Shown here: piece by piece, positions 1-64,000 of the stretch
Layout of the letters: each line of letters opens with the position of its first letter
Position numbering within the stretch: position 1 is the first letter of the stretch
Source of the DNA: Bacteroidaceae bacterium
Lineage (GTDB): Bacteria > Bacteroidota > Bacteroidia > Bacteroidales > Bacteroidaceae
Reading direction: 5' to 3'
Length of the DNA: 64,000 bases
NCBI GenBank assembly: GCA_017651315.1
Contig: JAGCDE010000005.1
Span: forward strand, 1 to 64,000
Translations under genes and position numbers: made by a program
The notes under the pieces: model-generated
Seen by the model: the letters and a program-made list of their open reading frames with translations, nothing else
Databases searched by the model: none
What the model was told of the DNA's origin: nothing

Positions 1-2718
1 ATCCAGCACATACGGTGTGCCGGAAGCTGTTATGCCCGCGCCGGTCACGGTGAAGTTGGTGCTGTAGGAGTTGTTGTAGAACTCCACGTGGGCATTACCC
101 TCCTCATCCGTTATCACGTTGGGGTTCCAGTATAGCGTGCGCCGGTAGTCCACGTCGCCCTCAATGGGACCCTCGGGGTACTGCGGGCTGTAGAACTCGG
201 CCCTCTGGGGTGTGAATCCCTGCATGGTTGTTATGCGCTGTCCCAGGTTGCGCTTGGCTTTGTTGCTCAGGATCCGGGCATCCTCCTTCACCTGAACATC
301 TATCAGATAATACCTGATACTTTTTTGTGTGGAAATACCTCCATTCATTGCAAGTATCGCAGGCATTACGTTATGGCTCCTCAGGAGCTCCATATAAAAA
401 GGAACACTTTCTCTTATCTCTGCAAGAGGGGCGGGGGAGTCAAAAACAAGTATGCCTGTAATATCGCGTGTGTCAAGAGTCCATGGCTCCTCATATTCTC
501 CCTGGTACAGAAATTCATTGCTATTGTGGACATACCAGAAAACCGGTATTCCGTCCAGCAGGAATTGTCCTGTCAGAGGCCTCTCCTCAGGGGTCAGCGG
601 ATCATCCTGTCCCGGGGTGAAGTAACTCCTTTTGTAAAATGCTTCATCGTCCTCATCCTCCTTTTTCCCCGGATCGTAATAGCCGGAGTAACCTTTTTTT
701 AACAGATAACCCAGCACATCCGGCGGATAGTTCCCCAAGTCCAGTTCGGTTTCCACGTCCTTTTCCACATCAAGAGCGTGAAAGGTGAAATAGTCAATGT
801 AACGCCTCCTTTCCCGGATTGTCACTTCCGGCAACAGTAGTCCGTCCTGTGTTATTACTGATCCGGTCAGATAAGGTGGTTCACTGACATCATCTATTCT
901 CTCCTTTGTCGCATCGTGTTCCCTGTCCGTCCATGTTTCAGCCCGCTGAATCCTTCTGGGTTCAGGAACCAAGGCCCTCTCCAGTTTAATCCTTGCCTTG
1001 GGTTCTGGGTTATAAACCCCGTCCGATTCCTCTCTTTCCACAAGCATGAGCAAGTCAGCCGGTCCGTAGTAGTCCTTCAGGTTAAAGCCGAAATAACCGA
1101 TATCCTCGGTGGTGTATCGTGCCCATTCCACCTTGTCGCTCCCCTGTGGTTGTATAGTAACGAATACGCTAACCCCTGATTTGAGCATTTCCTTCCTTTT
1201 CCTTCGGTTGGACAGTATCCATCCGTTCACGCTGAGACTGTCTTCCATACGGCGTTGTTCGTAGTAATCGCTGGCTCCGGACATGATTTTCCAGTCATAT
1301 CGGCTGTAAGTGCTCCAGCCCTGAACCATCATAAGCAGGTCAAGAGCTTTCAGGCGGGTTTCGTCATCGGACTGGAAGTAGAACTCCGGATTGCTGATAC
1401 ATCCTTTCAGATCAGATGAAAGCAGAAAATCGGTCAGAATGTTTCCACTGAATGCCGTACCGTAGTCAGCGGCATCCCGTACCGATATGCAGAAACGGTC
1501 TTTGAACGGTGTGCCGTCACGTCCGTCGGTTAGTTTAAGGTCCATGGAGATTTTCTGATAGGAACTGTACCTGTTCCTGTCTGTCTTGACACTTATTTGC
1601 GGAGGACTGAAGTTCCCTACACTGTGAAAGAGAGCCCTGGTAGCCAGAATATAGCCTTCGGGGTTGAAGAGTGTCATGTTACACACTCCAAGTGGCCAGT
1701 TCCCGGTATCCAACTCAACATTCACCTCCTGATTTTCATTGAGATGTATGAGGGAGTAGTGATACACCTCACCCCTGCATGTAACAGTGAGTCCGGCCAA
1801 TTTGTCAGAAGCACCGTTACCTCTGCGTATCCTGGCCGTCAGTTTATTGAAGTCAGGTTGTGTGACGAATATGGTATAACCGGAGTTTTCGCTTCCGGGC
1901 AATGAAACCTTTACCGTCCGGTCTGCACAACTGAATGATGCCCTTGGTGCTAATCCGGAGGGAGTATATACAAAATCGCCCATGCCGTCATGCAGTGTTT
2001 CTGCCGTAATGGTTTTTCCTCCGGACTGGAAGGTGAGTGTTCCGTCTATTCCCTGTCCGTTACTGTCGGTAGCCTTGAATGCCACTCTGCATTCCATATC
2101 GCGGACCAGGTGCCCCCCTTCAGGATAGAAACTTATGTTTATGTCATCGGTTTTGGGAGGTGATGGCCTTTCACCGGAAGTCCATTTTCCAGCGGTCAAA
2201 ATGCGGTTTGCGTAATCTCCGTTGGTTTCCGGTTTCTGATAGACCGGGAACACCCTTGAAAATACGGCATCCTGGCTGAAGTTCATCATGAACTGAGTGT
2301 ATGCCCTGATTTCATAGAATCCGCTCGGATATGGCAGTATCCCGCGTAATTGTCTTGCCTGTTCAGTGGAGGCATCCATAAGGGTGAAACTTCCGTCCGC
2401 CTGGCCGGCGCGGACCTTCAGTTTCAGGCGTTGCAGCATCAATCCGCTTGGCGACAGGAGATCGACATACAGAACGGTGCTGGCTGATCTCTGAAGAGTG
2501 GATGCATTCACCACGAAAGCCTTGAACCAGATAGTTTCACCTGAGAAATAGGATGTATTGTCAAAATGAAGATATACTTTTTCCTGTGGAAAAATCTGGT
2601 TGAACTGGTGTATGTTTCCTGCAAAAGTGATTAGCTGCTGCTGTGGTTCAATGCGTTCAGCCCAAACGGATGTCTGGATGAATAATGACAGAATCAGTAT
2701 TATAGGAAACGATTTCAT
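1..2718 (-). CDS. MG2/TonB-plug-like surface protein, paralog 1 (3' end beyond window)
   Basis: The frame is open from an ATG at 2718 to the window edge, 906 codons. Comparison with the paralog at 2920..5595 suggests only about three codons and the stop are missing. The N-terminus is a hydrophobic signal peptide ending near SVWA. An alpha-2-macroglobulin MG2-type segment follows (QEKVYLHFDNTSYF, near residue 45), then beta-rich sequence. Near residue 720 is a TonB-plug-like stretch (LDGIPVFWYVHN then ITGILVFDSP). The last 65 residues nearly match the paralog. Such proteins are exported in Bacteroidales and are often annotated as TonB-receptor plug or macroglobulin proteins, but lack a receptor beta-barrel. 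Exact function is unknown; a role in surface transport or protease inhibition is only inference. Confidence 0.85.
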   Translation of the reverse strand, partial: MKSFPIILILSLFIQTSVWAERIEPQQQLITFAGNIHQFNQIFPQEKVYLHFDNTSYFSGETIWFKAFVVNASTLQRSASTVLYVDLLSPSGLMLQRLKLKVRAGQADGSFTLMDASTEQARQLRGILPYPSGFYEIRAYTQFMMNFSQDAVFSRVFPVYQKPETNGDYANRILTAGKWTSGERPSPPKTDDINISFYPEGGHLVRDMECRVAFKATDSNGQGIDGTLTFQSGGKTITAETLHDGMGDFVYTPSGLAPRASFSCADRTVKVSLPGSENSGYTIFVTQPDFNKLTARIRRGNGASDKLAGLTVTCRGEVYHYSLIHLNENQEVNVELDTGNWPLGVCNMTLFNPEGYILATRALFHSVGNFSPPQISVKTDRNRYSSYQKISMDLKLTDGRDGTPFKDRFCISVRDAADYGTAFSGNILTDFLLSSDLKGCISNPEFYFQSDDETRLKALDLLMMVQGWSTYSRYDWKIMSGASDYYEQRRMEDSLSVNGWILSNRRKRKEMLKSGVSVFVTIQPQGSDKVEWARYTTEDIGYFGFNLKDYYGPADLLMLVEREESDGVYNPEPKARIKLERALVPEPRRIQRAETWTDREHDATKERIDDVSEPPYLTGSVITQDGLLLPEVTIRERRRYIDYFTFHALDVEKDVETELDLGNYPPDVLGYLLKKGYSGYYDPGKKEDEDDEAFYKRSYFTPGQDDPLTPEERPLTGQFLLDGIPVFWYVHNSNEFLYQGEYEEPWTLDTRDITGILVFDSPAPLAEIRESVPFYMELLRSHNVMPAILAMNGGISTQKSIRYYLIDVQVKEDARILSNKAKRNLGQRITTMQGFTPQRAEFYSPQYPEGPIEGDVDYRRTLYWNPNVITDEEGNAHVEFYNNSYSTNFTVTGAGITASGTPYVLD

Positions 2719-2734
2719 ATATGTTTGTTATGTG

Positions 2735-2742
2735 CAAAAATA
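2735..2742 (-). promoter_or_regulatory. -7 element for MG2 paralog 1
   Basis: On the minus strand the bases read TATTTTTG, matching the Bacteroidota -7 consensus TAnnTTTG, 17 bp before the ATG at 2718. No convincing TTG -33 box sits at the usual spacing, so this is a tentative call. Paralog 1 may therefore have its own promoter in addition to readthrough from paralog 2. Nothing else was seen in the roughly 200-bp gap. Confidence 0.4.
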
Positions 2743-2919
2743 ACAAAACTATTCATTAAAGTAGTGAATAGAACTTGGGGGTGCAATTATTTGCATTTTT
2801 ACAAATCCTTCTGTCATACATACAGACCGATGCGATGACTACTATAAGCAGCAATAATCTGATTAGATGCTTCATTCAATTCTTGTTTCACACCTTAATA
2901 AACAACTGTTCCGGTCGTT

Positions 2920-5595
2920 TCAGAAATCCGCATCCAGCACATACGGTGTGCCGGAAGCTGTTATTCCTGCGCCCGTCACGGTGAAGTTGGTGCTGTAGGA
3001 GTTGTTGTAGAACTCCACGTGGGCATTACCCTCCTCATCCGTTATCACGTTGGGGTTCCAGTATAGCGTACGGCGGTAGTCCACATCGCCCTCTATGGGC
3101 CCTTCTGGGTACTGCGGGCTGTAGAACCGGACCGGATAGTCAAATCCGCGAAGGGTCGTTATGCGCTGTCCGCGATTCCTTTTCTCTCCCTCACTCTTAA
3201 TCTTGTAGTCATCCTTCATTTTGATGTCAATCAATATGAACCGCTTGCTCGTAGTGTTTCCTCTCATCATTTTCAGTGCACTGTTAGCAAGATGTGAGTT
3301 TATATAATCCATATATAGAGGAACCGTTTGTGATATTTCATACAGGCTGGCAGGATCATCAAAAACCAGGATGCTCTCAATATCGTCCGTATTTACTGCC
3401 AGAGGATCATCATTATACATCAGGTATATCCTCTCGGAATTATGGATATACCAGAAAACGGGATTATCATCGATATAATTCATGCTGTTGAAAGCATATT
3501 CCTCCATTCCGTACTCTTCCATGCTGCCGGTGACAAGGTCAATACTGTCTCTCCTTGATGTCTGTGTCTTTTCCCTTTTTGTGAAAGTGTATCCTTTGTC
3601 CAACAGATACCCTAACACATCCGTTGTCCATTCCCCGAAATCAAGGACTCTCTCCACGTCCTTCTCTACATTGTAGGCATTGAATGTGAAATAATCGATG
3701 TACTTGCGTGGAGCCACGATATCCACTTCCGGAAGACTGATGGCATCGGTGGAAAGACTGACAGTATTCTTTTCGTCCTGACTTTCATGAATTGTTTTTC
3801 CAGAAACGTTTCTTTTTCCGAAAGTCAGTTCCCTTTTCTCATATTTCCTGGGTGCAGGCTGCATCGCCCGTTCCAGGATCACGTTGGCCCCGGTATTCTT
3901 TGCGAAATTGTTTTTCCTTTCCAGAAGCATGACCAGATCAGCCTTATCATAAAAATCCATGACGTTGAACCCGAAATATCCTCCATTATCAGTGGTCTGT
4001 CGGGCATATTGGACCTGTAAAGTGTTGTCTGTCGGAGCAACGGTGATATATGTCTTAACGCCATCAAGTTTAATCTTGTTGCTGACGATAGACGTTACCC
4101 ATCCGTTAACACTCAGGCTGTCTTCCATACGGTGCCGTTCTTCAAAAAACTGCTGCCCGCTCATGACTTCCATGTCATATCGTTGCCATCCCTGAACCAT
4201 CATCAAAAGGTCCATGGCCATTCTGTGCTGCTCGTCATAGGACTCGAAATAGTATTGCGGGTTGCTGATAAAACCTTTCAGGTCCGACGACAGCAATAAC
4301 GATGTGGCAAGGTTGTCCTGATAGGCAGTCTCTATGTTTTGTGCATCCCTCACAGATAGGCAGAACCTGTCCCGAAAAGGTTGTCCCTGCCCGTTCCTGA
4401 GCGTAAGGGACAAAGACACTTGCTCATACGGACCATAACTTTCCTTGTCGGTCTGAAAACTTATCTGTGGGGACCTGAAATCTTCCCTGTTATGAAAAAA
4501 GAACCTTGTACCCAATATTTTTGATTCATCGGAAATAGTGAGCTGGCACACTCCGATGGGTAAATTGCTTATTGGTATATCCACATGGGTAGAGTTGGAA
4601 TCGGGAATACTGTATATCGAAGAGAAATAAACAGGTTGACCGCTACAGGTTATCATGAAGTTGATTCTGTTCTCATAGAACTCCAGTTTGTTGACGGTAA
4701 CAGACAGAACAGAATCATTATTGTCAACAATCAGCGAACAGCCTTCATGCTCTGGATACGGAAGATTGACCTTGTACTCCTTCCCGTTGTGTATGAACAC
4801 TCCTTTCATGACCCTTGTATCCGTAGGTAATGTGAAGCGTCCCATTCCTTCATGGATGGTAGGTGCTTCTATGTCACCGTTGTATCTATTGGGAGTTTTT
4901 ATCAACAGCACGCCGTCAAGTGGTGCACCGTTTTCGTCAGTTGCCTTGTATGCGATACGTGCTGGCCTGTCATACAGTATTTTTCCTCCTTCGGGGAAGA
5001 ACGAGACATTCACCTCTCTGAGCTTGCCGGCCTCCGGGCGCATGGTTTTTCTCTCTTTTTTGAAAGCCTGTATCACGGGGTTGTCATAATAGCCGGGAAC
5101 ATCAGGTTGTTTGAATACTGGCAGCACTCTTGAGAACACTATGTCTTCATTGAAGTTCAGCATATACTGAGTGTAAGCCCGGATTTCATAGTATCCGCTG
5201 GGATAGGGCAGGATTCCCCGCAGTTCACGGGCCTGTGCCGTTGACTGTTCGAGCAGCTGGAAACAGCCGTCGGCCTGACCGGCCACTATCTTGAGTTTCT
5301 GTTGTTCCAGCAGAACCCCGGTGGGTGAGAGCAGATCCACATACAGGACTGTACTTTTTGAACGCATGAACGTTGTGGCGTTTACTACAAACGCCTTGAA
5401 CCAGATGGTCTCTCCCTGGAAATAACTTGTGTTGTCAAAATGCAGGAACACTTTCTCTTGAGGGAAGGAACGGTTGAAGGCCTGAACCATACCGGCAATG
5501 TTTGTCGGCTCCGCATTCATCCTTGCAGTTTGACCGTTTGTCATTGCGCTGAAAAGAAACAGCAACACCGTCAAAGTATAAAAACTTTTACTCAT
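2920..5595 (-). CDS. MG2/TonB-plug-like surface protein, paralog 2
   Basis: An 891-residue exported protein. I chose the ATG at 5595 (MSKSFYTLTVLLFLFSAM, a good signal peptide) over an upstream GTG at 5628. Order of parts: signal peptide; MG2-type segment (QEKVFLHFDNTSYF, near residue 50); beta-sandwich repeats; a plug-like segment near residue 720 (DDNPVFWYIHNSER, then DIESILVFDDPAS); and the conserved C-terminus ending in DADF. It is paralogous throughout to the gene downstream, and the pair probably arose by tandem duplication. It lies downstream of the M56-LRR/BlaI pair and the 416-aa protein on the same strand, with a 236-bp gap holding its own -7 element and an inverted repeat. Location is probably outer membrane or periplasm; the biochemical role is unknown. 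Confidence 0.88.
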   Translation of the reverse strand: MSKSFYTLTVLLFLFSAMTNGQTARMNAEPTNIAGMVQAFNRSFPQEKVFLHFDNTSYFQGETIWFKAFVVNATTFMRSKSTVLYVDLLSPTGVLLEQQKLKIVAGQADGCFQLLEQSTAQARELRGILPYPSGYYEIRAYTQYMLNFNEDIVFSRVLPVFKQPDVPGYYDNPVIQAFKKERKTMRPEAGKLREVNVSFFPEGGKILYDRPARIAYKATDENGAPLDGVLLIKTPNRYNGDIEAPTIHEGMGRFTLPTDTRVMKGVFIHNGKEYKVNLPYPEHEGCSLIVDNNDSVLSVTVNKLEFYENRINFMITCSGQPVYFSSIYSIPDSNSTHVDIPISNLPIGVCQLTISDESKILGTRFFFHNREDFRSPQISFQTDKESYGPYEQVSLSLTLRNGQGQPFRDRFCLSVRDAQNIETAYQDNLATSLLLSSDLKGFISNPQYYFESYDEQHRMAMDLLMMVQGWQRYDMEVMSGQQFFEERHRMEDSLSVNGWVTSIVSNKIKLDGVKTYITVAPTDNTLQVQYARQTTDNGGYFGFNVMDFYDKADLVMLLERKNNFAKNTGANVILERAMQPAPRKYEKRELTFGKRNVSGKTIHESQDEKNTVSLSTDAISLPEVDIVAPRKYIDYFTFNAYNVEKDVERVLDFGEWTTDVLGYLLDKGYTFTKREKTQTSRRDSIDLVTGSMEEYGMEEYAFNSMNYIDDNPVFWYIHNSERIYLMYNDDPLAVNTDDIESILVFDDPASLYEISQTVPLYMDYINSHLANSALKMMRGNTTSKRFILIDIKMKDDYKIKSEGEKRNRGQRITTLRGFDYPVRFYSPQYPEGPIEGDVDYRRTLYWNPNVITDEEGNAHVEFYNNSYSTNFTVTGAGITASGTPYVLDADF
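2932..3127. repeat. Block nearly identical to 1..196 (3' ends of the two MG2 paralogs)
   Basis: Bases 2932..3127 align without gaps to 1..196 with about 10 differences by eye, including a central stretch of roughly 90 identical bases. The rest of the two genes is clearly diverged. The block encodes the C-terminal 65 residues. Nucleotide identity at synonymous sites points to recent gene conversion rather than only protein-level constraint (inference). Confidence 0.85.
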
Positions 5596-5648
5596 GGATA
5601 TGGTTGTGTATATATTCTCCCCGGCCACATCGCAAAACTTTCTCAGGT

Positions 5649-5677
5649 GGGAAAATTAAATTTCCCAGGTGGAAAAT
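5649..5677. repeat. Palindrome and direct repeat in the leader of MG2 paralog 2
   Basis: 5649..5666 is an 18-bp near-palindrome with GGGAAA and TTTCCC arms. It overlaps a direct repeat, CAGGTGGGAAAAT at 5644..5656 and CAGGTGGAAAAT at 5666..5677. It sits between the -7 element at 5716 and the ATG at 5595, so it would be transcribed in the 5' leader. It could be an operator or an RNA structure; no partner protein is evident. Confidence 0.4.
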
Positions 5678-5715
5678 AATGCCACATCCCCATACAAGAT
5701 ATCTTTTCCATGTTG

Positions 5716-5723
5716 CAAATATA
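5716..5723 (-). promoter_or_regulatory. -7 element for MG2 paralog 2
   Basis: The minus strand reads TATATTTG, an exact TAnnTTTG match, about 120 bp upstream of the ATG at 5595. A TTG at the -33 spacing was not found. If used, it gives a leader of about 110 nt containing the palindrome at 5649..5666. Confidence 0.45.
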
Positions 5724-5777
5724 CAACTATTCTATTTAGTTGCCATTCTTTTTCCTTTTTTTTACAACTAATTTTTG

Positions 5778-5831
5778 GAATCTGTTTTGAATTGTTTCCA
5801 TGATTTTCACGGAACAAATTTAAACAGATTC
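5778..5831. repeat. Complete copy of the dispersed AGAATCTGTTT inverted repeat
   Basis: The left arm starts GAATCTGTTT (5778..5787) and the right arm ends AAACAGATTC (5822..5831). Inner parts TTGTTTCC and GGAACAA also pair, giving a near-palindrome of about 54 bp with an 11-bp centre. It directly abuts the stop codon of the 416-aa gene (5832..5834). A longer full copy is at 38795..38893, and half copies lie elsewhere in the window. Confidence 0.7.
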
Positions 5832-7082
5832 TTAATTTTCCATATTTATCCTGATGATTACAGCGTGATGCCCCTCTATCGTTATTTTGCCGCTTTCATC
5901 AATCTTAATACCTGGGAGTGACCTCAATCTATTAAGAACGGCTTCATCAATATCATGCTGTTCCTCTCCGGGAAAGAGTTTGGAATGTTGGATCATAAGG
6001 CCTCCGTTCATATCATAATAGATGTACCAAGGCTCCAGTTTGTGTTCTGTCTTGAAGGCAAATGATTCATAGCTTTCGCCGTCACGATAACAGTAGCGGC
6101 GGTTTTCTACGCGGTCAGGAATGAGATAACCGTCATTGTCGGACTCAAATACCCGGCGAAAGGACCAGTTGTTGTGGTCGTCATACAAATATGAGTCATA
6201 TCTGGTGCTTCTGACGTTAAAGCGTTCCACAATGTGGATCATAAGCGGATCGCCTTGAGTGTTGTACAGGTTCCGGTATTCTTTGCCGTCGGGCATTACA
6301 GTACGGAGCAGCATGTCTCTTGAATCATAATACTCTGTCTTTCCGGTTCCGTCGTTTTTGAAAAATATCCGGTAACTACCGTCAGGAGAATAACGGTAAT
6401 ATCTTTTTTCCCGTTTAACTGCAGTTGATGCGGGTTCCCAACTTACTGTTGTGCTGCTGGCCGACGCTCCGTGGACTTTTGAATAAGTGGCAGTTACTTC
6501 AACACCCAATTGGTTGAAACATATTATTTCAATACTGTCAATCCTGCCGTTACGGCTGTAATAATCCATGCGCTCCGTAATGCCGGACATTCCTGTTGAG
6601 GAAATTTTGGTTTTGATTGAACCGTCATTGTTATACTCGTACCTTATGTTGTTGGTTTGGGTGAGAGGAGAATTTCCATTAGTGGTTTCACTTATCTTTT
6701 TCCCGTCCTGATATATATAATCAGTCCATTCGACCGGTTCTTTTACTTTCATATCAAAGACGGCAGTTTGGGGATATTTTCCTTTTGTCCATTTTACGGT
6801 TTCTCCTGCTATGGAGAGTTCGTGATCGGTGTATGTTTCTGTTCTCAAGGGATTGCCGTCAGTGTCCAAAAGGACTGCCGTAAGTGAATACGGCTTGTTC
6901 CCCACTAACGTATCGCCGTTGAGCTTGTGTATTCCCTGGGTGTCACCAACTACAAAGACTCTGTTATATGCTGTCTCGTATGTTATTACTTCCCCATTGG
7001 TACGCTGGGCTGATACGCTTATTGTGGCAGTTATTAATACTGTTAATACTGTGGCAAATAAAACACTGTATTTCATAGACAT
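5832..7082 (-). CDS. Secreted protein with YD/RHS-like short repeats
   Basis: A 416-aa protein with a clear signal peptide (cleavage likely after SVSAQ, about residue 26; ATG at 7082, or a second ATG at 7076). The middle, roughly residues 145-330, has recurring tyrosine/aspartate/glycine units such as YEYNNDGSI, YRYSPDGSY and YLYDDHNN. These resemble the YD-type beta-hairpins of RHS-like or MORN-like proteins. I do not recognise a named family. It starts 10 bp after the stop of the M56-LRR gene, so it is almost certainly cotranscribed with the BlaI/M56 pair and may be its output or partner (inference). Confidence 0.75.
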   Translation of the reverse strand: MSMKYSVLFATVLTVLITATISVSAQRTNGEVITYETAYNRVFVVGDTQGIHKLNGDTLVGNKPYSLTAVLLDTDGNPLRTETYTDHELSIAGETVKWTKGKYPQTAVFDMKVKEPVEWTDYIYQDGKKISETTNGNSPLTQTNNIRYEYNNDGSIKTKISSTGMSGITERMDYYSRNGRIDSIEIICFNQLGVEVTATYSKVHGASASSTTVSWEPASTAVKREKRYYRYSPDGSYRIFFKNDGTGKTEYYDSRDMLLRTVMPDGKEYRNLYNTQGDPLMIHIVERFNVRSTRYDSYLYDDHNNWSFRRVFESDNDGYLIPDRVENRRYCYRDGESYESFAFKTEHKLEPWYIYYDMNGGLMIQHSKLFPGEEQHDIDEAVLNRLRSLPGIKIDESGKITIEGHHAVIIRINMEN

Positions 7083-7092
7083 CTTATTAAAG

Positions 7093-8706
7093 TTATTTTT
7101 CAGAATAGAATACTTTGTTGCCTATCGTGGCTCTTAGCCTGCCGGTATTGACTGGCTCCAATGAACGGCATCCATAGAATGCCCCGTCGCCAATGTATTT
7201 TAATCTTTTGGGTAGCTGTATGGATGTTAGTCTTACGCAACGGAAGAAAGCCTCGTTGCCTATTCTCCTGAGTTTCCTTGGAAATGTGATTTCCTTCAAG
7301 TTACGGCAGTCGGAGAAAGCGCCGTCGCCTATGTTTTCAAGAGTGGAGGGAAGCCTGACTGATTCCAGATTCCTGCAGTCAAGGAATATTCCGTCAGGAA
7401 GGCTCTTAGGCCCGTCGTTTAGATAGACGTACTTCAGGTTTACGCATTTGTCAAATGCCTTTGTTCCAATTACACTTACTGTCGATGGAATGTTGACATT
7501 TTCCAGGTTACCGCTCCATGCGAAAGCCTGTGCTGAAATCTCTGTAATTCCTTCGGGTATAACAAGATTACGGATTCCGGTTCCGCTTAGTGCCGCAGGA
7601 CCGATTACCCTTACTGTGTATTTTTTACCTTCATGTTCGACTGTTTCAGGAATGGTTCCCAATATTCCGGCCATACTTTTGTCATATCCTGTCAGTACAG
7701 CCACATTATTGATGATGCTGAAGCTGTATCCTTCATGCCATCCGTTTATATCAGCAGCTCTCGTCCTGTCGTATTCCACATTGGACATAAGACATATCGA
7801 GACAACTGTCAGCAAGGGGACGTAGATATACTTTATAAGGTGTCTTGTTTTAGAATGTGGAAGGCTCATCATAATCATCCTTGCCTTGAGACTGCTTTCC
7901 CCGAAACCTGTAGTAACGGATGTTTTTTTCCTCTTTACCACTGAATCAAACAGATGCTGTTGATAACGGACCAGGTCATATCCGCTGTCCAGGACATCGG
8001 CATCGGCCTGGAACTCATGGATATCGCTAAGATTCCTCCTCAATACCCAGACGGCAGGATTGAACCATTGGAATACGGACAGGAAATCGGTTATAAGCAT
8101 TTCACGCGAATGATGATGCCTCGCGTGTGAGATTTCATGGCTTATCACTGCCCTCTTCCATGATGTTTCAGGGCTGGAATCCTCTTTTAACTGCTCTCCT
8201 TTAATGGTTTCAGGTATGACTATGTATTTCATCCAGTTGAAAGGCATCGTGATTACCGGTGAAATAATGACTGTGTAATCCGGTCCTTTACCGGACATCT
8301 TGCCGTCCTTTATGATCTTTATGACTTTGCGTACTGAAAGGAGGCGTGATGACACGATTATGACTATTCCCGTCAGATATATGCATAGAACCGTTACGTT
8401 CCACAGATTGTTCTCCTCCGAAGTCAATGCTTCCGTGTTTTCCGGATTGGCATTGGTGTGTGCATCGTAAGCCTCTGTTCCTGTCCGTGAATAGTTGGCC
8501 GAAGTAGTTTCCGTCATCGGTTCTGGGACAGGCCTGTGAACGGTTATCACACAGAGAGGCAGAATATATGACAAGACGAGCGACAAAAGCAGGGTTCTCC
8601 TGTTTTTGCCATAGGATGTGTCACGCCTCAGAAGCAGATTGTACAACAGTACGAATGCTGCCGTAAGTAGCGATACTTTTAATATATATGTAAGGAACAT
8701 GTTCAT
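7093..8706 (-). CDS. M56 (BlaR1/MecR1-type) membrane protease with LRR_5 sensor domain
   Basis: A 537-aa protein. Transmembrane segments lie near residues 4-25, 37-55, 101-120 and 289-308. Between the third and fourth is the zinc protease core: HEISH at 190-194 and the downstream glutamate in HEFQADAD (E231), as in M56 gluzincins. After the last membrane helix, residues about 345-537 form some six BspA-like LRR_5 repeats (pattern IPxxVxxIGxxAFxxCxxL). In BlaR1/MecR1 the outside domain senses beta-lactam and the protease triggers loss of the BlaI repressor; here the sensor is replaced by LRRs. The ATGA overlap with the BlaI gene upstream shows tight coupling. The ligand is unknown. Confidence 0.9.
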   Translation of the reverse strand: MNMFLTYILKVSLLTAAFVLLYNLLLRRDTSYGKNRRTLLLSLVLSYILPLCVITVHRPVPEPMTETTSANYSRTGTEAYDAHTNANPENTEALTSEENNLWNVTVLCIYLTGIVIIVSSRLLSVRKVIKIIKDGKMSGKGPDYTVIISPVITMPFNWMKYIVIPETIKGEQLKEDSSPETSWKRAVISHEISHARHHHSREMLITDFLSVFQWFNPAVWVLRRNLSDIHEFQADADVLDSGYDLVRYQQHLFDSVVKRKKTSVTTGFGESSLKARMIMMSLPHSKTRHLIKYIYVPLLTVVSICLMSNVEYDRTRAADINGWHEGYSFSIINNVAVLTGYDKSMAGILGTIPETVEHEGKKYTVRVIGPAALSGTGIRNLVIPEGITEISAQAFAWSGNLENVNIPSTVSVIGTKAFDKCVNLKYVYLNDGPKSLPDGIFLDCRNLESVRLPSTLENIGDGAFSDCRNLKEITFPRKLRRIGNEAFFRCVRLTSIQLPKRLKYIGDGAFYGCRSLEPVNTGRLRATIGNKVFYSEK

Positions 8707-9068
8707 TTCCGCTGGTTGTCCTTAATGATTTCAATGATGGATTCCAGCTCCTTTACGGATAGTTTCTCATCCTTTACGAACGATAATACCACATTGGCGT
8801 ACGAGCTGCTGAAATATTCATCAACAAGATTGTGGATTCCGGACTTGCAGTAATCTTCCTTGGTAATGGCAGGATAATACTGGAAGTTGCTTCCATAGGC
8901 GTGGTGACTCATGAAGCCGTCGGCCTGAAGGGTACGTACCTGGTTGGACAGTGTACTGAAAGTGGGTTTGGGTTCCGGATAGCGGTCCTGCAGTTCGCGT
9001 ATGAACATGGGGCCGTATGTCCAGTATAACTCCATGATGATTCTCTCTTTTTTTGTCAGTCTTCTCAT
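8703..9068 (-). CDS. BlaI/MecI-family transcriptional repressor, copy 1
   Basis: A 121-aa winged-helix repressor. The N-terminal half (LTKKERIIMELYWTYGPMFI, then FSTLSNQVRTLQADGF) is the typical BlaI DNA-binding domain; the C-terminal half (DEKLSVKELESIIEII) matches the family dimerisation/cleavage region. It precedes and overlaps the M56 protease gene by 4 bp, the standard repressor-protease arrangement. It probably represses its own operon until the M56 partner is activated; no obvious operator was found upstream. A paralog of about the same size is at 15202..15558. Confidence 0.93.
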   Translation of the reverse strand: MRRLTKKERIIMELYWTYGPMFIRELQDRYPEPKPTFSTLSNQVRTLQADGFMSHHAYGSNFQYYPAITKEDYCKSGIHNLVDEYFSSSYANVVLSFVKDEKLSVKELESIIEIIKDNQRK

Positions 9069-9233
9069 AAACGTATAATTAATGAATTAGTTTAAGGTTG
9101 TTTAATTTCCTTTTCTTTAGTATTTTAACGCCATAATAGAATATCTTTTCCTAATGATGACGAATTGTTTTCGTCACAAAGAAAATAACAATAATTATAT
9201 CAGCCAAATTTTTTCGCTGATTTTTCAAAATAA

Positions 9234-9245
9234 AGAATCTGTTTT
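9234..9245. repeat. Half copy of the AGAATCTGTTT motif
   Basis: AGAATCTGTTTT lies in the AT-rich gap between blaI copy 1 and metK, about 35 bp before the metK -7 element. No complementary right arm was found nearby. The remainder of 9069..9280 shows nothing else I can support, though it must contain the promoter of the minus-strand BlaI operon. Confidence 0.45.
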
Positions 9246-9280
9246 TTCAGCAAACAGCTACATGTTTGGCTCAAAAGCAT

Positions 9281-9288
9281 TACCTTTG
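9281..9288 (+). promoter_or_regulatory. -7 element for metK
   Basis: TACCTTTG matches TAnnTTTG. Transcription would begin near 9294, directly before the riboswitch-like stem starting at 9299, which supports both calls. No good -33 TTG is at 19-20 bp; a TTTG lies only 12 bp upstream. Confidence 0.6.
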
Positions 9289-9298
9289 CAGCGGACAA

Positions 9299-9373
9299 TG
9301 TGGAAAGATTTGAGAGCCTCCGGGTTCCAGACAGCTTGCAACCACACAAAAAAATGCTAAAAGTCAATCTTTT
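9299..9373 (+). promoter_or_regulatory. SAM-II-like riboswitch with an extended loop, upstream of metK
   Basis: Stem P1 is TGTGG (9299-9303) with CCACA (9342-9346). Directly 5' of the second P1 strand is TTGCAA (9336-9341), and in the tail is GCTAAAA (9356-9362). This is the same order as SAM-II: P1, a GATTT-containing loop, TTGCAA, P1', then GCTAAA. A pseudoknot pairing GAC (9330-9332) with GTC (9363-9365) is in the expected place. The loop carries an extra 5-bp hairpin, GAGCC (9314-9318) with GGTTC (9323-9327) closed by TCCG. The tail TCAATCTTT (9364-9372) could alternatively pair with the 5' segment at 9304-9313. SAM binding would lower metK expression; the distance to the ATG (9445) leaves the switching mechanism open. 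Confidence 0.72.
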
Positions 9374-9444
9374 AACACGTTTTGCATAAGACCGGTTGCA
9401 GCCCCTTTGTCCATACAGGCACAGGGACTTTTATTTTTATATAG

Positions 9445-10737
9445 ATGGCTTATTTATTCACATCCGAATCGGTGTCCGAGGGACACCCGGACAAGGTGGC
9501 GGACCAGATTTCCGACGCCGTCGTTGACGAACTTCTGGCCTTTGATCCCGAGTCAAAGGTTGCATGTGAAACGCTTGTCACCACCGGTCAGGTGGTTCTG
9601 GCCGGCGAGGTCAAGTCAAATGCTTACATTGACCTGCAGGAGACCGCCCGCCGCGTTATCAACCGTATTGGCTACACCCGCTCCGAGTACAAGTTTGACG
9701 GTGAATCATGCGGTGTGTTGAGCGCAATACATGAGCAGAGTGCCGACATAAACCGCGGTGTGGAGCGCGAGGACCCTGAGAATCAGGGTGCCGGCGACCA
9801 GGGGATGATGTTCGGCTATGCCACAAACGAGACTGAGGAGTATATGCCTGTATCTTTGGCTCTCTCCCACCGCATTCTGCGCGTTCTGGCCGAAATCCGC
9901 CGTGAGGGCAAGGTTATGACCTATCTGCGTCCCGACTCCAAGAGCCAGGTGACGGTTGAGTACAATGACAACGGCAAGCCCGTACGTATAGACACAATAG
10001 TGGTTTCTACTCAGCACGATGATTTTATCGCACCGGAGAATGCCACAGTTGAGGCCCAGCTTGAGGCTGACCGCCGTATGCTGGAGCAGATAGAATCAGA
10101 TGTCAAGAACATACTTATTCCGCGTGTTATCAGCACTATTACATCGGATAAGGTTAAGGCTCTGTTTGGTGATGGAATCAAGTATTTCGTGAATCCCACA
10201 GGCAAGTTCGTGATAGGCGGGCCTCACGGGGACACAGGTCTTACCGGCCGCAAGATAATTGTGGATACGTACGGAGGCAAGGGAGCCCACGGGGGCGGAG
10301 CTTTCAGCGGAAAGGATCCCAGCAAGGTGGACCGCTCGGCAGCTTACGCCACACGCCATATAGCCAAGAACCTGGTAGCCGCAGGTGTGGCCGATGAGGT
10401 CCTGGTACAGGTTTCATACGCTATAGGTGTGGCCAAGCCCATCAACATATTCGTGAACACGTACGGTACCAGTCACGTCAAGATGTCTGACAGTGAGATT
10501 GCCGCAAAGGTGAATGATATTTTCGATATGCGCCCCAAGGCTATCGAGAACCGGCTCAAGCTGCGTAACCCCATCTACAGCGAGACTGCAGCCTACGGAC
10601 ACATGGGCCGTGAACCCCAGACCGTTACCAAGGTCTTCACCTCACACTACATGCCGTCCAGGACAGTAGAGGTGGAGCTCTTTACCTGGGAGAAGCTGGA
10701 TTATGTGGAAACCGTAAAGAAGGCGTTCGGGATCTGA
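9445..10737 (+). CDS. metK: S-adenosylmethionine synthase
   Basis: A 430-aa cytoplasmic enzyme that makes S-adenosylmethionine from methionine and ATP. The N-terminal signature is [20 protein letters not shown]. The ATP/phosphate-binding loop [14 protein letters not shown] lies near residue 290, and the length fits Bacteroidales MetK. The start follows a 150-nt leader containing the SAM-II-like structure, so feedback by its own product is likely. It ends 4 bp from the convergent stop of the 1487-aa M56-LRR gene, leaving no room for a separate terminator. It sits alone on the plus strand between two BlaI/M56-LRR loci, which suggests the duplicated signalling genes arose around it. Confidence 0.98.
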
Positions 10738-10741
10738 TACA

Positions 10742-13700
10742 TCAGTCATCAGGGTCATCAGAATAGATGGTGTGACTCAGGTCACCGTCAGGGAATACCG
10801 ATGCGATACTGAGATAGTCCTGCGTCCAGGGGTCGCTCTTGTTGGTATTATAGGCATATCTGTCTGTCTCATATACGCTTTCGGGCTCTTTTGTCCCCGA
10901 GCATCCCACAAGCATGGTGTGCGATGCTGTTTCTATCACTGCGTTGCAATCCTCACGGCTGTCAAATACGGGATTGCCTGTGTCAACCGTAATCGTTTTC
11001 AGGTTAGGGCAGTAGCTGAAAGGATTCTGGTTGCTGTCCCATTTTCCCGGTTCCTCATCGGGTGAACTGATACCAAGATACCTTACGGAACTTGAGATGG
11101 AAACCGATTCAAGAGCGTTACAGTCATAGAACGCATCACGGCATATTCTCTCAACTGATTCCGGTATTGCTATTGACTTTAAGCCATGTACATGTTCAAA
11201 TGCCGAATGGTCTATTACTTTGACGGTATTAGGAATCAAAGTACCCTTACACCCCCATACAAGGATGTCTCCCTCCTTCTCTATCACGGCATTACAACCG
11301 TCAGGACAATAATAGACCGGATTCCCTTGTGCAATAGTGATTGTTTCAAGTTGCCGGCAATAGTCTGACTTGTCAATATATGTGACTGAAGCAGGGATAT
11401 GCAGCTCTTTCAGGTCATGACAGTTCAGGAATGCATCACGCCCAACCATAATGACGGACTCAGGTATCTCAATTCTTTCAAGTCCCTCACAGAAGGCAAA
11501 GGCATAGCTTCCTATAAATGAAGCAGAAGCGGGAATGACAGTGTTCCGGCATCCTTGTATAAGCGTCCCGGACCTTCTTTCCCAATAGTTGGAAAAACCG
11601 TCGTTGTAACCTGATGAAACCAGTAAACCGGTTGTCTCAGGATGGCGAATAACCTTATTGTCATTACCGTTTGAGATTATTGCATTGCTGCCAGACAGGC
11701 TTGAGTAGCTTGGGTTATCCTTATGGACGATAATTGACTTGACTTTTCCGCAACCCATGAACGGGTTGCCTTCCAGCAGTGATACTGATGCAGGAATATC
11801 AATCTTCTCCAAACCACAGAAAGCGAACGCTCCATCGAATATCAGCTTTACGGACGGAGGTATGGTTATGTCTTTCAGTCCTGTGGAACCGGCGAATGCG
11901 TATGGACCTATTGCTGTTACATCGTCGGGTATCCTGGTGTTGCGGCAGCCTTCCAGAAGGACATTGGTTCCAGCGCTGATAATGGCATTGCATTTCTTAC
12001 GGCTGTCAAAGGTCCTGTTCCCGGGATTGACTGATAGTGAAGCCAGATTCCTACAGTCAAGGGTGATGTTCCTGCCCATTGAAGTGACAGATGAGGGAAT
12101 GTCAAGTGACTTGAGTGCGGTCCGTGTGAAGGCTGTCCTGCCGATATGTTCGACCGTCGAAGGCAGTTTTATCTTTTCAAGACTGCTGCAGTTTGCAAAA
12201 GCATCGTCATCGATGGAGGCAAGACCGTCTTCAAGATAGACCTTCCTCAGGTTCGGGCAACCGCGGAATGCCCGGGAGCCTATTCTTCGGACGGTACCAG
12301 GAATGGATACTGATTCTATTCCGGGAATGTTGCTGAAAGCCTCGTCATATATCTCGACAACGCGGTATTCCTTCCCTTCGTGAGTGATGTATCCAGGAAT
12401 TTTCACTTTTACGGGGGGGTCTTCCGAGACAAACCTTATCACGGCTTCTTCTCCTTTCAGAAGGACAGAAAGGAAACCTTCATAGCTGTCAATCCATTGG
12501 CCGGATTCGAAAGGTGTGGCATTGAACGCGGATTGGCCTTTCCGGGTCACATATTCCAGGTTTATGTCTTCAAAGTTCTTACAGCTTTCAAAAGCCATGG
12601 ACTCAATTGTCTTGACCGATGGCGGAAGTGTCAGGGATTTCAGTTCATCACGGAAACGGAACGCTTCGGCTCCTATGGCTGTCACTCCGTCCGGGACAGT
12701 TGACTTGTTGCCGCCCAGAACCAGGATTCCGGTTCCTGTTTCAATTACGGAGTTGCAGTCATTCCTGCTGTCGTATTTCCTGTTGGCTGGACTGACTGTA
12801 ATCCAGGACAGTTTGTTGCTGTTCAAGAACCGGGAAGGTGTGATTTCAGATATCCCTGCACCGAAATGCACTCTTTCCAGATTGGAACAGTCCCGGAAAG
12901 CGGAATGCCCCATGGATGTTACCGCATCCGGAATAGTGACTTCCTTCAGGTATGTATTTCCCTGGAACGCATAGGTGTCGATGGACGTGACTGTTTCAGG
13001 GATGAAGGCAGGGCCGCAACCATAAATCAAAGTGTTTGAAGCTGTCAGGATTATGGCATTGCAACCCTCCCGACTGTCATACACTGGATTTGCAGGGTCA
13101 ACAACCACAGAGCCTGTTGTCTGTTTATCAGGAAGGGCGTCAGTATGAATATCAATGACCGATGCCGGTATGTAAAACACATCGAAGCTACATCCAAGGA
13201 ATGCATTGCCGGATATCTTCTTTACGGTGTTGGGAATAGTGGTGTTCCTGCAACCGAATACCAGATTGCCGGATGCAGTTTCAATTACGGCATTGCAGTT
13301 ATCACGGCTGTCATACACGGGATTTCCCTTGTCAACGGTAATGGATTCAATATTGGGGTGCCTGTTCAGTATCCCGAAATCAATCTTTGTTACCGTGGCA
13401 GGAATGAAAATCTTTTTCAGGTTCGGACAATCCTGCGGAATACTGATTTCAGTAACATTGGGGCCGTATTCAACGGTTTCAAGTGAGTCGCTGCCATCGA
13501 AAGTATGGTCGGAATAGGCCAGGTTGCCGTTAATCCTGATATTCCTGATTCCTGATTTCTCAAAGCAACGCCATCCTGTCTGCCCGACAGTTTCCGGTAT
13601 GTCAACGGACTTCATCCCTTTTATCCCACTGAAAGCATAGTCGCCTATTATTTTGACGGAAGGAGGTATTACGGTTAATCGGGATGCCGTCAGCATGGTA

Positions 13701-15205
13701 TTGGTTCTTGTTTCGATTATGGCGTTGCAGTTGTCACGACTGTCATAGAACCGGTTTGCCGGATCAACGTTTATGCTGGCCAGGTTGCAGTCAAGAAAGC
13801 AATTCCTTCCCATTTTCCTGACAGACGCAGGTATGTATATGGATTCCAGGCTTGTGCATTTTTCAAAAGCCTGGTCTCCGATTGTTGTCACTGATGATGG
13901 GATGAATATTTTCTTCAAGCCGGTGCATGCCCGGAATGAACTACGTTCAATCTCCTTTATCGTTGAAGGGATAGTCAGTGATTCTATTTCTTCGGCGCCC
14001 ATGAATGCAGGCCTTGATATAGATGTGACGGGATACTTTACATTCTTGTATATGATGGTGTCGGGGATGATAATATCTGCGGGATAGGGGTGATCAGTCT
14101 TGCGGCTCACCACACGAACCTGTTGGCCCTTGAACTTGTACCAGAGCCCGTCAATCCTTACATAGTTGTCCACTTCAAAGGTCTCATCCAGGCCTTTGTC
14201 ATATACGGTATCTGCAAACGCGCCTAAGGAGAGCATTAACAGAACGGGAATATAGATGAGTTTCAGCATGCTTGACCGTGCAGACCTTTTACGGTTAATC
14301 ATATCAATCCTTCCTTCTAATGTGCTTTTCCTGAATGTGTTAGCGGCCCTGAATCCTGTCTTGTCGGTAGCGCAGCCTAAAAGCAGGTACTGGTACTGCA
14401 TGCGGTCATAGCCTTTGCTGAGAACATCGGCATCGGCCTGGAATTCATGTATGGAGTAGAGGTCACGTCGGAAAAGGAGCATTGCGGGATTGAACCACTG
14501 GAAAGCTGAAAGTATATCGGTCCAGAGCAGTTCCATAGAATGATGGTGTGCCAGATGCGCTTTCTCGTGGTCAAGGATGGAAGTCTGGCCGACGGCCTTA
14601 CCTTTCTTGGGCAGGACTATGTATCTCATCCAGCTGAAAGGGTGGACTGACTGTGGGGTCTGGACAATAGTGAAGTCTTGGTTCTTTTCCACCACATCAC
14701 CTTTTTTTATTATTCCAATAACCTTAACGGTACAGAGAAACCGGTAGAGCAGGACACAAACCAATCCCGTCAGATATACCGCTGCCAGCACTTTCCACCA
14801 GTCAATCCGCATGGGTTTCTGTGGTTCGACTCCGGTATGATGATTGTAATCCTGGCTGGAGACCTCTATCACCTGTGACAGGTTCTGCGTGTGATTTATT
14901 GTGACAACCTCTTCATCAGGTGCCGATGAATAGACGCTTCCGCTGGTTATGACCTGCCGGTAAAGCTGGGTGTCTGGTTCCTCAACCATCTTGTGGTTAA
15001 TTGTTTCCGCTCTTCTTGCAGGATACCCCTCCTTGTGTACGGTTATGACTATGAAGGGCAGAATGTAGCTGAGTGCCAGCGATGATACCAGTATAATCCT
15101 GTTCATCCTGTGGTAGGTCTCCCGGCGGAGCAACAGATGATACATAACTATGAAAACAGCCGACAGGATGGCCACTTTCAGCATATATGTAAGGAACGCG
15201 TTCAT
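10742..15205 (-). CDS. Giant M56 (BlaR1-type) membrane protease with long BspA-like LRR ectodomain
   Basis: A 1487-aa protein with the same plan as the 7093..8706 protein: membrane helices near 5-25, 37-55, 138-157 and 313-331; zinc motif HEKAH at 213-217; distal glutamate in HEFQADAD (E254). The remaining about 1100 residues, after the last helix, are LRR_5 repeats. They are punctuated by eight inserts of the form NPVYDSRDNCNAVIETA, each about 130-150 residues apart. Such inserts are typical of BspA-family surface LRR proteins. The protease half resembles the first copy closely (LTYMLKV...LLLRRET), so the pair is paralogous. It overlaps its BlaI repressor by 4 bp (ATGA). The LRRs presumably sense a periplasmic or surface ligand (inference). 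Confidence 0.9.
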   Translation of the reverse strand: MNAFLTYMLKVAILSAVFIVMYHLLLRRETYHRMNRIILVSSLALSYILPFIVITVHKEGYPARRAETINHKMVEEPDTQLYRQVITSGSVYSSAPDEEVVTINHTQNLSQVIEVSSQDYNHHTGVEPQKPMRIDWWKVLAAVYLTGLVCVLLYRFLCTVKVIGIIKKGDVVEKNQDFTIVQTPQSVHPFSWMRYIVLPKKGKAVGQTSILDHEKAHLAHHHSMELLWTDILSAFQWFNPAMLLFRRDLYSIHEFQADADVLSKGYDRMQYQYLLLGCATDKTGFRAANTFRKSTLEGRIDMINRKRSARSSMLKLIYIPVLLMLSLGAFADTVYDKGLDETFEVDNYVRIDGLWYKFKGQQVRVVSRKTDHPYPADIIIPDTIIYKNVKYPVTSISRPAFMGAEEIESLTIPSTIKEIERSSFRACTGLKKIFIPSSVTTIGDQAFEKCTSLESIYIPASVRKMGRNCFLDCNLASINVDPANRFYDSRDNCNAIIETRTNTMLTASRLTVIPPSVKIIGDYAFSGIKGMKSVDIPETVGQTGWRCFEKSGIRNIRINGNLAYSDHTFDGSDSLETVEYGPNVTEISIPQDCPNLKKIFIPATVTKIDFGILNRHPNIESITVDKGNPVYDSRDNCNAVIETASGNLVFGCRNTTIPNTVKKISGNAFLGCSFDVFYIPASVIDIHTDALPDKQTTGSVVVDPANPVYDSREGCNAIILTASNTLIYGCGPAFIPETVTSIDTYAFQGNTYLKEVTIPDAVTSMGHSAFRDCSNLERVHFGAGISEITPSRFLNSNKLSWITVSPANRKYDSRNDCNSVIETGTGILVLGGNKSTVPDGVTAIGAEAFRFRDELKSLTLPPSVKTIESMAFESCKNFEDINLEYVTRKGQSAFNATPFESGQWIDSYEGFLSVLLKGEEAVIRFVSEDPPVKVKIPGYITHEGKEYRVVEIYDEAFSNIPGIESVSIPGTVRRIGSRAFRGCPNLRKVYLEDGLASIDDDAFANCSSLEKIKLPSTVEHIGRTAFTRTALKSLDIPSSVTSMGRNITLDCRNLASLSVNPGNRTFDSRKKCNAIISAGTNVLLEGCRNTRIPDDVTAIGPYAFAGSTGLKDITIPPSVKLIFDGAFAFCGLEKIDIPASVSLLEGNPFMGCGKVKSIIVHKDNPSYSSLSGSNAIISNGNDNKVIRHPETTGLLVSSGYNDGFSNYWERRSGTLIQGCRNTVIPASASFIGSYAFAFCEGLERIEIPESVIMVGRDAFLNCHDLKELHIPASVTYIDKSDYCRQLETITIAQGNPVYYCPDGCNAVIEKEGDILVWGCKGTLIPNTVKVIDHSAFEHVHGLKSIAIPESVERICRDAFYDCNALESVSISSSVRYLGISSPDEEPGKWDSNQNPFSYCPNLKTITVDTGNPVFDSREDCNAVIETASHTMLVGCSGTKEPESVYETDRYAYNTNKSDPWTQDYLSIASVFPDGDLSHTIYSDDPDD

Positions 15206-15558
15206 TGCCCTTTCTCAATTTTGTCAATAATGCGCTTCAGGTCATCGACAGAGAGTTTCTCGTTTTTGACGAACCCCATCACCACACTGGCGTAGGAACT
15301 GTCCAAGTATTCGTCTATGAGACCGTGAATGCCGCTGTTGCAGTATTCATGGGCGCTTACCACGGGAAAATACCGGTAGTTGCTCCCAAATGCCTCGCGG
15401 TCAAGGAATCCGTCCACCTGAAGTGTGTGGACCTGTGTGGATAGTGTACTGAAGTTGGGCTGTTGCCCATAACAACCTTGAAGTTCCCTGATGAACATGG
15501 GTCCCTTGTTCCAGAAGAACTCCATTATCTCCTTTTCTTTCTTTGTCAACTGCCTCAT
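15202..15558 (-). CDS. BlaI/MecI-family transcriptional repressor, copy 2
   Basis: A 118-aa winged-helix protein starting MRQLTKKEKEIMEFFW, closely related to copy 1 (both share GPMFIRELQ, FSTLS, LQ.DGF, GSN, YC.SGIH, SSYA.VV and EKLSV). It probably represses the operon with the 1487-aa M56-LRR gene, which it overlaps by 4 bp. A TCTAAAA/TTTTAGA inverted repeat lies 33-68 bp upstream and is a possible operator. Whether the two BlaI copies cross-regulate is unknown. Confidence 0.93.
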   Translation of the reverse strand: MRQLTKKEKEIMEFFWNKGPMFIRELQGCYGQQPNFSTLSTQVHTLQVDGFLDREAFGSNYRYFPVVSAHEYCNSGIHGLIDEYLDSSYASVVMGFVKNEKLSVDDLKRIIDKIEKGQ

Positions 15559-15590
15559 TCTGATGGGTTTTGAACGATATTCGCGACAAA

Positions 15591-15626
15591 TCTAAAAAAA
15601 TTAAATATAATCTCAAAGCTTTTAGA
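15591..15626. promoter_or_regulatory. Possible BlaI operator
   Basis: TCTAAAA (15591-15597) and TTTTAGA (15620-15626) form an inverted repeat with a 22-bp AT-rich spacer just upstream of blaI copy 2. BlaI-family repressors bind dyads near their own promoter, so the position fits. The sequence is not the classical BlaI operator, and AT-rich DNA makes chance pairs common. Confidence 0.3.
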
Positions 15627-15659
15627 CTATTTTTTTTGAAAAACTTCCGAGATGCACAG

Positions 15660-15749
15660 AACTATTTGGGGTATAGATATCTGAACTTGCTATTTGCAGT
15701 AGCAGAATTTAGTTCTGCGTTGTTTCAGATATCTATACCCCTAATAGTT
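15660..15749. repeat. 90-bp inverted repeat (MITE-like or large hairpin)
   Basis: Arms 15660..15685 and 15724..15749 are 26 bp each and complementary at 25 positions (core GGGGTATAGATATCTGAA). The 38-bp centre holds two further overlapping hairpins: GCAGAA (15702-15707) with TTCTGC (15713-15718), and TGCTA with TAGCA. It lies downstream of the M49 peptidase and upstream of blaI copy 2. It has no T-run like an ordinary terminator and encodes nothing. I saw no second copy in the window and no clear target-site duplication. Confidence 0.75.
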
Positions 15750-15762
15750 TTCTTAGAAAATT

Positions 15763-17757
15763 TTACAGGGCTCCGTACTTGCGGCCGTAGTCCAGCTGCT
15801 GCTTCAGGTAGTCATCGTTATAGACCACTTCATAGTCCACAATCTTGCCGTTCTTTTCAACGGGTACTATGTCGGGATTGATGAATCCGCCGTAGGGCTT
15901 CAGGTTCAGGGCCTCATAACGCTTCTTGACCTCCTTATGCAGGGTGGGGTCAATGTTGACGGCGTAGGTCTCAATCAGGTACTTGCCTGCCTCGTAGTCA
16001 CCCTCGGACTTGATGCGCTGTATCTCGGCCAGCAGCTGGGCGAAGAGGTCACGCAGTTTCTCGTAGTCGTTGACAACAAAGTAGGTCTTGCCGTCGCGTA
16101 CTTTCTTCTCTATCACGTTGTCCTTGCGGCCCTTCTCATAACACCACTCGGCTATAAGCTTGCGGTTCTGCATGTGGGCCTCGGTGTTGGGGCGGCCCAG
16201 CTCCACGCGGGTGAACTGCACCATCAGGCCGTTGCGGATGTAGTTGGCATACTCGGCCTTGTAGGCATCCTTGTTGGGCATGATACCCAGCTCCACCATC
16301 TTGGGATCGGCTGTGAAATAGAGTCCGAAGAGGTCAGCGCGGGCCTCCTCCAAGGCCGATGCGTACTCGCCCATAGCGGTTGTGGCTACACCGGGCAGCA
16401 GCTGGCCGGAACCGTGACCAAGGCATTCGTGCAGGTCTGTATGTATCTCATCGGCCCATGAGCCCCACTGACGGTAGAACGCCTTCTCTTCATCATCCCA
16501 GGCAAACTCATCCAGAGTGCTGGTGGGTGATTCCTGTGCGGCGTAATCGTATGCGTGGGTGATGTTGGCGATGGTCACGCTCTTGCTGCCGTACATCTTG
16601 CGTATCCAGTCGGCGTTGGGCAGGTTGATGCCGATAGGAGTTGAAGGATATGAGTCACCGGCCAGGCATACGGCGTTGATGACCTTGGCCGATATGCCCT
16701 TGCACTCCTTCTTCTTGAAGCGGGGGTCAACCGGCGAGTGGTCCTCAAACCACTGTGCATTGGCGCTCAGGATGGTGGAGCGCTCGGATGCCTTGTGGTC
16801 CTTGATGTTCACGTAGCCTTCCCATGCACCCTTGCGGCCCAGCGGGTCGTTGTAATCCTCTATGAATCCGTTGATGAAATCTACGGTCCCTATGGTATCC
16901 TTCACCCACTCTATGTTGAAATCATCCCATATCTTAAGGTCACCTGTCTCGTAGTATTTCACGAGCAGACCCAGGGCACGTTTCTGGATATCGTTCTCGG
17001 CGCAGGCGGCAGCCAGCTTGAGTTCCTCGCATATCTTTTTGATGGCCGGTCCGTACATGCCGTCAATCTTCCAGGGAATCTCCACGATATTGCCGTTTGC
17101 ATCTTTTGTAACCTTGGTGTTCAGACCGTAGGCTATGGGAGTCTCATCGGTCTTATCCTCGATGGATGCGTAGTATTTCTCAACCTCATCGCGGGTAACG
17201 CCCTCATAGAAGTTACCGGCTGACAGAACCACGATATCACCGTCAGTGCGGGTGGAGCGGCGCTGTTGCAGGGTGTTGGGATTGTAGATTACATCCAGCA
17301 GTTCAGCGCACTTGCCGCCGTCACCCACAGCCTCCATCAGGGAGCGGAAATACTGCTGTGAGCACTCCGGGAAGAACTTGTCCTCGGCGTAGTGGTGGTG
17401 GATGCCGTTGGCAAAGAACAGGCGCTTGGCATATACCGTGAACTGGTCGAACTCCTTGCTTGTGCGGTCACCCTTGTAGTTGTTGAGTATGTTCTCAACC
17501 ACATGGCGGATGGGGATGTTGTACTTGCAGTTCTGGTCCCAATGGATGTCACGGCCCCACTTGGCAGCCTCGGCCAGATGGTATGCATACTCTTTCTGCT
17601 GTAGAGATAACTCCTCCCATCCTGGGATGGTGTAACGCATCACCTTAAGGTCCGCAAACTCATCAAGCAGATACTTGAAGTCACCCTTTTTCTGTCCGCA
17701 TCCGGCTGTAATGGCCAGCGCACCTCCAATCAACATGATTCTTGTCAGTCGTTTCAT
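15763..17757 (-). CDS. Dipeptidyl peptidase III-type (M49) lipoprotein
   Basis: A 664-aa zinc peptidase. The M49 motif HECLGH is at 443-448, and the second zinc motif EEARAD is at 470-475, with normal spacing. The N-terminus is a lipoprotein signal (ALAITAGC, cysteine at about residue 20), so it is expected in the periplasm or on the outer membrane. M49 enzymes release dipeptides from the N-terminus of short peptides. It starts 6 bp after the stop of the nitroreductase-like lipoprotein gene and is the last gene of that minus-strand run; the inverted repeat at 15660 follows its stop by 13 bp. Confidence 0.93.
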   Translation of the reverse strand: MKRLTRIMLIGGALAITAGCGQKKGDFKYLLDEFADLKVMRYTIPGWEELSLQQKEYAYHLAEAAKWGRDIHWDQNCKYNIPIRHVVENILNNYKGDRTSKEFDQFTVYAKRLFFANGIHHHYAEDKFFPECSQQYFRSLMEAVGDGGKCAELLDVIYNPNTLQQRRSTRTDGDIVVLSAGNFYEGVTRDEVEKYYASIEDKTDETPIAYGLNTKVTKDANGNIVEIPWKIDGMYGPAIKKICEELKLAAACAENDIQKRALGLLVKYYETGDLKIWDDFNIEWVKDTIGTVDFINGFIEDYNDPLGRKGAWEGYVNIKDHKASERSTILSANAQWFEDHSPVDPRFKKKECKGISAKVINAVCLAGDSYPSTPIGINLPNADWIRKMYGSKSVTIANITHAYDYAAQESPTSTLDEFAWDDEEKAFYRQWGSWADEIHTDLHECLGHGSGQLLPGVATTAMGEYASALEEARADLFGLYFTADPKMVELGIMPNKDAYKAEYANYIRNGLMVQFTRVELGRPNTEAHMQNRKLIAEWCYEKGRKDNVIEKKVRDGKTYFVVNDYEKLRDLFAQLLAEIQRIKSEGDYEAGKYLIETYAVNIDPTLHKEVKKRYEALNLKPYGGFINPDIVPVEKNGKIVDYEVVYNDDYLKQQLDYGRKYGAL

Positions 17758-17763
17758 ATTATT

Positions 17764-18327
17764 TTATTCCAAAAATTTTATAACCTCCTTGTTGCGCGGT
17801 TTGGCATCAGGCTGCTCGTCGGGATAACCCACCGCAATGAGGAACTGGAGCTCCATTCCATCTGGGATGGCCAGTTTTGACATGAGGTCGGCATTTGACT
17901 TGACGGCTCCTACAGGGCCACCCAGACAGACTGTTCCCAGTCCGAGCGAGTGTGCTGCCAGCATCATGTTCTCGCCCATGAGTCCGCAATCCACTCCGGT
18001 ACGTCCGGCCACAAAAATAAGGGCGGGAGCATTATATGTGCCGCGTATTCCGTTAATGAGAGCCTTGTCAGTAGTGATACGGACAGCCCAGTTCTGGGCA
18101 TTCACGGCATTGGGTGCGTTTATTCCGCACTCGGCTATCTGCTGCAGCAGCTCCTTCTCTACGGCGGTATCTTTATATTTACGAATGGAACGGCGTTCCA
18201 TGATGGCGTTGACTACTGCATTTGCATCCTTGCAGCAATCGTCGTTTTCACAGTTCTGAGCCTGTTTGTTTCCACAGGCTGTGAGAATGGTACATGTCAG
18301 TACCAGCGCTAAAGCGATCTTTTTCAT
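17764..18327 (-). CDS. Nitroreductase-fold lipoprotein
   Basis: A 187-aa protein. I chose the ATG at 18327 because it gives a lipoprotein signal peptide (MKKIALALVLTCTILTACG); an upstream ATG at 18378 would mask it. After a cysteine-rich linker (about residues 18-33, CENDDCC) comes a nitroreductase domain. It begins with MERRSIRKYKD, the usual FMN-phosphate region, and has later GLMGENMMLAAHSLGLGTVC. Family members are normally cytoplasmic FMN/NAD(P)H enzymes, so an exported, lipid-anchored form is odd: it would need flavin and reductant outside the cytoplasm. It lies 7 bp downstream of the EamA permease gene and 6 bp before the M49 lipoprotein gene, so it is cotranscribed with them. Confidence 0.88.
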   Translation of the reverse strand: MKKIALALVLTCTILTACGNKQAQNCENDDCCKDANAVVNAIMERRSIRKYKDTAVEKELLQQIAECGINAPNAVNAQNWAVRITTDKALINGIRGTYNAPALIFVAGRTGVDCGLMGENMMLAAHSLGLGTVCLGGPVGAVKSNADLMSKLAIPDGMELQFLIAVGYPDEQPDAKPRNKEVIKFLE

Positions 18328-18334
18328 TTGATTT

Positions 18335-19291
18335 TTATTTTTGGTTGGTAATAATGTCCTCTTTCCGGATTCCTGCAAGTATCACGCCTCCCAGAATCAT
18401 GGCTGATCCGAGTCCGGACACTGTTGTCAGGCTCTCTCCGAGAATCAGCATGGCGCCCAGAAGCGTGAATACAGGGTTCAAATATACATAATTTGTCGAA
18501 GTTACGTTGCCGATTTCAGACATAACTCTGTTCCATACTATAAAACAAAGCTGTGATGCTATGACGGAGAGAAACAGAAGGTTCCCCCATACCTTTACTG
18601 AACTGAACGGTACGTGATGGAGATTGGAACTGTCACTGAACAGCAGTATTGGGATGATGGTGAGTAATCCGTAGAAGAATACTTTTCTGGTAGCAAAAAA
18701 AGTTCCGTAACGTGAGGTCATCTGGCTCATGAACTGACTGTAGAATGCCCAGCACAGTGCTGCCGAAAAAGCCAGCAGGTCACCTTTGGGGGAGATGTTC
18801 AAGGTGTATCCGTCAAAAATAACCAGAAACATTCCGGTCAGTGCCAGCAGCGTACCTGCCACAAGAGGTATTCCTATACGTATGTCTTCAAGCCCCTGGA
18901 CTAAGGATCCCTTGAACAGCTTCCTTATGGCGAGTGTCATGAGAATGGTGAGCAGGGGAGCGGAGCAGACTATGAATGACACGTTACATGCCTGTGTGTT
19001 GGCCAATGCGGAGTTTTCGGTAAGGAAATAAAGCGAGCCGCCGCTTATGCCCATAAGCAGGAACAGGAATTCATGCCTGACCGATGATGAGAAGAGTCTC
19101 CTGTCAGTTCCGCCTCTGACGGCACACATCAGCCATATTCCTGAATAGGCAATGGTAAACCTGATGGCGAAGATCTGTGCCGGAGTGAGGCCGGAGTTGA
19201 TGAGGATCTTGGTGGAGATGAAAGTGACTCCCCATACAGCAGCGGTAAGGAAGGCCAAAATGTGGAACAGCAACTTGCGATTTATCTTCAT
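18335..19291 (-). CDS. EamA/DMT-family permease
   Basis: A 318-aa membrane protein of about ten hydrophobic segments with two EamA halves. The family signature begins FLTAAVWGVTFISTKILI, and the second half has ALCWAFYSQFMSQM and NYVYLNPVFTLLGAMLI. DMT-family proteins move small metabolites, amino acids or sugars/nucleotide precursors; some serve cell-envelope modification. Here it is the last gene directly attached (6-bp gap) to the glycan cluster, so substrate export for envelope assembly is possible. A generic drug/metabolite exporter is equally plausible. Confidence 0.88.
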   Translation of the reverse strand: MKINRKLLFHILAFLTAAVWGVTFISTKILINSGLTPAQIFAIRFTIAYSGIWLMCAVRGGTDRRLFSSSVRHEFLFLLMGISGGSLYFLTENSALANTQACNVSFIVCSAPLLTILMTLAIRKLFKGSLVQGLEDIRIGIPLVAGTLLALTGMFLVIFDGYTLNISPKGDLLAFSAALCWAFYSQFMSQMTSRYGTFFATRKVFFYGLLTIIPILLFSDSSNLHHVPFSSVKVWGNLLFLSVIASQLCFIVWNRVMSEIGNVTSTNYVYLNPVFTLLGAMLILGESLTTVSGLGSAMILGGVILAGIRKEDIITNQK

Positions 19292-19297
19292 TATGAT

Positions 19298-20173
19298 TCA
19301 GTCTGTCTGGTCGGGATGAAACCTGTGTCTGAGTTTTTTCCTGAGTTTGTACGGCCAGCGTGAAATCCTTTGCGGCACCTTGATAATCCACCTTATTATC
19401 TTGTTGACGATGAATGAGAGCCGGTCCGTCAGCCCGAATGACGGTCTTTCCATTCCGCGTATGGAATATGCCTGGTCTATCACTGCGTCAATGCGTTTTT
19501 TCTGGATTCCCCGTTTGGAGTCAAAGAATCTTACCAGCCATGTGGGGGTGGTATAGAATCTGGCGAACCATGTATGAAGGCATAGCGTATGGCCCTCAAG
19601 GTCCTTCAGTATGGTGGTCATACCGTCCTCATGCCGTTGGGAAGGCAGGTAGAGAGTCCTGAAATTATATGCCAGCCAAAGGAAGAAGGGGTAATAGGGT
19701 TCCTGTTCAGTCCTGTCAAAATCATATTTGGTTTCCAGCCTCTCATCGGGGAACTGTTTTATCATCTCTTCCTTGTGCTCTTTATAATTGAAATCCCTGA
19801 TGGCTTTCCGGTCATATCGGGTACGAATGAGCTTGAGGTTGAGGATATTGAAAAACGGATTGGTCACTATAGGGTTGGCGGCACGAGGGCAGAATCCTCC
19901 TCCGTCGGGGCATCCTGCATTGGCGTAGCCGTTCTCCACCACATAGTCTATGAGCCTGAACATGGCATCGGGGTCAGTCAGGAAGGCATCCTCATCAATG
20001 TTGACGGCAATATCGCACTCAGTGTCCTTGAGCATGGTGTGGAAATAGCCGTCGGCACTCTGGTCTGTCAATCGTACTACGGGTACACCAAGCTTGTCAA
20101 ACAGCCCTTTGGAATTGAGATAGAGCCTGAGGTCGAACGAGCGGGTGAATATCTTGATCCTTTCCATTGTCAT
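19298..20173 (-). CDS. Predicted glycosyltransferase of the glycan cluster
   Basis: A 291-aa protein. The N-terminal half reads like a GT-A nucleotide-sugar fold without a textbook GT2 start: IKIFTRSFDLRLYLNSKG, then DIAVNIDEDAFLTDP, where DED is a likely metal/nucleotide motif near residue 58. Later HEDGMTT and a basic C-terminus with a membrane-binding flavour (IIRWIIKVPQRISRWPYKLR) follow. It starts in an ATGA overlap with the GT2 gene, so the two are translationally coupled. I infer sugar transfer in the phosphonate/polyol-phosphate glycan; donor and acceptor cannot be read from sequence. Confidence 0.65.
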   Translation of the reverse strand: MTMERIKIFTRSFDLRLYLNSKGLFDKLGVPVVRLTDQSADGYFHTMLKDTECDIAVNIDEDAFLTDPDAMFRLIDYVVENGYANAGCPDGGGFCPRAANPIVTNPFFNILNLKLIRTRYDRKAIRDFNYKEHKEEMIKQFPDERLETKYDFDRTEQEPYYPFFLWLAYNFRTLYLPSQRHEDGMTTILKDLEGHTLCLHTWFARFYTTPTWLVRFFDSKRGIQKKRIDAVIDQAYSIRGMERPSFGLTDRLSFIVNKIIRWIIKVPQRISRWPYKLRKKLRHRFHPDQTD

Positions 20174-21099
20174 TCAGGTTTTTTGGTTGTGGAGGTTTTT
20201 CCTCTCAGGCCTCTGGTTACGTTGGAACGGAAACGGATAAGCATGTTGCCGCGACCCACCCTGAATGTAATCAGATAGTAAAGCCACAGTATTAAGGTGG
20301 CGCACCATTTCTTGCATTCCGAAAGGAGCCGTTTCCTATATGCCTTGCGGCCGATGCGGAGGGTGCGGGCTCTCTCGCTCTCACCTATGCTGACTGTGAG
20401 CCTGTTGAAATAATCCGGCTCCAGTTTGTATGCCGGGATGCTGTGATAAAGGATGGCATCGGGAAGATAGAGGAACTTCATGTTTTCCCTTTTCATTTTG
20501 GCAAATATGTCTTTCTCTTCGCCGCCGGCCAGACTGTCACCGTTGCGGCCGAGTTCGGTATTGTATAGGCCCACTTTGTCGAACACGCTCCTACGGTAGG
20601 CGGCATTGCCCCCGCCGGGGTAGTTGTCACCGGGGAAGGGGCCGGCCTTCCTGCCGAAATAGAGATAGCCGGTGAGGAGGCGCTTTATGAAATAGGTCAT
20701 CCATGACGGTTCGTCTCCTGTCTCATAGTGCGGAATGATGGGACCGCCTGCCGCATCGGTCTCAGGATGGGAGGCGAACCATTCCGCGTATGTGGTGAGA
20801 TAGCCGGGATTGACGGTGGCGTCATCGTCCACATAGACGAGAATCTCTCCTTGTGATTCGGTTATCCCGCGGTTGCGGGCGTTGGAGAGTCCCTGCCGGG
20901 TCTCTGTGAAGTATCTGAGCCGCACTTCGGGGCAGTCGCTCATGAAACGCTCCACCTCCCCGCGTGTGTTGTCGGTACAGTTGTTGTCAACAAGCACAAT
21001 CTCGTATTTCCGGGCGGGAAACGTCCCGTCGGCAATGCTTCTGAGCACATTGTAGATGTACCTTTCGCGATTGTATGTACAGATTATAACCGATATCAT
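20170..21099 (-). CDS. Family 2 glycosyltransferase
   Basis: A 309-aa GT2 enzyme. It opens with MISVIICTYNRERYIYNVL, then EIVLVDNNCTDNTRGEV. The DXD-type YVDDDATVNPGY (near residue 92) and the GGGNAAYRRSVF plus GGEEKD acceptor motifs follow. It transfers a sugar from a nucleotide donor on the cytoplasmic membrane face during repeat-unit assembly. It overlaps both neighbours by 4 bp (genes at 19298 and 21096), placing it firmly in the cluster. Confidence 0.93.
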   Translation of the reverse strand: MISVIICTYNRERYIYNVLRSIADGTFPARKYEIVLVDNNCTDNTRGEVERFMSDCPEVRLRYFTETRQGLSNARNRGITESQGEILVYVDDDATVNPGYLTTYAEWFASHPETDAAGGPIIPHYETGDEPSWMTYFIKRLLTGYLYFGRKAGPFPGDNYPGGGNAAYRRSVFDKVGLYNTELGRNGDSLAGGEEKDIFAKMKRENMKFLYLPDAILYHSIPAYKLEPDYFNRLTVSIGESERARTLRIGRKAYRKRLLSECKKWCATLILWLYYLITFRVGRGNMLIRFRSNVTRGLRGKTSTTKKPE

Positions 21100-22295
21100 C
21101 TTTTCCGTTTCAGGTTTTTTACGAAATCCAGAATCATTCCCGATGAGTCATACTGTGCAGTCTCTCCCCAGAACCTTTCCAGAATGCGTTTCCTCTCCTC
21201 CTTATCAATAGTGTAATCACCGGACTCTATGACGGAACAGAGGGAGTCAAAGGAATCGACCCGGCATCCGGTCACGTTCTCATCGAACGGATAGAAAAAG
21301 TCACGCTCCCTGACATAGGCATCATAATCATAAAGATATAGGATCACATCCTTCCCTTCCATGAGCAGCCAGTCGTATATGATTGACGAATAGTCGGTAA
21401 TAAGGACATGGACATAGGGAAGTATCGGGTAAATATCCATTATGGGCGATGCCAGCATGATGTTGGTCAGTGAACTGAAGTTCTCCGTAAGCCTGACGTT
21501 GGCATGAGGCTTGAGGATGAGCATGCTGTTGGTGTCAGCCATTATCCGGTTGAGCCTTTCCAGGTCCATGCTCTGGGTGAAGACGGTAAGCTGCGAGTCA
21601 CGGAAGGTAGGCATGTAGATATAAACCTTGTCATAGTCCTTAAGCTTATGTATAAGGGCTGATGTCTGTTCGGGTTCATAATTCTCCACGAATTGCATCC
21701 GGACCTTGTCCGGAGATATCAGGATGCGGTTACGGGGATAACCTGTCTCCAGGCATCTTGACTCAGGAATACGGAATGCAGATGAGAACAGGCGGGTCTG
21801 ATAGGGGGTTGATGTAACCAGCCAGTCCGGTTTACGGAAACATTCAGGATGGGTGAAAACATCGTATTTGTTCTTTTTTTTGAAGCGGTCAGCCAGAGGT
21901 CCTGATGTGGCATTGTATTCTATACGCTTCAGTCCTACTCCGTGCCATAGGTTTATACATACCGCCCTGCCCGACAGACAGAACATAATGTCTGAAGTGT
22001 AGGAGTTGAAAAACCAGTACCTGGCTGTAAGAGCATGCCATACTCCCCGCGGGTCCAATACCCAGTATGCTTTTAGTCCGTAACTGCGAACCTTCCTTAC
22101 CGTGGCTTTCCGGGTGGAGAGCCAGATGTAACTTATGTTACTGTCACCATGTTCAACAGCATACAGGAACAGATATTTTGCGTTATCTGCAAAGGAACCC
22201 CGATAGCTTCCGAATACGTATTTCCTGCTGCTGCGCGGAAACAGGAATGAAAACGGATAGATAAGATAACAGATTATGTAAGCCAGTAGTTTCAT
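21096..22295 (-). CDS. CDP-glycerol glycerophosphotransferase (TagF/TarF-type)
   Basis: A 399-aa protein of the teichoic-acid polyol-phosphotransferase family. Family signatures are NLWHGVGLKRIEY (near residue 115) and the C-terminal LITDYSSIIYDWLL (near residue 315). The N-terminal hydrophobic stretch should hold it at the membrane. Such enzymes move glycerol-phosphate or ribitol-phosphate from a CDP donor to a lipid-linked sugar. The gene overlaps the CDP-ribitol synthase-like fusion by 4 bp, which favours ribitol phosphate as the transferred unit (inference). Some Gram-negative capsules contain such polyol phosphates. Confidence 0.92.
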   Translation of the reverse strand: MKLLAYIICYLIYPFSFLFPRSSRKYVFGSYRGSFADNAKYLFLYAVEHGDSNISYIWLSTRKATVRKVRSYGLKAYWVLDPRGVWHALTARYWFFNSYTSDIMFCLSGRAVCINLWHGVGLKRIEYNATSGPLADRFKKKNKYDVFTHPECFRKPDWLVTSTPYQTRLFSSAFRIPESRCLETGYPRNRILISPDKVRMQFVENYEPEQTSALIHKLKDYDKVYIYMPTFRDSQLTVFTQSMDLERLNRIMADTNSMLILKPHANVRLTENFSSLTNIMLASPIMDIYPILPYVHVLITDYSSIIYDWLLMEGKDVILYLYDYDAYVRERDFFYPFDENVTGCRVDSFDSLCSVIESGDYTIDKEERKRILERFWGETAQYDSSGMILDFVKNLKRKR

Positions 22296-23671
22296 AGCGC
22301 CTGTCTTTTGATCCTGACATCAATAACCTGTCCTGTAAGGTCCGACAACAGGGTGCGGAGGGAGGCTTCGGCCACACTGTGCGCATCGAGAAGAGTTCCT
22401 TCAGGCTCAGTTCCGAAATTCCTGATACGCATGGGTGTCTTGGTGCGTTCCGGATTCATGACATTAACCCGGATGGCATCAGGTTCCCATTCCTGTGCAA
22501 TGGCCTGCATGAAATTCACCACTGCAGCTTTGGTTGATGAATAGATGCTGTAAAGGGCTCTGCCTCTTGTATAGGAGCTGGATGTGTAAAGCAACAGCTG
22601 TCCTTTGGTTTCTCTGAGGTATTGAAAGCTTTCAATGGCGATGTTCACCATTCCGTCATAGTTGGTACGTATCATGGTGTCAAGTATGTCATGATTCATC
22701 GTAACGAGAGGTTCGCGGATGAGAATGGCTGCACTGTTCACTACATAGTTGATTCTGCCCTCTTTATCTCTGACTTCCCGGAGGCATTCAGAAACGGCAT
22801 TACGGTCAGCGATGTCAGTTCCGGTGGTGCTGCGGGAGAAAGAGTATGCCGATGCGCCGTATTTCCGGGCCATTGAAACGACTTCAGCTCCGATTCCGGA
22901 ATTGCCACCGAATACGACTAACACCTTTCCTTCAAGTGCGGAGAAATCAGCCTGGTCACTGATGGTTGTAGAACGCAACTGAAACAGCTTGTCAAGCAGA
23001 TATGAATCCTCCTTGTATGTCAGTTTCATGTTGGATTCCTCACCAGGGACGACGCAGACCTTTTCATCCGGAAGATATTTTACAACGGTTCCGCAGTCAT
23101 CGGACGATGTGAAATCCGGGTCTTTCAGGGCAATTTCATAGGCTTTTTGTATCACCTTTTGCCTGAAGGCCTGGGGAGTCTGGCCACGACGCAGATAACG
23201 TCTGTCAGGAATACTGTTTATGACCTTGCCTTCACCGTCCACCTGTATGATGGTATCAGTGGCCGGAACCGCCACATCAACGGCGTTGTATGTGTTGAGA
23301 GCATCAATTATACCGTCTATTATTGAGTTGCTGATCAAAGGGCGCACGGCATCATGGAAGATAAGTGAGCAGTCCGGCTGGTCAGAGTAGGCGTTTATGG
23401 CGGCCAGACTGGATTCGTATCTTTCTTTACCTCCTGACAGAATCTTCTTGACTTTTTTCCATTTGTTGCGAATCACCATAATTTCAATTTCCCGGTTGTA
23501 TGAAGGATTTGTCACTATGGCAATCTCATCAATCTTCCTGTGGTTGTCAAAGACACTGACAGTATGTTCTATTACTGTCTTGCCGGCCACCTTGAAAAAT
23601 TGTTTGGGAGTTCCGAGTCCTGAACGGGAGCCTACTCCTCCTGCCAATATTACAGCTATGTTCTTACTCAT
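22292..23671 (-). CDS. Bifunctional TarI/IspD-type cytidylyltransferase - SDR reductase (CDP-ribitol synthase-like)
   Basis: 459 aa from the ATG at 23671 (MSKNIAVILAGG); an upstream in-frame start at 23746 would run far into licD. Residues about 4-230 are an IspD/TarI cytidylyltransferase (LAGGVGSRSGLGTPKQF, GGKERYESS, QTPQAFR). Residues about 245-455 are a short-chain dehydrogenase (GGNSGIG 255-261; catalytic Y377 and K381 in YSSTK). This matches the Haemophilus Bcs1/Acs1 plan, which reduces ribulose-5-phosphate and makes CDP-ribitol. The neighbouring TagF-like transferase fits that product. An alternative is that the reductase acts on another aldehyde, such as phosphonoacetaldehyde from the neighbouring decarboxylase. 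The N-domain is about half identical by eye to the stand-alone protein at 58132..58836. Confidence 0.9.
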   Translation of the reverse strand: MSKNIAVILAGGVGSRSGLGTPKQFFKVAGKTVIEHTVSVFDNHRKIDEIAIVTNPSYNREIEIMVIRNKWKKVKKILSGGKERYESSLAAINAYSDQPDCSLIFHDAVRPLISNSIIDGIIDALNTYNAVDVAVPATDTIIQVDGEGKVINSIPDRRYLRRGQTPQAFRQKVIQKAYEIALKDPDFTSSDDCGTVVKYLPDEKVCVVPGEESNMKLTYKEDSYLLDKLFQLRSTTISDQADFSALEGKVLVVFGGNSGIGAEVVSMARKYGASAYSFSRSTTGTDIADRNAVSECLREVRDKEGRINYVVNSAAILIREPLVTMNHDILDTMIRTNYDGMVNIAIESFQYLRETKGQLLLYTSSSYTRGRALYSIYSSTKAAVVNFMQAIAQEWEPDAIRVNVMNPERTKTPMRIRNFGTEPEGTLLDAHSVAEASLRTLLSDLTGQVIDVRIKRQAL

Positions 23672-23672
23672 A

Positions 23673-24494
23673 TCATTTGCTTTGGATATTGATAACTTGT
23701 ATGGAATGGTTCGCGATTCTTTCAGGCAGTTCTGTCCAGTTTCCATAGATTTTCCTCAGATAATGGTCGGAATCATGCGGAGCTGAAAACTTATGCCCTT
23801 CAAAAACAGTCTCTTTCAACGGGAAAATATCCCTGACTTCCTTACTGATATAATAAATGCCGGTCCCGAAGTCATCAATGAGCTGTCTCTTTTTAAAGAC
23901 TGCTCCCCATAGACGGGCTGTGAGGACTGTAAGTTGGGCAAAAGGATAAAGCAGTGTCCCGGCGACATGTTTTATCCATCCGTCATTTACCAGCTTGTAA
24001 CGGCGTCTGAAACAACGGCCGAAGAAGACATCAATTCTCTTTGAAACGGAGGGGGATCCGTTCACACTGAAGAAGATGTCAAGCCAGATGTTCTCTTCTT
24101 TTTCCGTGGTTATCCCATGTGGCCCTGTACTTCCGGCGGCTCTGGATACTGTTATGGTCCTGTTGGCAACCCTTGACCACCGTCGGGCGTATCCGGAATC
24201 GGAGTCCAGATAAACGAATGGTTCCTTCAGCTCTTCCTTTATTGCCTTCTCCAGCCTTTTCTTGTCTTTCTTAAGGACACTGACATCAAGGTCATCATCC
24301 CAGGGAATGAAGCCTCCATGTCTTTCCGCCCCTAAAAGAGTACCGTAATCCAACCAGTAGTCAATATGATGCTTCCTGCAAATACGGTCGAATTCAATCA
24401 GTATGTCAAGCAGATTCAGCTGGACAGTTCTCAGCATAGAACCGTCAGGATTGTATTCGCTTCGGAGTTTATTGTGTAGTTTCTCGTCAATCAT
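23673..24494 (-). CDS. LicD-family phosphotransferase
   Basis: A 273-aa LicD protein: LNLLDILIEFDRICRKHHID, then DYGTLLGAERHGG, then the acidic WDDDLD at about 65-70 that likely binds metal. LicD enzymes transfer phosphocholine or other phospho-substituents from a CDP donor onto glycans. Since this cluster encodes PEP mutase and two cytidylyltransferase domains, a CMP-phosphonate is a reasonable donor, with LicD adding the phosphonate to the glycan (inference). Only 1 bp separates its stop from the ATG of the next gene, and it overlaps the flippase gene by 8 bp. Confidence 0.9.
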   Translation of the reverse strand: MIDEKLHNKLRSEYNPDGSMLRTVQLNLLDILIEFDRICRKHHIDYWLDYGTLLGAERHGGFIPWDDDLDVSVLKKDKKRLEKAIKEELKEPFVYLDSDSGYARRWSRVANRTITVSRAAGSTGPHGITTEKEENIWLDIFFSVNGSPSVSKRIDVFFGRCFRRRYKLVNDGWIKHVAGTLLYPFAQLTVLTARLWGAVFKKRQLIDDFGTGIYYISKEVRDIFPLKETVFEGHKFSAPHDSDHYLRKIYGNWTELPERIANHSIQVINIQSK

Positions 24495-26061
24495 AACTCT
24501 TTCTCATTTTCATTTTTTTGAGGAATGCAGTTATCACCTCCAGAATATGCTTACGTTCAGTTTTAGTTATCCCTATTATGAAAACGGTAATACATAACAC
24601 TATCATGCTGGATCCTATTACGGAAAGGGATCTTAGCCAGATGTGCTGATGAAGAAACAGATGCGCTGTATGGCGGATAATCAGGGATATACTCACGCTG
24701 ATTGCCGCAACGCCGGCAATAGGGACAAAAACGCCTTTTATGTACGCAGCCGGATCCAGTCCGACCTGTTTCCTGACAAACAGCAGTCGCAGGACCTGGG
24801 TGAAAACGGTAACCGTTATGGACACTATGAATACCGATGAAGGAGCCCAATTCAGATATCGGATTCCGAGATATGACAGCGGAAGGATGGTCAGAAGCGT
24901 GCATCCGATGACAATCTGATAGTTCCGGACATTACCTGTAGCTTGAATGGACGTAGCAAGCGGATTGGTAAAACAGTTCACAAGACCTTCAATCAGCATG
25001 AGTCTGGTAAGGATAAACGCATAACCGGACACATTTCGGCCTTTCAGCCAGACTGGCAGGATAAAATCCGTTTCCAGTAAAATGGGAAGGGCAAGCAGGA
25101 ACAGGAGGTAAAAGGAGAAGCGCGTGCTCTGGCATATAAGCTTATGCATGTCTTTCATTTCTCCTGCAGCGAATGATTTGTATAGTTGAGGCCTGACAGC
25201 CGTAAAGAAATTGTCATTCAGTTGGGCGATGGTACTGTAAACCTTATATCCAATGCCTCTGGCTGCGCTTACTATGACTCCGAAAGAGGCGTTGAGAAGC
25301 AGGTTGATACCCTGGCTTTTCAGAACGTTGGCAGATGCTCCTATCATATTCCAGCCTGCGTACGAGAATATTTCCCGGAACTTATCCTTGTCTATCATGA
25401 ACCTGAAGCGGCATTCCCTGTAGAATAGTCTGCAGTAAAGCCAGTAGAACAGATACATCACAATCTGTGTGCCGGACATCAGTCCTGCATAAAGGACCAG
25501 TCTTGCGTTTTTGTCATCGGCAGTGTGTGAAATGAACAATGCTATACCTAAGGCCGCAAAGGCCTCAAACAGGCTCAGGTATGCGAATATTTTCATTTTC
25601 TCCCTTGCTATAACCATTCCCATGTACGGGACTCTGAGAATCTGCATGGAGAATGAGAGGATACTGAACTGGAAAACCCATTTTGCAGCTTCAATCTCTC
25701 CGTTGACATCCATCTTGTTCACCAGATACCAGCTTCCTGCGGTTTCAGACAGCAGAAGAATGATTGCTGTAAGGATGAAGAATACGGTCATGCTGATGCA
25801 GAATACCTTCCTGAGCTCTTCCATGCCATTACGTTCCATCTCATAGGAGTAGAACCTCTGGCATGCGGACGACATGGTCGTACTGATGAATGAGACCATA
25901 GTGACAATTGCACCTACAGCATCGTAAATGCCGAAATGTGTCTGTCCCAAAGAGTCAATGATAACTCTTGAGGTATACAGACCCACAAAAGTCATGATCA
26001 CCATCCTGAAATACAGCAGAAGGGTGTTGACGGCAATTCTTTTCTGGTTTACTGTAGTCAT
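24487..26061 (-). CDS. Polysaccharide flippase (Wzx/MATE-like)
   Basis: A 524-aa integral membrane protein with about 12-14 hydrophobic segments and the polysaccharide-biosynthesis opening YFRMVIMTFVGLYTSRVII. It has DAVGAIVTMVSFISTTMSSA near residue 50. It should flip undecaprenyl-linked repeat units to the periplasm. Overlap with licD (8 bp) and a 19-bp gap to the decarboxylase gene upstream place it in the cluster. I see no Wzy polymerase or initiating sugar-phosphate transferase in the window, so the glycan may be short, or those steps are encoded elsewhere. Confidence 0.93.
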   Translation of the reverse strand: MTTVNQKRIAVNTLLLYFRMVIMTFVGLYTSRVIIDSLGQTHFGIYDAVGAIVTMVSFISTTMSSACQRFYSYEMERNGMEELRKVFCISMTVFFILTAIILLLSETAGSWYLVNKMDVNGEIEAAKWVFQFSILSFSMQILRVPYMGMVIAREKMKIFAYLSLFEAFAALGIALFISHTADDKNARLVLYAGLMSGTQIVMYLFYWLYCRLFYRECRFRFMIDKDKFREIFSYAGWNMIGASANVLKSQGINLLLNASFGVIVSAARGIGYKVYSTIAQLNDNFFTAVRPQLYKSFAAGEMKDMHKLICQSTRFSFYLLFLLALPILLETDFILPVWLKGRNVSGYAFILTRLMLIEGLVNCFTNPLATSIQATGNVRNYQIVIGCTLLTILPLSYLGIRYLNWAPSSVFIVSITVTVFTQVLRLLFVRKQVGLDPAAYIKGVFVPIAGVAAISVSISLIIRHTAHLFLHQHIWLRSLSVIGSSMIVLCITVFIIGITKTERKHILEVITAFLKKMKMRKSYD

Positions 26062-26080
26062 GTCTCAGGATAATATCAGT

Positions 26081-27217
26081 TCATTCTGCCAGAAAACCCA
26101 TTAAGGCCTGTTTGTTTTCAATTGGAGTGGTAGTTGGCCGTCCCAGTTCTTTGCGATGACCCTTTCTCACCTTGATTTCAAGGAATACGGCACCTTGAGG
26201 GGAGACACTGTTGCTGCTGATGACGGGCAATAACCGTAAAAGCTCCTCTTTTGTGGATACGCTGTAGGTGGCGGCATATCCCACACCTCTGGCAACAGCG
26301 GTCAGATCCACTTTGAGCCCTACGGTGGGTTGGCCTCCAACCGAGTCATGTGCACCGTTGTTGAAAATCACGTGAATGTAGTTGGCCGGCTTTTTGCTGG
26401 CCACAATGGCCATTGACCCCATATGCATTATTGTGGCACCGTCACCGTCAAAGCACCAAATCCGACGGTCTGTTTTCTCCAATGCTATCCCCAAGGCAAT
26501 CTGGCTGGCATGACCCATGGAGCCCACAGTGAGGAAATCCCTCTCATGTCCTTGTCCCCAAGCTGTGCGCGCCTCGAACAGTTCACGGCTGATCATGCCC
26601 GTGGTGCTTACAATGACATCCCTGGACCCTATGGCCGATGCAACAGCCTGAATGGCTTCCTCGCGTGTCATGGCGAGGTCATTTGTCTCAGCTTTCTGTA
26701 GTTTGTATTCGTCAAAAGTGTCCTTTTCTATAACGAGAGCATAGACTTGATTGTTTTCCAAAGCCTTGGCGGCTTGTTTTATCTGGATTGCCGCCAACTC
26801 CTCTTCCTTGGATAACACTTCATGGCTTATACCCATGACATCAAGCAGTCCGGTTGTTATCTTTCCCTGTTTGATATGCTGGGGTTCATCCTTTACTCCG
26901 GGACGTCCGCGCCAGCCTATGAGCAACAGGACCGGTATGTCATAGACTTCCCTGTCTGTAAGAGAGGCAAGCGGGTTGATGGCATTGCCCTCGCCGGAGT
27001 TTTGCATATAGACGACACCAGCCCTTCCTGTTGCAAGATGATAGCCTGCGGCCAATCCTATGGCTGCCCCCTCATTGGCAGCTATGATGTTATGCCTCTC
27101 ATCAGAATGGTCTGTGATATAGGCACAAAGATTCTTGAGCAGGCTGTCCGGTACTCCGGCAAAGAAATCCATGCCGCAGCTTTTCAATGTCTCAAAAAAG
27201 AAAGAAGGCCTTAACAT
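26081..27217 (-). CDS. Phosphonopyruvate decarboxylase
   Basis: A 378-aa TPP enzyme that turns phosphonopyruvate into phosphonoacetaldehyde, the step that makes phosphonate synthesis irreversible. The N-terminal substrate part has FFAGVPDSLLKNLC and ANEGAAIGLAAGYHLATG. The TPP-binding part has CFDGDGATIMHMGSM near residue 245, followed by FNNGAHDSVGGQPT. Length and motifs fit Ppd/AepY. It is 5 bp from the radical SAM gene and follows PEP mutase by one gene. No aminotransferase or alcohol dehydrogenase normally acting after it is found in the cluster. Confidence 0.95.
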   Translation of the reverse strand: MLRPSFFFETLKSCGMDFFAGVPDSLLKNLCAYITDHSDERHNIIAANEGAAIGLAAGYHLATGRAGVVYMQNSGEGNAINPLASLTDREVYDIPVLLLIGWRGRPGVKDEPQHIKQGKITTGLLDVMGISHEVLSKEEELAAIQIKQAAKALENNQVYALVIEKDTFDEYKLQKAETNDLAMTREEAIQAVASAIGSRDVIVSTTGMISRELFEARTAWGQGHERDFLTVGSMGHASQIALGIALEKTDRRIWCFDGDGATIMHMGSMAIVASKKPANYIHVIFNNGAHDSVGGQPTVGLKVDLTAVARGVGYAATYSVSTKEELLRLLPVISSNSVSPQGAVFLEIKVRKGHRKELGRPTTTPIENKQALMGFLAE

Positions 27218-27222
27218 TGTAA

Positions 27223-28683
27223 TTACTTTTCGTTACAGTTCCTACAATCGTTATCCCTTACAGCTTTCTTGAACTGCGTGGATGAAACCCCCTTGGTATA
27301 GTCAGGCTCAACGACGCTGCCACCCCATTCGGCAAGGATGTCTATCGCTTTCTGGCGTACTTGGGCAAGAGGTCCCTCGCGCCAATCCTTACCGTGAACC
27401 ATGATGTCGGGTTTGAAGCGACGAAGATTCTTCTCGTAATCCTTTGTGTCCTGCTTGACCACATAAGTGACTCCCTTAAGGTTCTCTACGACTGTCTTGC
27501 GTTGTTCATAGTTCATATATGGTTCAGGTTTGTAGGATCGTATTGCTTCATCGCTGAACAATCCCACCATTACCCGACCCAGGGCACTCGCTTTTTTGAT
27601 TATGTTGATGTGTCCGGGATGTATGATATCAGCCGCCATGGGCACATATATCAGTTTGGAATAGGGAAATCCTGCGGCTTTGATACGCATACGTACCTTA
27701 CAGTCATTGAAAATGTCATCGTTAGGGGTTGCATACTCGGGCATCAAAGGCTCTGCCGGAGCATCGTTGTGGTGAACGCAACAGTCACAGATAGTGCCGT
27801 CAAGCACGTCCTCGATAAAGCCTTTGCGTAACTCTTTCATCTTTTCACCGTACCAGGCCTCTTTCAGGCTGACCTTGTTCAGGTCACCTACTATCAGCAT
27901 ATTCTCGTAATCGGCATTTTCAACGGAGAGATAACCTTCACAGGTTACGCAGATGGCGTCAAACGGCAGGTTACAGCGGCGATATGTCTCGTGATCACAG
28001 TCGCACTTGAGAAGATGCTCTATTTCAGGCATATAGCCACCCTGATTATACACAGTCTTGAATACAATCTGGTCAACTATGTCTCCAAACAGCTCCTGAT
28101 ACATACCTTTCATCTGTTCTGTGAATCTGGTAAGGATACCTGTGACATAGATTTTATATTTCCTGCCTGTTTCGTCCCTATACTGACGGACATATTTGAG
28201 GTGCTCTACCACCTGGTCAAAGTGGTCATGTCCGTGGATAAACTCATACATCTTGCGCTCAGGTGCATTGATTGAGAACTTAATGCTGTCAAGTCCGGCA
28301 TCAATGACCGCACGTATCTTTTCCGGGGTGGCAAGTGAACCGTTGGAGGTCAGATAGGTGTATTCATAACCTATCTCCTTGGCAAGTCTGATGTATTGGG
28401 GCAGTTCCTTTACGAGAAAAGGTTCGCCTGTTGCATAAAAGCCCACTTCACGCGTACCGAGTTCATAGGCTTGGCGCAGTGCGCTTTCTACCATTTCCGG
28501 TTTCATCTTTCCCACCTTGCGTTTCATTTTCTGATGGGCGCAGAAAAGACACTCATGATTACATGCGTTGGATAACTCCAGAAGGAAATTAGTGTATGGG
28601 AACGGAGGATTCAGCGAATACAGCTCAGAACGGTCAGCTTTCTTAAGTCTTACTCTTTCTTGTAAATCCATATCTTTAGTCAT
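27223..28683 (-). CDS. Radical SAM/SPASM protein fused to a TagD-like cytidylyltransferase
   Basis: A 486-aa two-domain protein. Residues 30-310: radical SAM core with C41, C45 and C48 (CxxxCxxC), GFYATGEPFL, and SPASM-like cysteines (C227, C229, C237, C245, C248, C299, C301, C302) for extra iron-sulfur clusters. Residues 343-470: nucleotidyltransferase of the HxGH type (HPGH 355-358; MVHGKDWREG), as in TagD/GCT. The C-domain resembles the N-domain of the adjacent PEP mutase fusion. I infer a phosphonate or polyol activated with CMP and altered by a radical step; the substrate is unknown. The ATG could also be at 28671. The gene overlaps the PEP mutase gene by 8 bp. Confidence 0.88.
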   Translation of the reverse strand: MTKDMDLQERVRLKKADRSELYSLNPPFPYTNFLLELSNACNHECLFCAHQKMKRKVGKMKPEMVESALRQAYELGTREVGFYATGEPFLVKELPQYIRLAKEIGYEYTYLTSNGSLATPEKIRAVIDAGLDSIKFSINAPERKMYEFIHGHDHFDQVVEHLKYVRQYRDETGRKYKIYVTGILTRFTEQMKGMYQELFGDIVDQIVFKTVYNQGGYMPEIEHLLKCDCDHETYRRCNLPFDAICVTCEGYLSVENADYENMLIVGDLNKVSLKEAWYGEKMKELRKGFIEDVLDGTICDCCVHHNDAPAEPLMPEYATPNDDIFNDCKVRMRIKAAGFPYSKLIYVPMAADIIHPGHINIIKKASALGRVMVGLFSDEAIRSYKPEPYMNYEQRKTVVENLKGVTYVVKQDTKDYEKNLRRFKPDIMVHGKDWREGPLAQVRQKAIDILAEWGGSVVEPDYTKGVSSTQFKKAVRDNDCRNCNEK

Positions 28684-29971
28684 TAGGAATTAATGTTATG
28701 ATATCTTTTATGCTCATGCACATATCGTCACACTCTTTGGCACGATGATTCTCAAGGATGGTCCTTGCGGCTTTCTGCATGGCAGGGAAACCTGTACGAG
28801 TGAGTTGGTTGGCGTAAATTACAATGTTCACTCCCCTGCTTCTGAATTCATCCTCAGTCACTGTGTTGAAGGATGTGGGAACCACTACAACCGGAGTCAG
28901 GGTGTCCTTTTCACGGAACTTCTCCACAAAAGTGAATATTTCAGTCGGATCTTTCTTTCTGCTATGGATCATTATGGCATCCGCACCAGCCTTTACAAAT
29001 GCGAAGGCACGCGTAAGGGCGTCGTCCATACCCTTTTCCAGAATAAGGCTTTCAATACGGGCGCATATCATGAAATCCCTGGTCTTCTGGGCACGCTTAC
29101 CGGCAGCTATCTTGGCACAGAAATTCTCTATGCTGTCCTGGTTCTGCTTCACTTCAGTACCGAAAAGGGAGTTTTTCTTGAGTCCGGTCTTGTCCTCAAT
29201 AATGACCATGCTTACTCCCATACGTTCAAGAGACTTGACAGTATATACGAAATGTTCTGTAAGTCCTCCTGTATCCCCGTCAAATATTATTGGTTTGGTG
29301 GTAACTTCCATTATGTCATCAATAGTACGGAAACGGGATGTCATATCAACCAGCTCTATATCAGGTTTACCCTTGGCGGTGGAATCACAGAGGGAACTGA
29401 TCCACATGGCATCGAACTGGTATGTCTTTCCGTCCTGGACGACTGTGGTGTTCTCAACAATTAGTCCGGTTATGCCGCTGTGGGCTTCCATCGCTGTAAT
29501 AAGTCCTTTCATTCCCAGTATCTTCTTGAGTCTTCCCCGTCGCATGTCCGGCATTGAAAGCTGCATACGGGCATGGGCCTCCATCTTGTCATATTCCTCA
29601 TTGACAGAGTAGGGGAACTCCTTCAATTCCCCGCCATACTCAGACAACAACCTTATTACTTCCTCACGGATAGGCTGTTGTAAGCCTGTACGCCAGTCAT
29701 CTCCATGCACAATTATGTCCGGATGATATGTCTTTATGACAGAACGGTAGGACATTTCATCCTGTTCAATAACATGAGCCACCCCTTTAAGTGACGCTGC
29801 TATTATCATTCTTTCCTTACATGACAGGAGCGGATAGCGTTTGTAACTTGCCACAACCTGGTCGCTCAGCACGCCAACGGTAAGTTCCCCTAAACTGGCG
29901 GCGTTTTCAATCATCCTTATATGTCCACCGTGTATCACATCGGTGCTGAGACTCATGAATACCTTTTTCAT
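28676..29971 (-). CDS. Cytidylyltransferase - phosphoenolpyruvate mutase fusion
   Basis: A 431-aa fusion. Residues 1-125: TagD-like cytidylyltransferase (HGGH 14-17, IVHGDDWRTG near 88-97). Residues about 145-420: PEP mutase/isocitrate-lyase fold with FDGDTGG (230-236) and the mutase signature EDKTGLKKNS (259-268). PEP mutase makes phosphonopyruvate, the entry to almost all natural phosphonates; the fused domain suggests that the product is later activated as a CMP-phosphonate. This is the first gene of the phosphonate block; a 45-bp gap separates it from the 43-aa protein, with no clear promoter, so it may be expressed by readthrough from the folK operon. Confidence 0.93.
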   Translation of the reverse strand: MKKVFMSLSTDVIHGGHIRMIENAASLGELTVGVLSDQVVASYKRYPLLSCKERMIIAASLKGVAHVIEQDEMSYRSVIKTYHPDIIVHGDDWRTGLQQPIREEVIRLLSEYGGELKEFPYSVNEEYDKMEAHARMQLSMPDMRRGRLKKILGMKGLITAMEAHSGITGLIVENTTVVQDGKTYQFDAMWISSLCDSTAKGKPDIELVDMTSRFRTIDDIMEVTTKPIIFDGDTGGLTEHFVYTVKSLERMGVSMVIIEDKTGLKKNSLFGTEVKQNQDSIENFCAKIAAGKRAQKTRDFMICARIESLILEKGMDDALTRAFAFVKAGADAIMIHSRKKDPTEIFTFVEKFREKDTLTPVVVVPTSFNTVTEDEFRSRGVNIVIYANQLTRTGFPAMQKAARTILENHRAKECDDMCMSIKDIITLIPND

Positions 29972-30016
29972 AAGATTATATTGATGATTTCTAATAGGAT
30001 TATCATAACAACACTG

Positions 30017-30148
30017 TTACAGCGCTTCGTCATCAGGCCTGACCGGAGCTGAGATGTCTTTCCCGCATTTTTTGTGATGACCTTTCTCCCAGGCGGCTTT
30101 CCGCTTGAGATAATCTTCATAATGGTTCTCTATATAGTTGTCAGCCAT
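30017..30148 (-). CDS. Small conserved-looking protein, 43 aa
   Basis: An ATG at 30148 opens a 43-codon frame (MADNYIENHYEDYLKRKAAW ... DDEAL) ending in TAA at 30017-30019. It is charged and likely helical at the N-terminus, with a single cysteine (C28) in a basic patch HHKKCGK. It starts 7 bp after folK ends, in the same direction. I recall short proteins with an MADN start and a similar pattern next to folK in Bacteroides genomes, but cannot confirm it here. Function unknown. Confidence 0.65.
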   Translation of the reverse strand: MADNYIENHYEDYLKRKAAWEKGHHKKCGKDISAPVRPDDEAL

Positions 30149-30155
30149 AACCCTG

Positions 30156-30620
30156 TTATCTTATCTCTTCAAGCATATCCCTCACAGTCTTGTGAAGGAC
30201 GGGATGTTCAAGCTCCGGGGCAATCTCCGAGAGGGGTTCCAGCACGAACAGGCGCTTGTGCATCAGAGGGTGCGGAATCTTCAGGCCGGGAAGTTCAATC
30301 ACTTGGTTGTCATAGAAAATCAGATCGATGTCAATCAGCCGGTCGGAATAGATTGAGCCGTGACTTTTACCTGTCCTGCCCATTTCCCTCTCTATTGCCT
30401 GTGCGGCCTTAAGGGCATCAACGGGATTCAGGTCTGTTGTGACTTGAAGGGCCTGGTTGAGGAATGCGTTGGGGCTCTGAAATCCCCATGGCCCGGTTTC
30501 AATAACCTCTGACACCGCCTGTACTGCACCTATCCTTTGGCCGATAAGTGTTATGGCGGTCTTGAGATTGGATCGCCGGTCACCCAGGTTCGTTCCTATG
30601 GAAAGGTACAGGTTTGACAT
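30156..30620 (-). CDS. folK: 2-amino-4-hydroxy-6-hydroxymethyldihydropteridine pyrophosphokinase
   Basis: 154 aa from the ATG at 30620 (MSNLYLSIGTNLGDRRSNL); longer in-frame starts overlap queA and do not look like FolK. Motifs: ETGPWGFQSPNAFLNQA, then DRLIDIDLIFYD (metal-binding DxD) and IPHPLMHKRLFVLEPL. It transfers pyrophosphate from ATP to the pterin in folate synthesis. It lies 5 bp downstream of queA in the conserved Bacteroidales uppP-truB-queA-folK order. Confidence 0.96.
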   Translation of the reverse strand: MSNLYLSIGTNLGDRRSNLKTAITLIGQRIGAVQAVSEVIETGPWGFQSPNAFLNQALQVTTDLNPVDALKAAQAIEREMGRTGKSHGSIYSDRLIDIDLIFYDNQVIELPGLKIPHPLMHKRLFVLEPLSEIAPELEHPVLHKTVRDMLEEIR

Positions 30621-30625
30621 GGTTG

Positions 30626-31678
30626 TCAGTCTATTATGAGCATTGCATCGCCGTAGCAGCCGAACCTGTATCCCTCCTTGACAGCCAGATGGTAGGCTCC
30701 CATGATCAGGTCGTATCCGCCGTATGCGCATGTAAGCATGAGCTGAATGGATTCAGGCAGCTGGAAGTTGCTTATCATGCTGTCGGCCACGTTGAAGGTG
30801 TAGGGCGGGAAGATGAACTTGTTGGTCCATCCCTCGAACGGCTTGATAAGGTGATCGGTACCTACAACGGTCTCGAAGGCGCGGTTTACAGTGTTGCCTA
30901 CTGCGCATATCTTGTGGCCTGAAAGCTTTGCCTTGTTGACAATTTCGGTGCACTCTTCGGTAACGAATATCTGCTCGGACTCCATCTTGTGCTTGGTGAG
31001 GTCCTCCACGTCAATGTCACGGAAATTGCCCAGTCCGCAGTGCATGGTGATGAATGCGCGCTCTACACCCTTGATCTCCATGCGTTTCATCAGTTCACGG
31101 CTGAAATGGAGTCCTGCGGTAGGAGCGGTTACGGCACCCTCGTTAGTGGCGAAGATGGTCTGGAAACGGGCTTCGTCCATCGGATCGACCTTACGTTTCA
31201 GATAGGTCGGGATAGGCGATTCGCCCAGTGCGTAGAGAGCTTTCTTGAACTCGTCATGCGGGCCGTCGTAGAGGAAACGCAGCACACGTCCGCGGGAGGT
31301 GGTGTTGTCGATAACCTCGGCCACCATGGAGTTGTCCTCACCGAAATAGAGTTTGTTGCCGATACGTATCTTGCGTGCCGGATCCACCTGAACGTCCCAG
31401 AGCAGATTCTCCTCACGCAGTTCCCGGAGAAGGAACACCTCTATGCTCGCGCCGGTCTTCTCCTTGTTGCCGAAGAGGCGTGCGGGAAATACACGTGTGT
31501 CATTGAATACGAACACATCGTTCTCTTCGAAATAGTTGAGGATATCCTTGAAGATGACGTGTTCAATCTCGCCTGTCTTCTTGTGGACCACCATCAGCCT
31601 GGATTCGTCACGGTTCTCAGTGGGAAACTGGGCTATCCTCTCCTCGGGGAGTTTGAATTTGAATTGTGAAAGTTTCAT
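30626..31678 (-). CDS. queA: S-adenosylmethionine:tRNA ribosyltransferase-isomerase
   Basis: A 350-aa enzyme that adds the epoxycyclopentanediol moiety from SAM to preQ1-tRNA in queuosine synthesis. Signatures: [20 protein letters not shown] at the N-terminus, [12 protein letters not shown] near residue 57, [13 protein letters not shown] near 180, and C-terminal [12 protein letters not shown]. The length is typical. An 80-bp gap to truB has two half copies of the dispersed repeat but no clear promoter. Confidence 0.97.
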
Positions 31679-31739
31679 TCCCTATTAGTTTTATGTATTG
31701 TTTTTGTTCATTTTATTCCGATGTTCCGCCTGTATTCAG

Positions 31740-31763
31740 ACAGATTCTTGGATAGATTCTAAA
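31740..31763. repeat. Two half copies of the dispersed AGATTCT motif
   Basis: ACAGATTCTT at 31740..31749 and TAGATTCTAAA at 31753..31763. The second runs into the truB stop codon, the same relation seen at 5832 and 45846. No left arm is present. Confidence 0.4.
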
Positions 31764-32460
31764 TATCTAATCCGGAAGTGAGTCCGGGCAGTATCTCTTC
31801 AAAGCGTTCCGGGTCAAGGCAATCCTCCACCCTGACTTTTCCTGTGCGTGTGCGTCTGAGTGCCGTCAGGTGTGCTCCGCTCTCCAGGGCCTGGCCGATA
31901 TCGCGTGCCAGAGCCCTGATGTAGGTCCCCTTGCTGCAAACCACCCGGATCCTGATGTCGGGCAGATTGCAATCCATGAGTTCTATCTCGTCAATTACAA
32001 GGGTTTTCGGCTTGAGCTCCACCTCCTTGCCCTTTCGGGCCATAAGGTATGCCCTTTTCCCGTCTATCTTGCAGGCCGAGAATGTTGGGGGGACCTGTTC
32101 AATGGTTCCCTTAAACTGTTCAAGACTCCGTTCCACCGCCTCACGTGTTATGTGGGAGGTGGGGTATGTGGCGTCAATGGGTTTCTCCAGGTCGAACGAC
32201 GGGGTGGTGGCACCGAGACGGATGTCTGCAATGTACTCCTTGGTTCCTGACTGAAGCTCCTCAATCCGTTTGGTGGCACGCCCTGTGCATACAATCAGCA
32301 CACCGGTTGCCAGCGGGTCCAATGTACCGGCGTGTCCCACCTTGAGTTTCCTGATACCGGTCTTGCGGCAGATAAGCCATCGTACGCGACCCACCACATC
32401 GAATGATGTCCAGCGGTACGGCTTGTCAAACCCCAGAATCACCCCTTCCTGGAAATCCAT
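31759..32460 (-). CDS. truB: tRNA pseudouridine(55) synthase
   Basis: A 233-aa enzyme that forms pseudouridine 55 in the tRNA T-loop. The catalytic motif GHAGTLDPLATGVL (aspartate near residue 48) is intact. Other marks are YIADIRLGATTPSFDLE and CSKGTYIRALARDIGQAL. It is shorter than the E. coli enzyme because it lacks a full PUA tail, common in Bacteroidetes. It starts 9 bp after uppP ends, in the same operon. Confidence 0.96.
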   Translation of the reverse strand: MDFQEGVILGFDKPYRWTSFDVVGRVRWLICRKTGIRKLKVGHAGTLDPLATGVLIVCTGRATKRIEELQSGTKEYIADIRLGATTPSFDLEKPIDATYPTSHITREAVERSLEQFKGTIEQVPPTFSACKIDGKRAYLMARKGKEVELKPKTLVIDEIELMDCNLPDIRIRVVCSKGTYIRALARDIGQALESGAHLTALRRTRTGKVRVEDCLDPERFEEILPGLTSGLDI

Positions 32461-32469
32461 GTGTCCCGG

Positions 32470-33291
32470 TCAAAGGAAAATAAGTGTGAGCAGTCCGACC
32501 ACGGCGCAATATATGCCGAACCAGATCAGCTTGCCTTTACGTACTATGGATATCATCCATTTGCAGGCGGCGCATCCGGAAAGGAACGCGGCCAGGAATC
32601 CCAGTATCAGCACGCCTGCCCCCACAGGTTCGCCCGCAGTTGTGGCCGATGCCGAACCTATCAGGTCCTTCATGTCAAGAAGAGCTTCACCAAGTATTGG
32701 CGGGATGACCATCAGGAATGAGAACTGGGCCAGCCTTTCCTTTCTGTTGCCGAGCATGATGCCTGTGGCGATGGTGGCTCCCGAGCGGGATATGCCGGGC
32801 ATAACGGCAATGGCCTGGGCTATACCGATGATGAAAGCATGGATGCAGGAGATGTTCTCCCTCTGCCTGGGCTTGGCGTAGTAGGAGAACGTGAGGAGCA
32901 TGGCGGTGACGAGGAGGCAGATTCCAACCACTGTGGTTCCTGAACCGAAAATCTCCTCTATCCTGTCCTTGAAGAACAGGCCGACTATACCTACCGGAAT
33001 CATGGAGATTATGATGTTGATGGCATACCTTGTCCCTTCGTTCAGGCCTGTCCAGCTTTTCCATTCCTGCCTTGTGAAGAGGTCCTTGAATATCCATACG
33101 ATCTCCCTCCATAGTATAACTATTGTACTGAGCACTGTAGCCACGTGCACGAGTACCGTGAAAGCCATGTTCTGTTCCCCGTCGATCCCGAACAGCGAAG
33201 AGGCTATGGCCAGATGGCCGCTGCTGCTTATGGGGAGGTATTCGGTAAGTCCCTGGAGCAGTCCCAGAAGAATTGATTCAAACCAGCTCAT
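32470..33291 (-). CDS. uppP: Undecaprenyl-diphosphatase
   Basis: A 273-aa polytopic membrane protein (BacA/UppP). Motifs: [20 protein letters not shown] at the N-terminus (catalytic glutamate) and [14 protein letters not shown] near residue 164. It dephosphorylates undecaprenyl diphosphate to recycle the lipid carrier used for peptidoglycan and surface glycans, including the cluster downstream. It overlaps the DUF3098 gene by 4 bp. Confidence 0.97.
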
Positions 33292-33533
33292 ACTTCATCC
33301 CCGGTTTTTTCTTTTTTGGGTTTGTACATTATGGCCGCGATGATGGTAAGGAACCCTGCAAGCGTGACGATGGGTGAAACCTTGATACGGCGCACGCTGA
33401 AGATATCCTCAACGAACTGCTCCTCGGTACTGTTCGGGCCCGTCATAAGCAGCAGACCGATGATGATGACCGCCATTCCCACGGCAATGAGAATGTAGTT
33501 GGTCCTTGTGAATGCGAATTTTTTCTTATCCAT
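33288..33533 (-). CDS. DUF3098 small membrane protein
   Basis: 81 aa with two hydrophobic segments ([16 protein letters not shown]-type near 14-30 and [16 protein letters not shown] near 52-68) and basic ends. The pattern [14 protein letters not shown] is typical of DUF3098, found between ftsX and uppP in Bacteroidetes. Function is unknown; context suggests an envelope or division role. Confidence 0.9.
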
Positions 33534-33554
33534 ATTTTTTAGTGGTTTTGATTG

Positions 33555-34427
33555 TCATAGATAATGGAGTTCTCCCGATTTCATCCTCAGGAAACGGTTG
33601 ACCGATGCCAGTGCACACAGATAGGTGATGAGCATGCCGGTGGCAGTGACGACGATGGCTACCGTGGTGATTATCCTCTTTTCGAGGAGCACAGAGAGCC
33701 AGGGTTCACGGCTGATGCCGAATTTCAGTCCGCCGTATATTGCAATACATGCCAGCATGGCGGAGATAAGGCCGATCAGCAGGTTGCGTTTCACGAACGG
33801 GCGACGTATGAACGACCATCTGGCACCTACGAGTTTCATGGAGTAGAGTATGAAACGCTGGGAATAGATGGTCAGCTTGATTGTGTTCCTGATAAGTGTC
33901 AGGGATATAAGCGACAGCACCAGCACCATCACTGTCAGGATGATGGCAAATTTACGTATGTTGTCATTCATGGTGTCGAGCAGCTCCTTCTGCCAGTTCA
34001 CCTCCTTGACCCCGTCCATTGACCTGAGCTCCTGCGCTATCTGCTGCAGGCTGTCGTTGACAGTGTACTCTTCTTTCAGCCTTACGTTGATGGAGGCGTA
34101 GAAAGGGTTGTATTCGAGGAACATGGATGGGTCGGTTCCCATGGCTTCGGACATCTCCTTCAGGGCTTCCTCCTTGGTTATAGTGCTGATGCCTTCGCAA
34201 TAGGGAGAGCCCTGGATCCTACGGTTCAGGGCAGATAGCCGGGCTTCGTTTATGTCATCCTTGAGGATAACCTCGACAGTCATCTCCTGCCTGAACTTTT
34301 TCGAAATGTCCCGGGCGGTGAGCATCAGGAGCGTTATCAGCCCGATAAGCATCAGCACGAGCGACGTGCTTATGCATGAGGTTATGAACAGCAGGTCAAT
34401 CTTCCTCTTCTTTTTTTGTCTGGTCAT
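33555..34427 (-). CDS. ftsX: Cell division protein FtsX
   Basis: 290 aa from the ATG at 34427 (MTRQKKKRKIDLLF); the longer open frame upstream lies inside the methyltransferase gene and is not real. Four membrane helices: one near residues 15-37, then a periplasmic domain with an EVILKDDINEARL start, and three more from about 165 on. FtsX pairs with FtsE (not in this window) to control peptidoglycan hydrolases at the division site. The start overlaps the methyltransferase gene by 32 bp. Confidence 0.95.
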   Translation of the reverse strand: MTRQKKKRKIDLLFITSCISTSLVLMLIGLITLLMLTARDISKKFRQEMTVEVILKDDINEARLSALNRRIQGSPYCEGISTITKEEALKEMSEAMGTDPSMFLEYNPFYASINVRLKEEYTVNDSLQQIAQELRSMDGVKEVNWQKELLDTMNDNIRKFAIILTVMVLVLSLISLTLIRNTIKLTIYSQRFILYSMKLVGARWSFIRRPFVKRNLLIGLISAMLACIAIYGGLKFGISREPWLSVLLEKRIITTVAIVVTATGMLITYLCALASVNRFLRMKSGELHYL

Positions 34428-35334
34428 ATTGTAGCGGGTTTTTTTTGCGGAACACATAGACAAGGGAACTGCTCCGTCCCCTGTGTACTGCGGATTCCAT
34501 CCAGGAACGGAATCCGAAAGCCATGCCTCTGAGGAAAGCCAGCTTATGGTACATCTGCTTCTCGGACAGTATGGATATGTAGAAACTGTCATACGGCAGC
34601 CTCTCATGATGCATGAGGGTGAAACCGTGAGCCGAAACGAGCCTGTTGATGGACATGGCGTCAAAATGCCAGCGGTGTCTCGGCACGTTGTAGGCGGCCC
34701 AGTAAGGACCGTAATGAAGTGCATCGGCTGAGCGGATGTTCGGACAGGCAATCAGAAGGATTCCTCCAGGGCGGAGCAGCGAGTGGAATGTGTCGAGAAG
34801 CTTATGAGGATTGGCTATGTGTTCGAAAACGTGCCAGAGTGTCACCACGTCAAAAGATTCGGGCTTAAGGTTATCCACATCGGCCACGTCAATCATCCTG
34901 TGGTGGAACATCTCAAGTGAGAAAAGCCGTTCCTCATGGTAGTTTTCGACCGATGTGACCTTCCATCCCTTCTTTTCCATATAGTTGGAGAACCATCCGG
35001 TCTTTGCGCCGTAGTTGAGAAGACTGCCTTCGGAACGGTAGGCGCACCTCTCCACAATACCGGCTTTGCGGGGAAGCATGGACTTTCTTACCCTGTAAAA
35101 GAGTCTGTCGGTAAGTCCCTCGGGGTCATCGCCCAGTTTGAGCCTGTGCTTGAGCCTGTCATAGCTGGCCATGTGCTGCTCGTCCGGGGCATTGTCTGTA
35201 AAGACCAGTCCGCATGATGTGCAGCGCAACAGCATGAACTGTTCCTTGCTTACTGCAAAGTCCGTGCAATAGGAGTAGAACGTAGTCTCCGGTGATCCGC
35301 AGAGAGGACACCTGCTGAAAGTCTGATTATCCAT
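34396..35334 (-). CDS. Zinc-ribbon class I SAM-dependent methyltransferase
   Basis: 312 aa from the ATG at 35334 (MDNQTFSRCPLCG). The N-terminus holds a four-cysteine zinc ribbon (CPLCG and CTSCG). The middle is a Rossmann methyltransferase with LLNYGAKTGWF in place of the usual GxGxG, then FDVVTLWHVFEHIANPHKLL and RPGGILLIACPN. Such proteins often modify sugars or lipids; the target is unknown. The atypical glycine loop may weaken SAM binding, but the fold looks complete. It heads the ftsX-uppP-truB-queA-folK run and has a good promoter upstream. Confidence 0.88.
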   Translation of the reverse strand: MDNQTFSRCPLCGSPETTFYSYCTDFAVSKEQFMLLRCTSCGLVFTDNAPDEQHMASYDRLKHRLKLGDDPEGLTDRLFYRVRKSMLPRKAGIVERCAYRSEGSLLNYGAKTGWFSNYMEKKGWKVTSVENYHEERLFSLEMFHHRMIDVADVDNLKPESFDVVTLWHVFEHIANPHKLLDTFHSLLRPGGILLIACPNIRSADALHYGPYWAAYNVPRHRWHFDAMSINRLVSAHGFTLMHHERLPYDSFYISILSEKQMYHKLAFLRGMAFGFRSWMESAVHRGRSSSLVYVFRKKNPLQYDQTKKEEED

Positions 35335-35396
35335 CAACGGCCTGGTTTTACACGTGCGTGCGAACCTAATTTTAGAATTTTATCAGGAAACGGTTG

Positions 35397-35428
35397 CAAA
35401 GATAATATCCGGCTATACCCCTTGTCAA
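35397..35428 (-). promoter_or_regulatory. Promoter of the methyltransferase-ftsX-uppP-folK run
   Basis: The minus strand has TTG (35426-35428), a 21-bp spacer, then TATCTTTG (35397-35404), matching the Bacteroidota consensus. It is 63 bp upstream of the methyltransferase ATG. It may drive most of the run down to the phosphonate cluster. Confidence 0.65.
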
Positions 35429-35456
35429 GTGTTTTAAGGATTTTTATTCAGAGTTT

Positions 35457-35467
35457 AGAATCTGTTT
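35457..35467. repeat. Half copy of the AGAATCTGTTT motif
   Basis: AGAATCTGTTT followed by TGATTTGTACC, like the left arm of the full copies at 5778 and 38795; no right arm was found. It is in the gap between miaB and the methyltransferase gene. Confidence 0.5.
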
Positions 35468-35521
35468 TGATTTGTACCGTGAATTTCTTACGCACTCTTT
35501 CACCCCTTTTTCCACCGCTCA

Positions 35522-35595
35522 CCGGTTATAATGGACCTCCATTACGCCTCGAACCGGCGAAAGCAGGTGCATGGCAATTAACGCAGGTGCATGGC
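35522..35595. repeat. Nested hairpin plus 13-bp direct repeat after miaB
   Basis: CCGGTT (35522-35527) pairs with AACCGG (35552-35557), enclosing AATGGA/TCCATT (35530-35543). Next to it GCAGGTGCATGGC occurs at 35563-35575 and 35583-35595, a 20-bp period. It lies just past the miaB stop and could fold in the 3' end of that transcript. There is no T-run, so it is not a standard terminator. Confidence 0.5.
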
Positions 35596-35596
35596 T

Positions 35597-36934
35597 TCAA
35601 TTATCGGTCTTTTCAGTTCCTAAAAGGGTTGCGGAAGTGGCCCCTGTTATGCGAACTGTAAGAAAATCTCCAGGACGATGCATGCCTTTGCCGAACACTA
35701 CGGTACGGTTCTGGACCGTGCGTCCGTAGAGTTGCTCACGGGAGCGTTTGGAGTATCCTTCTGCAAGAACTTCGTAATCGTGTCCGATGCATTCGCGGTT
35801 ACGTTCAAGCGAGAGCCGGTTCTGTAACTCTATCATCTCGTTCAGGCGGCGGATCTTGACCTCTTCGGGCACGTTGTCAGGCAGATGTCTGCTGGCATAC
35901 GTGCCTGGCCGCTCCGAATAGCGGAACATGAAGGAGGCGTCAAACCGGCACTCGCGCATGAGTGACAGGCTCTCCTGGTGATCCTCTTCCGTTTCAGAGT
36001 GATATCCGGTGAACATGTCGGTTGTCAGACCACAGTCGGGGATGATGCGTCTGATGGCGTCAACCCGTTCAAGATACCATTCGCGGGTGTATTTCCGGTT
36101 CATCAGCTTGAGTATGCGGGAGCTTCCGCTCTGTACCGGCAGGTGTATATGACGGCAGATGTTGGGAACCTGTGCGATCACATGCAGGGTTTCATCACTC
36201 ATGTCTTTGGGATGGGAAGTCGTAAACCTCACCCTCATGTCAGGTACTGCCTCGGCAACCATACGCAGCAACTGCGGGAATCCTACCGTCACTCCGTCAT
36301 CCTCAAACTTGTAGGAATTTACGTTCTGCCCAAGGAGAGTCACTTCTTTGTAACCTTTTTTCTTAAGATCCAGAACTTCATTAAGGATGCTCTGCGGCTC
36401 ACGGCTGCGTTCACGGCCACGGGTGTAGGGCACTATGCAGTAGTGGCAGAAATTGTTGCAGCCGCGCATTATCGACACGAATCCGCTGATATGGTTGCCG
36501 CAGATCCGCTCGGGGATAATGTCCTTGTAAGTCTCAGTTGTGGAAAGGTCCACATCCATCGCCTTGTGGCCGGATTCGACCTGGGCCATAAGGTCAGGCA
36601 GTGAGAGGTATGCATCAGGACCGCAAACCACATCCACGTGGTGATTCTCTGTAAGATCCTCCTTTGTACGTTCCGCCATACAGCCCATTACCCCGATGAA
36701 CAGGCCCTTTTTCCTTTTTTTCAAAGCATTGAGAGCCTCCAGACGGTTCCATATCTTCTGTTCTGCGTTCTCGCGTATGGAACAGGTGTTAAGGAATATG
36801 GCATCGGCTTCATCAATGTTTCCGGCAGGTTCATAGCCGGCCATGCGCATGATAGATGCTATAACCTCGCTGTCGGCCACATTCATCTGGCAGCCGTAGG
36901 TCTCTATGAACAGTTTCTTGTTGTTCTCTTCCAT
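35597..36934 (-). CDS. miaB: tRNA-2-methylthio-N6-dimethylallyladenosine synthase
   Basis: 445 aa from the ATG at 36934 (MEENNKKLFIETYGCQMNVA). Parts in order: N-terminal UPF0004 domain with cysteines for the second cluster; radical SAM core with MRGCNNFCHYCIVPYTRGRE (CxxxCxxC); and a C-terminal TRAM domain (GRTVQNRTVVFG). It adds the methylthio group at position 37 of tRNAs. It is transcribed divergently from the CoA-transferase gene. Confidence 0.97.
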   Translation of the reverse strand: MEENNKKLFIETYGCQMNVADSEVIASIMRMAGYEPAGNIDEADAIFLNTCSIRENAEQKIWNRLEALNALKKRKKGLFIGVMGCMAERTKEDLTENHHVDVVCGPDAYLSLPDLMAQVESGHKAMDVDLSTTETYKDIIPERICGNHISGFVSIMRGCNNFCHYCIVPYTRGRERSREPQSILNEVLDLKKKGYKEVTLLGQNVNSYKFEDDGVTVGFPQLLRMVAEAVPDMRVRFTTSHPKDMSDETLHVIAQVPNICRHIHLPVQSGSSRILKLMNRKYTREWYLERVDAIRRIIPDCGLTTDMFTGYHSETEEDHQESLSLMRECRFDASFMFRYSERPGTYASRHLPDNVPEEVKIRRLNEMIELQNRLSLERNRECIGHDYEVLAEGYSKRSREQLYGRTVQNRTVVFGKGMHRPGDFLTVRITGATSATLLGTEKTDN

Positions 36935-36956
36935 ATCCCTTAGTTGTATGCCGATG

Positions 36957-36964
36957 CAAAAGTA
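36957..36964 (-). promoter_or_regulatory. -7 element for miaB
   Basis: The minus strand reads TACTTTTG, exact TAnnTTTG, 22 bp before the miaB ATG. A clear -33 box is missing. It lies within the 141-bp region shared with the divergent CoA-transferase promoter. Confidence 0.5.
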
Positions 36965-37003
36965 CTCAAAATCCATCATATAGGGAATTCTGTGGCTACG
37001 CAC

Positions 37004-37034
37004 TTGTTTTTATTTAAGGTATTGTTTACTTTTG
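37004..37034 (+). promoter_or_regulatory. Promoter of the CoA-transferase gene
   Basis: TTG (37004-37006), a 20-bp spacer, and TACTTTTG (37027-37034), 41 bp upstream of the ATG at 37076. It matches the Bacteroidota consensus closely. Confidence 0.65.
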
Positions 37035-37075
37035 CGCGGTTTTACGCCAACGGATTCAAACAAGTACATATAACA

Positions 37076-38557
37076 ATGGCTTTCAAAAAAATGACTGCTG
37101 CCGAGGCAGCACGTTTCGTTCAGAACGGTGACAACGTAGGTTTGAGCGGATTCACTCCCGCCGGTACCCCCAAAGCCGTCACCCATGAGATTGGTTTAAT
37201 GGCCCATGAGCTTCATGAGCAGGGTAAGGAATTTCAGATAAGCATATTTACCGGCGCATCCACCGGTGATTCATGCGACGGCATCCTGTCACGTGAGCAC
37301 GCTATCCGTTACCGTGCCCCATATACCACAAACAAGGATTTCCGTACCGCTGTCAACAACGGAGAGATAGCCTACAATGACATCAACCTGAGCCAGATGG
37401 CACAGGAACTCCGTTACGGATTCTACGGAAAGCTCAACATCGGCATCATGGAGGCATTTGATGTAAGTGAGGACGGTAAGATCTGGGTTACCGCAGGTGT
37501 GGGTATCGCTCCTACCGTAGCCCGTATGGCCGACAAGCTGATTATCGAGCTCAATGCAGCCCACGCCCGTTGCGCCAAGGGCCTGCATGATATCTACGAG
37601 CCGGCCGACCCCCCATACCGTCGCGAGATTCCCGTATATCAGCCCAGCGACCACATCGGCAAGGACTACATCCAGGTGGATCCCGCCAAGATAATCGGCA
37701 TCGTTGAGGTCAATATCCCGGATGAGGCACGCGGATTCACCGCCCCCGATGAGACCACCCTCCAGATTGGTCACAACGTGGCACAGTTCCTTATCTCTGA
37801 CCTCAAGCGTGGTATCATCCCTTCTACTTTCCTGCCTCTGCAGAGTGGTGTAGGTAATGTGGCAAACGCCGTTCTGGGTGCCTTAGGCGAGGATCCTTCG
37901 GTCCCAGCATTCCAGATGTACACCGAGGTTATACAGGATTCAGTGATCAACCTGATGCGTGAGGGGCACTGCAAATTCGGCTCCAGCTCATCGCTGAGCG
38001 TAAGTAACGAGACCCTGCAGAGCATCTATGATGATATGGATTTCTTCAAGGACAAGCTGGTGCTCCGTCCCACCGAGATTTCAAACAGCCCCGAGGTTGC
38101 CCGCCGTCTGGGTCTTATTGCAATGAATACCGCCCTTGAGGCCGATATCTACGGCAACGTCAACTCAACCCACGTAAGCGGCGTCAAGATGATGAACGGT
38201 GTGGGCGGATCGGCCGATTTCACCCGCAACGCATTCATATCCATATTCAGCTGCCCGTCAGTAGCCAAGGGAGGCAAGATAAGCGCTATCGTTCCCATGT
38301 GCTCACACGTTGATCACAACGAGCACAGCGTAAAGGTGCTCATCACCGAGCAAGGTATTGCCGACCTTCGCGGCAAATCGCCTGCCGAGCGGGCAAAATG
38401 CATAATCGAGAACTGCGTGCACCCGGATTACAAGCAGCTCATGTGGGATTACCTCAAGATAGCCCAGAAGGGTCAGACCAGCCACGCCCTCGACAAGGCA
38501 TTTGCCCTGCACAAGGCTCTGGCCGAGAAGGGCGACATGCATCTGGCAGAGTTCTGA
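37076..38557 (+). CDS. Acetyl-CoA hydrolase/transferase (succinyl-CoA:acetate CoA-transferase-like)
   Basis: 493 aa from the ATG at 37076 (MAFKKMTAAEAARFVQNGDN), preceded by a good promoter; the open frame upstream starts with a TTG and is not used. Family features: GLSGFTPAGTPKAVTHEI at the N-terminus, GVGNVANAVLGAL near residue 260, and the MYTEVIQD region with the catalytic glutamate. It moves CoA between acyl groups, probably acetate and succinate, in the acetate/succinate fermentation of Bacteroidales. It is monocistronic, closed by the terminator at 38581. Confidence 0.94.
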   Translation: MAFKKMTAAEAARFVQNGDNVGLSGFTPAGTPKAVTHEIGLMAHELHEQGKEFQISIFTGASTGDSCDGILSREHAIRYRAPYTTNKDFRTAVNNGEIAYNDINLSQMAQELRYGFYGKLNIGIMEAFDVSEDGKIWVTAGVGIAPTVARMADKLIIELNAAHARCAKGLHDIYEPADPPYRREIPVYQPSDHIGKDYIQVDPAKIIGIVEVNIPDEARGFTAPDETTLQIGHNVAQFLISDLKRGIIPSTFLPLQSGVGNVANAVLGALGEDPSVPAFQMYTEVIQDSVINLMREGHCKFGSSSSLSVSNETLQSIYDDMDFFKDKLVLRPTEISNSPEVARRLGLIAMNTALEADIYGNVNSTHVSGVKMMNGVGGSADFTRNAFISIFSCPSVAKGGKISAIVPMCSHVDHNEHSVKVLITEQGIADLRGKSPAERAKCIIENCVHPDYKQLMWDYLKIAQKGQTSHALDKAFALHKALAEKGDMHLAEF

Positions 38558-38580
38558 TAGGTTTTCTGCAAATACTCAGG

Positions 38581-38613
38581 CAGCCCGTCCCTTTTATGGA
38601 ACGGGCTGTTTTT
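38581..38613 (+). terminator. Rho-independent terminator of the CoA-transferase gene
   Basis: CAGCCCGT pairs perfectly with ACGGGCTG (8 bp), followed by TTTTT, 24 bp after the stop codon. It cleanly ends the monocistronic transcript. Confidence 0.88.
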
Positions 38614-38794
38614 ATGCCCTGACTTGCATTTGCTTTTAGTGCCGTTTTTTCCGCAATTACGGCATACAATAGGCGGCGAAGTGTCAGCAGGACTGTCAGA
38701 ACCTGCACAGAAACATATTTCAGCAGATTCTTATGTCAACAGGTGTAAATCAGGCAGATTTTATTTAAGTTTGCAGTTGAATACAAATCTCTTT

Positions 38795-38893
38795 AGAATC
38801 TGTTTGAATTGTTCCATGAAGATGATTATGGGCTATTTAAGCAATGTTTGAAGAGACTATAAGAATTTTATGGAGACAAATTTAAACAATTCT
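38795..38893. repeat. Complete long copy of the AGAATCTGTTT inverted repeat
   Basis: The left arm starts AGAATCTGTTT (38795-38805) then GAATTGTTCCAT; the right arm is ATGGAGACAAATTT then AAACAATTCT (38884-38893). The outer parts pair like those of the 5778 copy, but about 50 bp of extra sequence sits in the centre. It ends 7 bp before the helicase ATG. The gap 38614..38794 shows nothing else I can support. Confidence 0.65.
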
Positions 38894-38900
38894 TATTACT

Positions 38901-41039
38901 ATGAAAAAGGACCACTTGTTTGAACTGGCTGAAAATTACATTTCCCAGACCGGTATTTCTGTCTTTCTGACCGGCAGGGCCGGGACAGGAAAGACCACCT
39001 TCCTCAAATATATTGTTGAGAACACTCCCAAACGCTGTGTCGTGCTGGCCCCGACCGGTGTCGCCGCAATCAATGCCGGCGGTGTCACAATACACTCTTT
39101 CTTCCAGTTGCCGCTCTGTCCGTATCTGCCCGACGTAAAGGAACTTGTAACGGAATATCAGTTGCCGGACGCCAAGCGTCAGCTGCGCAAGGAAAAGGTA
39201 AAGATCATCAGGACTCTTGATTTGCTGATAATAGATGAAATATCAATGGTCAGGGCCGATCTGATGGATTCAATCGATGCTGTAATGCGCCGGTACAGAA
39301 GAAACGACCAGCCGTTCGGTGGTGTTCAGATACTGATGATCGGCGATGCGCACCAGCTTCCGCCTGTCGTTACGGAGCAGGATGAGCCATGGCTCAAGAA
39401 GGTATATAAATCGCCGTTCTTCTTCCATTCAAAGGTGATGCAGCGCCTCAATTATATTACAATCGAGCTGGAGAGGGTTTATCGTCAGTCGGATTCCGCC
39501 TTTCTGCATATCCTCAACAATATTCGTGACGGGGTGATGAATGACAGTACATTCCGATTGCTGAACAGCCGTATGGATCCTTTTTTCAATACGGATGATT
39601 CCCTGTCGGTACAGAACCGGAGATGGATCCGCCTCACTACACATAACCGTCAGGCGGACAATATCAATAATGAGAAGATGAGGGCGTTGAAGACCCGTCT
39701 TTTTACGTTCTATGCAGAAGTGGAGGGCAACTTCCCGGAGAACAGCCTTCCGGCTGAGAGAACCCTGCAGCTGAAAGTGGGTGCCCAGGTCATGTTCCTC
39801 AGGAATGATTCCCGCGAGGGAAGGTATTACAACGGCATGATTGCTACCGTGACAGCTCTGGATTATGAAGAGGGGATCCTTGTGGCCGACGAGAACGGTG
39901 ATGAAATCAGCGTTCCCCTTGAAAAATGGGAGAATATCAGATATGAGATTGACAAGGAGACCAAAGAGATAACTCCGATAGTGGATGGCACGTTCACCCA
40001 ATATCCCTTGCGTGCTGCATGGGCGGTGACTATCCATAAGAGCCAGGGGCTTACATTTGACCACGTAATCATCGATGCGGCATCGGCATTCAGTTTCGGA
40101 CAGGTTTATGTGGCGCTTTCCCGGTGCCGCACTCTTGAGGGTATAGTTTTGGTCAGCCCGATTTCACAGTCCTGTCTATTCAACAACAGTGATGTCTCCG
40201 GTTTCCATGAGAATTTCCTTACTGTAAGCGAGATGGAGAAGGGACTTGCCGAAGCCCGGGACACGTATTACATGAAGGCGCTTAAGGATTGTTTCAGCTT
40301 CGGAGAGTTGCTGCGGCTCGTGGGCTGGACCGGAGGAATATTCCGGAACCACCTTATGAATATCTATCCCGGGCAGACAGATATGCTTGAGAATTTCCGG
40401 AGGCGCGTGCGTGATGCGGAGGATGTGGCTGTGAAGTTCAGGCGTGAATTGGACAGGACAGGTTGCCGGGACCGTGAGCATCTTGCTGACAGGGTGTCCA
40501 AAGCGTCGGGCTACTTCCTGCCCGTTCTGGCTGACTGTGCATCGGGAATTATACCTTTGTTATCGGTATCTGTAGATAACAAGGATGTCAAGAGCTCGCT
40601 TGACGAAGCATCGGGAGAACTGATTCCGGAACTCTCTTTCAGGATTCAGAGCCTGAAAAAGATTCTTGAGAGCGGATTCAGCATCGGATCATATCTTAAG
40701 ATAAGGAACGATGTTATGCTCTCTTCTGTTTCGGAACTTAGGAAGAAATCCGGGAAGAGCACCGGAAAGCCTCCCAAAACCCGGCCCGATGTTTCGCAGA
40801 TATATTCCAATAACCGGCATCCTGAGCTGATAGAACCCTTGATTGAATGGCGCACCGAAAAGTATGTATCCCAGAATATCCGTGCATACTGGGTGCTCAC
40901 CCAGCGGACCCTCCTGGAAATAGCCGATACTTCTCCTTCAACCAAAGAGGAGCTGCTTGCAGTCAACGGATTCGGTCCCGCCAAATGGAAACAGTACGGC
41001 GAGGAGATTCTGGAACTTATAGCAAAACACAGGAAATAG
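38901..41039 (+). CDS. PIF1-like ATP-dependent DNA helicase with C-terminal HRDC domain
   Basis: A 712-aa superfamily 1B helicase. Walker A is LTGRAGTGKTTFL near residue 25; then LAPTGVAAINAGG, Walker B LLIIDEISMV near 112, and GDAHQLPPV. A late motif is AVTIHKSQGLTFDHVIID near 375. The final 65 residues (IEWRTEKYVSQNIRAYWVLT, then VNGFGPAKW) form an HRDC-like nucleic-acid-binding domain. It unwinds DNA, probably in repair or replication restart. It appears single-gene; a repeat copy lies immediately upstream. Confidence 0.92.
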   Translation: MKKDHLFELAENYISQTGISVFLTGRAGTGKTTFLKYIVENTPKRCVVLAPTGVAAINAGGVTIHSFFQLPLCPYLPDVKELVTEYQLPDAKRQLRKEKVKIIRTLDLLIIDEISMVRADLMDSIDAVMRRYRRNDQPFGGVQILMIGDAHQLPPVVTEQDEPWLKKVYKSPFFFHSKVMQRLNYITIELERVYRQSDSAFLHILNNIRDGVMNDSTFRLLNSRMDPFFNTDDSLSVQNRRWIRLTTHNRQADNINNEKMRALKTRLFTFYAEVEGNFPENSLPAERTLQLKVGAQVMFLRNDSREGRYYNGMIATVTALDYEEGILVADENGDEISVPLEKWENIRYEIDKETKEITPIVDGTFTQYPLRAAWAVTIHKSQGLTFDHVIIDAASAFSFGQVYVALSRCRTLEGIVLVSPISQSCLFNNSDVSGFHENFLTVSEMEKGLAEARDTYYMKALKDCFSFGELLRLVGWTGGIFRNHLMNIYPGQTDMLENFRRRVRDAEDVAVKFRRELDRTGCRDREHLADRVSKASGYFLPVLADCASGIIPLLSVSVDNKDVKSSLDEASGELIPELSFRIQSLKKILESGFSIGSYLKIRNDVMLSSVSELRKKSGKSTGKPPKTRPDVSQIYSNNRHPELIEPLIEWRTEKYVSQNIRAYWVLTQRTLLEIADTSPSTKEELLAVNGFGPAKWKQYGEEILELIAKHRK

Positions 41040-41145
41040 AGTAATCTGTCCTCCAGGTACGGCCGCAAAAAGAGCGGAGTGAATGAAGAATACGCGAAAG
41101 GCGACAGGTTGCCTCAAGCCAAATAGTTAAAATGCGTTAATCGTG

Positions 41146-41175
41146 TTGCAGGTATGAAAATGCTCCATATCTTTG
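41146..41175 (+). promoter_or_regulatory. Promoter of the ABC-transporter/GntR operon
   Basis: TTG (41146-41148), 19-bp spacer, TATCTTTG (41168-41175): a near-ideal Bacteroidota promoter, 76 bp before the ATG at 41251. The rest of the 41040..41250 gap shows nothing else. Confidence 0.75.
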
Positions 41176-41250
41176 CAGTGTCTTAGTGAAGTAATACACC
41201 AATAAACATTGCTTCGCAGATTTTGAATAAGAGTCACAAAAAATGGTATT

Positions 41251-42084
41251 ATGATTAAAATCAATGATTTGGGATTTAGCTACGGCAATAATGCAGTACT
41301 GAAAGACATTTCGATGGAGCTCATGGATGGCCGGATTTACGGTCTTCTTGGGGAGAACGGAGTGGGAAAGACCACTCTTCTTACACTGCTTGCAGGCCTT
41401 AAGGAACCGCAGACCGGTTCGATTGAGATTGACGGGGAGACTCCGTTTGACCGTTTGCCATCCTTCCTGACAAACATCTACTATCTTCCCGACGAGGTGC
41501 CATCCTCCCGTATGACAGCGGAAAGGTTCGCTCAGGAGAGGGGTGTGTTCTGGAAAGGTTTTGACAGGGACAAGTTCCGCGAGATCATGGATGTATTGGA
41601 GACCGATGAATCCATGCGTATGGATCAGATGTCATACGGCCAGCTTAAAAAGACTTACATAAGTTTCGCGCTTGCCTGCAACACCCGTTACCTTTTTATG
41701 GATGAACCTACAAACGGACTTGATATTCCCTCCAAGTCACAGTTCCGCAAGGCTGTTTCCAGATATACATCCGATGAATCAACGATGCTCATATCCACTC
41801 ATCAGGTACGTGACCTTGAGGCCATCATCGACCCCATCATCATACTTGACCGCAAGGATGTGCTGCTCAATGCTTCAATTGACGAAATCACGCGGAAACT
41901 CTATTTTGACTATTCCACTGTCATAGATCCTGAGGCCCTCTATTCGGAATTGATTCCGGGAGGCTGTATTCAGGTGACAGTGAACAGTACCGGACTGGAG
42001 AGCAAGGTCAACATAGAGGCGCTCTTCAATGCTGTCCACAAGCACAGAGACCTGATAAAGAAGATGTTCAACGCAAAAAACTGA
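41251..42084 (+). CDS. ABC transporter ATP-binding protein (YtrB-like)
   Basis: A 277-aa ATPase. Walker A is LLGENGVGKTTLL near residue 33; the signature is MSYGQLKK, a variant of LSGGQ; Walker B is YLFMDEPTNGLD near 150; the H-loop is STHQ. It powers the permease encoded next, with which it overlaps by 1 bp (TGATG). With a YtrA-type GntR regulator at the operon end, it resembles transporters induced by cell-envelope stress; the substrate is unknown. Confidence 0.94.
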   Translation: MIKINDLGFSYGNNAVLKDISMELMDGRIYGLLGENGVGKTTLLTLLAGLKEPQTGSIEIDGETPFDRLPSFLTNIYYLPDEVPSSRMTAERFAQERGVFWKGFDRDKFREIMDVLETDESMRMDQMSYGQLKKTYISFALACNTRYLFMDEPTNGLDIPSKSQFRKAVSRYTSDESTMLISTHQVRDLEAIIDPIIILDRKDVLLNASIDEITRKLYFDYSTVIDPEALYSELIPGGCIQVTVNSTGLESKVNIEALFNAVHKHRDLIKKMFNAKN

Positions 42085-43001
42085 TGATTATGGAAAGTAC
42101 GGTATTCAATTTCAACAGGTTCAGACAGTATTACCGTTCGGATTTCCTGAACTGTGTCCGTAACTATGGCGTCTCGTTCCTGGTCCTTTGCACAATGGCA
42201 GTGACCACCGATATTTTCAACGGTCTGTTTTCATTCGCTGTTACCGGTGGTCATGAATGGCACGGAATGATTGAACCGGTCCGGTTCGTAATGTTTTTCA
42301 TTTTCCTTACGGTATTGATTATATCCTCGCCTGCCAAACTGTACGGATATGTGACGGACAAGAGGCAGGGCACTGCTTTCCTGATGCTGCCAGCCTCCCG
42401 GTTCGAGAAGTTTCTGTCAATGGTTTTGAACGCATGTGTCGTCGTGCCGCTGCTATTCATCTTTGTCTATCTGGGTTTTGACCTGCTGGTCTGCCTGATT
42501 GACCCCACCTGCGGTGTGTCAATGTTGCATAGGCTCTTTGTGGATATTGTGGATTTGAGACAAAACCTTGTCCAGTTCATTCCTATGGATGAACTCAGGG
42601 AAATGGGTGAGGCGAATGCCATCGAGTTGATCAACAGTATCAGTCCGGCTTTCACTCCATGGCTGCTGATTGATGATGTGATAGGCGCTGCTGTCATTTT
42701 CCTGCTCGGAGCGATCATATTCAAAAGCGCCAAGGCCGGCAAGACTCTGGGCAGTGTCATTGTAATCACCCTTTCTCTTGAAATGATCCTCTCTCCGATT
42801 ATAGGTTTCACTATGTTCAGCAAGCTGCATCCCTTATTGTCATCGGGTGCGGATGTGAGTCTGGATCTTATTCAGGAACAGTTCCCGTTTGTTTTCTGGA
42901 GCATCAGGCATCTCGCTTTGGCTGACACGGTTTCTGACACTGTCACCAACTGTGTGCTGCTGTTTTTTGTGTGGCTCAGGCTCAGGAATCTGAAACATTG
43001 A
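42084..43001 (+). CDS. ABC transporter permease
   Basis: A 305-aa membrane protein with about six hydrophobic segments (for example VSFLVLCTMAVTTDIF, FVMFFIFLTVLIIS and VVVPLLFIFVYLGFDLLV). It has the FRQYYRSDFL opening and LPASRFEKFLSMVLN loop common in ABC-2 type permeases of this class. It works with the ATPase at 41251..42084. The start (ATG at 42084, or the next methionine two codons later) overlaps the ATPase stop. Confidence 0.88.
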   Translation: MIMESTVFNFNRFRQYYRSDFLNCVRNYGVSFLVLCTMAVTTDIFNGLFSFAVTGGHEWHGMIEPVRFVMFFIFLTVLIISSPAKLYGYVTDKRQGTAFLMLPASRFEKFLSMVLNACVVVPLLFIFVYLGFDLLVCLIDPTCGVSMLHRLFVDIVDLRQNLVQFIPMDELREMGEANAIELINSISPAFTPWLLIDDVIGAAVIFLLGAIIFKSAKAGKTLGSVIVITLSLEMILSPIIGFTMFSKLHPLLSSGADVSLDLIQEQFPFVFWSIRHLALADTVSDTVTNCVLLFFVWLRLRNLKH

Positions 43002-43019
43002 CCGTTAAAATAAACTGTT

Positions 43020-43367
43020 ATGGAATTCAATCAGAACAAACCGATATATCTGCAGATTGCCGATGGAATCAGTGAAAAGATACTGAGCGGCGAGCTTAAG
43101 GAGGGCGACAGGATCCTTTCGGTCCGTGAACTGGGCGCTGAACTGGGTGTCAACCCCAATACAGCCATGCGCAGCTATGAGAAACTTACTGCGGACGGGA
43201 TAATCTATAATCAACGCGGAATAGGATATTTCGTGTCTGAAGGCGCAAGGGCTGTAGCACTGGATAAGATGCGTACGGATTTCCTTGAGAATGAGCTGCC
43301 TGGTATCCTCAGGAAAATGCGTCTGCTGGAACTCAGGGCTGAGGACTATCTGAGACCATCTGAATAA
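43020..43367 (+). CDS. GntR-family regulator, YtrA subfamily
   Basis: A 115-aa protein: an N-terminal winged helix (NKPIYLQIADGISEKILSG, LSVRELGAELGVNPNTAMR, QRGIGYFVSEGA) and a short helical tail, as in YtrA, without a large ligand domain. It is the third gene of the operon and probably controls it. Following sequence has a clear terminator at 43402. Confidence 0.95.
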   Translation: MEFNQNKPIYLQIADGISEKILSGELKEGDRILSVRELGAELGVNPNTAMRSYEKLTADGIIYNQRGIGYFVSEGARAVALDKMRTDFLENELPGILRKMRLLELRAEDYLRPSE

Positions 43368-43371
43368 TAAG

Positions 43372-43382
43372 ACAGATTCTTA
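43372..43382. repeat. Half copy of the AGATTCTTA motif
   Basis: ACAGATTCTTA lies 4 bp after the GntR gene's stop, in right-arm orientation. No left arm was found. Confidence 0.4.
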
Positions 43383-43401
43383 CATTTTTCATTTGAGGAA
43401 T

Positions 43402-43435
43402 CGGAGCCGCAGCTTTGTGGCTCCGGTTTTTTTTT
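43402..43435 (+). terminator. Rho-independent terminator after the GntR gene
   Basis: CGGAGCC (43402-43408) pairs with GGCTCCG (43419-43425), followed by a run of nine T. It ends the ABC operon and overlaps the -33 region of the next promoter. Confidence 0.88.
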
Positions 43436-43445
43436 GTTATCTTTG
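43415..43445 (+). promoter_or_regulatory. Promoter of the GH31 gene
   Basis: TTG (43415-43417), 20-bp spacer, TATCTTTG (43438-43445), 27 bp before the ATG at 43473. The -33 box is inside the terminator hairpin of the upstream operon. Confidence 0.6.
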
Positions 43446-43472
43446 AAAATCCGAACAAAAATTGGTTTGTTT

Positions 43473-45848
43473 ATGAGAAAGATTCTTTTGTTATCCGGTT
43501 TGATGGCTCTTGTCTGTCCCGTAGCCATTGCTCAGCCTGCTACGGTTAACCCTACTGCCTATCTGATGAACCAGGCTGTTGATGTCAGCTCTGATTTTCA
43601 GGAGATAAGCAACACTTATTTCTTTGCGGACCGGCTTTCCGGCTTCGATGCCTCAACCGGTCAGGGTAAGGTCATGTGGAGACGATACCGCCTGACCCCG
43701 CGCCAGGCCTTCAACACAAACGGACGCCAGCCCGCACAGTTGAGGATGCTGGATTTCCCGACACCTGCATACGACAATGATCCTGAACTCAGGTTCTCGA
43801 TAGATTTCGTTACACCGAGGACCGTCCGCATAAGGATGCTCACCACACCGGTGGAACCCAAGCCTGTCACCGATGAGGTCATGCTTGCCGGTGAGCCAGG
43901 CGTTGACCGTACTTGGTCGTTCAGCGAGACCGGTTCCAAGATAGTCTATTCGAGTGCCTGCGGTGTTGTGGAGATTGAGAAGAATCCCTGGAGGATAGTC
44001 CTGAAGGACAAGTCCGGACGTATCCTCACCAAGACTGCCACCCGCAGGGACAATGATTCCACGCAGGTAAAGTTTACACCGTTCAGTTTCGTCAAACGAT
44101 CAAGCGACAATGCCCGCCGTATCAATCCTGTGTTTCAGATAGCCGCCGATGAAATGCTGTTCGGTTGCGGTGAATCAGCCACGTCATTGAACAAAGTGGG
44201 GCAAAAGGTGAACCTGTTCGTCACTGACCCCCAGGGGCCCGAGACAGACCAGATGTACAAACCTGTACCGTTCTTCTTCAGCAACAGGGGTTACGGTATT
44301 TTCCTGCACACATCGGCCCCGGTGACATGTGATTTCGGTGCTTCTTACATAGGGCTCAACAAGCTCTTCATGGGTGATGAGAACCTGGATATGTTCATAT
44401 TCTTCGGCAATCCGTCCGAGATTCTGGATGAATATACCGATATAGTCGGAAAACCTGCCATGCCCCCGCTCTGGTCATTCGGGACGTGGATGAGCCGCAT
44501 TACCTATCTCTCGCAGGAGGAGGGGATGCAGGTGGCCGACAACATCCGTAAAGGCAAGTATCCGTGCGATGTCATACATTTTGATACCGGCTGGTTCCAG
44601 ACAGACTGGCAGTGTGACTATAAGTTCTCCGACAAGTTCCCCGATCCTGCCGGAATGCTTTCTGACCTCAGGAAAATGGGGTTCCATGTGAGTCTGTGGC
44701 AGCTTACCTATTTTACTCCCAAGAACCCTTATTTCAATGAACTGATAGAAAAGGGCCTGTACGTCAGGAACGGTTCCGGTGGCCTGCCTTACGAGGATGT
44801 CTGTCTGGATTTCTCCAACCCGGAAACGGTGGAGTGGTACCAGGGTCATTTGGCAGACCTACTGAAGATGGGTGTGGGTGCCATCAAGGCGGATTTCGGC
44901 GAGGCAGCTCCTCTTGACGGTATCTATGCCAACGGAAGGAGCGGCTGGTATGAGCATAACCTCTATCCTGTCCGATACAATAAGGCTGTTCAGGACATAA
45001 CCAAGTCCGTGAACGGTGAGAATATCATGTGGGCCCGTTCCGCATGGGCGGGTTCCCAACGTTATCCGCTGCACTGGGGCGGTGATGCGGCAACTACCAA
45101 TACCGGCATGTTGGGCACTCTGAGAGCCGGTCTATCGTTCGGCCTTTCCGGCTTCGCATTCTGGAGTCATGACATGGGAGGATTTGTCAAATCCACTCCT
45201 GACGAGCTCTATATGCGCTGGCTTCCGTTCGGATTCCTGACATCGCACACCCGTGCCCACGGTGATCCTCCAACGGAACCCTGGCTTTATAAGAACGAGA
45301 AGGTTCAGGAGACTTTCCGCAAGAGCGCCGAAATGAAGTACAAGCTCATGCCGTATGTCTATGCACAGGCCAAACAATGCACAGAGAAAGGACTTCCTAT
45401 GCTCCGCGCCCTGTTTGTGGAATTCCCTGATGACCCCGCCGCCTGGAGGGTAGAGACCGAATACATGTTCGGTTCCCAGATTCTGGTGGCTCCGCTCATG
45501 GAATCGGCCGACAGCCGTGATGTCTATCTGCCGGAGGGAAAATGGACTGATTATCAGACCGGAAAGGTCTTTGAGGGTGGCCGCTGGCTGAATATTCCTG
45601 TGGAGGGTGAACTTCCTATAATCATGCTGGTGCGTGACGGTTCCGCCCTGCCGCATGTGGCTCTTGCCCAATCCACTCAGGATATTGACTGGAGCAGGAT
45701 TGAACTCAAGGTCTATGCCGTTGACAGCAGGCAGGCTGAAGGTCTCATCTGCCTGCCTTCGGACGGAAAACTCCAGCAGGTTCAGGTGGACTGCTCATCT
45801 TCCCCGAGGATCACAAGCCGTGTGAGAGGAACCCGTTTGTCACTTTAA
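43473..45848 (+). CDS. Glycoside hydrolase family 31, alpha-xylosidase/alpha-glucosidase
   Basis: 791 aa from the ATG at 43473 (signal peptide MRKILLLSGLMALVCPVAIA). An N-terminal GH31 beta-sandwich is followed by the catalytic barrel. The nucleophile is D474 in IKADFGE, and the likely acid/base is D538 in WGGDA. WGTWMSRITYLSQEEG and HFDTGWFQTDWQCDYKF resemble YicI-like alpha-xylosidases. Because the next gene is a GH74 xyloglucanase-like enzyme, removal of alpha-xylose from xyloglucan oligosaccharides in the periplasm is the best guess. Specificity is not proven by sequence. Confidence 0.93.
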   Translation: MRKILLLSGLMALVCPVAIAQPATVNPTAYLMNQAVDVSSDFQEISNTYFFADRLSGFDASTGQGKVMWRRYRLTPRQAFNTNGRQPAQLRMLDFPTPAYDNDPELRFSIDFVTPRTVRIRMLTTPVEPKPVTDEVMLAGEPGVDRTWSFSETGSKIVYSSACGVVEIEKNPWRIVLKDKSGRILTKTATRRDNDSTQVKFTPFSFVKRSSDNARRINPVFQIAADEMLFGCGESATSLNKVGQKVNLFVTDPQGPETDQMYKPVPFFFSNRGYGIFLHTSAPVTCDFGASYIGLNKLFMGDENLDMFIFFGNPSEILDEYTDIVGKPAMPPLWSFGTWMSRITYLSQEEGMQVADNIRKGKYPCDVIHFDTGWFQTDWQCDYKFSDKFPDPAGMLSDLRKMGFHVSLWQLTYFTPKNPYFNELIEKGLYVRNGSGGLPYEDVCLDFSNPETVEWYQGHLADLLKMGVGAIKADFGEAAPLDGIYANGRSGWYEHNLYPVRYNKAVQDITKSVNGENIMWARSAWAGSQRYPLHWGGDAATTNTGMLGTLRAGLSFGLSGFAFWSHDMGGFVKSTPDELYMRWLPFGFLTSHTRAHGDPPTEPWLYKNEKVQETFRKSAEMKYKLMPYVYAQAKQCTEKGLPMLRALFVEFPDDPAAWRVETEYMFGSQILVAPLMESADSRDVYLPEGKWTDYQTGKVFEGGRWLNIPVEGELPIIMLVRDGSALPHVALAQSTQDIDWSRIELKVYAVDSRQAEGLICLPSDGKLQQVQVDCSSSPRITSRVRGTRLSL

Positions 45849-45859
45849 ACAGATTCTAA
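45847..45859. repeat. Half copy of the AAACAGATTCT motif
   Basis: AAACAGATTCTAA fills the 22-bp gap between GH31 and GH74 and begins inside the GH31 stop codon (45846-45848). It is in right-arm orientation. Confidence 0.45.
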
Positions 45860-45870
45860 GACATATCAGA

Positions 45871-48183
45871 ATGAAAAAAGGTGTTTTTTTTAAAAGTTTT
45901 GGTTATTCAGCACTCTCATTACTGCTTATGACAAATGCGGCATGCGGGCAGGGCAAGGATTCCGCTGACGGTCCGTATGTCTGGAAGAATGTCCAGATAG
46001 TGGGAGGCGGCTTCTGTGACGGTATCATTTTCCATCCCAAGGCCAGGGATGTGCGTTATGCCCGAACCGATATGGGTGGGGCGTACCGCTGGGACAGAAA
46101 GGCCGACAGATGGGTGCCCATGCTGGATTTCATCAGTTATGCCGACAACAATCTGGTGGGAGTGGAGAGTATTGCGGTCGATCCCAATGACAGGAATACC
46201 GTCTATGTGGATTGCGGAACATACACATCGTCAGGCAATGGTGCCATATTCTATTCTCATGATGGCGGCCGTACCTTCGGACGGACCGATGTCCCCTTCA
46301 GTATGGGCGGAAACGAGAACGGCCGCGGTAACGGTGAACGCATGGCGGTGGATCCCAACAATTCCGATATCATATATGTGGGGACACGTCAGGCAGGTCT
46401 GTGGCGCAGTACCGACAAGGCCCGCAGTTTTGAGCGTGTCGAGTCTTTCCAGCAGGTTCTGGATGCTGCTGCAGCGGAGGAGTCGGCAAGGCAGCAAGGT
46501 ACCCAACCGGTAAATGCCGGCCAGCAGAATCCCATGCAGCGTATGGGAGGCATGCAGCGCTTCCGCAACCCTGGTGTAGGGGTGGTGTTCGTGCTTTATG
46601 ATGAGGCTTCCGGTAAGGGCAAGGAGGGCTCCCAGACCATATTTGCAGGCTACAGTGCCATGAACAGGGCCAATATGTTCGTATCACATGACGGTGGCCG
46701 GAGCTGGGCGGTCATGGAAGGGGCACCCCGGCAATACATACCGAATCATGCCGTGATGTCATCGGACAGGTGTATGTATGTCACTTACAGCACGAATCCC
46801 GGCCCTCAGACCATGACTGACGGAGGTGTATGGAAATATGACATCGCCGCTGACAAATGGACTGATATCACACCTGACAAACCGGACCAGGAGCGCCGTT
46901 TCGGTTACGTGTCGGTGTCGGTTGACCTGAAGAATCCCAAACATTTGATCGCCAGTACATTCGGTCGTCCCATGAGCGGCCAGAGCAGTGCCGAGGATAT
47001 TTTCCGCTCCACGGACGGAGGCATGACCTGGAAAGGTGTCTTTGCGGAAGGTGGCAGGTATGACGAGTCCAAGGCCCCCTACGTGATACACACCGGGATA
47101 CACTGGCTGTTTGACATAGAGATTGACCCCTTCAACTCCGACCATGCCATGTTCACCACAGGCTACGGAGGCTGGGAGACATACAACCTTGGCAATATGG
47201 ACAAGGGGCAGCCTACTCTCTGGACTGTAATGAGCACCGGAATTGAGGAGACCGTGCCACTTGAGCTTTACAGTCCCAACAAGGGTGCCTGGCTGATTTC
47301 GGGTATCGGCGATTACGGCGGCTTCACCCATTGGGATCTTGACAAACCTGCCCCGGATTCTCATCATGACCCCCGTTTCGGCAACACCAACGGGGTGACC
47401 GGTGCTGAGCTGAAGCCTGAACTGGTGGTCCGCGTGGGAACTGTGCACGGCGGCTACAGCGGCAAGGCTATTTCCTATTCGCTTGACGGTGGTGACACAT
47501 GGGCCGAACCTGAAACTGTCCCCAATGAGCGGGGACGTAACGGCCACATAGCCGTCTCATCGACAGGTAACACCTGGGTATGGACCCCCGACCGTATGCC
47601 GGTCTATTATACAGGTGACATGGGCAGGACTTGGAATGTGAGCGAAGGTATTCCAAATGGTCTGAGGGTAATAGCCGACAGGGTGAATCCTGCCAGGTTC
47701 TACGCCTTGGATATACGTCAGGGGCTTCTGTATGAAAGCCGTGACGGTGCCCGCACCTTCCAGTCACGATCTATCGGTTTTCAGGCGGAGGGACGCAACC
47801 GTGGTGACAGCCGTGGCGGTCAGGACAGGGTCTATTGTGCTCCCGGACGGGAAAATGACCTCTGGATAGCGGCATTTGACGGACTTTACCATGCATCGGA
47901 CGGAGTCAGTTTCAGACGTCAGCAACATGTTGATGAGATGCATGCGTTCGGATTCGGAGCTCCGGCTCCAGGGTCGGACTATCCGGCTCTCTACATGGTT
48001 GGCAATGTGGACGGGGTCCGTGGATTCTTCCGCTCCGATGACTGTGCGGAAAGCTGGGTTCGCATAAATGATGACAATCACCAGTACGGTCTCGTACTTC
48101 ATATAACAGGTGACCCCAAGAAATACGGTCGTGTCTATGTGGGAACGCACGGACGCGGTGCTGTGTATGGGGATCCCCGCTGA
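45871..48183 (+). CDS. Glycoside hydrolase family 74, xyloglucanase-like
   Basis: A 770-aa exported protein (N-terminal signal ending near NAACGQ, possibly a lipoprotein). It has the GH74 start: YVWKNVQIVGGGFCDGIIFH and RTDMGGAYRW (catalytic-type aspartate near residue 66). Repeating Asp-box/BNR motifs follow (SHDGGRTF, STDGGMTWKG, SLDGGDTW, TGDMGRTW) of twin seven-bladed propellers. Residues about 195-250 carry an unusual Q/M/R-rich insert. GH74 enzymes cut the glucan backbone of xyloglucan. It is cotranscribed with GH31 (22-bp gap) and precedes RNase R by 17 bp. Confidence 0.9.
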   Translation: MKKGVFFKSFGYSALSLLLMTNAACGQGKDSADGPYVWKNVQIVGGGFCDGIIFHPKARDVRYARTDMGGAYRWDRKADRWVPMLDFISYADNNLVGVESIAVDPNDRNTVYVDCGTYTSSGNGAIFYSHDGGRTFGRTDVPFSMGGNENGRGNGERMAVDPNNSDIIYVGTRQAGLWRSTDKARSFERVESFQQVLDAAAAEESARQQGTQPVNAGQQNPMQRMGGMQRFRNPGVGVVFVLYDEASGKGKEGSQTIFAGYSAMNRANMFVSHDGGRSWAVMEGAPRQYIPNHAVMSSDRCMYVTYSTNPGPQTMTDGGVWKYDIAADKWTDITPDKPDQERRFGYVSVSVDLKNPKHLIASTFGRPMSGQSSAEDIFRSTDGGMTWKGVFAEGGRYDESKAPYVIHTGIHWLFDIEIDPFNSDHAMFTTGYGGWETYNLGNMDKGQPTLWTVMSTGIEETVPLELYSPNKGAWLISGIGDYGGFTHWDLDKPAPDSHHDPRFGNTNGVTGAELKPELVVRVGTVHGGYSGKAISYSLDGGDTWAEPETVPNERGRNGHIAVSSTGNTWVWTPDRMPVYYTGDMGRTWNVSEGIPNGLRVIADRVNPARFYALDIRQGLLYESRDGARTFQSRSIGFQAEGRNRGDSRGGQDRVYCAPGRENDLWIAAFDGLYHASDGVSFRRQQHVDEMHAFGFGAPAPGSDYPALYMVGNVDGVRGFFRSDDCAESWVRINDDNHQYGLVLHITGDPKKYGRVYVGTHGRGAVYGDPR

Positions 48184-48200
48184 AATAAACAGAATAAGAT

Positions 48201-50369
48201 ATGGGTAGATCATTCAGAGGAGGTGTCCGTCTCAACCGCAGGAACATGACGGACCTTGTGACGGACTGGTTCCGTGACAATCAGGAGAGTTCCATAAGTG
48301 TCAAAAGACTCTGTGACGAGCTTAGGCTTAAGACACATCCTATGCGCAGCATGTGCGTGGACATAGTCCTGGATCTTGTTGAGGACGGTTTCCTGAAGGA
48401 GAAAGACGGTCAGTTCCAGCTCATGCAGAAGAGCAAATTCGTGGAGGGTGTGCTTCAGCGCAGGGTAGGAGGAAAGAACTTTCTGGTGCCTGATGATGGC
48501 GGTGATCCGGTCTTTGTGGCAGAACGCAACTCGGCCGGCGCCTTGAACGGAGACCGCGTTAAGGTGGTGCTGTTCGCCCGCCGTCCCCATTCAGGGCTTG
48601 AGGGTGAGGTTACAGAGATTATCAGGCGCGCCAAGGATACATTCGTAGGTACGCTTCAGGTCAAGGGTAAATTCGCCTATCTGGTTACTCCGGACAAGTC
48701 AGACCGTGACATTTTCATTCCCCTTTCCGGCCTCAAGAAGGGCCGTGACGGGGAGAAGGCGGTTGTAAAGGTGGTGGAATGGCCCGATTCCCCTGACCGT
48801 AATCCTGTGGGCAAGGTTATTGACATTTTGGGTGCGGCAGGTGAGAACAATACAGAGATGCACGCCATCCTGGCCGAGTACGGATTGCCATACAGTTATC
48901 CGGAGAATGTGGAGCAGGCTGCCGAGCAGATTTCATCGGATATTACCGATGCCGCGCTGGAAGGCCGTGAGGATTTCCGTGATGTGGTAACATTCACCAT
49001 AGACCCTCATGATGCCAAGGATTTTGATGACGCACTCTCAATCCGTCCGATAAAGAAGGGGCTGTGGGAGGTAGGTGTCCATATAGCCGATGTCAGTTAT
49101 TATGTGCAGGAGGGCAGCATCATCGACAAGGAGGCTTACAAGCGTGCCACATCCGTTTATCTTGTGGATCGTACCATTCCCATGCTGCCTGAGAAACTCT
49201 GCAACAACCTCTGTTCCCTTAGACAAGATGAGGATAAGCTTACCTATTCCGTCATAATGGAGATGACAGATGGCGGTGTGGTCAAGCGTTCCCGCATAGC
49301 CCGAACCGTGATACGCAGCAACCGCCGTTTCACGTATGAAGAGGTGCAATCCATAATAGAGCGTGAGCAGCAAGGTGGCAGGGAGCCGCTTCCGGGTGAT
49401 GAGTTCAAGACCGAGATAATGACTCTTGACAGCCTTGCCAAAATTCTGCGTGACAAGCGTTTCGCAGACGGTGCGCTCAGTTTTGACCGCGTGGAGGTAA
49501 GGTTTGACATAGATGAAAAGGGACATCCCGTCAGTGTATATTTCAAGGAGTCAAAGGATGCCAATAAACTGGTTGAGGAGTTCATGCTGCTGGCCAACCG
49601 CATTGTGGCAGAGTCTATAGGAGCAGTAAAGGGAGGCAATCCCAAGACATTTGTCTATCGCGTGCATGACGAGCCGGATCCCGAGCGTATGGAGACCCTG
49701 CAGAACTTCGTGGCCAAGTTCGGCTACAAGCTCAAGGCCACGGGAGACCCCGCAGAGATGGCCAGGTCCATGAACAGGATGCTTGCCGATGTCAAGGGTA
49801 AGAAGGAACAGGAACTCATTGAGACCATATCCATCCGTTCAATGCAGAAGGCCTGCTACACCACGGAGAATATAGGTCATTATGGTCTGGCGTTCAAATA
49901 CTATACTCACTTCACCTCACCCATCCGCCGTTATCCGGACCTGATGGTACACCGCCTGCTTACCCGTTACACGGGCGGAGGCCGTAGCGTAAGCAAACCA
50001 AAATATGAGGAGTACTGCGAGCATTGTTCCGCTCAGGAACAGCTTGCCGAGCAGGCCGAGCGTTCCAGCATCAAGTACAAGCAGGTGGAGTATATGGCCG
50101 ACCGTATGGGGCAGGAGTTCGATGCGGTGATAAGCGGAGTGACGGAGTGGGGGATATATGCTGAAATCATAGAAAACAAGTGCGAAGGCATGATAGGCAT
50201 ACGCTCCTTGGGAGGAGATTACTATGAGTTCGATGAGAAGAACTATTGCCTGATAGGCCAGCGCACACGTAAGCGTTACCGTCTGGGTGACCATGTGAGG
50301 ATCAAGGTGGTGCGATGCAACCTTGAAAAGAAACAGATGGATTATGAGCTGGTTTCGACAGAGGTTTGA
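48201..50369 (+). CDS. rnr: Ribonuclease R
   Basis: A 722-aa 3'-5' exoribonuclease. Parts in order: N-terminal helix-turn-helix and cold-shock domains (GTLQVKGKFAYLVTPD), RNB catalytic domain with TIDPHDAKDFDDALSI near residue 270 (metal-binding aspartates), and a C-terminal S1 domain (FDAVISGVTEWGIYAEI). It degrades structured RNA and acts in quality control. The ATG follows the GH74 gene by 17 bp; the end overlaps the M64 gene start by 26 bp. Confidence 0.97.
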   Translation: MGRSFRGGVRLNRRNMTDLVTDWFRDNQESSISVKRLCDELRLKTHPMRSMCVDIVLDLVEDGFLKEKDGQFQLMQKSKFVEGVLQRRVGGKNFLVPDDGGDPVFVAERNSAGALNGDRVKVVLFARRPHSGLEGEVTEIIRRAKDTFVGTLQVKGKFAYLVTPDKSDRDIFIPLSGLKKGRDGEKAVVKVVEWPDSPDRNPVGKVIDILGAAGENNTEMHAILAEYGLPYSYPENVEQAAEQISSDITDAALEGREDFRDVVTFTIDPHDAKDFDDALSIRPIKKGLWEVGVHIADVSYYVQEGSIIDKEAYKRATSVYLVDRTIPMLPEKLCNNLCSLRQDEDKLTYSVIMEMTDGGVVKRSRIARTVIRSNRRFTYEEVQSIIEREQQGGREPLPGDEFKTEIMTLDSLAKILRDKRFADGALSFDRVEVRFDIDEKGHPVSVYFKESKDANKLVEEFMLLANRIVAESIGAVKGGNPKTFVYRVHDEPDPERMETLQNFVAKFGYKLKATGDPAEMARSMNRMLADVKGKKEQELIETISIRSMQKACYTTENIGHYGLAFKYYTHFTSPIRRYPDLMVHRLLTRYTGGGRSVSKPKYEEYCEHCSAQEQLAEQAERSSIKYKQVEYMADRMGQEFDAVISGVTEWGIYAEIIENKCEGMIGIRSLGGDYYEFDEKNYCLIGQRTRKRYRLGDHVRIKVVRCNLEKKQMDYELVSTEV

Positions 50370-51684
50370 ATACACTTTGGCGTTGGCATTGGCTTTGGCA
50401 TTGGCTTCTTTGGCCAGTGCCCAGGACAGGACCCTGAGGGTGAATTACACCTTTTCCGGTAACAGCAGAGAGAGTCGGATTTATCTGGATGACCTGAACG
50501 TGTCAGACGGATGGGCGGGACGGCGTGTCAACATGAAGGATCTCTGCCTGGAAGGAAATGGCCGGATAACGGTGACAGACACCGGGACAGGTGATACCCT
50601 TTACCGCAATTCATTCAGCACCCTGTTTCAGGAGTGGCAGAACACCGAGGAAGCCACCAGGGTAAGCCGTAGCTTTGAGAACGTGTTCCTGCTGCCCATG
50701 CCCGTTGAAAAGGCGGTGGTCGAGGTCAAGCTGACAGATAACTACGGCAAGACGGTTGCTGTCCTTCGTCATACTGTTGACCCCCAGGATATAATGATTC
50801 GCCGCATAGGACAGAATCCGCCCGAGTGGAAGTATCTGCATCAGGGAGGCAGTCCGGAGCAGTGTATCGATGTCGTGATTGTTCCGGAGGGCTATACCGC
50901 CGATGAAATGGATATTTTCTATAAGGATGCCGGTATTGCTGTGAACAGTCTCCTGTCACATGAGCCTTTCAAGACCATGCAGGAAAGGTTCAACATACTT
51001 GCTGTGGAGCTGGAGTCAAGGGACGGTAAGGTGAGTGTTCCCAAGGAGGGTCTTTGGACGGAGACGGCACTTTCCTCTCATTTCAGCACCTTCTATTCGG
51101 ACCGTTACCTGACTACATTAAGGTTGAGGCAGCTTCACGACAAGCTGGCGGGTGTGCCATACGAGCATATTATCATCCTGGCCAATACCGATGTCTATGG
51201 AGGTGGCGGCATATTCAACTCCTATACCCTGACCACCGCCCATCATGCCCAGTTCGCACCTGTCGTGGTGCATGAGTTCGGCCACAGTTTCGGAGGGCTG
51301 GCCGATGAGTACTACTACGATGACCAGTATGAGCAGTATTACAATTCCGGGACAGAGCCTTGGGAACCCAATCTCACCACACTTGTGGATTTCGATTCCA
51401 AATGGAAAGGAATGATTCCCTCCAACGTGGAGCAACCCACTCCGGTCCCTGTTAACGATCCGCGTGACAGAATGGATGACAGGCAGCGCAAGGAGGTGGC
51501 CAAACTTCCCCCTGTGGGTTTGTACGAGGGTGGCGGCTATATGTCAAAAGGTGTATGGCGCGGTTCTTTCGACTGCCGTATGCACACGAATACATACCCG
51601 GAATTCTGTCCTGTATGCCGTGCCGCATTGGAACGTATGATAAGGTTCTGCACAGAACCTGTTGCCCCCTCTTCAAAAAAATGA
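50344..51684 (+). CDS. M64-family (IgA-peptidase-like) secreted zinc peptidase
   Basis: 446 aa from the ATG at 50344, which lies inside the end of the RNase R gene; an upstream TTG at 50323 is in frame but unlikely. The signal peptide has a repetitive core (TLALALALALASLASA) encoded by tandem TTGGCN hexamers. The zinc motif HEFGHSFGGLADE is at 310-322, as in M64. Earlier CIDVVIVPEGYTADEMD is typical, as is a late FDCRMHTNTYPEFCPVC. Bacteroidales M64 proteins are exported endopeptidases; some cut IgA, but the target here is unknown. Confidence 0.93.
   Translation: MSWFRQRFEYTLALALALALASLASAQDRTLRVNYTFSGNSRESRIYLDDLNVSDGWAGRRVNMKDLCLEGNGRITVTDTGTGDTLYRNSFSTLFQEWQNTEEATRVSRSFENVFLLPMPVEKAVVEVKLTDNYGKTVAVLRHTVDPQDIMIRRIGQNPPEWKYLHQGGSPEQCIDVVIVPEGYTADEMDIFYKDAGIAVNSLLSHEPFKTMQERFNILAVELESRDGKVSVPKEGLWTETALSSHFSTFYSDRYLTTLRLRQLHDKLAGVPYEHIIILANTDVYGGGGIFNSYTLTTAHHAQFAPVVVHEFGHSFGGLADEYYYDDQYEQYYNSGTEPWEPNLTTLVDFDSKWKGMIPSNVEQPTPVPVNDPRDRMDDRQRKEVAKLPPVGLYEGGGYMSKGVWRGSFDCRMHTNTYPEFCPVCRAALERMIRFCTEPVAPSSKK
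50377..50406 (+). repeat. Tandem TTGGCN hexamer repeat in a signal-peptide coding region
   Basis: Five units in a row (TTGGCG, TTGGCA, TTGGCT, TTGGCA, TTGGCT), coding Leu-Ala pairs in the hydrophobic core of the M64 signal peptide. Unit number can change without shifting the frame. A similar repeat is intergenic at 60955..60976. Confidence 0.85.
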
Positions 51685-51692
51685 TATTTTTG
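51662..51692 (+). promoter_or_regulatory. Promoter of the heptose operon
   Basis: TTG (51662-51664), 20-bp spacer, TATTTTTG (51685-51692), 26 bp before the hddA ATG. The -7 element begins one base after the M64 stop codon. Confidence 0.6.
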
Positions 51693-51717
51693 CGGATTCT
51701 AACGAACAAGCTATTCT

Positions 51718-52746
51718 ATGATAATCCGAAGTAAGGCCCCTTTGCGTTTGGGATTCGCCGGTGGCGGATCCGATGTGTCACCATACAGCGACCTGTACGG
51801 CGGACTGATCCTGAATGCAACCATAAACCTCTATGCTTATTGCACCATCGAGGAGACCGATGATGACGCGGTCTCGCTGACGGCAACCGATCTCGGCGTA
51901 TCGGTCTCTTATCCGTTGGCTCGGGAATTGCCGGTTGACGGTACTCTGGATTTGCACAAAGGTGTTTTCAACCGTGTTGTCAGGGATTTCGGCATAACCC
52001 CCAGGCCATGCAGGATATACACCTATTCCGATGCCCCTGCCGGTAGCGGACTGGGTTCATCCTCAACCATGGTGGTATGCGTACTCAAGGCTTTCGTGGA
52101 GTGGTACAACCTTCCCATGGGTGATTATGAGATCGCCCGGCTGGCCTACCGGATTGAGCGTGAAGACCTGGCGTTGAGCGGCGGCAAGCAGGACCAGTAT
52201 GCTGCGGCTTTCGGAGGATTCAATTTCATGGAGTTTCTCACTGACGGCAATGTCATAGTGAATCCTCTCAGGGTGAAACGCTGGATTGTCGATGAACTTG
52301 AATCATCTATAGTTCTCTATTACACGGGAGCCTCCCGTTCATCGGCAGCAATAATAGAGGAACAGAAAAGGAATACCAGCACCGGAAACGGCCAGGCTAT
52401 TGAGGCTATGCATCGTATCAGGCAGAGTGCCATAGATATGAAGAGGGTTCTCCTGGAGGGTAATATGGAAGGCTTTGCCCGTATTCTGGGGCAGGCGTGG
52501 GAGGACAAGAAGAAAATGGCTGCCGCCATAAGCAATCCAATGATACAGGAGGTTTTTGACATAGCTTTTGCCGCCGGGGCTAAGGCGGGCAAGGTGAGTG
52601 GCGCCGGTGGTGGTGGATTCATCATCTTCATGACTGACCCGGCACGCAGGCGTCTTGTAATAAACGCCCTTGAGAGTTTGCCAGGGAAGGTGGTGGGCTT
52701 CCAGTTCAGTGAAGGAGGTACACACGGATGGAAAATATATGACTAG
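51718..52746 (+). CDS. hddA: D-glycero-alpha-D-manno-heptose-7-phosphate kinase
   Basis: A 342-aa GHMP kinase. Motifs: SKAPLRLGFAGGGSDVSPYS at the N-terminus, the ATP loop PAGSGLGSSSTMVV near residue 105, GGKQDQYAAAFGG near 160, and KVSGAGGGGF near 295. It phosphorylates D-glycero-D-manno-heptose-7-phosphate at C1 to the alpha-1,7-bisphosphate. The alpha anomer is the GDP-heptose route rather than the ADP-heptose route of HldE. First of four consecutive heptose genes. Confidence 0.93.
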   Translation: MIIRSKAPLRLGFAGGGSDVSPYSDLYGGLILNATINLYAYCTIEETDDDAVSLTATDLGVSVSYPLARELPVDGTLDLHKGVFNRVVRDFGITPRPCRIYTYSDAPAGSGLGSSSTMVVCVLKAFVEWYNLPMGDYEIARLAYRIEREDLALSGGKQDQYAAAFGGFNFMEFLTDGNVIVNPLRVKRWIVDELESSIVLYYTGASRSSAAIIEEQKRNTSTGNGQAIEAMHRIRQSAIDMKRVLLEGNMEGFARILGQAWEDKKKMAAAISNPMIQEVFDIAFAAGAKAGKVSGAGGGGFIIFMTDPARRRLVINALESLPGKVVGFQFSEGGTHGWKIYD

Positions 52747-52752
52747 AATGAT

Positions 52753-53340
52753 ATGAGAAACATAAAGGAGGAGATAGCACAGTCAATAGCCACCAAGCAG
52801 GCTATTCTTGACAACGAGGTCCTGCTGGCTCAGATAGCCCAGGCTGCCGAGATACTGACACGTGCCTATAAGGAAGGTCACAGTGCGCTGCTGGCCGGTA
52901 ACGGAGGGTCTGCTGCCGATGCCCAGCATCTGGCAGGCGAACTTGTGAACAAGTTCTATTTTGACCGTCCCGGAATCCCTGCCCACTCCCTTAGCACCGA
53001 TACTTCGGTCATGACTGCCATAGGCAATGACATAGGATTCAAGTATATGTTCGCCCGTCAGGTTCAGGCCCAGGGGGTGAGAGGTGACGTCTTTATAGGA
53101 ATCTCCACTTCAGGCAAGTCAGAGAACATACTTGAAGCACTGAGGGTATGCCGCGAAAAGGGTATAGAATCCATCGGCCTTACGGGAATAACCCCTTCGC
53201 CTATGGATTCCATGTGTGACCTTTGCATCAAGGTGCCTTCGGACTGCACCCCGCGCATCCAGGAGTCACATATTCTCATTGGCCACATAATATGCGCAAT
53301 CGTTGAGGAGAACCTGTTCGGAAAGAGAATAGATGTTTGA
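52753..53340 (+). CDS. gmhA: Sedoheptulose-7-phosphate isomerase
   Basis: A 195-aa SIS-domain protein (LLAGNGGSAADAQHLAGELV near residue 50, GISTSGKSENI near 117). It turns sedoheptulose-7-phosphate into D-glycero-D-manno-heptose-7-phosphate, the substrate of the preceding kinase. It starts 6 bp after hddA and overlaps hddC by 8 bp. Length and motifs are typical of GmhA. Confidence 0.95.
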   Translation: MRNIKEEIAQSIATKQAILDNEVLLAQIAQAAEILTRAYKEGHSALLAGNGGSAADAQHLAGELVNKFYFDRPGIPAHSLSTDTSVMTAIGNDIGFKYMFARQVQAQGVRGDVFIGISTSGKSENILEALRVCREKGIESIGLTGITPSPMDSMCDLCIKVPSDCTPRIQESHILIGHIICAIVEENLFGKRIDV

Positions 53341-54040
53341 TGTGGTGATTCTGGCCGGAGGTTTGGGTACAAGGCTTCGCAGCGTGGTGAGCGATGTACC
53401 CAAGTGTATGGCGCCTGTTGGCGGACATCCCTTCCTGGAGTGGATTCTCAAGTGGGTTGGAGAGTTTGAGGTGAACCGTATAATACTTTCTCTTGGGTAC
53501 AAGGGCAATATTGTCACAGACTGGGTGGAGAGTGAACAGCGTTTCTGTTCATTGCCGATAGACTGGGTGATTGAGGAGACTCCTCTCGGTACCGGCGGCG
53601 GGATAAGGCTGGCCATGTCGAAAACGGCTGCCGGGCGTGTTGTTGTTCTGAACGGCGATACTTTTTTCAATGTCGATCTGGATGCTTTGTGTGCATTCAG
53701 CCAGAATACAGGCTCCTTGCTTACGGTGGCTCTCAAGCCCATGGATGATTTTGACAGATACGGTTCTGTCATCCTTGACGGGGACGGCCGCATAACATCC
53801 TTCAATGAAAAGAGATATTGTGAAAAGGGTCTCATCAACGGAGGTGTTTATTGCATTGACGCTTCCGGCGGACTTCTGGCGGACAAACCTGAGAAATTCT
53901 CGTTCGAGAAGGAGGTTCTGGAGCCTCTTTCCCGGAAAGGCCTCCTCTCCGGTTTCGTGAGTGACGGTGCTTTCATTGATATAGGAATTCCGGAGGATTG
54001 GGAACTGGCCCAGACATTCATACCTTCGAATATAAGATAA
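53333..54040 (+). CDS. hddC: D-glycero-alpha-D-manno-heptose-1-phosphate guanylyltransferase
   Basis: A 235-aa sugar nucleotidyltransferase: FDVVILAGGLGTRLRSV at the N-terminus, ETPLGTGGGIRLAM near residue 85, and VVLNGDTFFNVDLD near 105 (metal-binding aspartate). It is expected to make GDP-D-glycero-alpha-D-manno-heptose. The guanylyl preference is inferred from the hddA/gmhA/gmhB neighbours, since the fold alone does not set the nucleotide. Confidence 0.9.
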   Translation: MFDVVILAGGLGTRLRSVVSDVPKCMAPVGGHPFLEWILKWVGEFEVNRIILSLGYKGNIVTDWVESEQRFCSLPIDWVIEETPLGTGGGIRLAMSKTAAGRVVVLNGDTFFNVDLDALCAFSQNTGSLLTVALKPMDDFDRYGSVILDGDGRITSFNEKRYCEKGLINGGVYCIDASGGLLADKPEKFSFEKEVLEPLSRKGLLSGFVSDGAFIDIGIPEDWELAQTFIPSNIR

Positions 54041-54044
54041 CGTT

Positions 54045-54518
54045 ATGATTATCCCCGAAAAACTCTTAGGGCAATGTGACACCCTGTTCCTTGACCGTGA
54101 CGGCGTAGTCAACGTGTGGCTGCCCGGTGACTATGTCAAGACTTGGGAGGAGTTCCGTTTCAATGAAGGCTTTACGGAGTTTATCTGCCGGTATTCGGCC
54201 TGTTTCCGGCATATTATAGTCGTGACCAACCAGCGGGGAGTGGGAAAGGGACTCATGACGTTTGAGCAGCTTGAGGAGATTCACGCAAGGATGCTTGAAA
54301 CAATTGCCGGTTCAGGCGGGAGGATAGACCATATTTATGTATGTACTTCGGTCAGTGAATCGGATCCTATGCGCAAGCCTAACCCCGGCATGGCTCTTCA
54401 GGCCATGCGGGATTATCCTGATATAGCAATGGAGAGGTCGCTTATGATAGGTGACCAGCCCTCTGACCGCCTCTTTGCCGGGAACTGCGGTATGCATTTC
54501 CTCTTTTGGGAGAATTGA
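54045..54518 (+). CDS. gmhB: D-glycero-D-manno-heptose-1,7-bisphosphate phosphatase
   Basis: A 157-aa HAD phosphatase: catalytic FLDRDGVVNVW near residue 16, VVTNQRGVGKG near 59, and RKPNPGM and MIGDQPSD near 105-130. It removes the 7-phosphate. The usual zinc-binding loop with several Cys/His between the middle motifs is reduced here to YVCTSVSESDPMRKP with one cysteine, so zinc is probably not bound. It completes the heptose operon, 4 bp after hddC. Confidence 0.9.
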   Translation: MIIPEKLLGQCDTLFLDRDGVVNVWLPGDYVKTWEEFRFNEGFTEFICRYSACFRHIIVVTNQRGVGKGLMTFEQLEEIHARMLETIAGSGGRIDHIYVCTSVSESDPMRKPNPGMALQAMRDYPDIAMERSLMIGDQPSDRLFAGNCGMHFLFWEN

Positions 54519-54527
54519 TCCGGGCTG

Positions 54528-55652
54528 TCATTCCGCTGCCTTTCTCACGGAACGGGTCATGTTGGACCATGCATATCTCTTCTTTTCCTGTATGATACCT
54601 TCATCGAACTGCTCCTGCCGCCTGTTTTCAAAGAAGTCTATGAGAGCATCGGCTATGGCACCGGCTTCCGGACATACTACATAACCCACCTTGCCGTCGG
54701 GAACTGTTTCAGCCAGGCCGCCGACATCGGTCACAAGCATCGGTTTCTCAAAATGATAGGCAATCTGTGTCACTCCGCTCTGCGTGGCCGATTTGTATGG
54801 CTGCACGATTATGTCGGCTGCCCCGAAACAGTACCGCACCTCACTGTCTGGCACGAAATCGCTTTTCCAGACCACCAGGCCCTCCAGTCCGAGCTCTTTT
54901 TCAAGTTCAAGGTATTTCTCAGAGCCACTGTAGAATTCTCCTGCCACGATAAGCCGCACGTTCAGGTCGCGGAATCTGCTGTCGGCATATGCCTTGAGCA
55001 GCAGGTCCAGACCTTTGTAGTCACGGATGAGGCCGAAAAAGAGCATGTAACGCATTCCTTCGTCAAGGCCGAGGAAACGGAGAGACTCCTCACGGGATGT
55101 CTTCGGGCCGAAATTGTCATACAGCGGATGCCGGCAGAAAATACGTGGTTTGACTGTATCAAACTGTCCCAGATCCTCGAGGACGGACTCGGACATGGCT
55201 ATGAACCCGTCAACCGACCGTGTGAAATATCTGCCTAACAGACGGTCTCCGGGCCTGTGCTCATGCGGAATGATGTTATCCAATATTGAGACCACCCTTG
55301 TCTTTCCGTTGCGTCTTGCTATCCTGGCTACCATGCCGAAGGCGGGTCCCATGAATGGCAGCCAGAACTTAATGACAAGAATATCGGGTTCCAGGTCTCT
55401 GATGATACGTCCTGTCCTGATCCAGCTGAACGGATTGACAGAATTCAGACTGCGTACTATCTTCAAATCCTCTGGTTCCGGTTCGGTCGAGTATTGGGTC
55501 TTTCCCGGAAACAGGAATGACGGATACTGGAGAGTGAAAGTATAGACAGTCACATCTTCACCCTCGGTTGCGAACTGCCTTGCAAGACGCTCGTTATATA
55601 CTGCAAGTCCGCCTCTGTATGGCCAGGCGGTACCCAAAATCGCTATTTTCAT
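54528..55652 (-). CDS. Family 4 glycosyltransferase
   Basis: 374 aa from the ATG at 55652 (MKIAILGTAWPYRGGLAVYN); the longer frame runs into the promoter. A GT-B enzyme: the N-terminal half has the GG acceptor loop. The C-terminal half has LFFGLIRDYKGLDLLLKAY near residue 200, then FGAADIIVQPYKSATQSGV near 285, the usual nucleotide-sugar EX7E-like region. It ends 9 bp from the convergent gmhB stop, so it is likely a user of the heptose or of another sugar in the same glycan (inference). Confidence 0.92.
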   Translation of the reverse strand: MKIAILGTAWPYRGGLAVYNERLARQFATEGEDVTVYTFTLQYPSFLFPGKTQYSTEPEPEDLKIVRSLNSVNPFSWIRTGRIIRDLEPDILVIKFWLPFMGPAFGMVARIARRNGKTRVVSILDNIIPHEHRPGDRLLGRYFTRSVDGFIAMSESVLEDLGQFDTVKPRIFCRHPLYDNFGPKTSREESLRFLGLDEGMRYMLFFGLIRDYKGLDLLLKAYADSRFRDLNVRLIVAGEFYSGSEKYLELEKELGLEGLVVWKSDFVPDSEVRYCFGAADIIVQPYKSATQSGVTQIAYHFEKPMLVTDVGGLAETVPDGKVGYVVCPEAGAIADALIDFFENRRQEQFDEGIIQEKKRYAWSNMTRSVRKAAE

Positions 55653-55697
55653 AACAGGTAAATCTCTATTTGATTGGATTCTGAAGGAAATGTGAAG

Positions 55698-55727
55698 CAA
55701 AAATAGTATTTTCGCGCAACAATACAA
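55698..55727 (-). promoter_or_regulatory. Promoter of the family 4 glycosyltransferase gene
   Basis: The minus strand has TTG (55725-55727), 19-bp spacer, TATTTTTG (55698-55705), 45 bp before the ATG. An imperfect plus-strand element (TATTTTCG, 55707-55714) for the divergent YfhO gene overlaps it. Confidence 0.7.
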
Positions 55728-55745
55728 CAATTATATCCTTCAAGT

Positions 55746-58196
55746 ATGGAAAAGAAGAGAATACAGAGGTTTCTGCCTTACATAACCGCCATCGTGGTTT
55801 TCTCCATAATATCATCGCTTTACTGCCTGCCGGTATTCCAGGGTAAGCAGATACATACGGGCGATGATGTCCAGGCTCTCTCAGCAGTCCAGGAGGCACG
55901 CCGTTTCCATGAGGAGACCGGCAATTATACATGGTGGACCGGCTCCATGTTCTCAGGAATGCCTGGTTTCCAGGTAGGTGGAGGAAAATATCTCTCCCAG
56001 AAACTGATGAAACCGCTACTGGTTATATGCCACCCGTCATCCACGAAGATGCCGTTGGTATTCATCATGTTCTTTGTCAGTTTCTTCATTCTGCTCAGGT
56101 CATTCAGGATAGACAGGTGGCTTTCCATAGTGGGAGCGCTCGCCACAGGATTCTCGTCCTATTTCTTCATAATAGAGGCGGCCGGACACAACGGCAAGGC
56201 CTGGTCCATAGCCATGATGTCTGTGGTCCTTGGCGGTTTCTATCTGATTTTCAACAGGAGGTACGGATGGGGAGTCGCGCTTGTCATGGTTTTCACGGCC
56301 ATGGGATTCACGCCTCATCCCCAGATGGCCTACTACATGTTCATGCTGATAGGACTGCTTTTCCTTGTAGAGGTGTATATACATATCAGGGAAAAGAGAT
56401 ACAGGGATCTTGGCATCGCAACACTTCTGTTCGTGCTCGCTGTGGGAGTGGGAATGGGAACAGGTACCGCCAACATTTTCGCCAACCGTGAATATGCTGC
56501 CGAGACCATGCGCGGAGGCCATTCCGAACTCACTCCTGAGGGTGATGCCAACAAGACCAAAGGCCTCAATCTGGATTATGCAACCGCTTGGAGCTATGGA
56601 ATAGACGAGTCGCTCACCTTCCTGATTCCCGGTTTCATGGGAACGGCATCGGGTTATGACTTGGGCACTGATTCGGAACTTTACCGTGTCATGGTTAAAA
56701 ACGGCGTATCCAAAGCCGATGCAAAAGACATTTCCAGCCAGGCTCCCACATATTGGGGAGAACAGCCTTTCACTGTCGGTTCTGTCTATGCCGGTGCTGC
56801 TGTCTGCTTTCTTTTCCTGCTGGGACTTCTCATAGTCAAGGGACCTTATAAATGGGGTCTGCTTATAGCGACATTGCTGTCCTTTGCCCTTTCGTGGGGT
56901 AAGAACTGGATGGGACTCACTGAATTCTTCTTCAACTGGTTCCCTCTCTATGACAAGTTCCGTTCGGTCTCCTCCATACTGATCGTGGCCGAGGTGACCA
57001 TGCCTCTCTTAGGTTTTCTTGCCCTTAAGCAGATAATGGATGGGACGGCCGACAAGGAGAAACTGAACCGCAACATATACATATCGGCCGGTGTGACAGG
57101 AGGCATCTGTCTTTTGCTTGCCCTCTTCGGTGGTTCCATGCTCTCCTTCACTTCATCCTATGATTCAAGCATTCAGGATGTCTGGCCGGACTGGTTGTAT
57201 GCTGCTTTGATTGAAGACCGGGCTTCAATGCTTCGGAGCGACTCGTTCCGTTCTCTGGTTTTCGTGCTTCTGACGGCTGCTATAGTATGGCTTTTCTCTA
57301 ACGGCAGGCTCAGGCAGAATGTGATGGTAATAGCTTTGGGAGTCATTGTCGTGGCCGATATGTGGCCGGTTGACCGCCGTTTCCTGAATGACAGTAACTA
57401 TGTCACTTCCAGGCAGGGTCAGAACAGGTTTGCCATGCAACCGTACGAGAAGGCCATCCTCTCTGATCCCGATCCCCATTACAGGGTATTCAACCTTGCA
57501 GCCAATACCTTCAACGATGCCCGTACATCGTATTATCTGAAGTCTCTTGGAGGTTACAGCGCCGCCAAGCTGCGCCGTTATCAGGATATCATAGACCAGT
57601 ACCTGTCCAAACCCGATATCGAGGTTGCGAGCATGTTGAATGCCAAATACATAATCACTAAGGGAGAGGATGGCAATCCCACCCCGATGCGTAATCCGGC
57701 TGCCATGGGCAATGCCTGGTTCGTGGATTCTGTGGTGGTGGTGCCCGGTCCGGTCGAGGAGTGCTCTGCACTCGGCAGCATAAACCTGAGGAACACTGCG
57801 GTGCTTGATGATGATTTCGCAGGATTCGTGAAGGATTTCCGTCCAGGTCATGACAATTCCGCGACCGTCAGACTGAACACATACGCTCCCGATGCCCTCA
57901 CATACAGTTCAAGTTCATCGAAGGACGGCACCATTGTGTTTTCGGAAATATACTATCCTTACGGATGGAAGGCCTACATTGACGGTAAACCGTGTGAGAT
58001 ATTCCGTGTGAATTATCTGCTGAGGGCTGTCAACGTTCCGGCAGGACAGCATGATATACGTTTCGAGTTCCGTCCTGACAGCGTCAGGAAGGGTAATCTG
58101 GTTTCCGGGTTGTTCATCGGGATAATGTACCTTACTGTTCTGGCCTTGATAGCAGGAACTCTAATAAGGAGAGGTCGTCAGCCCAGGTCAGCTTGA
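55746..58196 (+). CDS. YfhO-family polytopic membrane protein
   Basis: An 816-aa protein with about 12-14 membrane segments, then a large extracytoplasmic C-terminal part (residues about 560-785) and a last helix. Its start RFLPYITAIVVFSIISSLYC and the motifs GDDVQALSAVQEARRFHEET and TWWTGSMFSGMPGFQVGG match YfhO. Gram-positive YfhO proteins are GT-C-like enzymes that add sugars to lipoteichoic acid, so a lipid-linked-sugar transferase in glycan decoration is likely (inference). It is transcribed away from the glycosyltransferase and overlaps the convergent cytidylyltransferase gene by 65 bp. Confidence 0.9.
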   Translation: MEKKRIQRFLPYITAIVVFSIISSLYCLPVFQGKQIHTGDDVQALSAVQEARRFHEETGNYTWWTGSMFSGMPGFQVGGGKYLSQKLMKPLLVICHPSSTKMPLVFIMFFVSFFILLRSFRIDRWLSIVGALATGFSSYFFIIEAAGHNGKAWSIAMMSVVLGGFYLIFNRRYGWGVALVMVFTAMGFTPHPQMAYYMFMLIGLLFLVEVYIHIREKRYRDLGIATLLFVLAVGVGMGTGTANIFANREYAAETMRGGHSELTPEGDANKTKGLNLDYATAWSYGIDESLTFLIPGFMGTASGYDLGTDSELYRVMVKNGVSKADAKDISSQAPTYWGEQPFTVGSVYAGAAVCFLFLLGLLIVKGPYKWGLLIATLLSFALSWGKNWMGLTEFFFNWFPLYDKFRSVSSILIVAEVTMPLLGFLALKQIMDGTADKEKLNRNIYISAGVTGGICLLLALFGGSMLSFTSSYDSSIQDVWPDWLYAALIEDRASMLRSDSFRSLVFVLLTAAIVWLFSNGRLRQNVMVIALGVIVVADMWPVDRRFLNDSNYVTSRQGQNRFAMQPYEKAILSDPDPHYRVFNLAANTFNDARTSYYLKSLGGYSAAKLRRYQDIIDQYLSKPDIEVASMLNAKYIITKGEDGNPTPMRNPAAMGNAWFVDSVVVVPGPVEECSALGSINLRNTAVLDDDFAGFVKDFRPGHDNSATVRLNTYAPDALTYSSSSSKDGTIVFSEIYYPYGWKAYIDGKPCEIFRVNYLLRAVNVPAGQHDIRFEFRPDSVRKGNLVSGLFIGIMYLTVLALIAGTLIRRGRQPRSA

Positions 58197-58836
58197 TGTT
58201 GCGTTCGCTTCCGCGTACAATCCCCACCTTTACTCCGGGGAGATAACGCAATACCGTGCCGCAGTCGTCCGTGGCGGTGAATCCCGGATCCTGCAGAGCT
58301 ATTCGGTATGCCTCCTGAATCGTTTTCTGGCGGAAAGCCTGTGGAGTCTGCATTCTCCAGAGAAGGCGTCGTTCCTGTATTGATTCCATGACGGTACCTG
58401 CAGCATCGCACTGTACAATGGTATCAACTGTGGGTATTGCCACATCCACTGCATCATAGCTTTCCATTGCCTTCAGAGTATCGGTTATGATCTGTTCCGT
58501 AACTAAAGGCCGTGCCGCGTCATGGAACAGCATCACCAGATCGGGTTTTTCCCTGAAATGGTGTACTGCCGAGAGACTCGAGTCAAAACGTTCCTTTCCA
58601 CCGGGCAATATGGCGGTCACCTTGCTCCAGTTATTGGTCCTGACCAATGATTGTACTCTATCAATGAATTCTGTTGCGGTGACAATCACTACCTGGTCAA
58701 TTCCGGTATGATTGCAGAAAGTCTGTACGGAGTGTTCCAAAACAGTCTTTCCACCCAGTGGCAGGAACTGCTTAGGGGTGGAAAGACCGGTTCTTGAACC
58801 TGAGCCTGCGGCAAGTATTACGGCTACAGTCTCCAT
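58132..58836 (-). CDS. IspD/TarI-type cytidylyltransferase
   Basis: A 234-aa nucleotidyltransferase: AVILAAGSGSRTGLSTPKQF, GGKERFDSS, FHDAARPLV, QTPQAFRQK and TDDCGTVLRYLPG. By eye it is about half identical to the N-domain of the fusion at 22292..23671, and clearly less like Bacteroides IspD as I remember it. It could therefore make CDP-ribitol, or be the organism's 2-C-methyl-D-erythritol-4-phosphate cytidylyltransferase (IspD); I leave the symbol blank. It starts 13 bp downstream of metG, so the two are probably cotranscribed. Its last 65 bp overlap the YfhO gene. Confidence 0.88.
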   Translation of the reverse strand: METVAVILAAGSGSRTGLSTPKQFLPLGGKTVLEHSVQTFCNHTGIDQVVIVTATEFIDRVQSLVRTNNWSKVTAILPGGKERFDSSLSAVHHFREKPDLVMLFHDAARPLVTEQIITDTLKAMESYDAVDVAIPTVDTIVQCDAAGTVMESIQERRLLWRMQTPQAFRQKTIQEAYRIALQDPGFTATDDCGTVLRYLPGVKVGIVRGSERNIKLTWADDLSLLEFLLSRPEQ

Positions 58837-58849
58837 GTGGTAATGTGCT

Positions 58850-60910
58850 TCAGCAAACTTCGCTGCCCGGTTTGACTGGACGCTGAACGGTTGTCACTGA
58901 CAGTGTGCCGTCGGCATCCAATGCACTCAGTATCATACCTTGGCTCTCGCGGCCCATAATCTTGCGCGGGGCAAGGTTTGCAATGAAACAGACCTGCTTG
59001 CCTGTCAGGTCTTCGGGCTTGTACCATTGGGCGATTCCTGACAGGATGGTGCGGCCACCCAGACCGTCATCGATTTTGAACTGGAGCAACTTGTCTGATT
59101 TGGGCACCTTTATGCACTCCAGCACCGTACCTACACGGATATCCAGCTTCTCAAACTCCGGGAACTGAATATTCTCCTTTATAGGTTTGGCGGGCATTGC
59201 TGCTGCGGCAGCCTTCTCGTTCTCCTCCTTGCGCTTGAGCAGTTTCTGGATCTGTGCCTCTATGACCTCATCCTCAATCTTCTCGAACAGAAGCTCCGGC
59301 TTGTTCAGCTTATGACCGGCGGAGAGCAAATCAATGGCACCCAGACGGTCCCACTGTGCACCCTCCAGGCCAATCATGTCACGCAGTCTCTCACTTGAGA
59401 ACGGCAGGAACGGCTCAAAGGCTATTGCCAGGTTGGCTACCAGCTGGAGAGATATGTTAAGGATGGTCTCAACACGCTTCATATCGGTCTTGGCCAGTTT
59501 CCAGGGCTCGGTATCGGCCAGATACTTGTTGCCTATGCGGGCCAGGTTCATGGCCTCCTTCTGTGCCTCGCGGAACTTGAAGTTCTCCAGAAGTGACTCA
59601 AGCTGCTGCTTGACATCGGCAAACTCCTTAAGAGTGTCGCGGTCATAGTCGGTCAGTTCTCCGCAGGGCGGAACCACGCCGTCAAAGTATTTCTGTGTCA
59701 GTACCAGGGCACGGTTGACGAAGTTGCCGTATATGGCTACCAGCTCGTTGTTGTTGCGGGCCTGGAAATCTTTCCATGTGAAGTTGTTGTCCTTGGTCTC
59801 GGGGGCGTTGGCGGTAAGCACGTAGCGCATCACGTCGGCCTTGCCCGGGAAATCCTCTAAATACTCGTGAACCCATACGGCCCAGTTGCGTGAGGTGGAT
59901 ATCTTGTCATCCTCCAGATTCAGGAACTCGTTGCTGGGCACGTTGTCGGGCAGGATGAATGTGCCCTCGGCCTTAAGCATGGAGGGGAACACGATGCAGT
60001 GGAACACTATGTTGTCCTTACCGATAAAATGGATAAGGCGTGTGTCGGGGTCCTTCCACCAGGTCTCCCAGCTGCCGCGCTCGGGATGGGCGTCACAATA
60101 CTCCTTGGTGTTGCTTATGTAGCCTATGGGAGCATCGAACCACACATAGAGCACCTTACCCTCGGCTCCCTCTACCGGAACGGGAATACCCCAGTCCAGG
60201 TCACGGCTCACGGCGCGGGGCTGCAGACCCATGTCGAGCCAGCTCTTGCACTGGCCATATACATTGGGACGCCACTCCTTGTGCTCCTCCAGGATCCATT
60301 TTTCAAGCCACTCCTGATACTGCTCCAAGGGCAGATACCAGTGTGTGGTCTCCTTCATCACGGGCTTGCTGCCGCTTACGGTGCTGATAGGGTTGATTAG
60401 TTCTGTAGGTGAGAGTGATGTGCCGCACTTCTCGCACTGGTCACCGTAGGCATGCTCGTAGTGGCAGTGAGGGCACTCACCGGTGATATAGCGGTCAGCG
60501 AGGAACATGCGGGCCTCCTCATCGTAGTACTGCTCGCTTGTCTTCTGGATGAACTTGCCGGTATCATAAAGCTTACGGAAAAAGTCCGATGCAACCTTAT
60601 GGTGAGTGGGGGAACTGGTACGTCCGTAGATATCGTACGATATGCCCATACCCTTGAAGGTCTCCTTCATCTGATAGTGGTAGCGGTCGATGATCTCCTT
60701 GGGTGTGACGCCCTCTTTCCTGGCGCGTATGGTGATGGGCACTCCGTGCTCGTCGCTGCCTCCTATGAACATCACGTCAACCTTCTTCAGGCGTTGGTAA
60801 CGGACATAAATATCGGCCGGAACGTATGCGCCTGCCAAGTGGCCTATATGCAGCGGGCCGTTGGCGTAGGGCAGGGCCGATGTAACCAGAATCCTCTTGT
60901 AATCTTTCAT
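58850..60910 (-). CDS. metG: Methionyl-tRNA synthetase
   Basis: 686 aa from the ATG at 60910 ([20 protein letters not shown]), which fits related proteins better than an ATG at 60919. Class I synthetase: HIGH-type HIGHLAG, zinc cysteines in [17 protein letters not shown] near residue 146, and [11 protein letters not shown] in place of KMSKS. A C-terminal tRNA-binding domain covers about residues 580-686 ([19 protein letters not shown]). It charges tRNA-Met. It heads a short operon with the cytidylyltransferase. Confidence 0.98.
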
Positions 60911-60954
60911 AAAAACCATATTGTGTTTCAAACCGCGAAGTTAATAAAAAAACT

Positions 60955-60976
60955 TTGGCATTGGCGTTGGCTTTGG
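60955..60976. repeat. Intergenic TTGGCN hexamer repeat
   Basis: TTGGCA, TTGGCG, TTGGCT and a partial TTGG, preceded by AC as at 50375. The 24-bp stretch is almost the same as the one in the M64 signal-peptide region, with two units exchanged. It lies upstream of metG, outside any gene I can support. Confidence 0.75.
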
Positions 60977-61045
60977 TTATTTTACGGTCTGGAGTTCCGG
61001 AAGCTGCACACCGTCCTGAGGTCAGCGCCAGGGTTGACGCGAAAT

Positions 61046-61082
61046 AAGCAGGGGTTGACTCCAAATGAGCCAACCCCTGCTT
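61046..61082 (-). terminator. Strong hairpin terminator after rpsO
   Basis: AAGCAGGGGTTG (61046-61057) and CAACCCCTGCTT (61071-61082) form a perfect 12-bp stem 14 bp beyond the rpsO stop. The minus strand continues with TTATTTCG and the plus strand with TTTTGC, so it may work in either direction. The rest of the gap to metG is unremarkable apart from the hexamer repeat. Confidence 0.82.
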
Positions 61083-61096
61083 TTGCGTGTTGAGCC

Positions 61097-61366
61097 TTAC
61101 TTGCGCAGACCCAGTTCCTTGACAATTGCACGGTAACGCTCGATATCCCTGTCCTTGAGATAATTGAGCAGTGCGCGGCGCTTACCTACAAGCTGGGTCA
61201 GAGCCCTTTCTGTGCTATAATCCTTACGGTTCTCCTTAAGATGTTCCGTCAAATGGGATATACGGTATGAGAACAAGGCTATCTGGGACTCAGGGGACCC
61301 GGTATCCGTGTTGGACTTTCCGTACTTTCCAAAGATTTCTTGCTTTTTCTCCTTGTCTAAATACAT
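61097..61366 (-). CDS. rpsO: 30S ribosomal protein S15
   Basis: An 89-aa ribosomal protein that binds 16S rRNA in the central domain: GSPESQIALFSYRISHLTEH, then LVGKRRALLNYLKDRD. Length and sequence are typical. It is monocistronic, with a near-ideal promoter at 61404 and a strong terminator at 61046. Confidence 0.98.
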   Translation of the reverse strand: MYLDKEKKQEIFGKYGKSNTDTGSPESQIALFSYRISHLTEHLKENRKDYSTERALTQLVGKRRALLNYLKDRDIERYRAIVKELGLRK

Positions 61367-61403
61367 TTTCCTGTAATTGATGTGAAAACTCGTTTAGCGG
61401 GCG

Positions 61404-61433
61404 CAAAGTTACCTCTTCTTTTTTAATCTACAA
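61404..61433 (-). promoter_or_regulatory. Promoter of rpsO
   Basis: The minus strand has TTG (61431-61433), exactly 19 bp, then TAACTTTG (61404-61411), 37 bp before the ATG. This is a textbook Bacteroidota promoter. Confidence 0.8.
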
Positions 61434-61456
61434 TCTTTTTTGTGACATTTTTGCCG

Positions 61457-61464
61457 TAACTTTG
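61457..61464 (+). promoter_or_regulatory. -7 element for typA
   Basis: TAACTTTG, exact consensus, 24 bp before the typA ATG at 61489. No -33 TTG is at the standard distance. Confidence 0.55.
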
Positions 61465-61488
61465 CAGCCGCAAAGAAAACAGCACTAT

Positions 61489-63282
61489 ATGAACATCAGG
61501 AATATCGCAATCATAGCCCATGTTGACCATGGAAAGACAACTCTGGTTGACAAGATGATGTTGGCAGGCCACCTTTTCCGTGACAATCAGGCCAAGGGGG
61601 AACTCATGCTCGACAACAATGACCTGGAACGCGAGCGCGGCATAACCATTCTGTCCAAGAATGTATCTATTACTTATAAGGATACCAAGATCAACATCAT
61701 TGACACTCCGGGACACTCCGATTTTGGAGGCGAGGTGGAGCGTGTGCTCAACATGGCCGACGGCTGCATCCTTCTGGTGGATGCATTTGAGGGCCCGATG
61801 CCCCAGACCCGTTTCGTCCTTCAGAAGGCACTACAGATAGGGCTCAAGCCTATAGTGGTTGTCAATAAGGTGGATAAGCCCAACTGTCGTCCCGAGGAGG
61901 TTTATGAAATGGTGTTCGATCTGATGTTCGCGCTTGACGCCACAGAGGACCAGCTGGATTTCCCCGTGCTTTACGGCTCTGCCAAGCAGAACTGGATGAG
62001 CACCGACTGGAAACAGCCCACAGACAACATACTGCCCCTGCTTGATGCAATCATCAAATATATTCCCGCCCCCAAGCAGGAGGAGGGTACCCTGCAGATG
62101 CTCATCACTTCACTTGATTACTCGTCATATACCGGACGTATCGCTGTGGGCCGCGTTAACCGCGGTGTACTGAACGAGGGTATGACCTGCACACTGGCAC
62201 ATCGTGACGGCAGTAAGGAGAAGGTAAAGATCAAGGAACTCCACACCTTTGAGGGCATGGGCCGCAAGCGTGTTCCCACCGTTGAGGCCGGTGATATATG
62301 CGCCATAGTAGGTCTTGACAAGTTTGAGATAGGCGATACCATTTGTGATGCCGAGAATCCCGATCCGCTGCCCCCTATAGCAATCGACGAGCCTACCATG
62401 AGTATGCTCTTTTCTATAAATGACTCTCCTTTCTTTGGTAAGGAGGGCAAGTACGTTACATCCCGCCATATTCAGGACCGTCTGAATCTGGAGCTTGACA
62501 AGAACCTGGCTCTGCGTGTACGCCGTACCGAGGAGGACGGCAAGTGGATTGTTTCGGGACGTGGGGTTTTGCATCTGTCCATATTGATTGAAACCATGCG
62601 GCGCGAAGGCTACGAGCTTCAGGTGGGCCAGCCTCAGGTCATCATGAAGGAGATTGACGGCAGAAACTGCGAGCCCGTCGAAGAACTGACCATAAGCGTG
62701 CCGGAGGAGTTTGCCAGCAAGATGATAGACCTTGCCACCAAACGCAAAGGTGAGATGACCTCGATGGATACACAAGGTGACCGCGTGGTCATAGTTTTCG
62801 AGATACCTTCACGTGGAATCATCGGACTCAGGACAAACGTGCTGACGGCTTCACAGGGAGAAGCCGTGATGGCTCACCGGTTCAAGGAGTATCAGCCATA
62901 CAAGGGTGAGATAGAGAGGAGGGTCAACGGCTCGATGGTTGCCATGGAGACAGGTACAGTATTTGCCTATGCGCTTGACAAGCTCCAGGACAGGGGAAGA
63001 TTCTTCATAAGTCCGCAGGAACAAGTGTATGCCGGGCAGGTTGTAGGAGAACACGTGCATGAGAAGGATCTGGTTATTAATGTGACCAAGAGCAAGCAGC
63101 TGACCAACATGCGTGCCAGCGGTTCGGACGAGAAGGCACACCTGGCCCCTCCCGTAGTCTTTTCGCTTGAGGAGGCTCTGGAGTACATAAAGAACGACGA
63201 GTATGTTGAGGTGACCCCTAAGAGCATGAGGATGCGCAAGATCATTCTCAATGAACTTGAAAGGAAGAGGGCTTCCAGATAA
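61489..63282 (+). CDS. typA: Ribosome-associated GTPase TypA/BipA
   Basis: 597 aa from the ATG at 61489 ([20 protein letters not shown]); an upstream in-frame start overlaps the promoter. GTPase motifs: GHVDHGKTT-like P-loop, RERGITI switch [12 protein letters not shown] switch II, and NKVDKPN. Then EF-G-like domains and the TypA C-terminal domain ([20 protein letters not shown]) follow. It acts on the ribosome in 50S assembly and stress adaptation. It is divergent from rpsO. Confidence 0.98.
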
Positions 63283-63296
63283 CGTACACAGTAAAT

Positions 63297-64000
63297 ATGA
63301 AAAGGTGTCCGTTCCCGGTTCTGTTGGTGCTTCTGCTTGTAATGACCGCAGTGTCATGCCGCAAGGAGAGGAACAGGTTCGTATTGAACGGCATCTACTC
63401 TTCCGTCGGGAGCGCGGGTACCGACAGCATGATTCTCGTCACGGGAATAGACAGCCGTTTTGACAGGACCGATACGGTTTTTCCTGCCGGAGGCTCATTC
63501 ACATGGTCTTTCACTCCCGATACAATAACCCCTCTGTTGCTGGTTTTTCCCGACGGAACCTGTCAGGCCGTGTTTGCCGACAAAGGTCTTACTGCCCAGA
63601 TGACCATACCTGACAGCGGCAATATTGTGATAAGCGGAGGGTATTGCAATGATTCCTACCAGTCTTTCAAGGATAGGGTATATGAAGGGATGTCGCGTAG
63701 CCGGATTACAGAGTGTATAGACTCTTTCATCAAGGCGGATCCTTTCAGTGAAGTGACTCCCATGCTGATTTACGAATATTTGGTCATGAGGTATCACTTT
63801 GACCGGAAGGAGATAGAACCTCTTGTCAGGAAGATGAGCGGAAACATGCAGGACAGCCCTTTCCTCGTGAACCTTAAATCCGGATTTGGCAGTGAATCTA
63901 CCGGTAACAACTACATCTCCGCTTTCAACCTTATCGATACCTCAATGGTGAAGAAGCCTTTTACGGGTATCAGTGAGAACCAGCATCTGTTGGTCTGTAT
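63297..64000 (+). CDS. Lipoprotein, N-terminal part (cut by window end)
   Basis: An ATG at 63297, 14 bp after the typA stop, opens a frame still open at the window end (234 codons). It has a lipoprotein signal: VLLVLLLVMTAVSC, with the lipid cysteine at residue 21. The following sequence (NGIYSSVGSAGTDSMILVTG, FPAGGSFTWSFTPDTITPLL) resembles the DUF4369-like N-terminal domain of Bacteroidales thioredoxin-fold proteins. If so, a TlpA/AhpC-type domain should follow outside the window. The family call is tentative; the signal peptide is clear. Confidence 0.75.
   Translation, partial: MKRCPFPVLLVLLLVMTAVSCRKERNRFVLNGIYSSVGSAGTDSMILVTGIDSRFDRTDTVFPAGGSFTWSFTPDTITPLLLVFPDGTCQAVFADKGLTAQMTIPDSGNIVISGGYCNDSYQSFKDRVYEGMSRSRITECIDSFIKADPFSEVTPMLIYEYLVMRYHFDRKEIEPLVRKMSGNMQDSPFLVNLKSGFGSESTGNNYISAFNLIDTSMVKKPFTGISENQHLLVC

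Follow-up and report, generated by a model that had tools for sequence, protein, structure and literature searches.

Phosphonate and Glycan Genes in the Cluster

The gene cluster at positions 18335–29971 of the stretch of Bacteroidaceae DNA analyzed here (64,000 nucleotides, hereafter the window) probably serves phosphonoglycan synthesis and includes a radical-SAM module for tailoring, in which a C2 phosphonate would be activated as its CMP ester, altered by radical chemistry, and then transferred. As originally predicted, ten touching minus-strand genes make up the cluster (Table 1): the ORF list of the window places ten consecutive ORFs on that strand, filling the region, and neighboring ORFs share no more than 8 bases and are never more than 19 apart, provided that the TarI-SDR fusion starts at its second in-frame ATG. 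That start, at ~23671, is preferred to 23746; the UBA1192 copy of the protein is 459 aa long. The cluster had no match at 1e-30 in either the plasmid or the phage collection.

Table 1. Features of the cluster and its flank
Feature	Position	Strand	Basis
CyT-PEPM	28676..29971	-	Pfam, NCBIfam, PDB match, motifs
CyT-PEPM, Fom1-type cytidylyltransferase domain	~29597-29971	-	
CyT-PEPM, PEP mutase	~28682-29530	-	
rSAM-CyT	27223..28683	-	Pfam, NCBIfam, PDB match, motifs
rSAM-CyT, radical SAM	~27754-28587	-	
rSAM-CyT, Fom1-type cytidylyltransferase	~27250-27660	-	
Phosphonopyruvate decarboxylase	26081..27217	-	NCBIfam, tree
Flippase-like membrane protein	24487..26061	-	8 hydrophobic segments
LicD-family phosphotransferase	23673..24494	-	Domain match, WDDDLD motif
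IspD/TarI-like cytidylyltransferase–short-chain dehydrogenase fusion (TarI-SDR)	22292..23746, likely start ~23671	-	Pfam, NCBIfam, PDB
TagF-like Glyphos_transf protein	21096..22295	-	Domain match; nearest solved structures TarL, TagF, Bcs3
GT2 glycosyltransferase	20170..21099	-	Domain match
DxD-motif protein, possible glycosyltransferase	19298..20173	-	DxD motif alone
EamA-family permease	18335..19291	-	Domain match
Cassette-site flank, folK and queA as judged by eye	30156..31678	-	ORFs

The predicted PEP mutase and phosphonopyruvate decarboxylase both exceed their curated NCBIfam cut-offs (TIGR02320, 402 bits against 320; TIGR03297, 510 bits against 312). The mutase carries the motif EDKTGLKKNS, which fits EDKxxxxxNS, and the decarboxylase clusters with same-genus decarboxylases in a tree. 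Domain matches also confirm the LicD, TagF-like (Glyphos_transf), GT2, and EamA assignments. The names flippase and second glycosyltransferase hold in part, the former through eight hydrophobic segments and the latter through a DxD motif, but neither protein matched any entry in Pfam, NCBIfam, or the PDB. Because the mutase and decarboxylase pass their cut-offs and genes for LicD, a flippase-like protein, a TagF-like protein, and glycosyltransferases come after them, the sequence gives good support to a pathway from phosphonate to surface glycan, and to the earlier proposal of a C–P substituent meant for such a glycan.

The Intact Cytidylyltransferase Is Fused to a Radical-SAM Enzyme

Two cytidylyltransferase domains in the cluster had been described as TagD-type, an assignment that did not survive structural comparison. 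The nearest solved structure of both is 5x3d (3.4e-35 and 2.5e-45), with TagD-type entries far behind, which rules out glycerol-phosphate TagD for either domain. This entry is labelled PEP phosphomutase in the PDB, and we take it to be the Fom1 cytidylyltransferase domain. The two domains differ in their catalytic motifs across the public loci described below. The domain linked to the radical-SAM protein retains both HPGH and the GISST motif in 30/30 loci (HPGH and GVSST in the window), whereas the domain fused to PEP mutase lacks GISST in 27 of 29 readable loci, the motif being whole in L016 and partial in L020. The latter domain, which in the window has HxGH and lacks GISST, is thus probably inactive, although retention of HxGH, the other catalytic motif, in 25/29 loci counts against loss of activity. 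The phosphonate nucleotidyltransferase typical of Pnt-type clusters is therefore represented, by sequence alone, by two Fom1-type domains, the intact one residing on the radical-SAM protein.

The radical-SAM protein, rSAM-CyT, combines radical-SAM, weak SPASM (24.4 bits, cut-off 21.5), and cytidylyltransferase domains in Pfam. Its CxxxCxxC motif reads CNHECLFC, and seven cysteines (C41, C45, C48, C227, C237, C299, and C302) are invariant in 23/23 aligned rows, such that the protein has both CxxxCxxC and cysteine ligands for an auxiliary cluster, as in BtrN/SPASM-twitch enzymes. BtrN-type radical-SAM enzymes act in alcohol dehydrogenation and contain cysteine ligands for an auxiliary cluster. 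BtrN is also the best solved match, though a weak one at ~41 bits, and shares with rSAM-CyT the CxxxCxxC motif and further cysteines ending in CxxC; in contrast, one BtrN cysteine is unmatched at its position in the alignment and rSAM-CyT is fused to a cytidylyltransferase. A Pfam scan found no B12-binding domain in rSAM-CyT, and therefore a Fom3-type methylase is ruled out.

The Radical-SAM Module Co-occurs with PEP Mutase

The combination of radical SAM and Fom1-type cytidylyltransferase, fused or split, was found at 31 public loci in six phyla, many of them from MAGs and one a contig-edge fragment. PEP mutase shares the contig in 29 of these loci and the decarboxylase in 28. Among 32 genomes (those of the 31 loci plus G000), PEP mutase is above cut-off in 31, compared with 0/14 control genomes, six of which gave sub-cut-off matches; a Treponema MAG with the fusion yielded no PEP mutase match. 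Co-occurrence is thus near-strict. The original view of the fusion as noteworthy is supported. Its carriers are only distantly related to one another, and many come from the guts of animals.

Alternative Modules Occupy One Chromosomal Site

In 15 of the 17 same-genus genomes with PEP mutase, the window included, the PEP-mutase cassette has folK/queA homologs as direct neighbors or only a few genes away. The 17 loci contain an iron alcohol dehydrogenase (Fe-ADH) in 10/10 triple-fusion cassettes, an aminotransferase in 3/4, and the radical-SAM fusion in 3. The alcohol-dehydrogenase cassettes carry a MobA domain and Fe-ADH where the radical-SAM loci have the fusion. Replacement of the MobA domain by the module is a weakened idea, since a MobA-like gene (28%) is also present at L057/L021, a radical-SAM locus of the genus. 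The best reading of the gene content is that the radical-SAM module would constitute a third phosphonate-tailoring module, alternative to an aminotransferase or alcohol-dehydrogenase cassette. Sister genomes would then offer three alternative tailoring modules at one site, one of which physically links a radical-SAM enzyme to the activating enzyme, and because of this linkage the tailoring step is directly testable, with one protein, defined candidate substrates, and named strains.

Possible Substrate of the Radical-SAM Enzyme and Proposed Pathway

In the pathway suggested by these families, PEP mutase would form phosphonopyruvate and the decarboxylase phosphonoacetaldehyde, from which a C2 phosphonate, most likely 2-hydroxyethylphosphonate (HEP), would arise as substrate. 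The cytidylyltransferase half of rSAM-CyT, with its intact motifs and similarity to Fom1, would make the CMP ester, and the radical-SAM half, using one auxiliary iron-sulfur cluster, would modify the CMP-phosphonate in its carbon skeleton or its oxidation state by an oxygen-independent route. For this step, oxidation of the BtrN kind is a first, weakly supported guess. LicD, a candidate transferase of the CMP-activated phosphonate, or the TagF-like protein would move the product from CMP onto a sugar, which would then be exported.

HEP is uncertain as the substrate because 27/31 radical-SAM cores, and all three radical-SAM loci in the genus, lack the alcohol dehydrogenase. FomC of the fosfomycin pathway belongs to the iron alcohol dehydrogenase family; Pfam found no such enzyme in the window cluster. 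The dehydrogenases that do lie within related clusters score 110–138 bits against the PsrA cut-off of 424, a value passed in 0/32 genomes. The radical-SAM half might replace the dehydrogenase, with phosphonoacetaldehyde or the CMP ester of that aldehyde as its substrate in place of HEP. The fusion does stand where other cassettes of the genus have the MobA domain and Fe-ADH, and Fe-ADH is present in 0/3 radical-SAM loci, in the stretch read, versus 10/10 of the other type. However, four loci (L014, L015, L017, and L031) carry Fe-ADH within the radical-SAM core itself and dehydrogenases encoded elsewhere could serve, and we regard such a replacement as unlikely.

Less probable still is an ordinary AEP glycan resembling Bacteroides fragilis polysaccharide B, with the aminotransferase supplied from contig C56 of G000 and the radical-SAM protein unrelated to phosphonate. 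The C56 enzyme scores 115 bits to TIGR03301 (AEP aminotransferase; cut-off 361) and its gene sits beside Glyphos_transf, LicD, and TagD-like genes. Yet it occurs at ≥70% identity in 9/37 same-genus genomes, four of which lack a PEP-mutase match (one of these being 62% complete), and this mini-cluster was rejected as an AEP branch as it is not linked to PEP mutase. TIGR03301 is above cut-off in only 2/32 genomes, in both cases close to a further copy of PEP mutase on a separate contig (a contig-edge fragment in G019). Sub-threshold or better matches occur in 32/32, and in several genomes sub-threshold relatives elsewhere reach up to 245 bits. The near-strict co-occurrence of the fusion with PEP mutase also speaks against this alternative. 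Within the 31 loci, tblastn at 1e-6 with two same-genus aminotransferase queries found no match, and the aminotransferase beside the Treponema locus L023 was discarded as NifS-like.

TarI-SDR Appears To Be an Optional Addition

The original prediction had joined phosphonate to polyol-phosphate chemistry as a unit, which is not conserved: the full TarI-SDR fusion is present in 4/17 PEP-mutase genomes of the genus (the window, UBA1192 [G046], G057, and G033), two of which have another cassette type. G057 has an aminotransferase-type cassette with TarI-SDR ~7 kb downstream of PEP mutase, and G033, of the same cassette group, has the two genes on different contigs. TarI-SDR was not found in G040, the remaining genome of the genus that has the radical-SAM module. 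G053, whose cassette is of the alcohol-dehydrogenase type, lacks TarI-SDR and has collinear flippase-like, LicD, TagF (71–73%), GT2, and EamA genes. As the genomes are drafts, any single absence is weak evidence.

The domain pair of the predicted TarI-SDR fusion was recovered, and the nearest PDB entry to its IspD-like half is the ribitol-5-phosphate cytidylyltransferase 4jis; its best NCBIfam model, IspD (171 bits against 181), and the D-ribitol-5-phosphate model (142 against 166) both fall below cut-off, so that the TarI name is provisional. CDP-ribitol synthesis by the fusion is possible. One glycan might bear both a C–P substituent and ribitol or glycerol phosphate, with TarI-SDR making CDP-ribitol, TagF polymerizing or capping, and LicD adding the phosphonate. 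In the window TarI-SDR adjoins the gene of the TagF-like protein, whose nearest solved structures are TarL, TagF, and Bcs3, and a separate gene at 58132–58836 gives the genome an IspD-like protein besides the fusion. Still, the IspD-like half is 52% identical to that second protein, both models stay under cut-off, and TarI-SDR is tied neither to TagF nor to the radical-SAM module, leaving this combined glycan a possibility that we consider somewhat doubtful. TarI-SDR is better described as a likely optional accessory gene, an add-on that may supply polyol phosphate.

The TagF-like protein itself did not reach the NCBIfam cut-offs of TarF (102 of 550 bits), TarL (81 of 1000), or TarB (38 of 500). 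Since Glyphos_transf proteins occur in six radical-SAM loci without a TarI-SDR match, it may move phosphonate or polyol phosphate. BLAST grouped eight proteins of seven loci, among them one from L017 and two from L016, but the group is not uniformly Glyphos_transf. In the six proteins scanned, Pfam found the domain in those of L007, L009, L023, and L026 and in one of L016, whereas the L014 member is YidC.

Haemophilus Bcs1 has the domain order of a cytidylyltransferase-SDR fusion. The window cluster resembles the Haemophilus Bcs and wall-teichoic-acid genes in placing such a fusion beside a TagF-like protein but differs in falling below the Tar models. Its fusion, moreover, is an optional element within the genus and is close in sequence to the other IspD-like gene of the genome.

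Relation to Known Phosphonate Systems

PMC6697681 presents cell-surface decoration as the presumed purpose of most phosphonate capacity in bacteria and describes the tailoring steps as enigmatic. The Pnt clusters of T. denticola, O. uli, and A. rimae and the B. fragilis AEP capsule, as covered there, are similar to the window cluster in having PEP mutase with fused or nearby nucleotidyltransferases, the decarboxylase, and LicD-type transferase or glycan genes. In contrast, the window cluster has neither an AEP aminotransferase nor a free MobA/LicC-type PntC, and its intact cytidylyltransferase, of Fom1 type, forms part of a radical-SAM fusion protein. In the fosfomycin pathway of Streptomyces, where the radical-SAM enzyme Fom3 acts on HEP-CMP (PMC8158854), the cytidylyltransferase–PEP mutase fusion, radical-SAM step, and CMP-activated phosphonate are alike; the window cluster differs in its radical-SAM protein, which is devoid of a B12-binding domain and bears the intact cytidylyltransferase, and in its glycan-type neighbors. 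In searches of the open-access literature, none of the papers listed dealt with a fusion of radical-SAM and cytidylyltransferase domains that takes part in making phosphonates.

Tentatively, and at a little under even confidence, we propose that one polypeptide (in some carriers split in two) converts a C2 phosphonate to its CMP ester and then remodels it independently of oxygen into a phosphonate building block undescribed in surface glycans or flagellin, and that this system has spread horizontally as the gut-anaerobe counterpart of the O2-dependent oxygenases that act on phosphonates in aerobes. The split form is found in Agathobaculum desmolans ATCC 43058 and the fused form in Eubacterium sp. 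MSJ-21. Flagellin genes lie close to the core in four of the radical-SAM loci, which suggests flagellin as one possible target of the phosphonate; AEP has been found on the flagellin glycan of C. difficile, a species negative in a pepM survey (PMC8861647).

Organization of the cluster and proposed pathway

Ten window ORFs lie head to tail in the cluster (see table), which has a G+C content of 47.7%, versus 50.0% for the remainder of the window. The explanation that best accounts for the data overall, and that we favor with somewhat better than even confidence, is a phosphonoglycan locus with a radical-SAM tailoring module. That confidence is lowered by the HxGH motif retained in the PEP mutase-fused cytidylyltransferase (CyT) domain and by the MobA-like gene of one related genome, G040. 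Gene content, motifs, co-occurrence and module exchange are demonstrated; the encoded families would convert PEP to phosphonopyruvate and then phosphonoacetaldehyde, activate the phosphonate with CMP, and carry out P-transfer onto a sugar, followed by export. By analogy with Fom3, whose substrate is 2-hydroxyethylphosphonate (HEP)-CMP (PMC8158854), the radical-SAM step would act on the CMP ester of the phosphonate, its exact reaction being a guess.

Features of the window and of related loci (L) read
Feature	Position	Strand	Evidence
Cluster, ten ORFs	29971 to 18335	-	
Gene 1, CyT + PEP mutase		-	TIGR02320, 402 bits (cut-off 320)
Gene 2, radical SAM + SPASM + CyT		-	SPASM, 24 bits (cut-off 21.5)
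Gene 3, phosphonopyruvate decarboxylase		-	TIGR03297, 510 bits (cut-off 312)
Gene 4, membrane protein without family name		-	
Gene 5, LicD		-	
Gene 6, IspD/TarI + SDR (TarI-SDR)		-	
Gene 7, Glyphos_transf (TagF-like)		-	
Gene 8, GT2		-	
Gene 9, protein with DxD motif, without family name		-	
Gene 10, EamA		-	
folK/queA, one side of cluster	30156-31678		By eye
Nitroreductase-like ORF, other side	17764-18378		By eye
SAM-II riboswitch	9294-9370		Above gathering score
1487-aa protein: BlaR1-type M56 peptidase-like start, then many leucine-rich-type repeats; BlaI-like gene adjoining	10742-15558		By eye
Three adjacent genes (GHMP sugar kinase-, GmhA-type isomerase-, sugar nucleotidyltransferase-like); read like heptose activation genes	51718-54040		By eye
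YidC (60KD_IMP) fused to Glyphos_transf, beside PEP mutase core	L007:6574-8652		
YidC (60KD_IMP) fused to weak sulfatase-like domain, beside PEP mutase core	L026:4622-7333		
Second, distant radical-SAM gene (23-28% identity) among near-core glycan genes	L019:2148-3164; L029:8923-9933		
Second four-gene set, another contig (C56) of the window's genome	L035:7659-11173		

The radical-SAM-linked CyT domain as the likely active enzyme

For the two CYTIDYLYLTRANSFERASES, the closest PDB entry to both window domains is 5x3d, which we take to be the Fom1 cytidylyltransferase domain (3.4e-35 for the PEP mutase-fused domain, 2.5e-45 for the radical-SAM-linked one). In this fold, CTP handling involves the GISST motif. 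All 30 related loci with a readable radical-SAM-linked domain (L034 being unreadable) retain HPGH and [GN][VI]SS[ST] in it. In the PEP mutase-fused domain, GISST is gone in 27 of the 29 loci readable here (L023 and L034 left out), with L016 keeping it and L020 keeping it partly. These motifs suggest that the radical-SAM-linked domain is the working cytidylyltransferase. Retention of HxGH in 25 of 29 loci (it is altered in L012, L020, L024 and L032) speaks against full inactivation of its PEP mutase-fused counterpart.

The radical-SAM half

Alignment of 23 of the 32 radical-SAM domains, the window's included, revealed seven invariant cysteines (C41, C45, C48, C227, C237, C299 and C302), a pattern compatible with a SAM cluster plus one auxiliary cluster. 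The top solved structure for the alignment profile is BtrN (8.5e-10, 41 bits), followed by an unnamed radical-SAM entry, tetraether synthase, cytosylglucuronate decarboxylase and viperin. Among the best 25 of 46 matching NCBIfam models, only TIGR00125, a general domain model, reached its cut-off, and every radical-SAM model fell far short of its own. In contrast to the methylase Fom3, the fusion protein contains no B12-binding domain detectable by domain scan, which disfavors a Fom3-type methylase role.

Rice et al. 2019 (PMC6697681) describe PEP mutases fused to MobA-like domains, to Fom1-type domains or to the two together, as well as clusters that contain a second nucleotidyltransferase; the word "radical" is absent from the main text of that paper. 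The open-access literature searched yielded no description of a radical-SAM/cytidylyltransferase fusion in phosphonate synthesis.

Distribution across phyla

A pattern scan of 84,980 species, one genome each, whose reach is limited to close relatives, identified 31 loci (64-99% identity), including the same-genus relative UBA1192 (L004) and a contig-edge fragment (L034). Record titles name Bacteroidales, Clostridia, Selenomonadaceae, Synergistota, Gastranaerophilales, Treponema and a gamma-proteobacterium; because many also name gut or rumen samples, an oxygen-independent reaction is plausible. Radical SAM and cytidylyltransferase are separate neighboring genes in L024, L025, L026, L027, L029, L030 and L033. 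The CyT-PEP mutase fusion shares the contig in 29 of 31 loci (missing in L023 and L034), as does the decarboxylase in 28 (missing in L023, L034 and L025, a 3.2-kb contig). PEP mutase scores above cut-off in 31 of 32 genomes, the window's included, the exception being a Treponema MAG, and in none of 14 control genomes, six of which match below cut-off.

Built by a quick method from 30 rows and rooted on two distant paralogs, the radical-SAM tree spans six phyla, and its starred branches divide Synergistota and Melainabacteria at least twice and Bacillota at least five times. Transfer between phyla likely underlies these splits, which are no proof, many records being MAGs. The fusion has no match in plasmid and phage collections. 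Among 393 evenly sampled genomes of the order, the window's own is the only carrier, and 3 of 37 genomes of the genus have the fusion.

Flagellin homologues lie near the core at L011, L022, L027 and L019, making flagellin modification possible; three of the four also carry an APS-kinase-like gene and a large protein without family name. Ten of the 31 loci (L010-L013, L022, L024, L027-L030) share their contig with an adenylylsulfate-kinase-like gene, which in about half of them immediately precedes PEP mutase.

Exchange of modules at one chromosomal site

Of 37 same-genus genomes, 17 have a PEP mutase scoring above cut-off, and the loci of all 17 were read. Ten carry a MobA-CyT-PEP mutase triple fusion (Pfam-checked at one locus, L051), each with a decarboxylase and iron alcohol dehydrogenase alongside. 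Another four carry a CyT-PEP mutase of a different clade. Three of these also have a MobA-like gene that stands free, together with a class V aminotransferase, for which context suggests an AEP role; the fourth is L047. The radical-SAM fusion occupies the remaining three (window, UBA1192 and G040), with neither iron alcohol dehydrogenase nor class V aminotransferase in the stretches read; a MobA-like gene (28%) is present separately in G040. In 15 of 17 genomes the cassette adjoins queA-folK or is a few genes away from it, L047 and L049 being the exceptions.

GISST is also missing from the Fom1-type domain of all 10 triple-fusion loci, and in the aminotransferase group the second motif His is replaced by Leu (4/4). 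Where the PEP mutase-fused domain appears damaged, a second CTP transferase thus usually accompanies it. The exception seen is L047, which has a damaged-looking domain and no second CTP transferase, MobA-like gene or class V aminotransferase within the 8.6 kb read.

In quick trees with long branches flagged (PEP mutase, 44 rows; decarboxylase, 42; near-copies L004 and L057 omitted), the triple-fusion PEP mutases form a single clade (99) placed among those of radical-SAM loci, and the aminotransferase-type enzymes a separate clade (100). The window decarboxylase falls in a 17-row set (99) with same-genus decarboxylases of all types and L016, apart from 25 foreign decarboxylases (99). The window locus looks like a mosaic of a genus-native decarboxylase and an imported radical-SAM fusion; its PEP mutase may be of either origin.

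Fate of phosphonoacetaldehyde

The AEP-aminotransferase model TIGR03301 finds some match in all 32 genomes and all 14 controls, and exceeds its cut-off in two of the 32, G008 and G019. In both, the gene neighbors a PEP mutase copy that is not on the radical-SAM contig, the copy in G019 being a contig-edge fragment below cut-off. Sub-threshold relatives score 245 bits in G020 (contig edge), 208 in G002, 184 in G005 and 179 in G003, with PEP mutase on a different contig in the last three. An iron alcohol dehydrogenase lies within the core at L014, L015, L017 and L031; its top NCBIfam model is TIGR03405 (Phn_Fe-ADH, PsrA) at 110-138 bits (cut-off 424), a cut-off exceeded in none of the 32 genomes. 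HEP thus appears the likeliest precursor, although only 4 of 31 loci support this reading.

Polyol-phosphate genes and TagF-like proteins

A full TarI-SDR is present in 4 of the 17 PEP mutase genomes of the genus (the window's, G046 [UBA1192], G057 and G033, the last with TarI-SDR and PEP mutase on different contigs), and in one of the 31 public loci, L004, within the stretch covered. A stand-alone IspD-like gene, sharing 50-57% identity with the first half of TarI-SDR, occurs in every one of the 17 genomes. Genome G053 is collinear with the window through PEP mutase, decarboxylase, flippase-like, LicD, TagF (71-73%), GT2 (78%) and EamA (69%) genes; it lacks TarI-SDR, and an iron alcohol dehydrogenase stands where the window has the radical-SAM fusion. 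Glyphos_transf domains (Pfam) occur in L007, L009, L016, L023, L026 and L032, none with a TarI-SDR match; in L032 the domain is fused to LicD immediately before PEP mutase. Because of these loci and G053, the TagF-like proteins may transfer the phosphonate itself.

The second set on C56 comprises a class V aminotransferase, Glyphos_transf, LicD and a TagD-like cytidylyltransferase. Of the 37 same-genus genomes, 9 have this aminotransferase at an identity of at least 70%, irrespective of whether PEP mutase is present.
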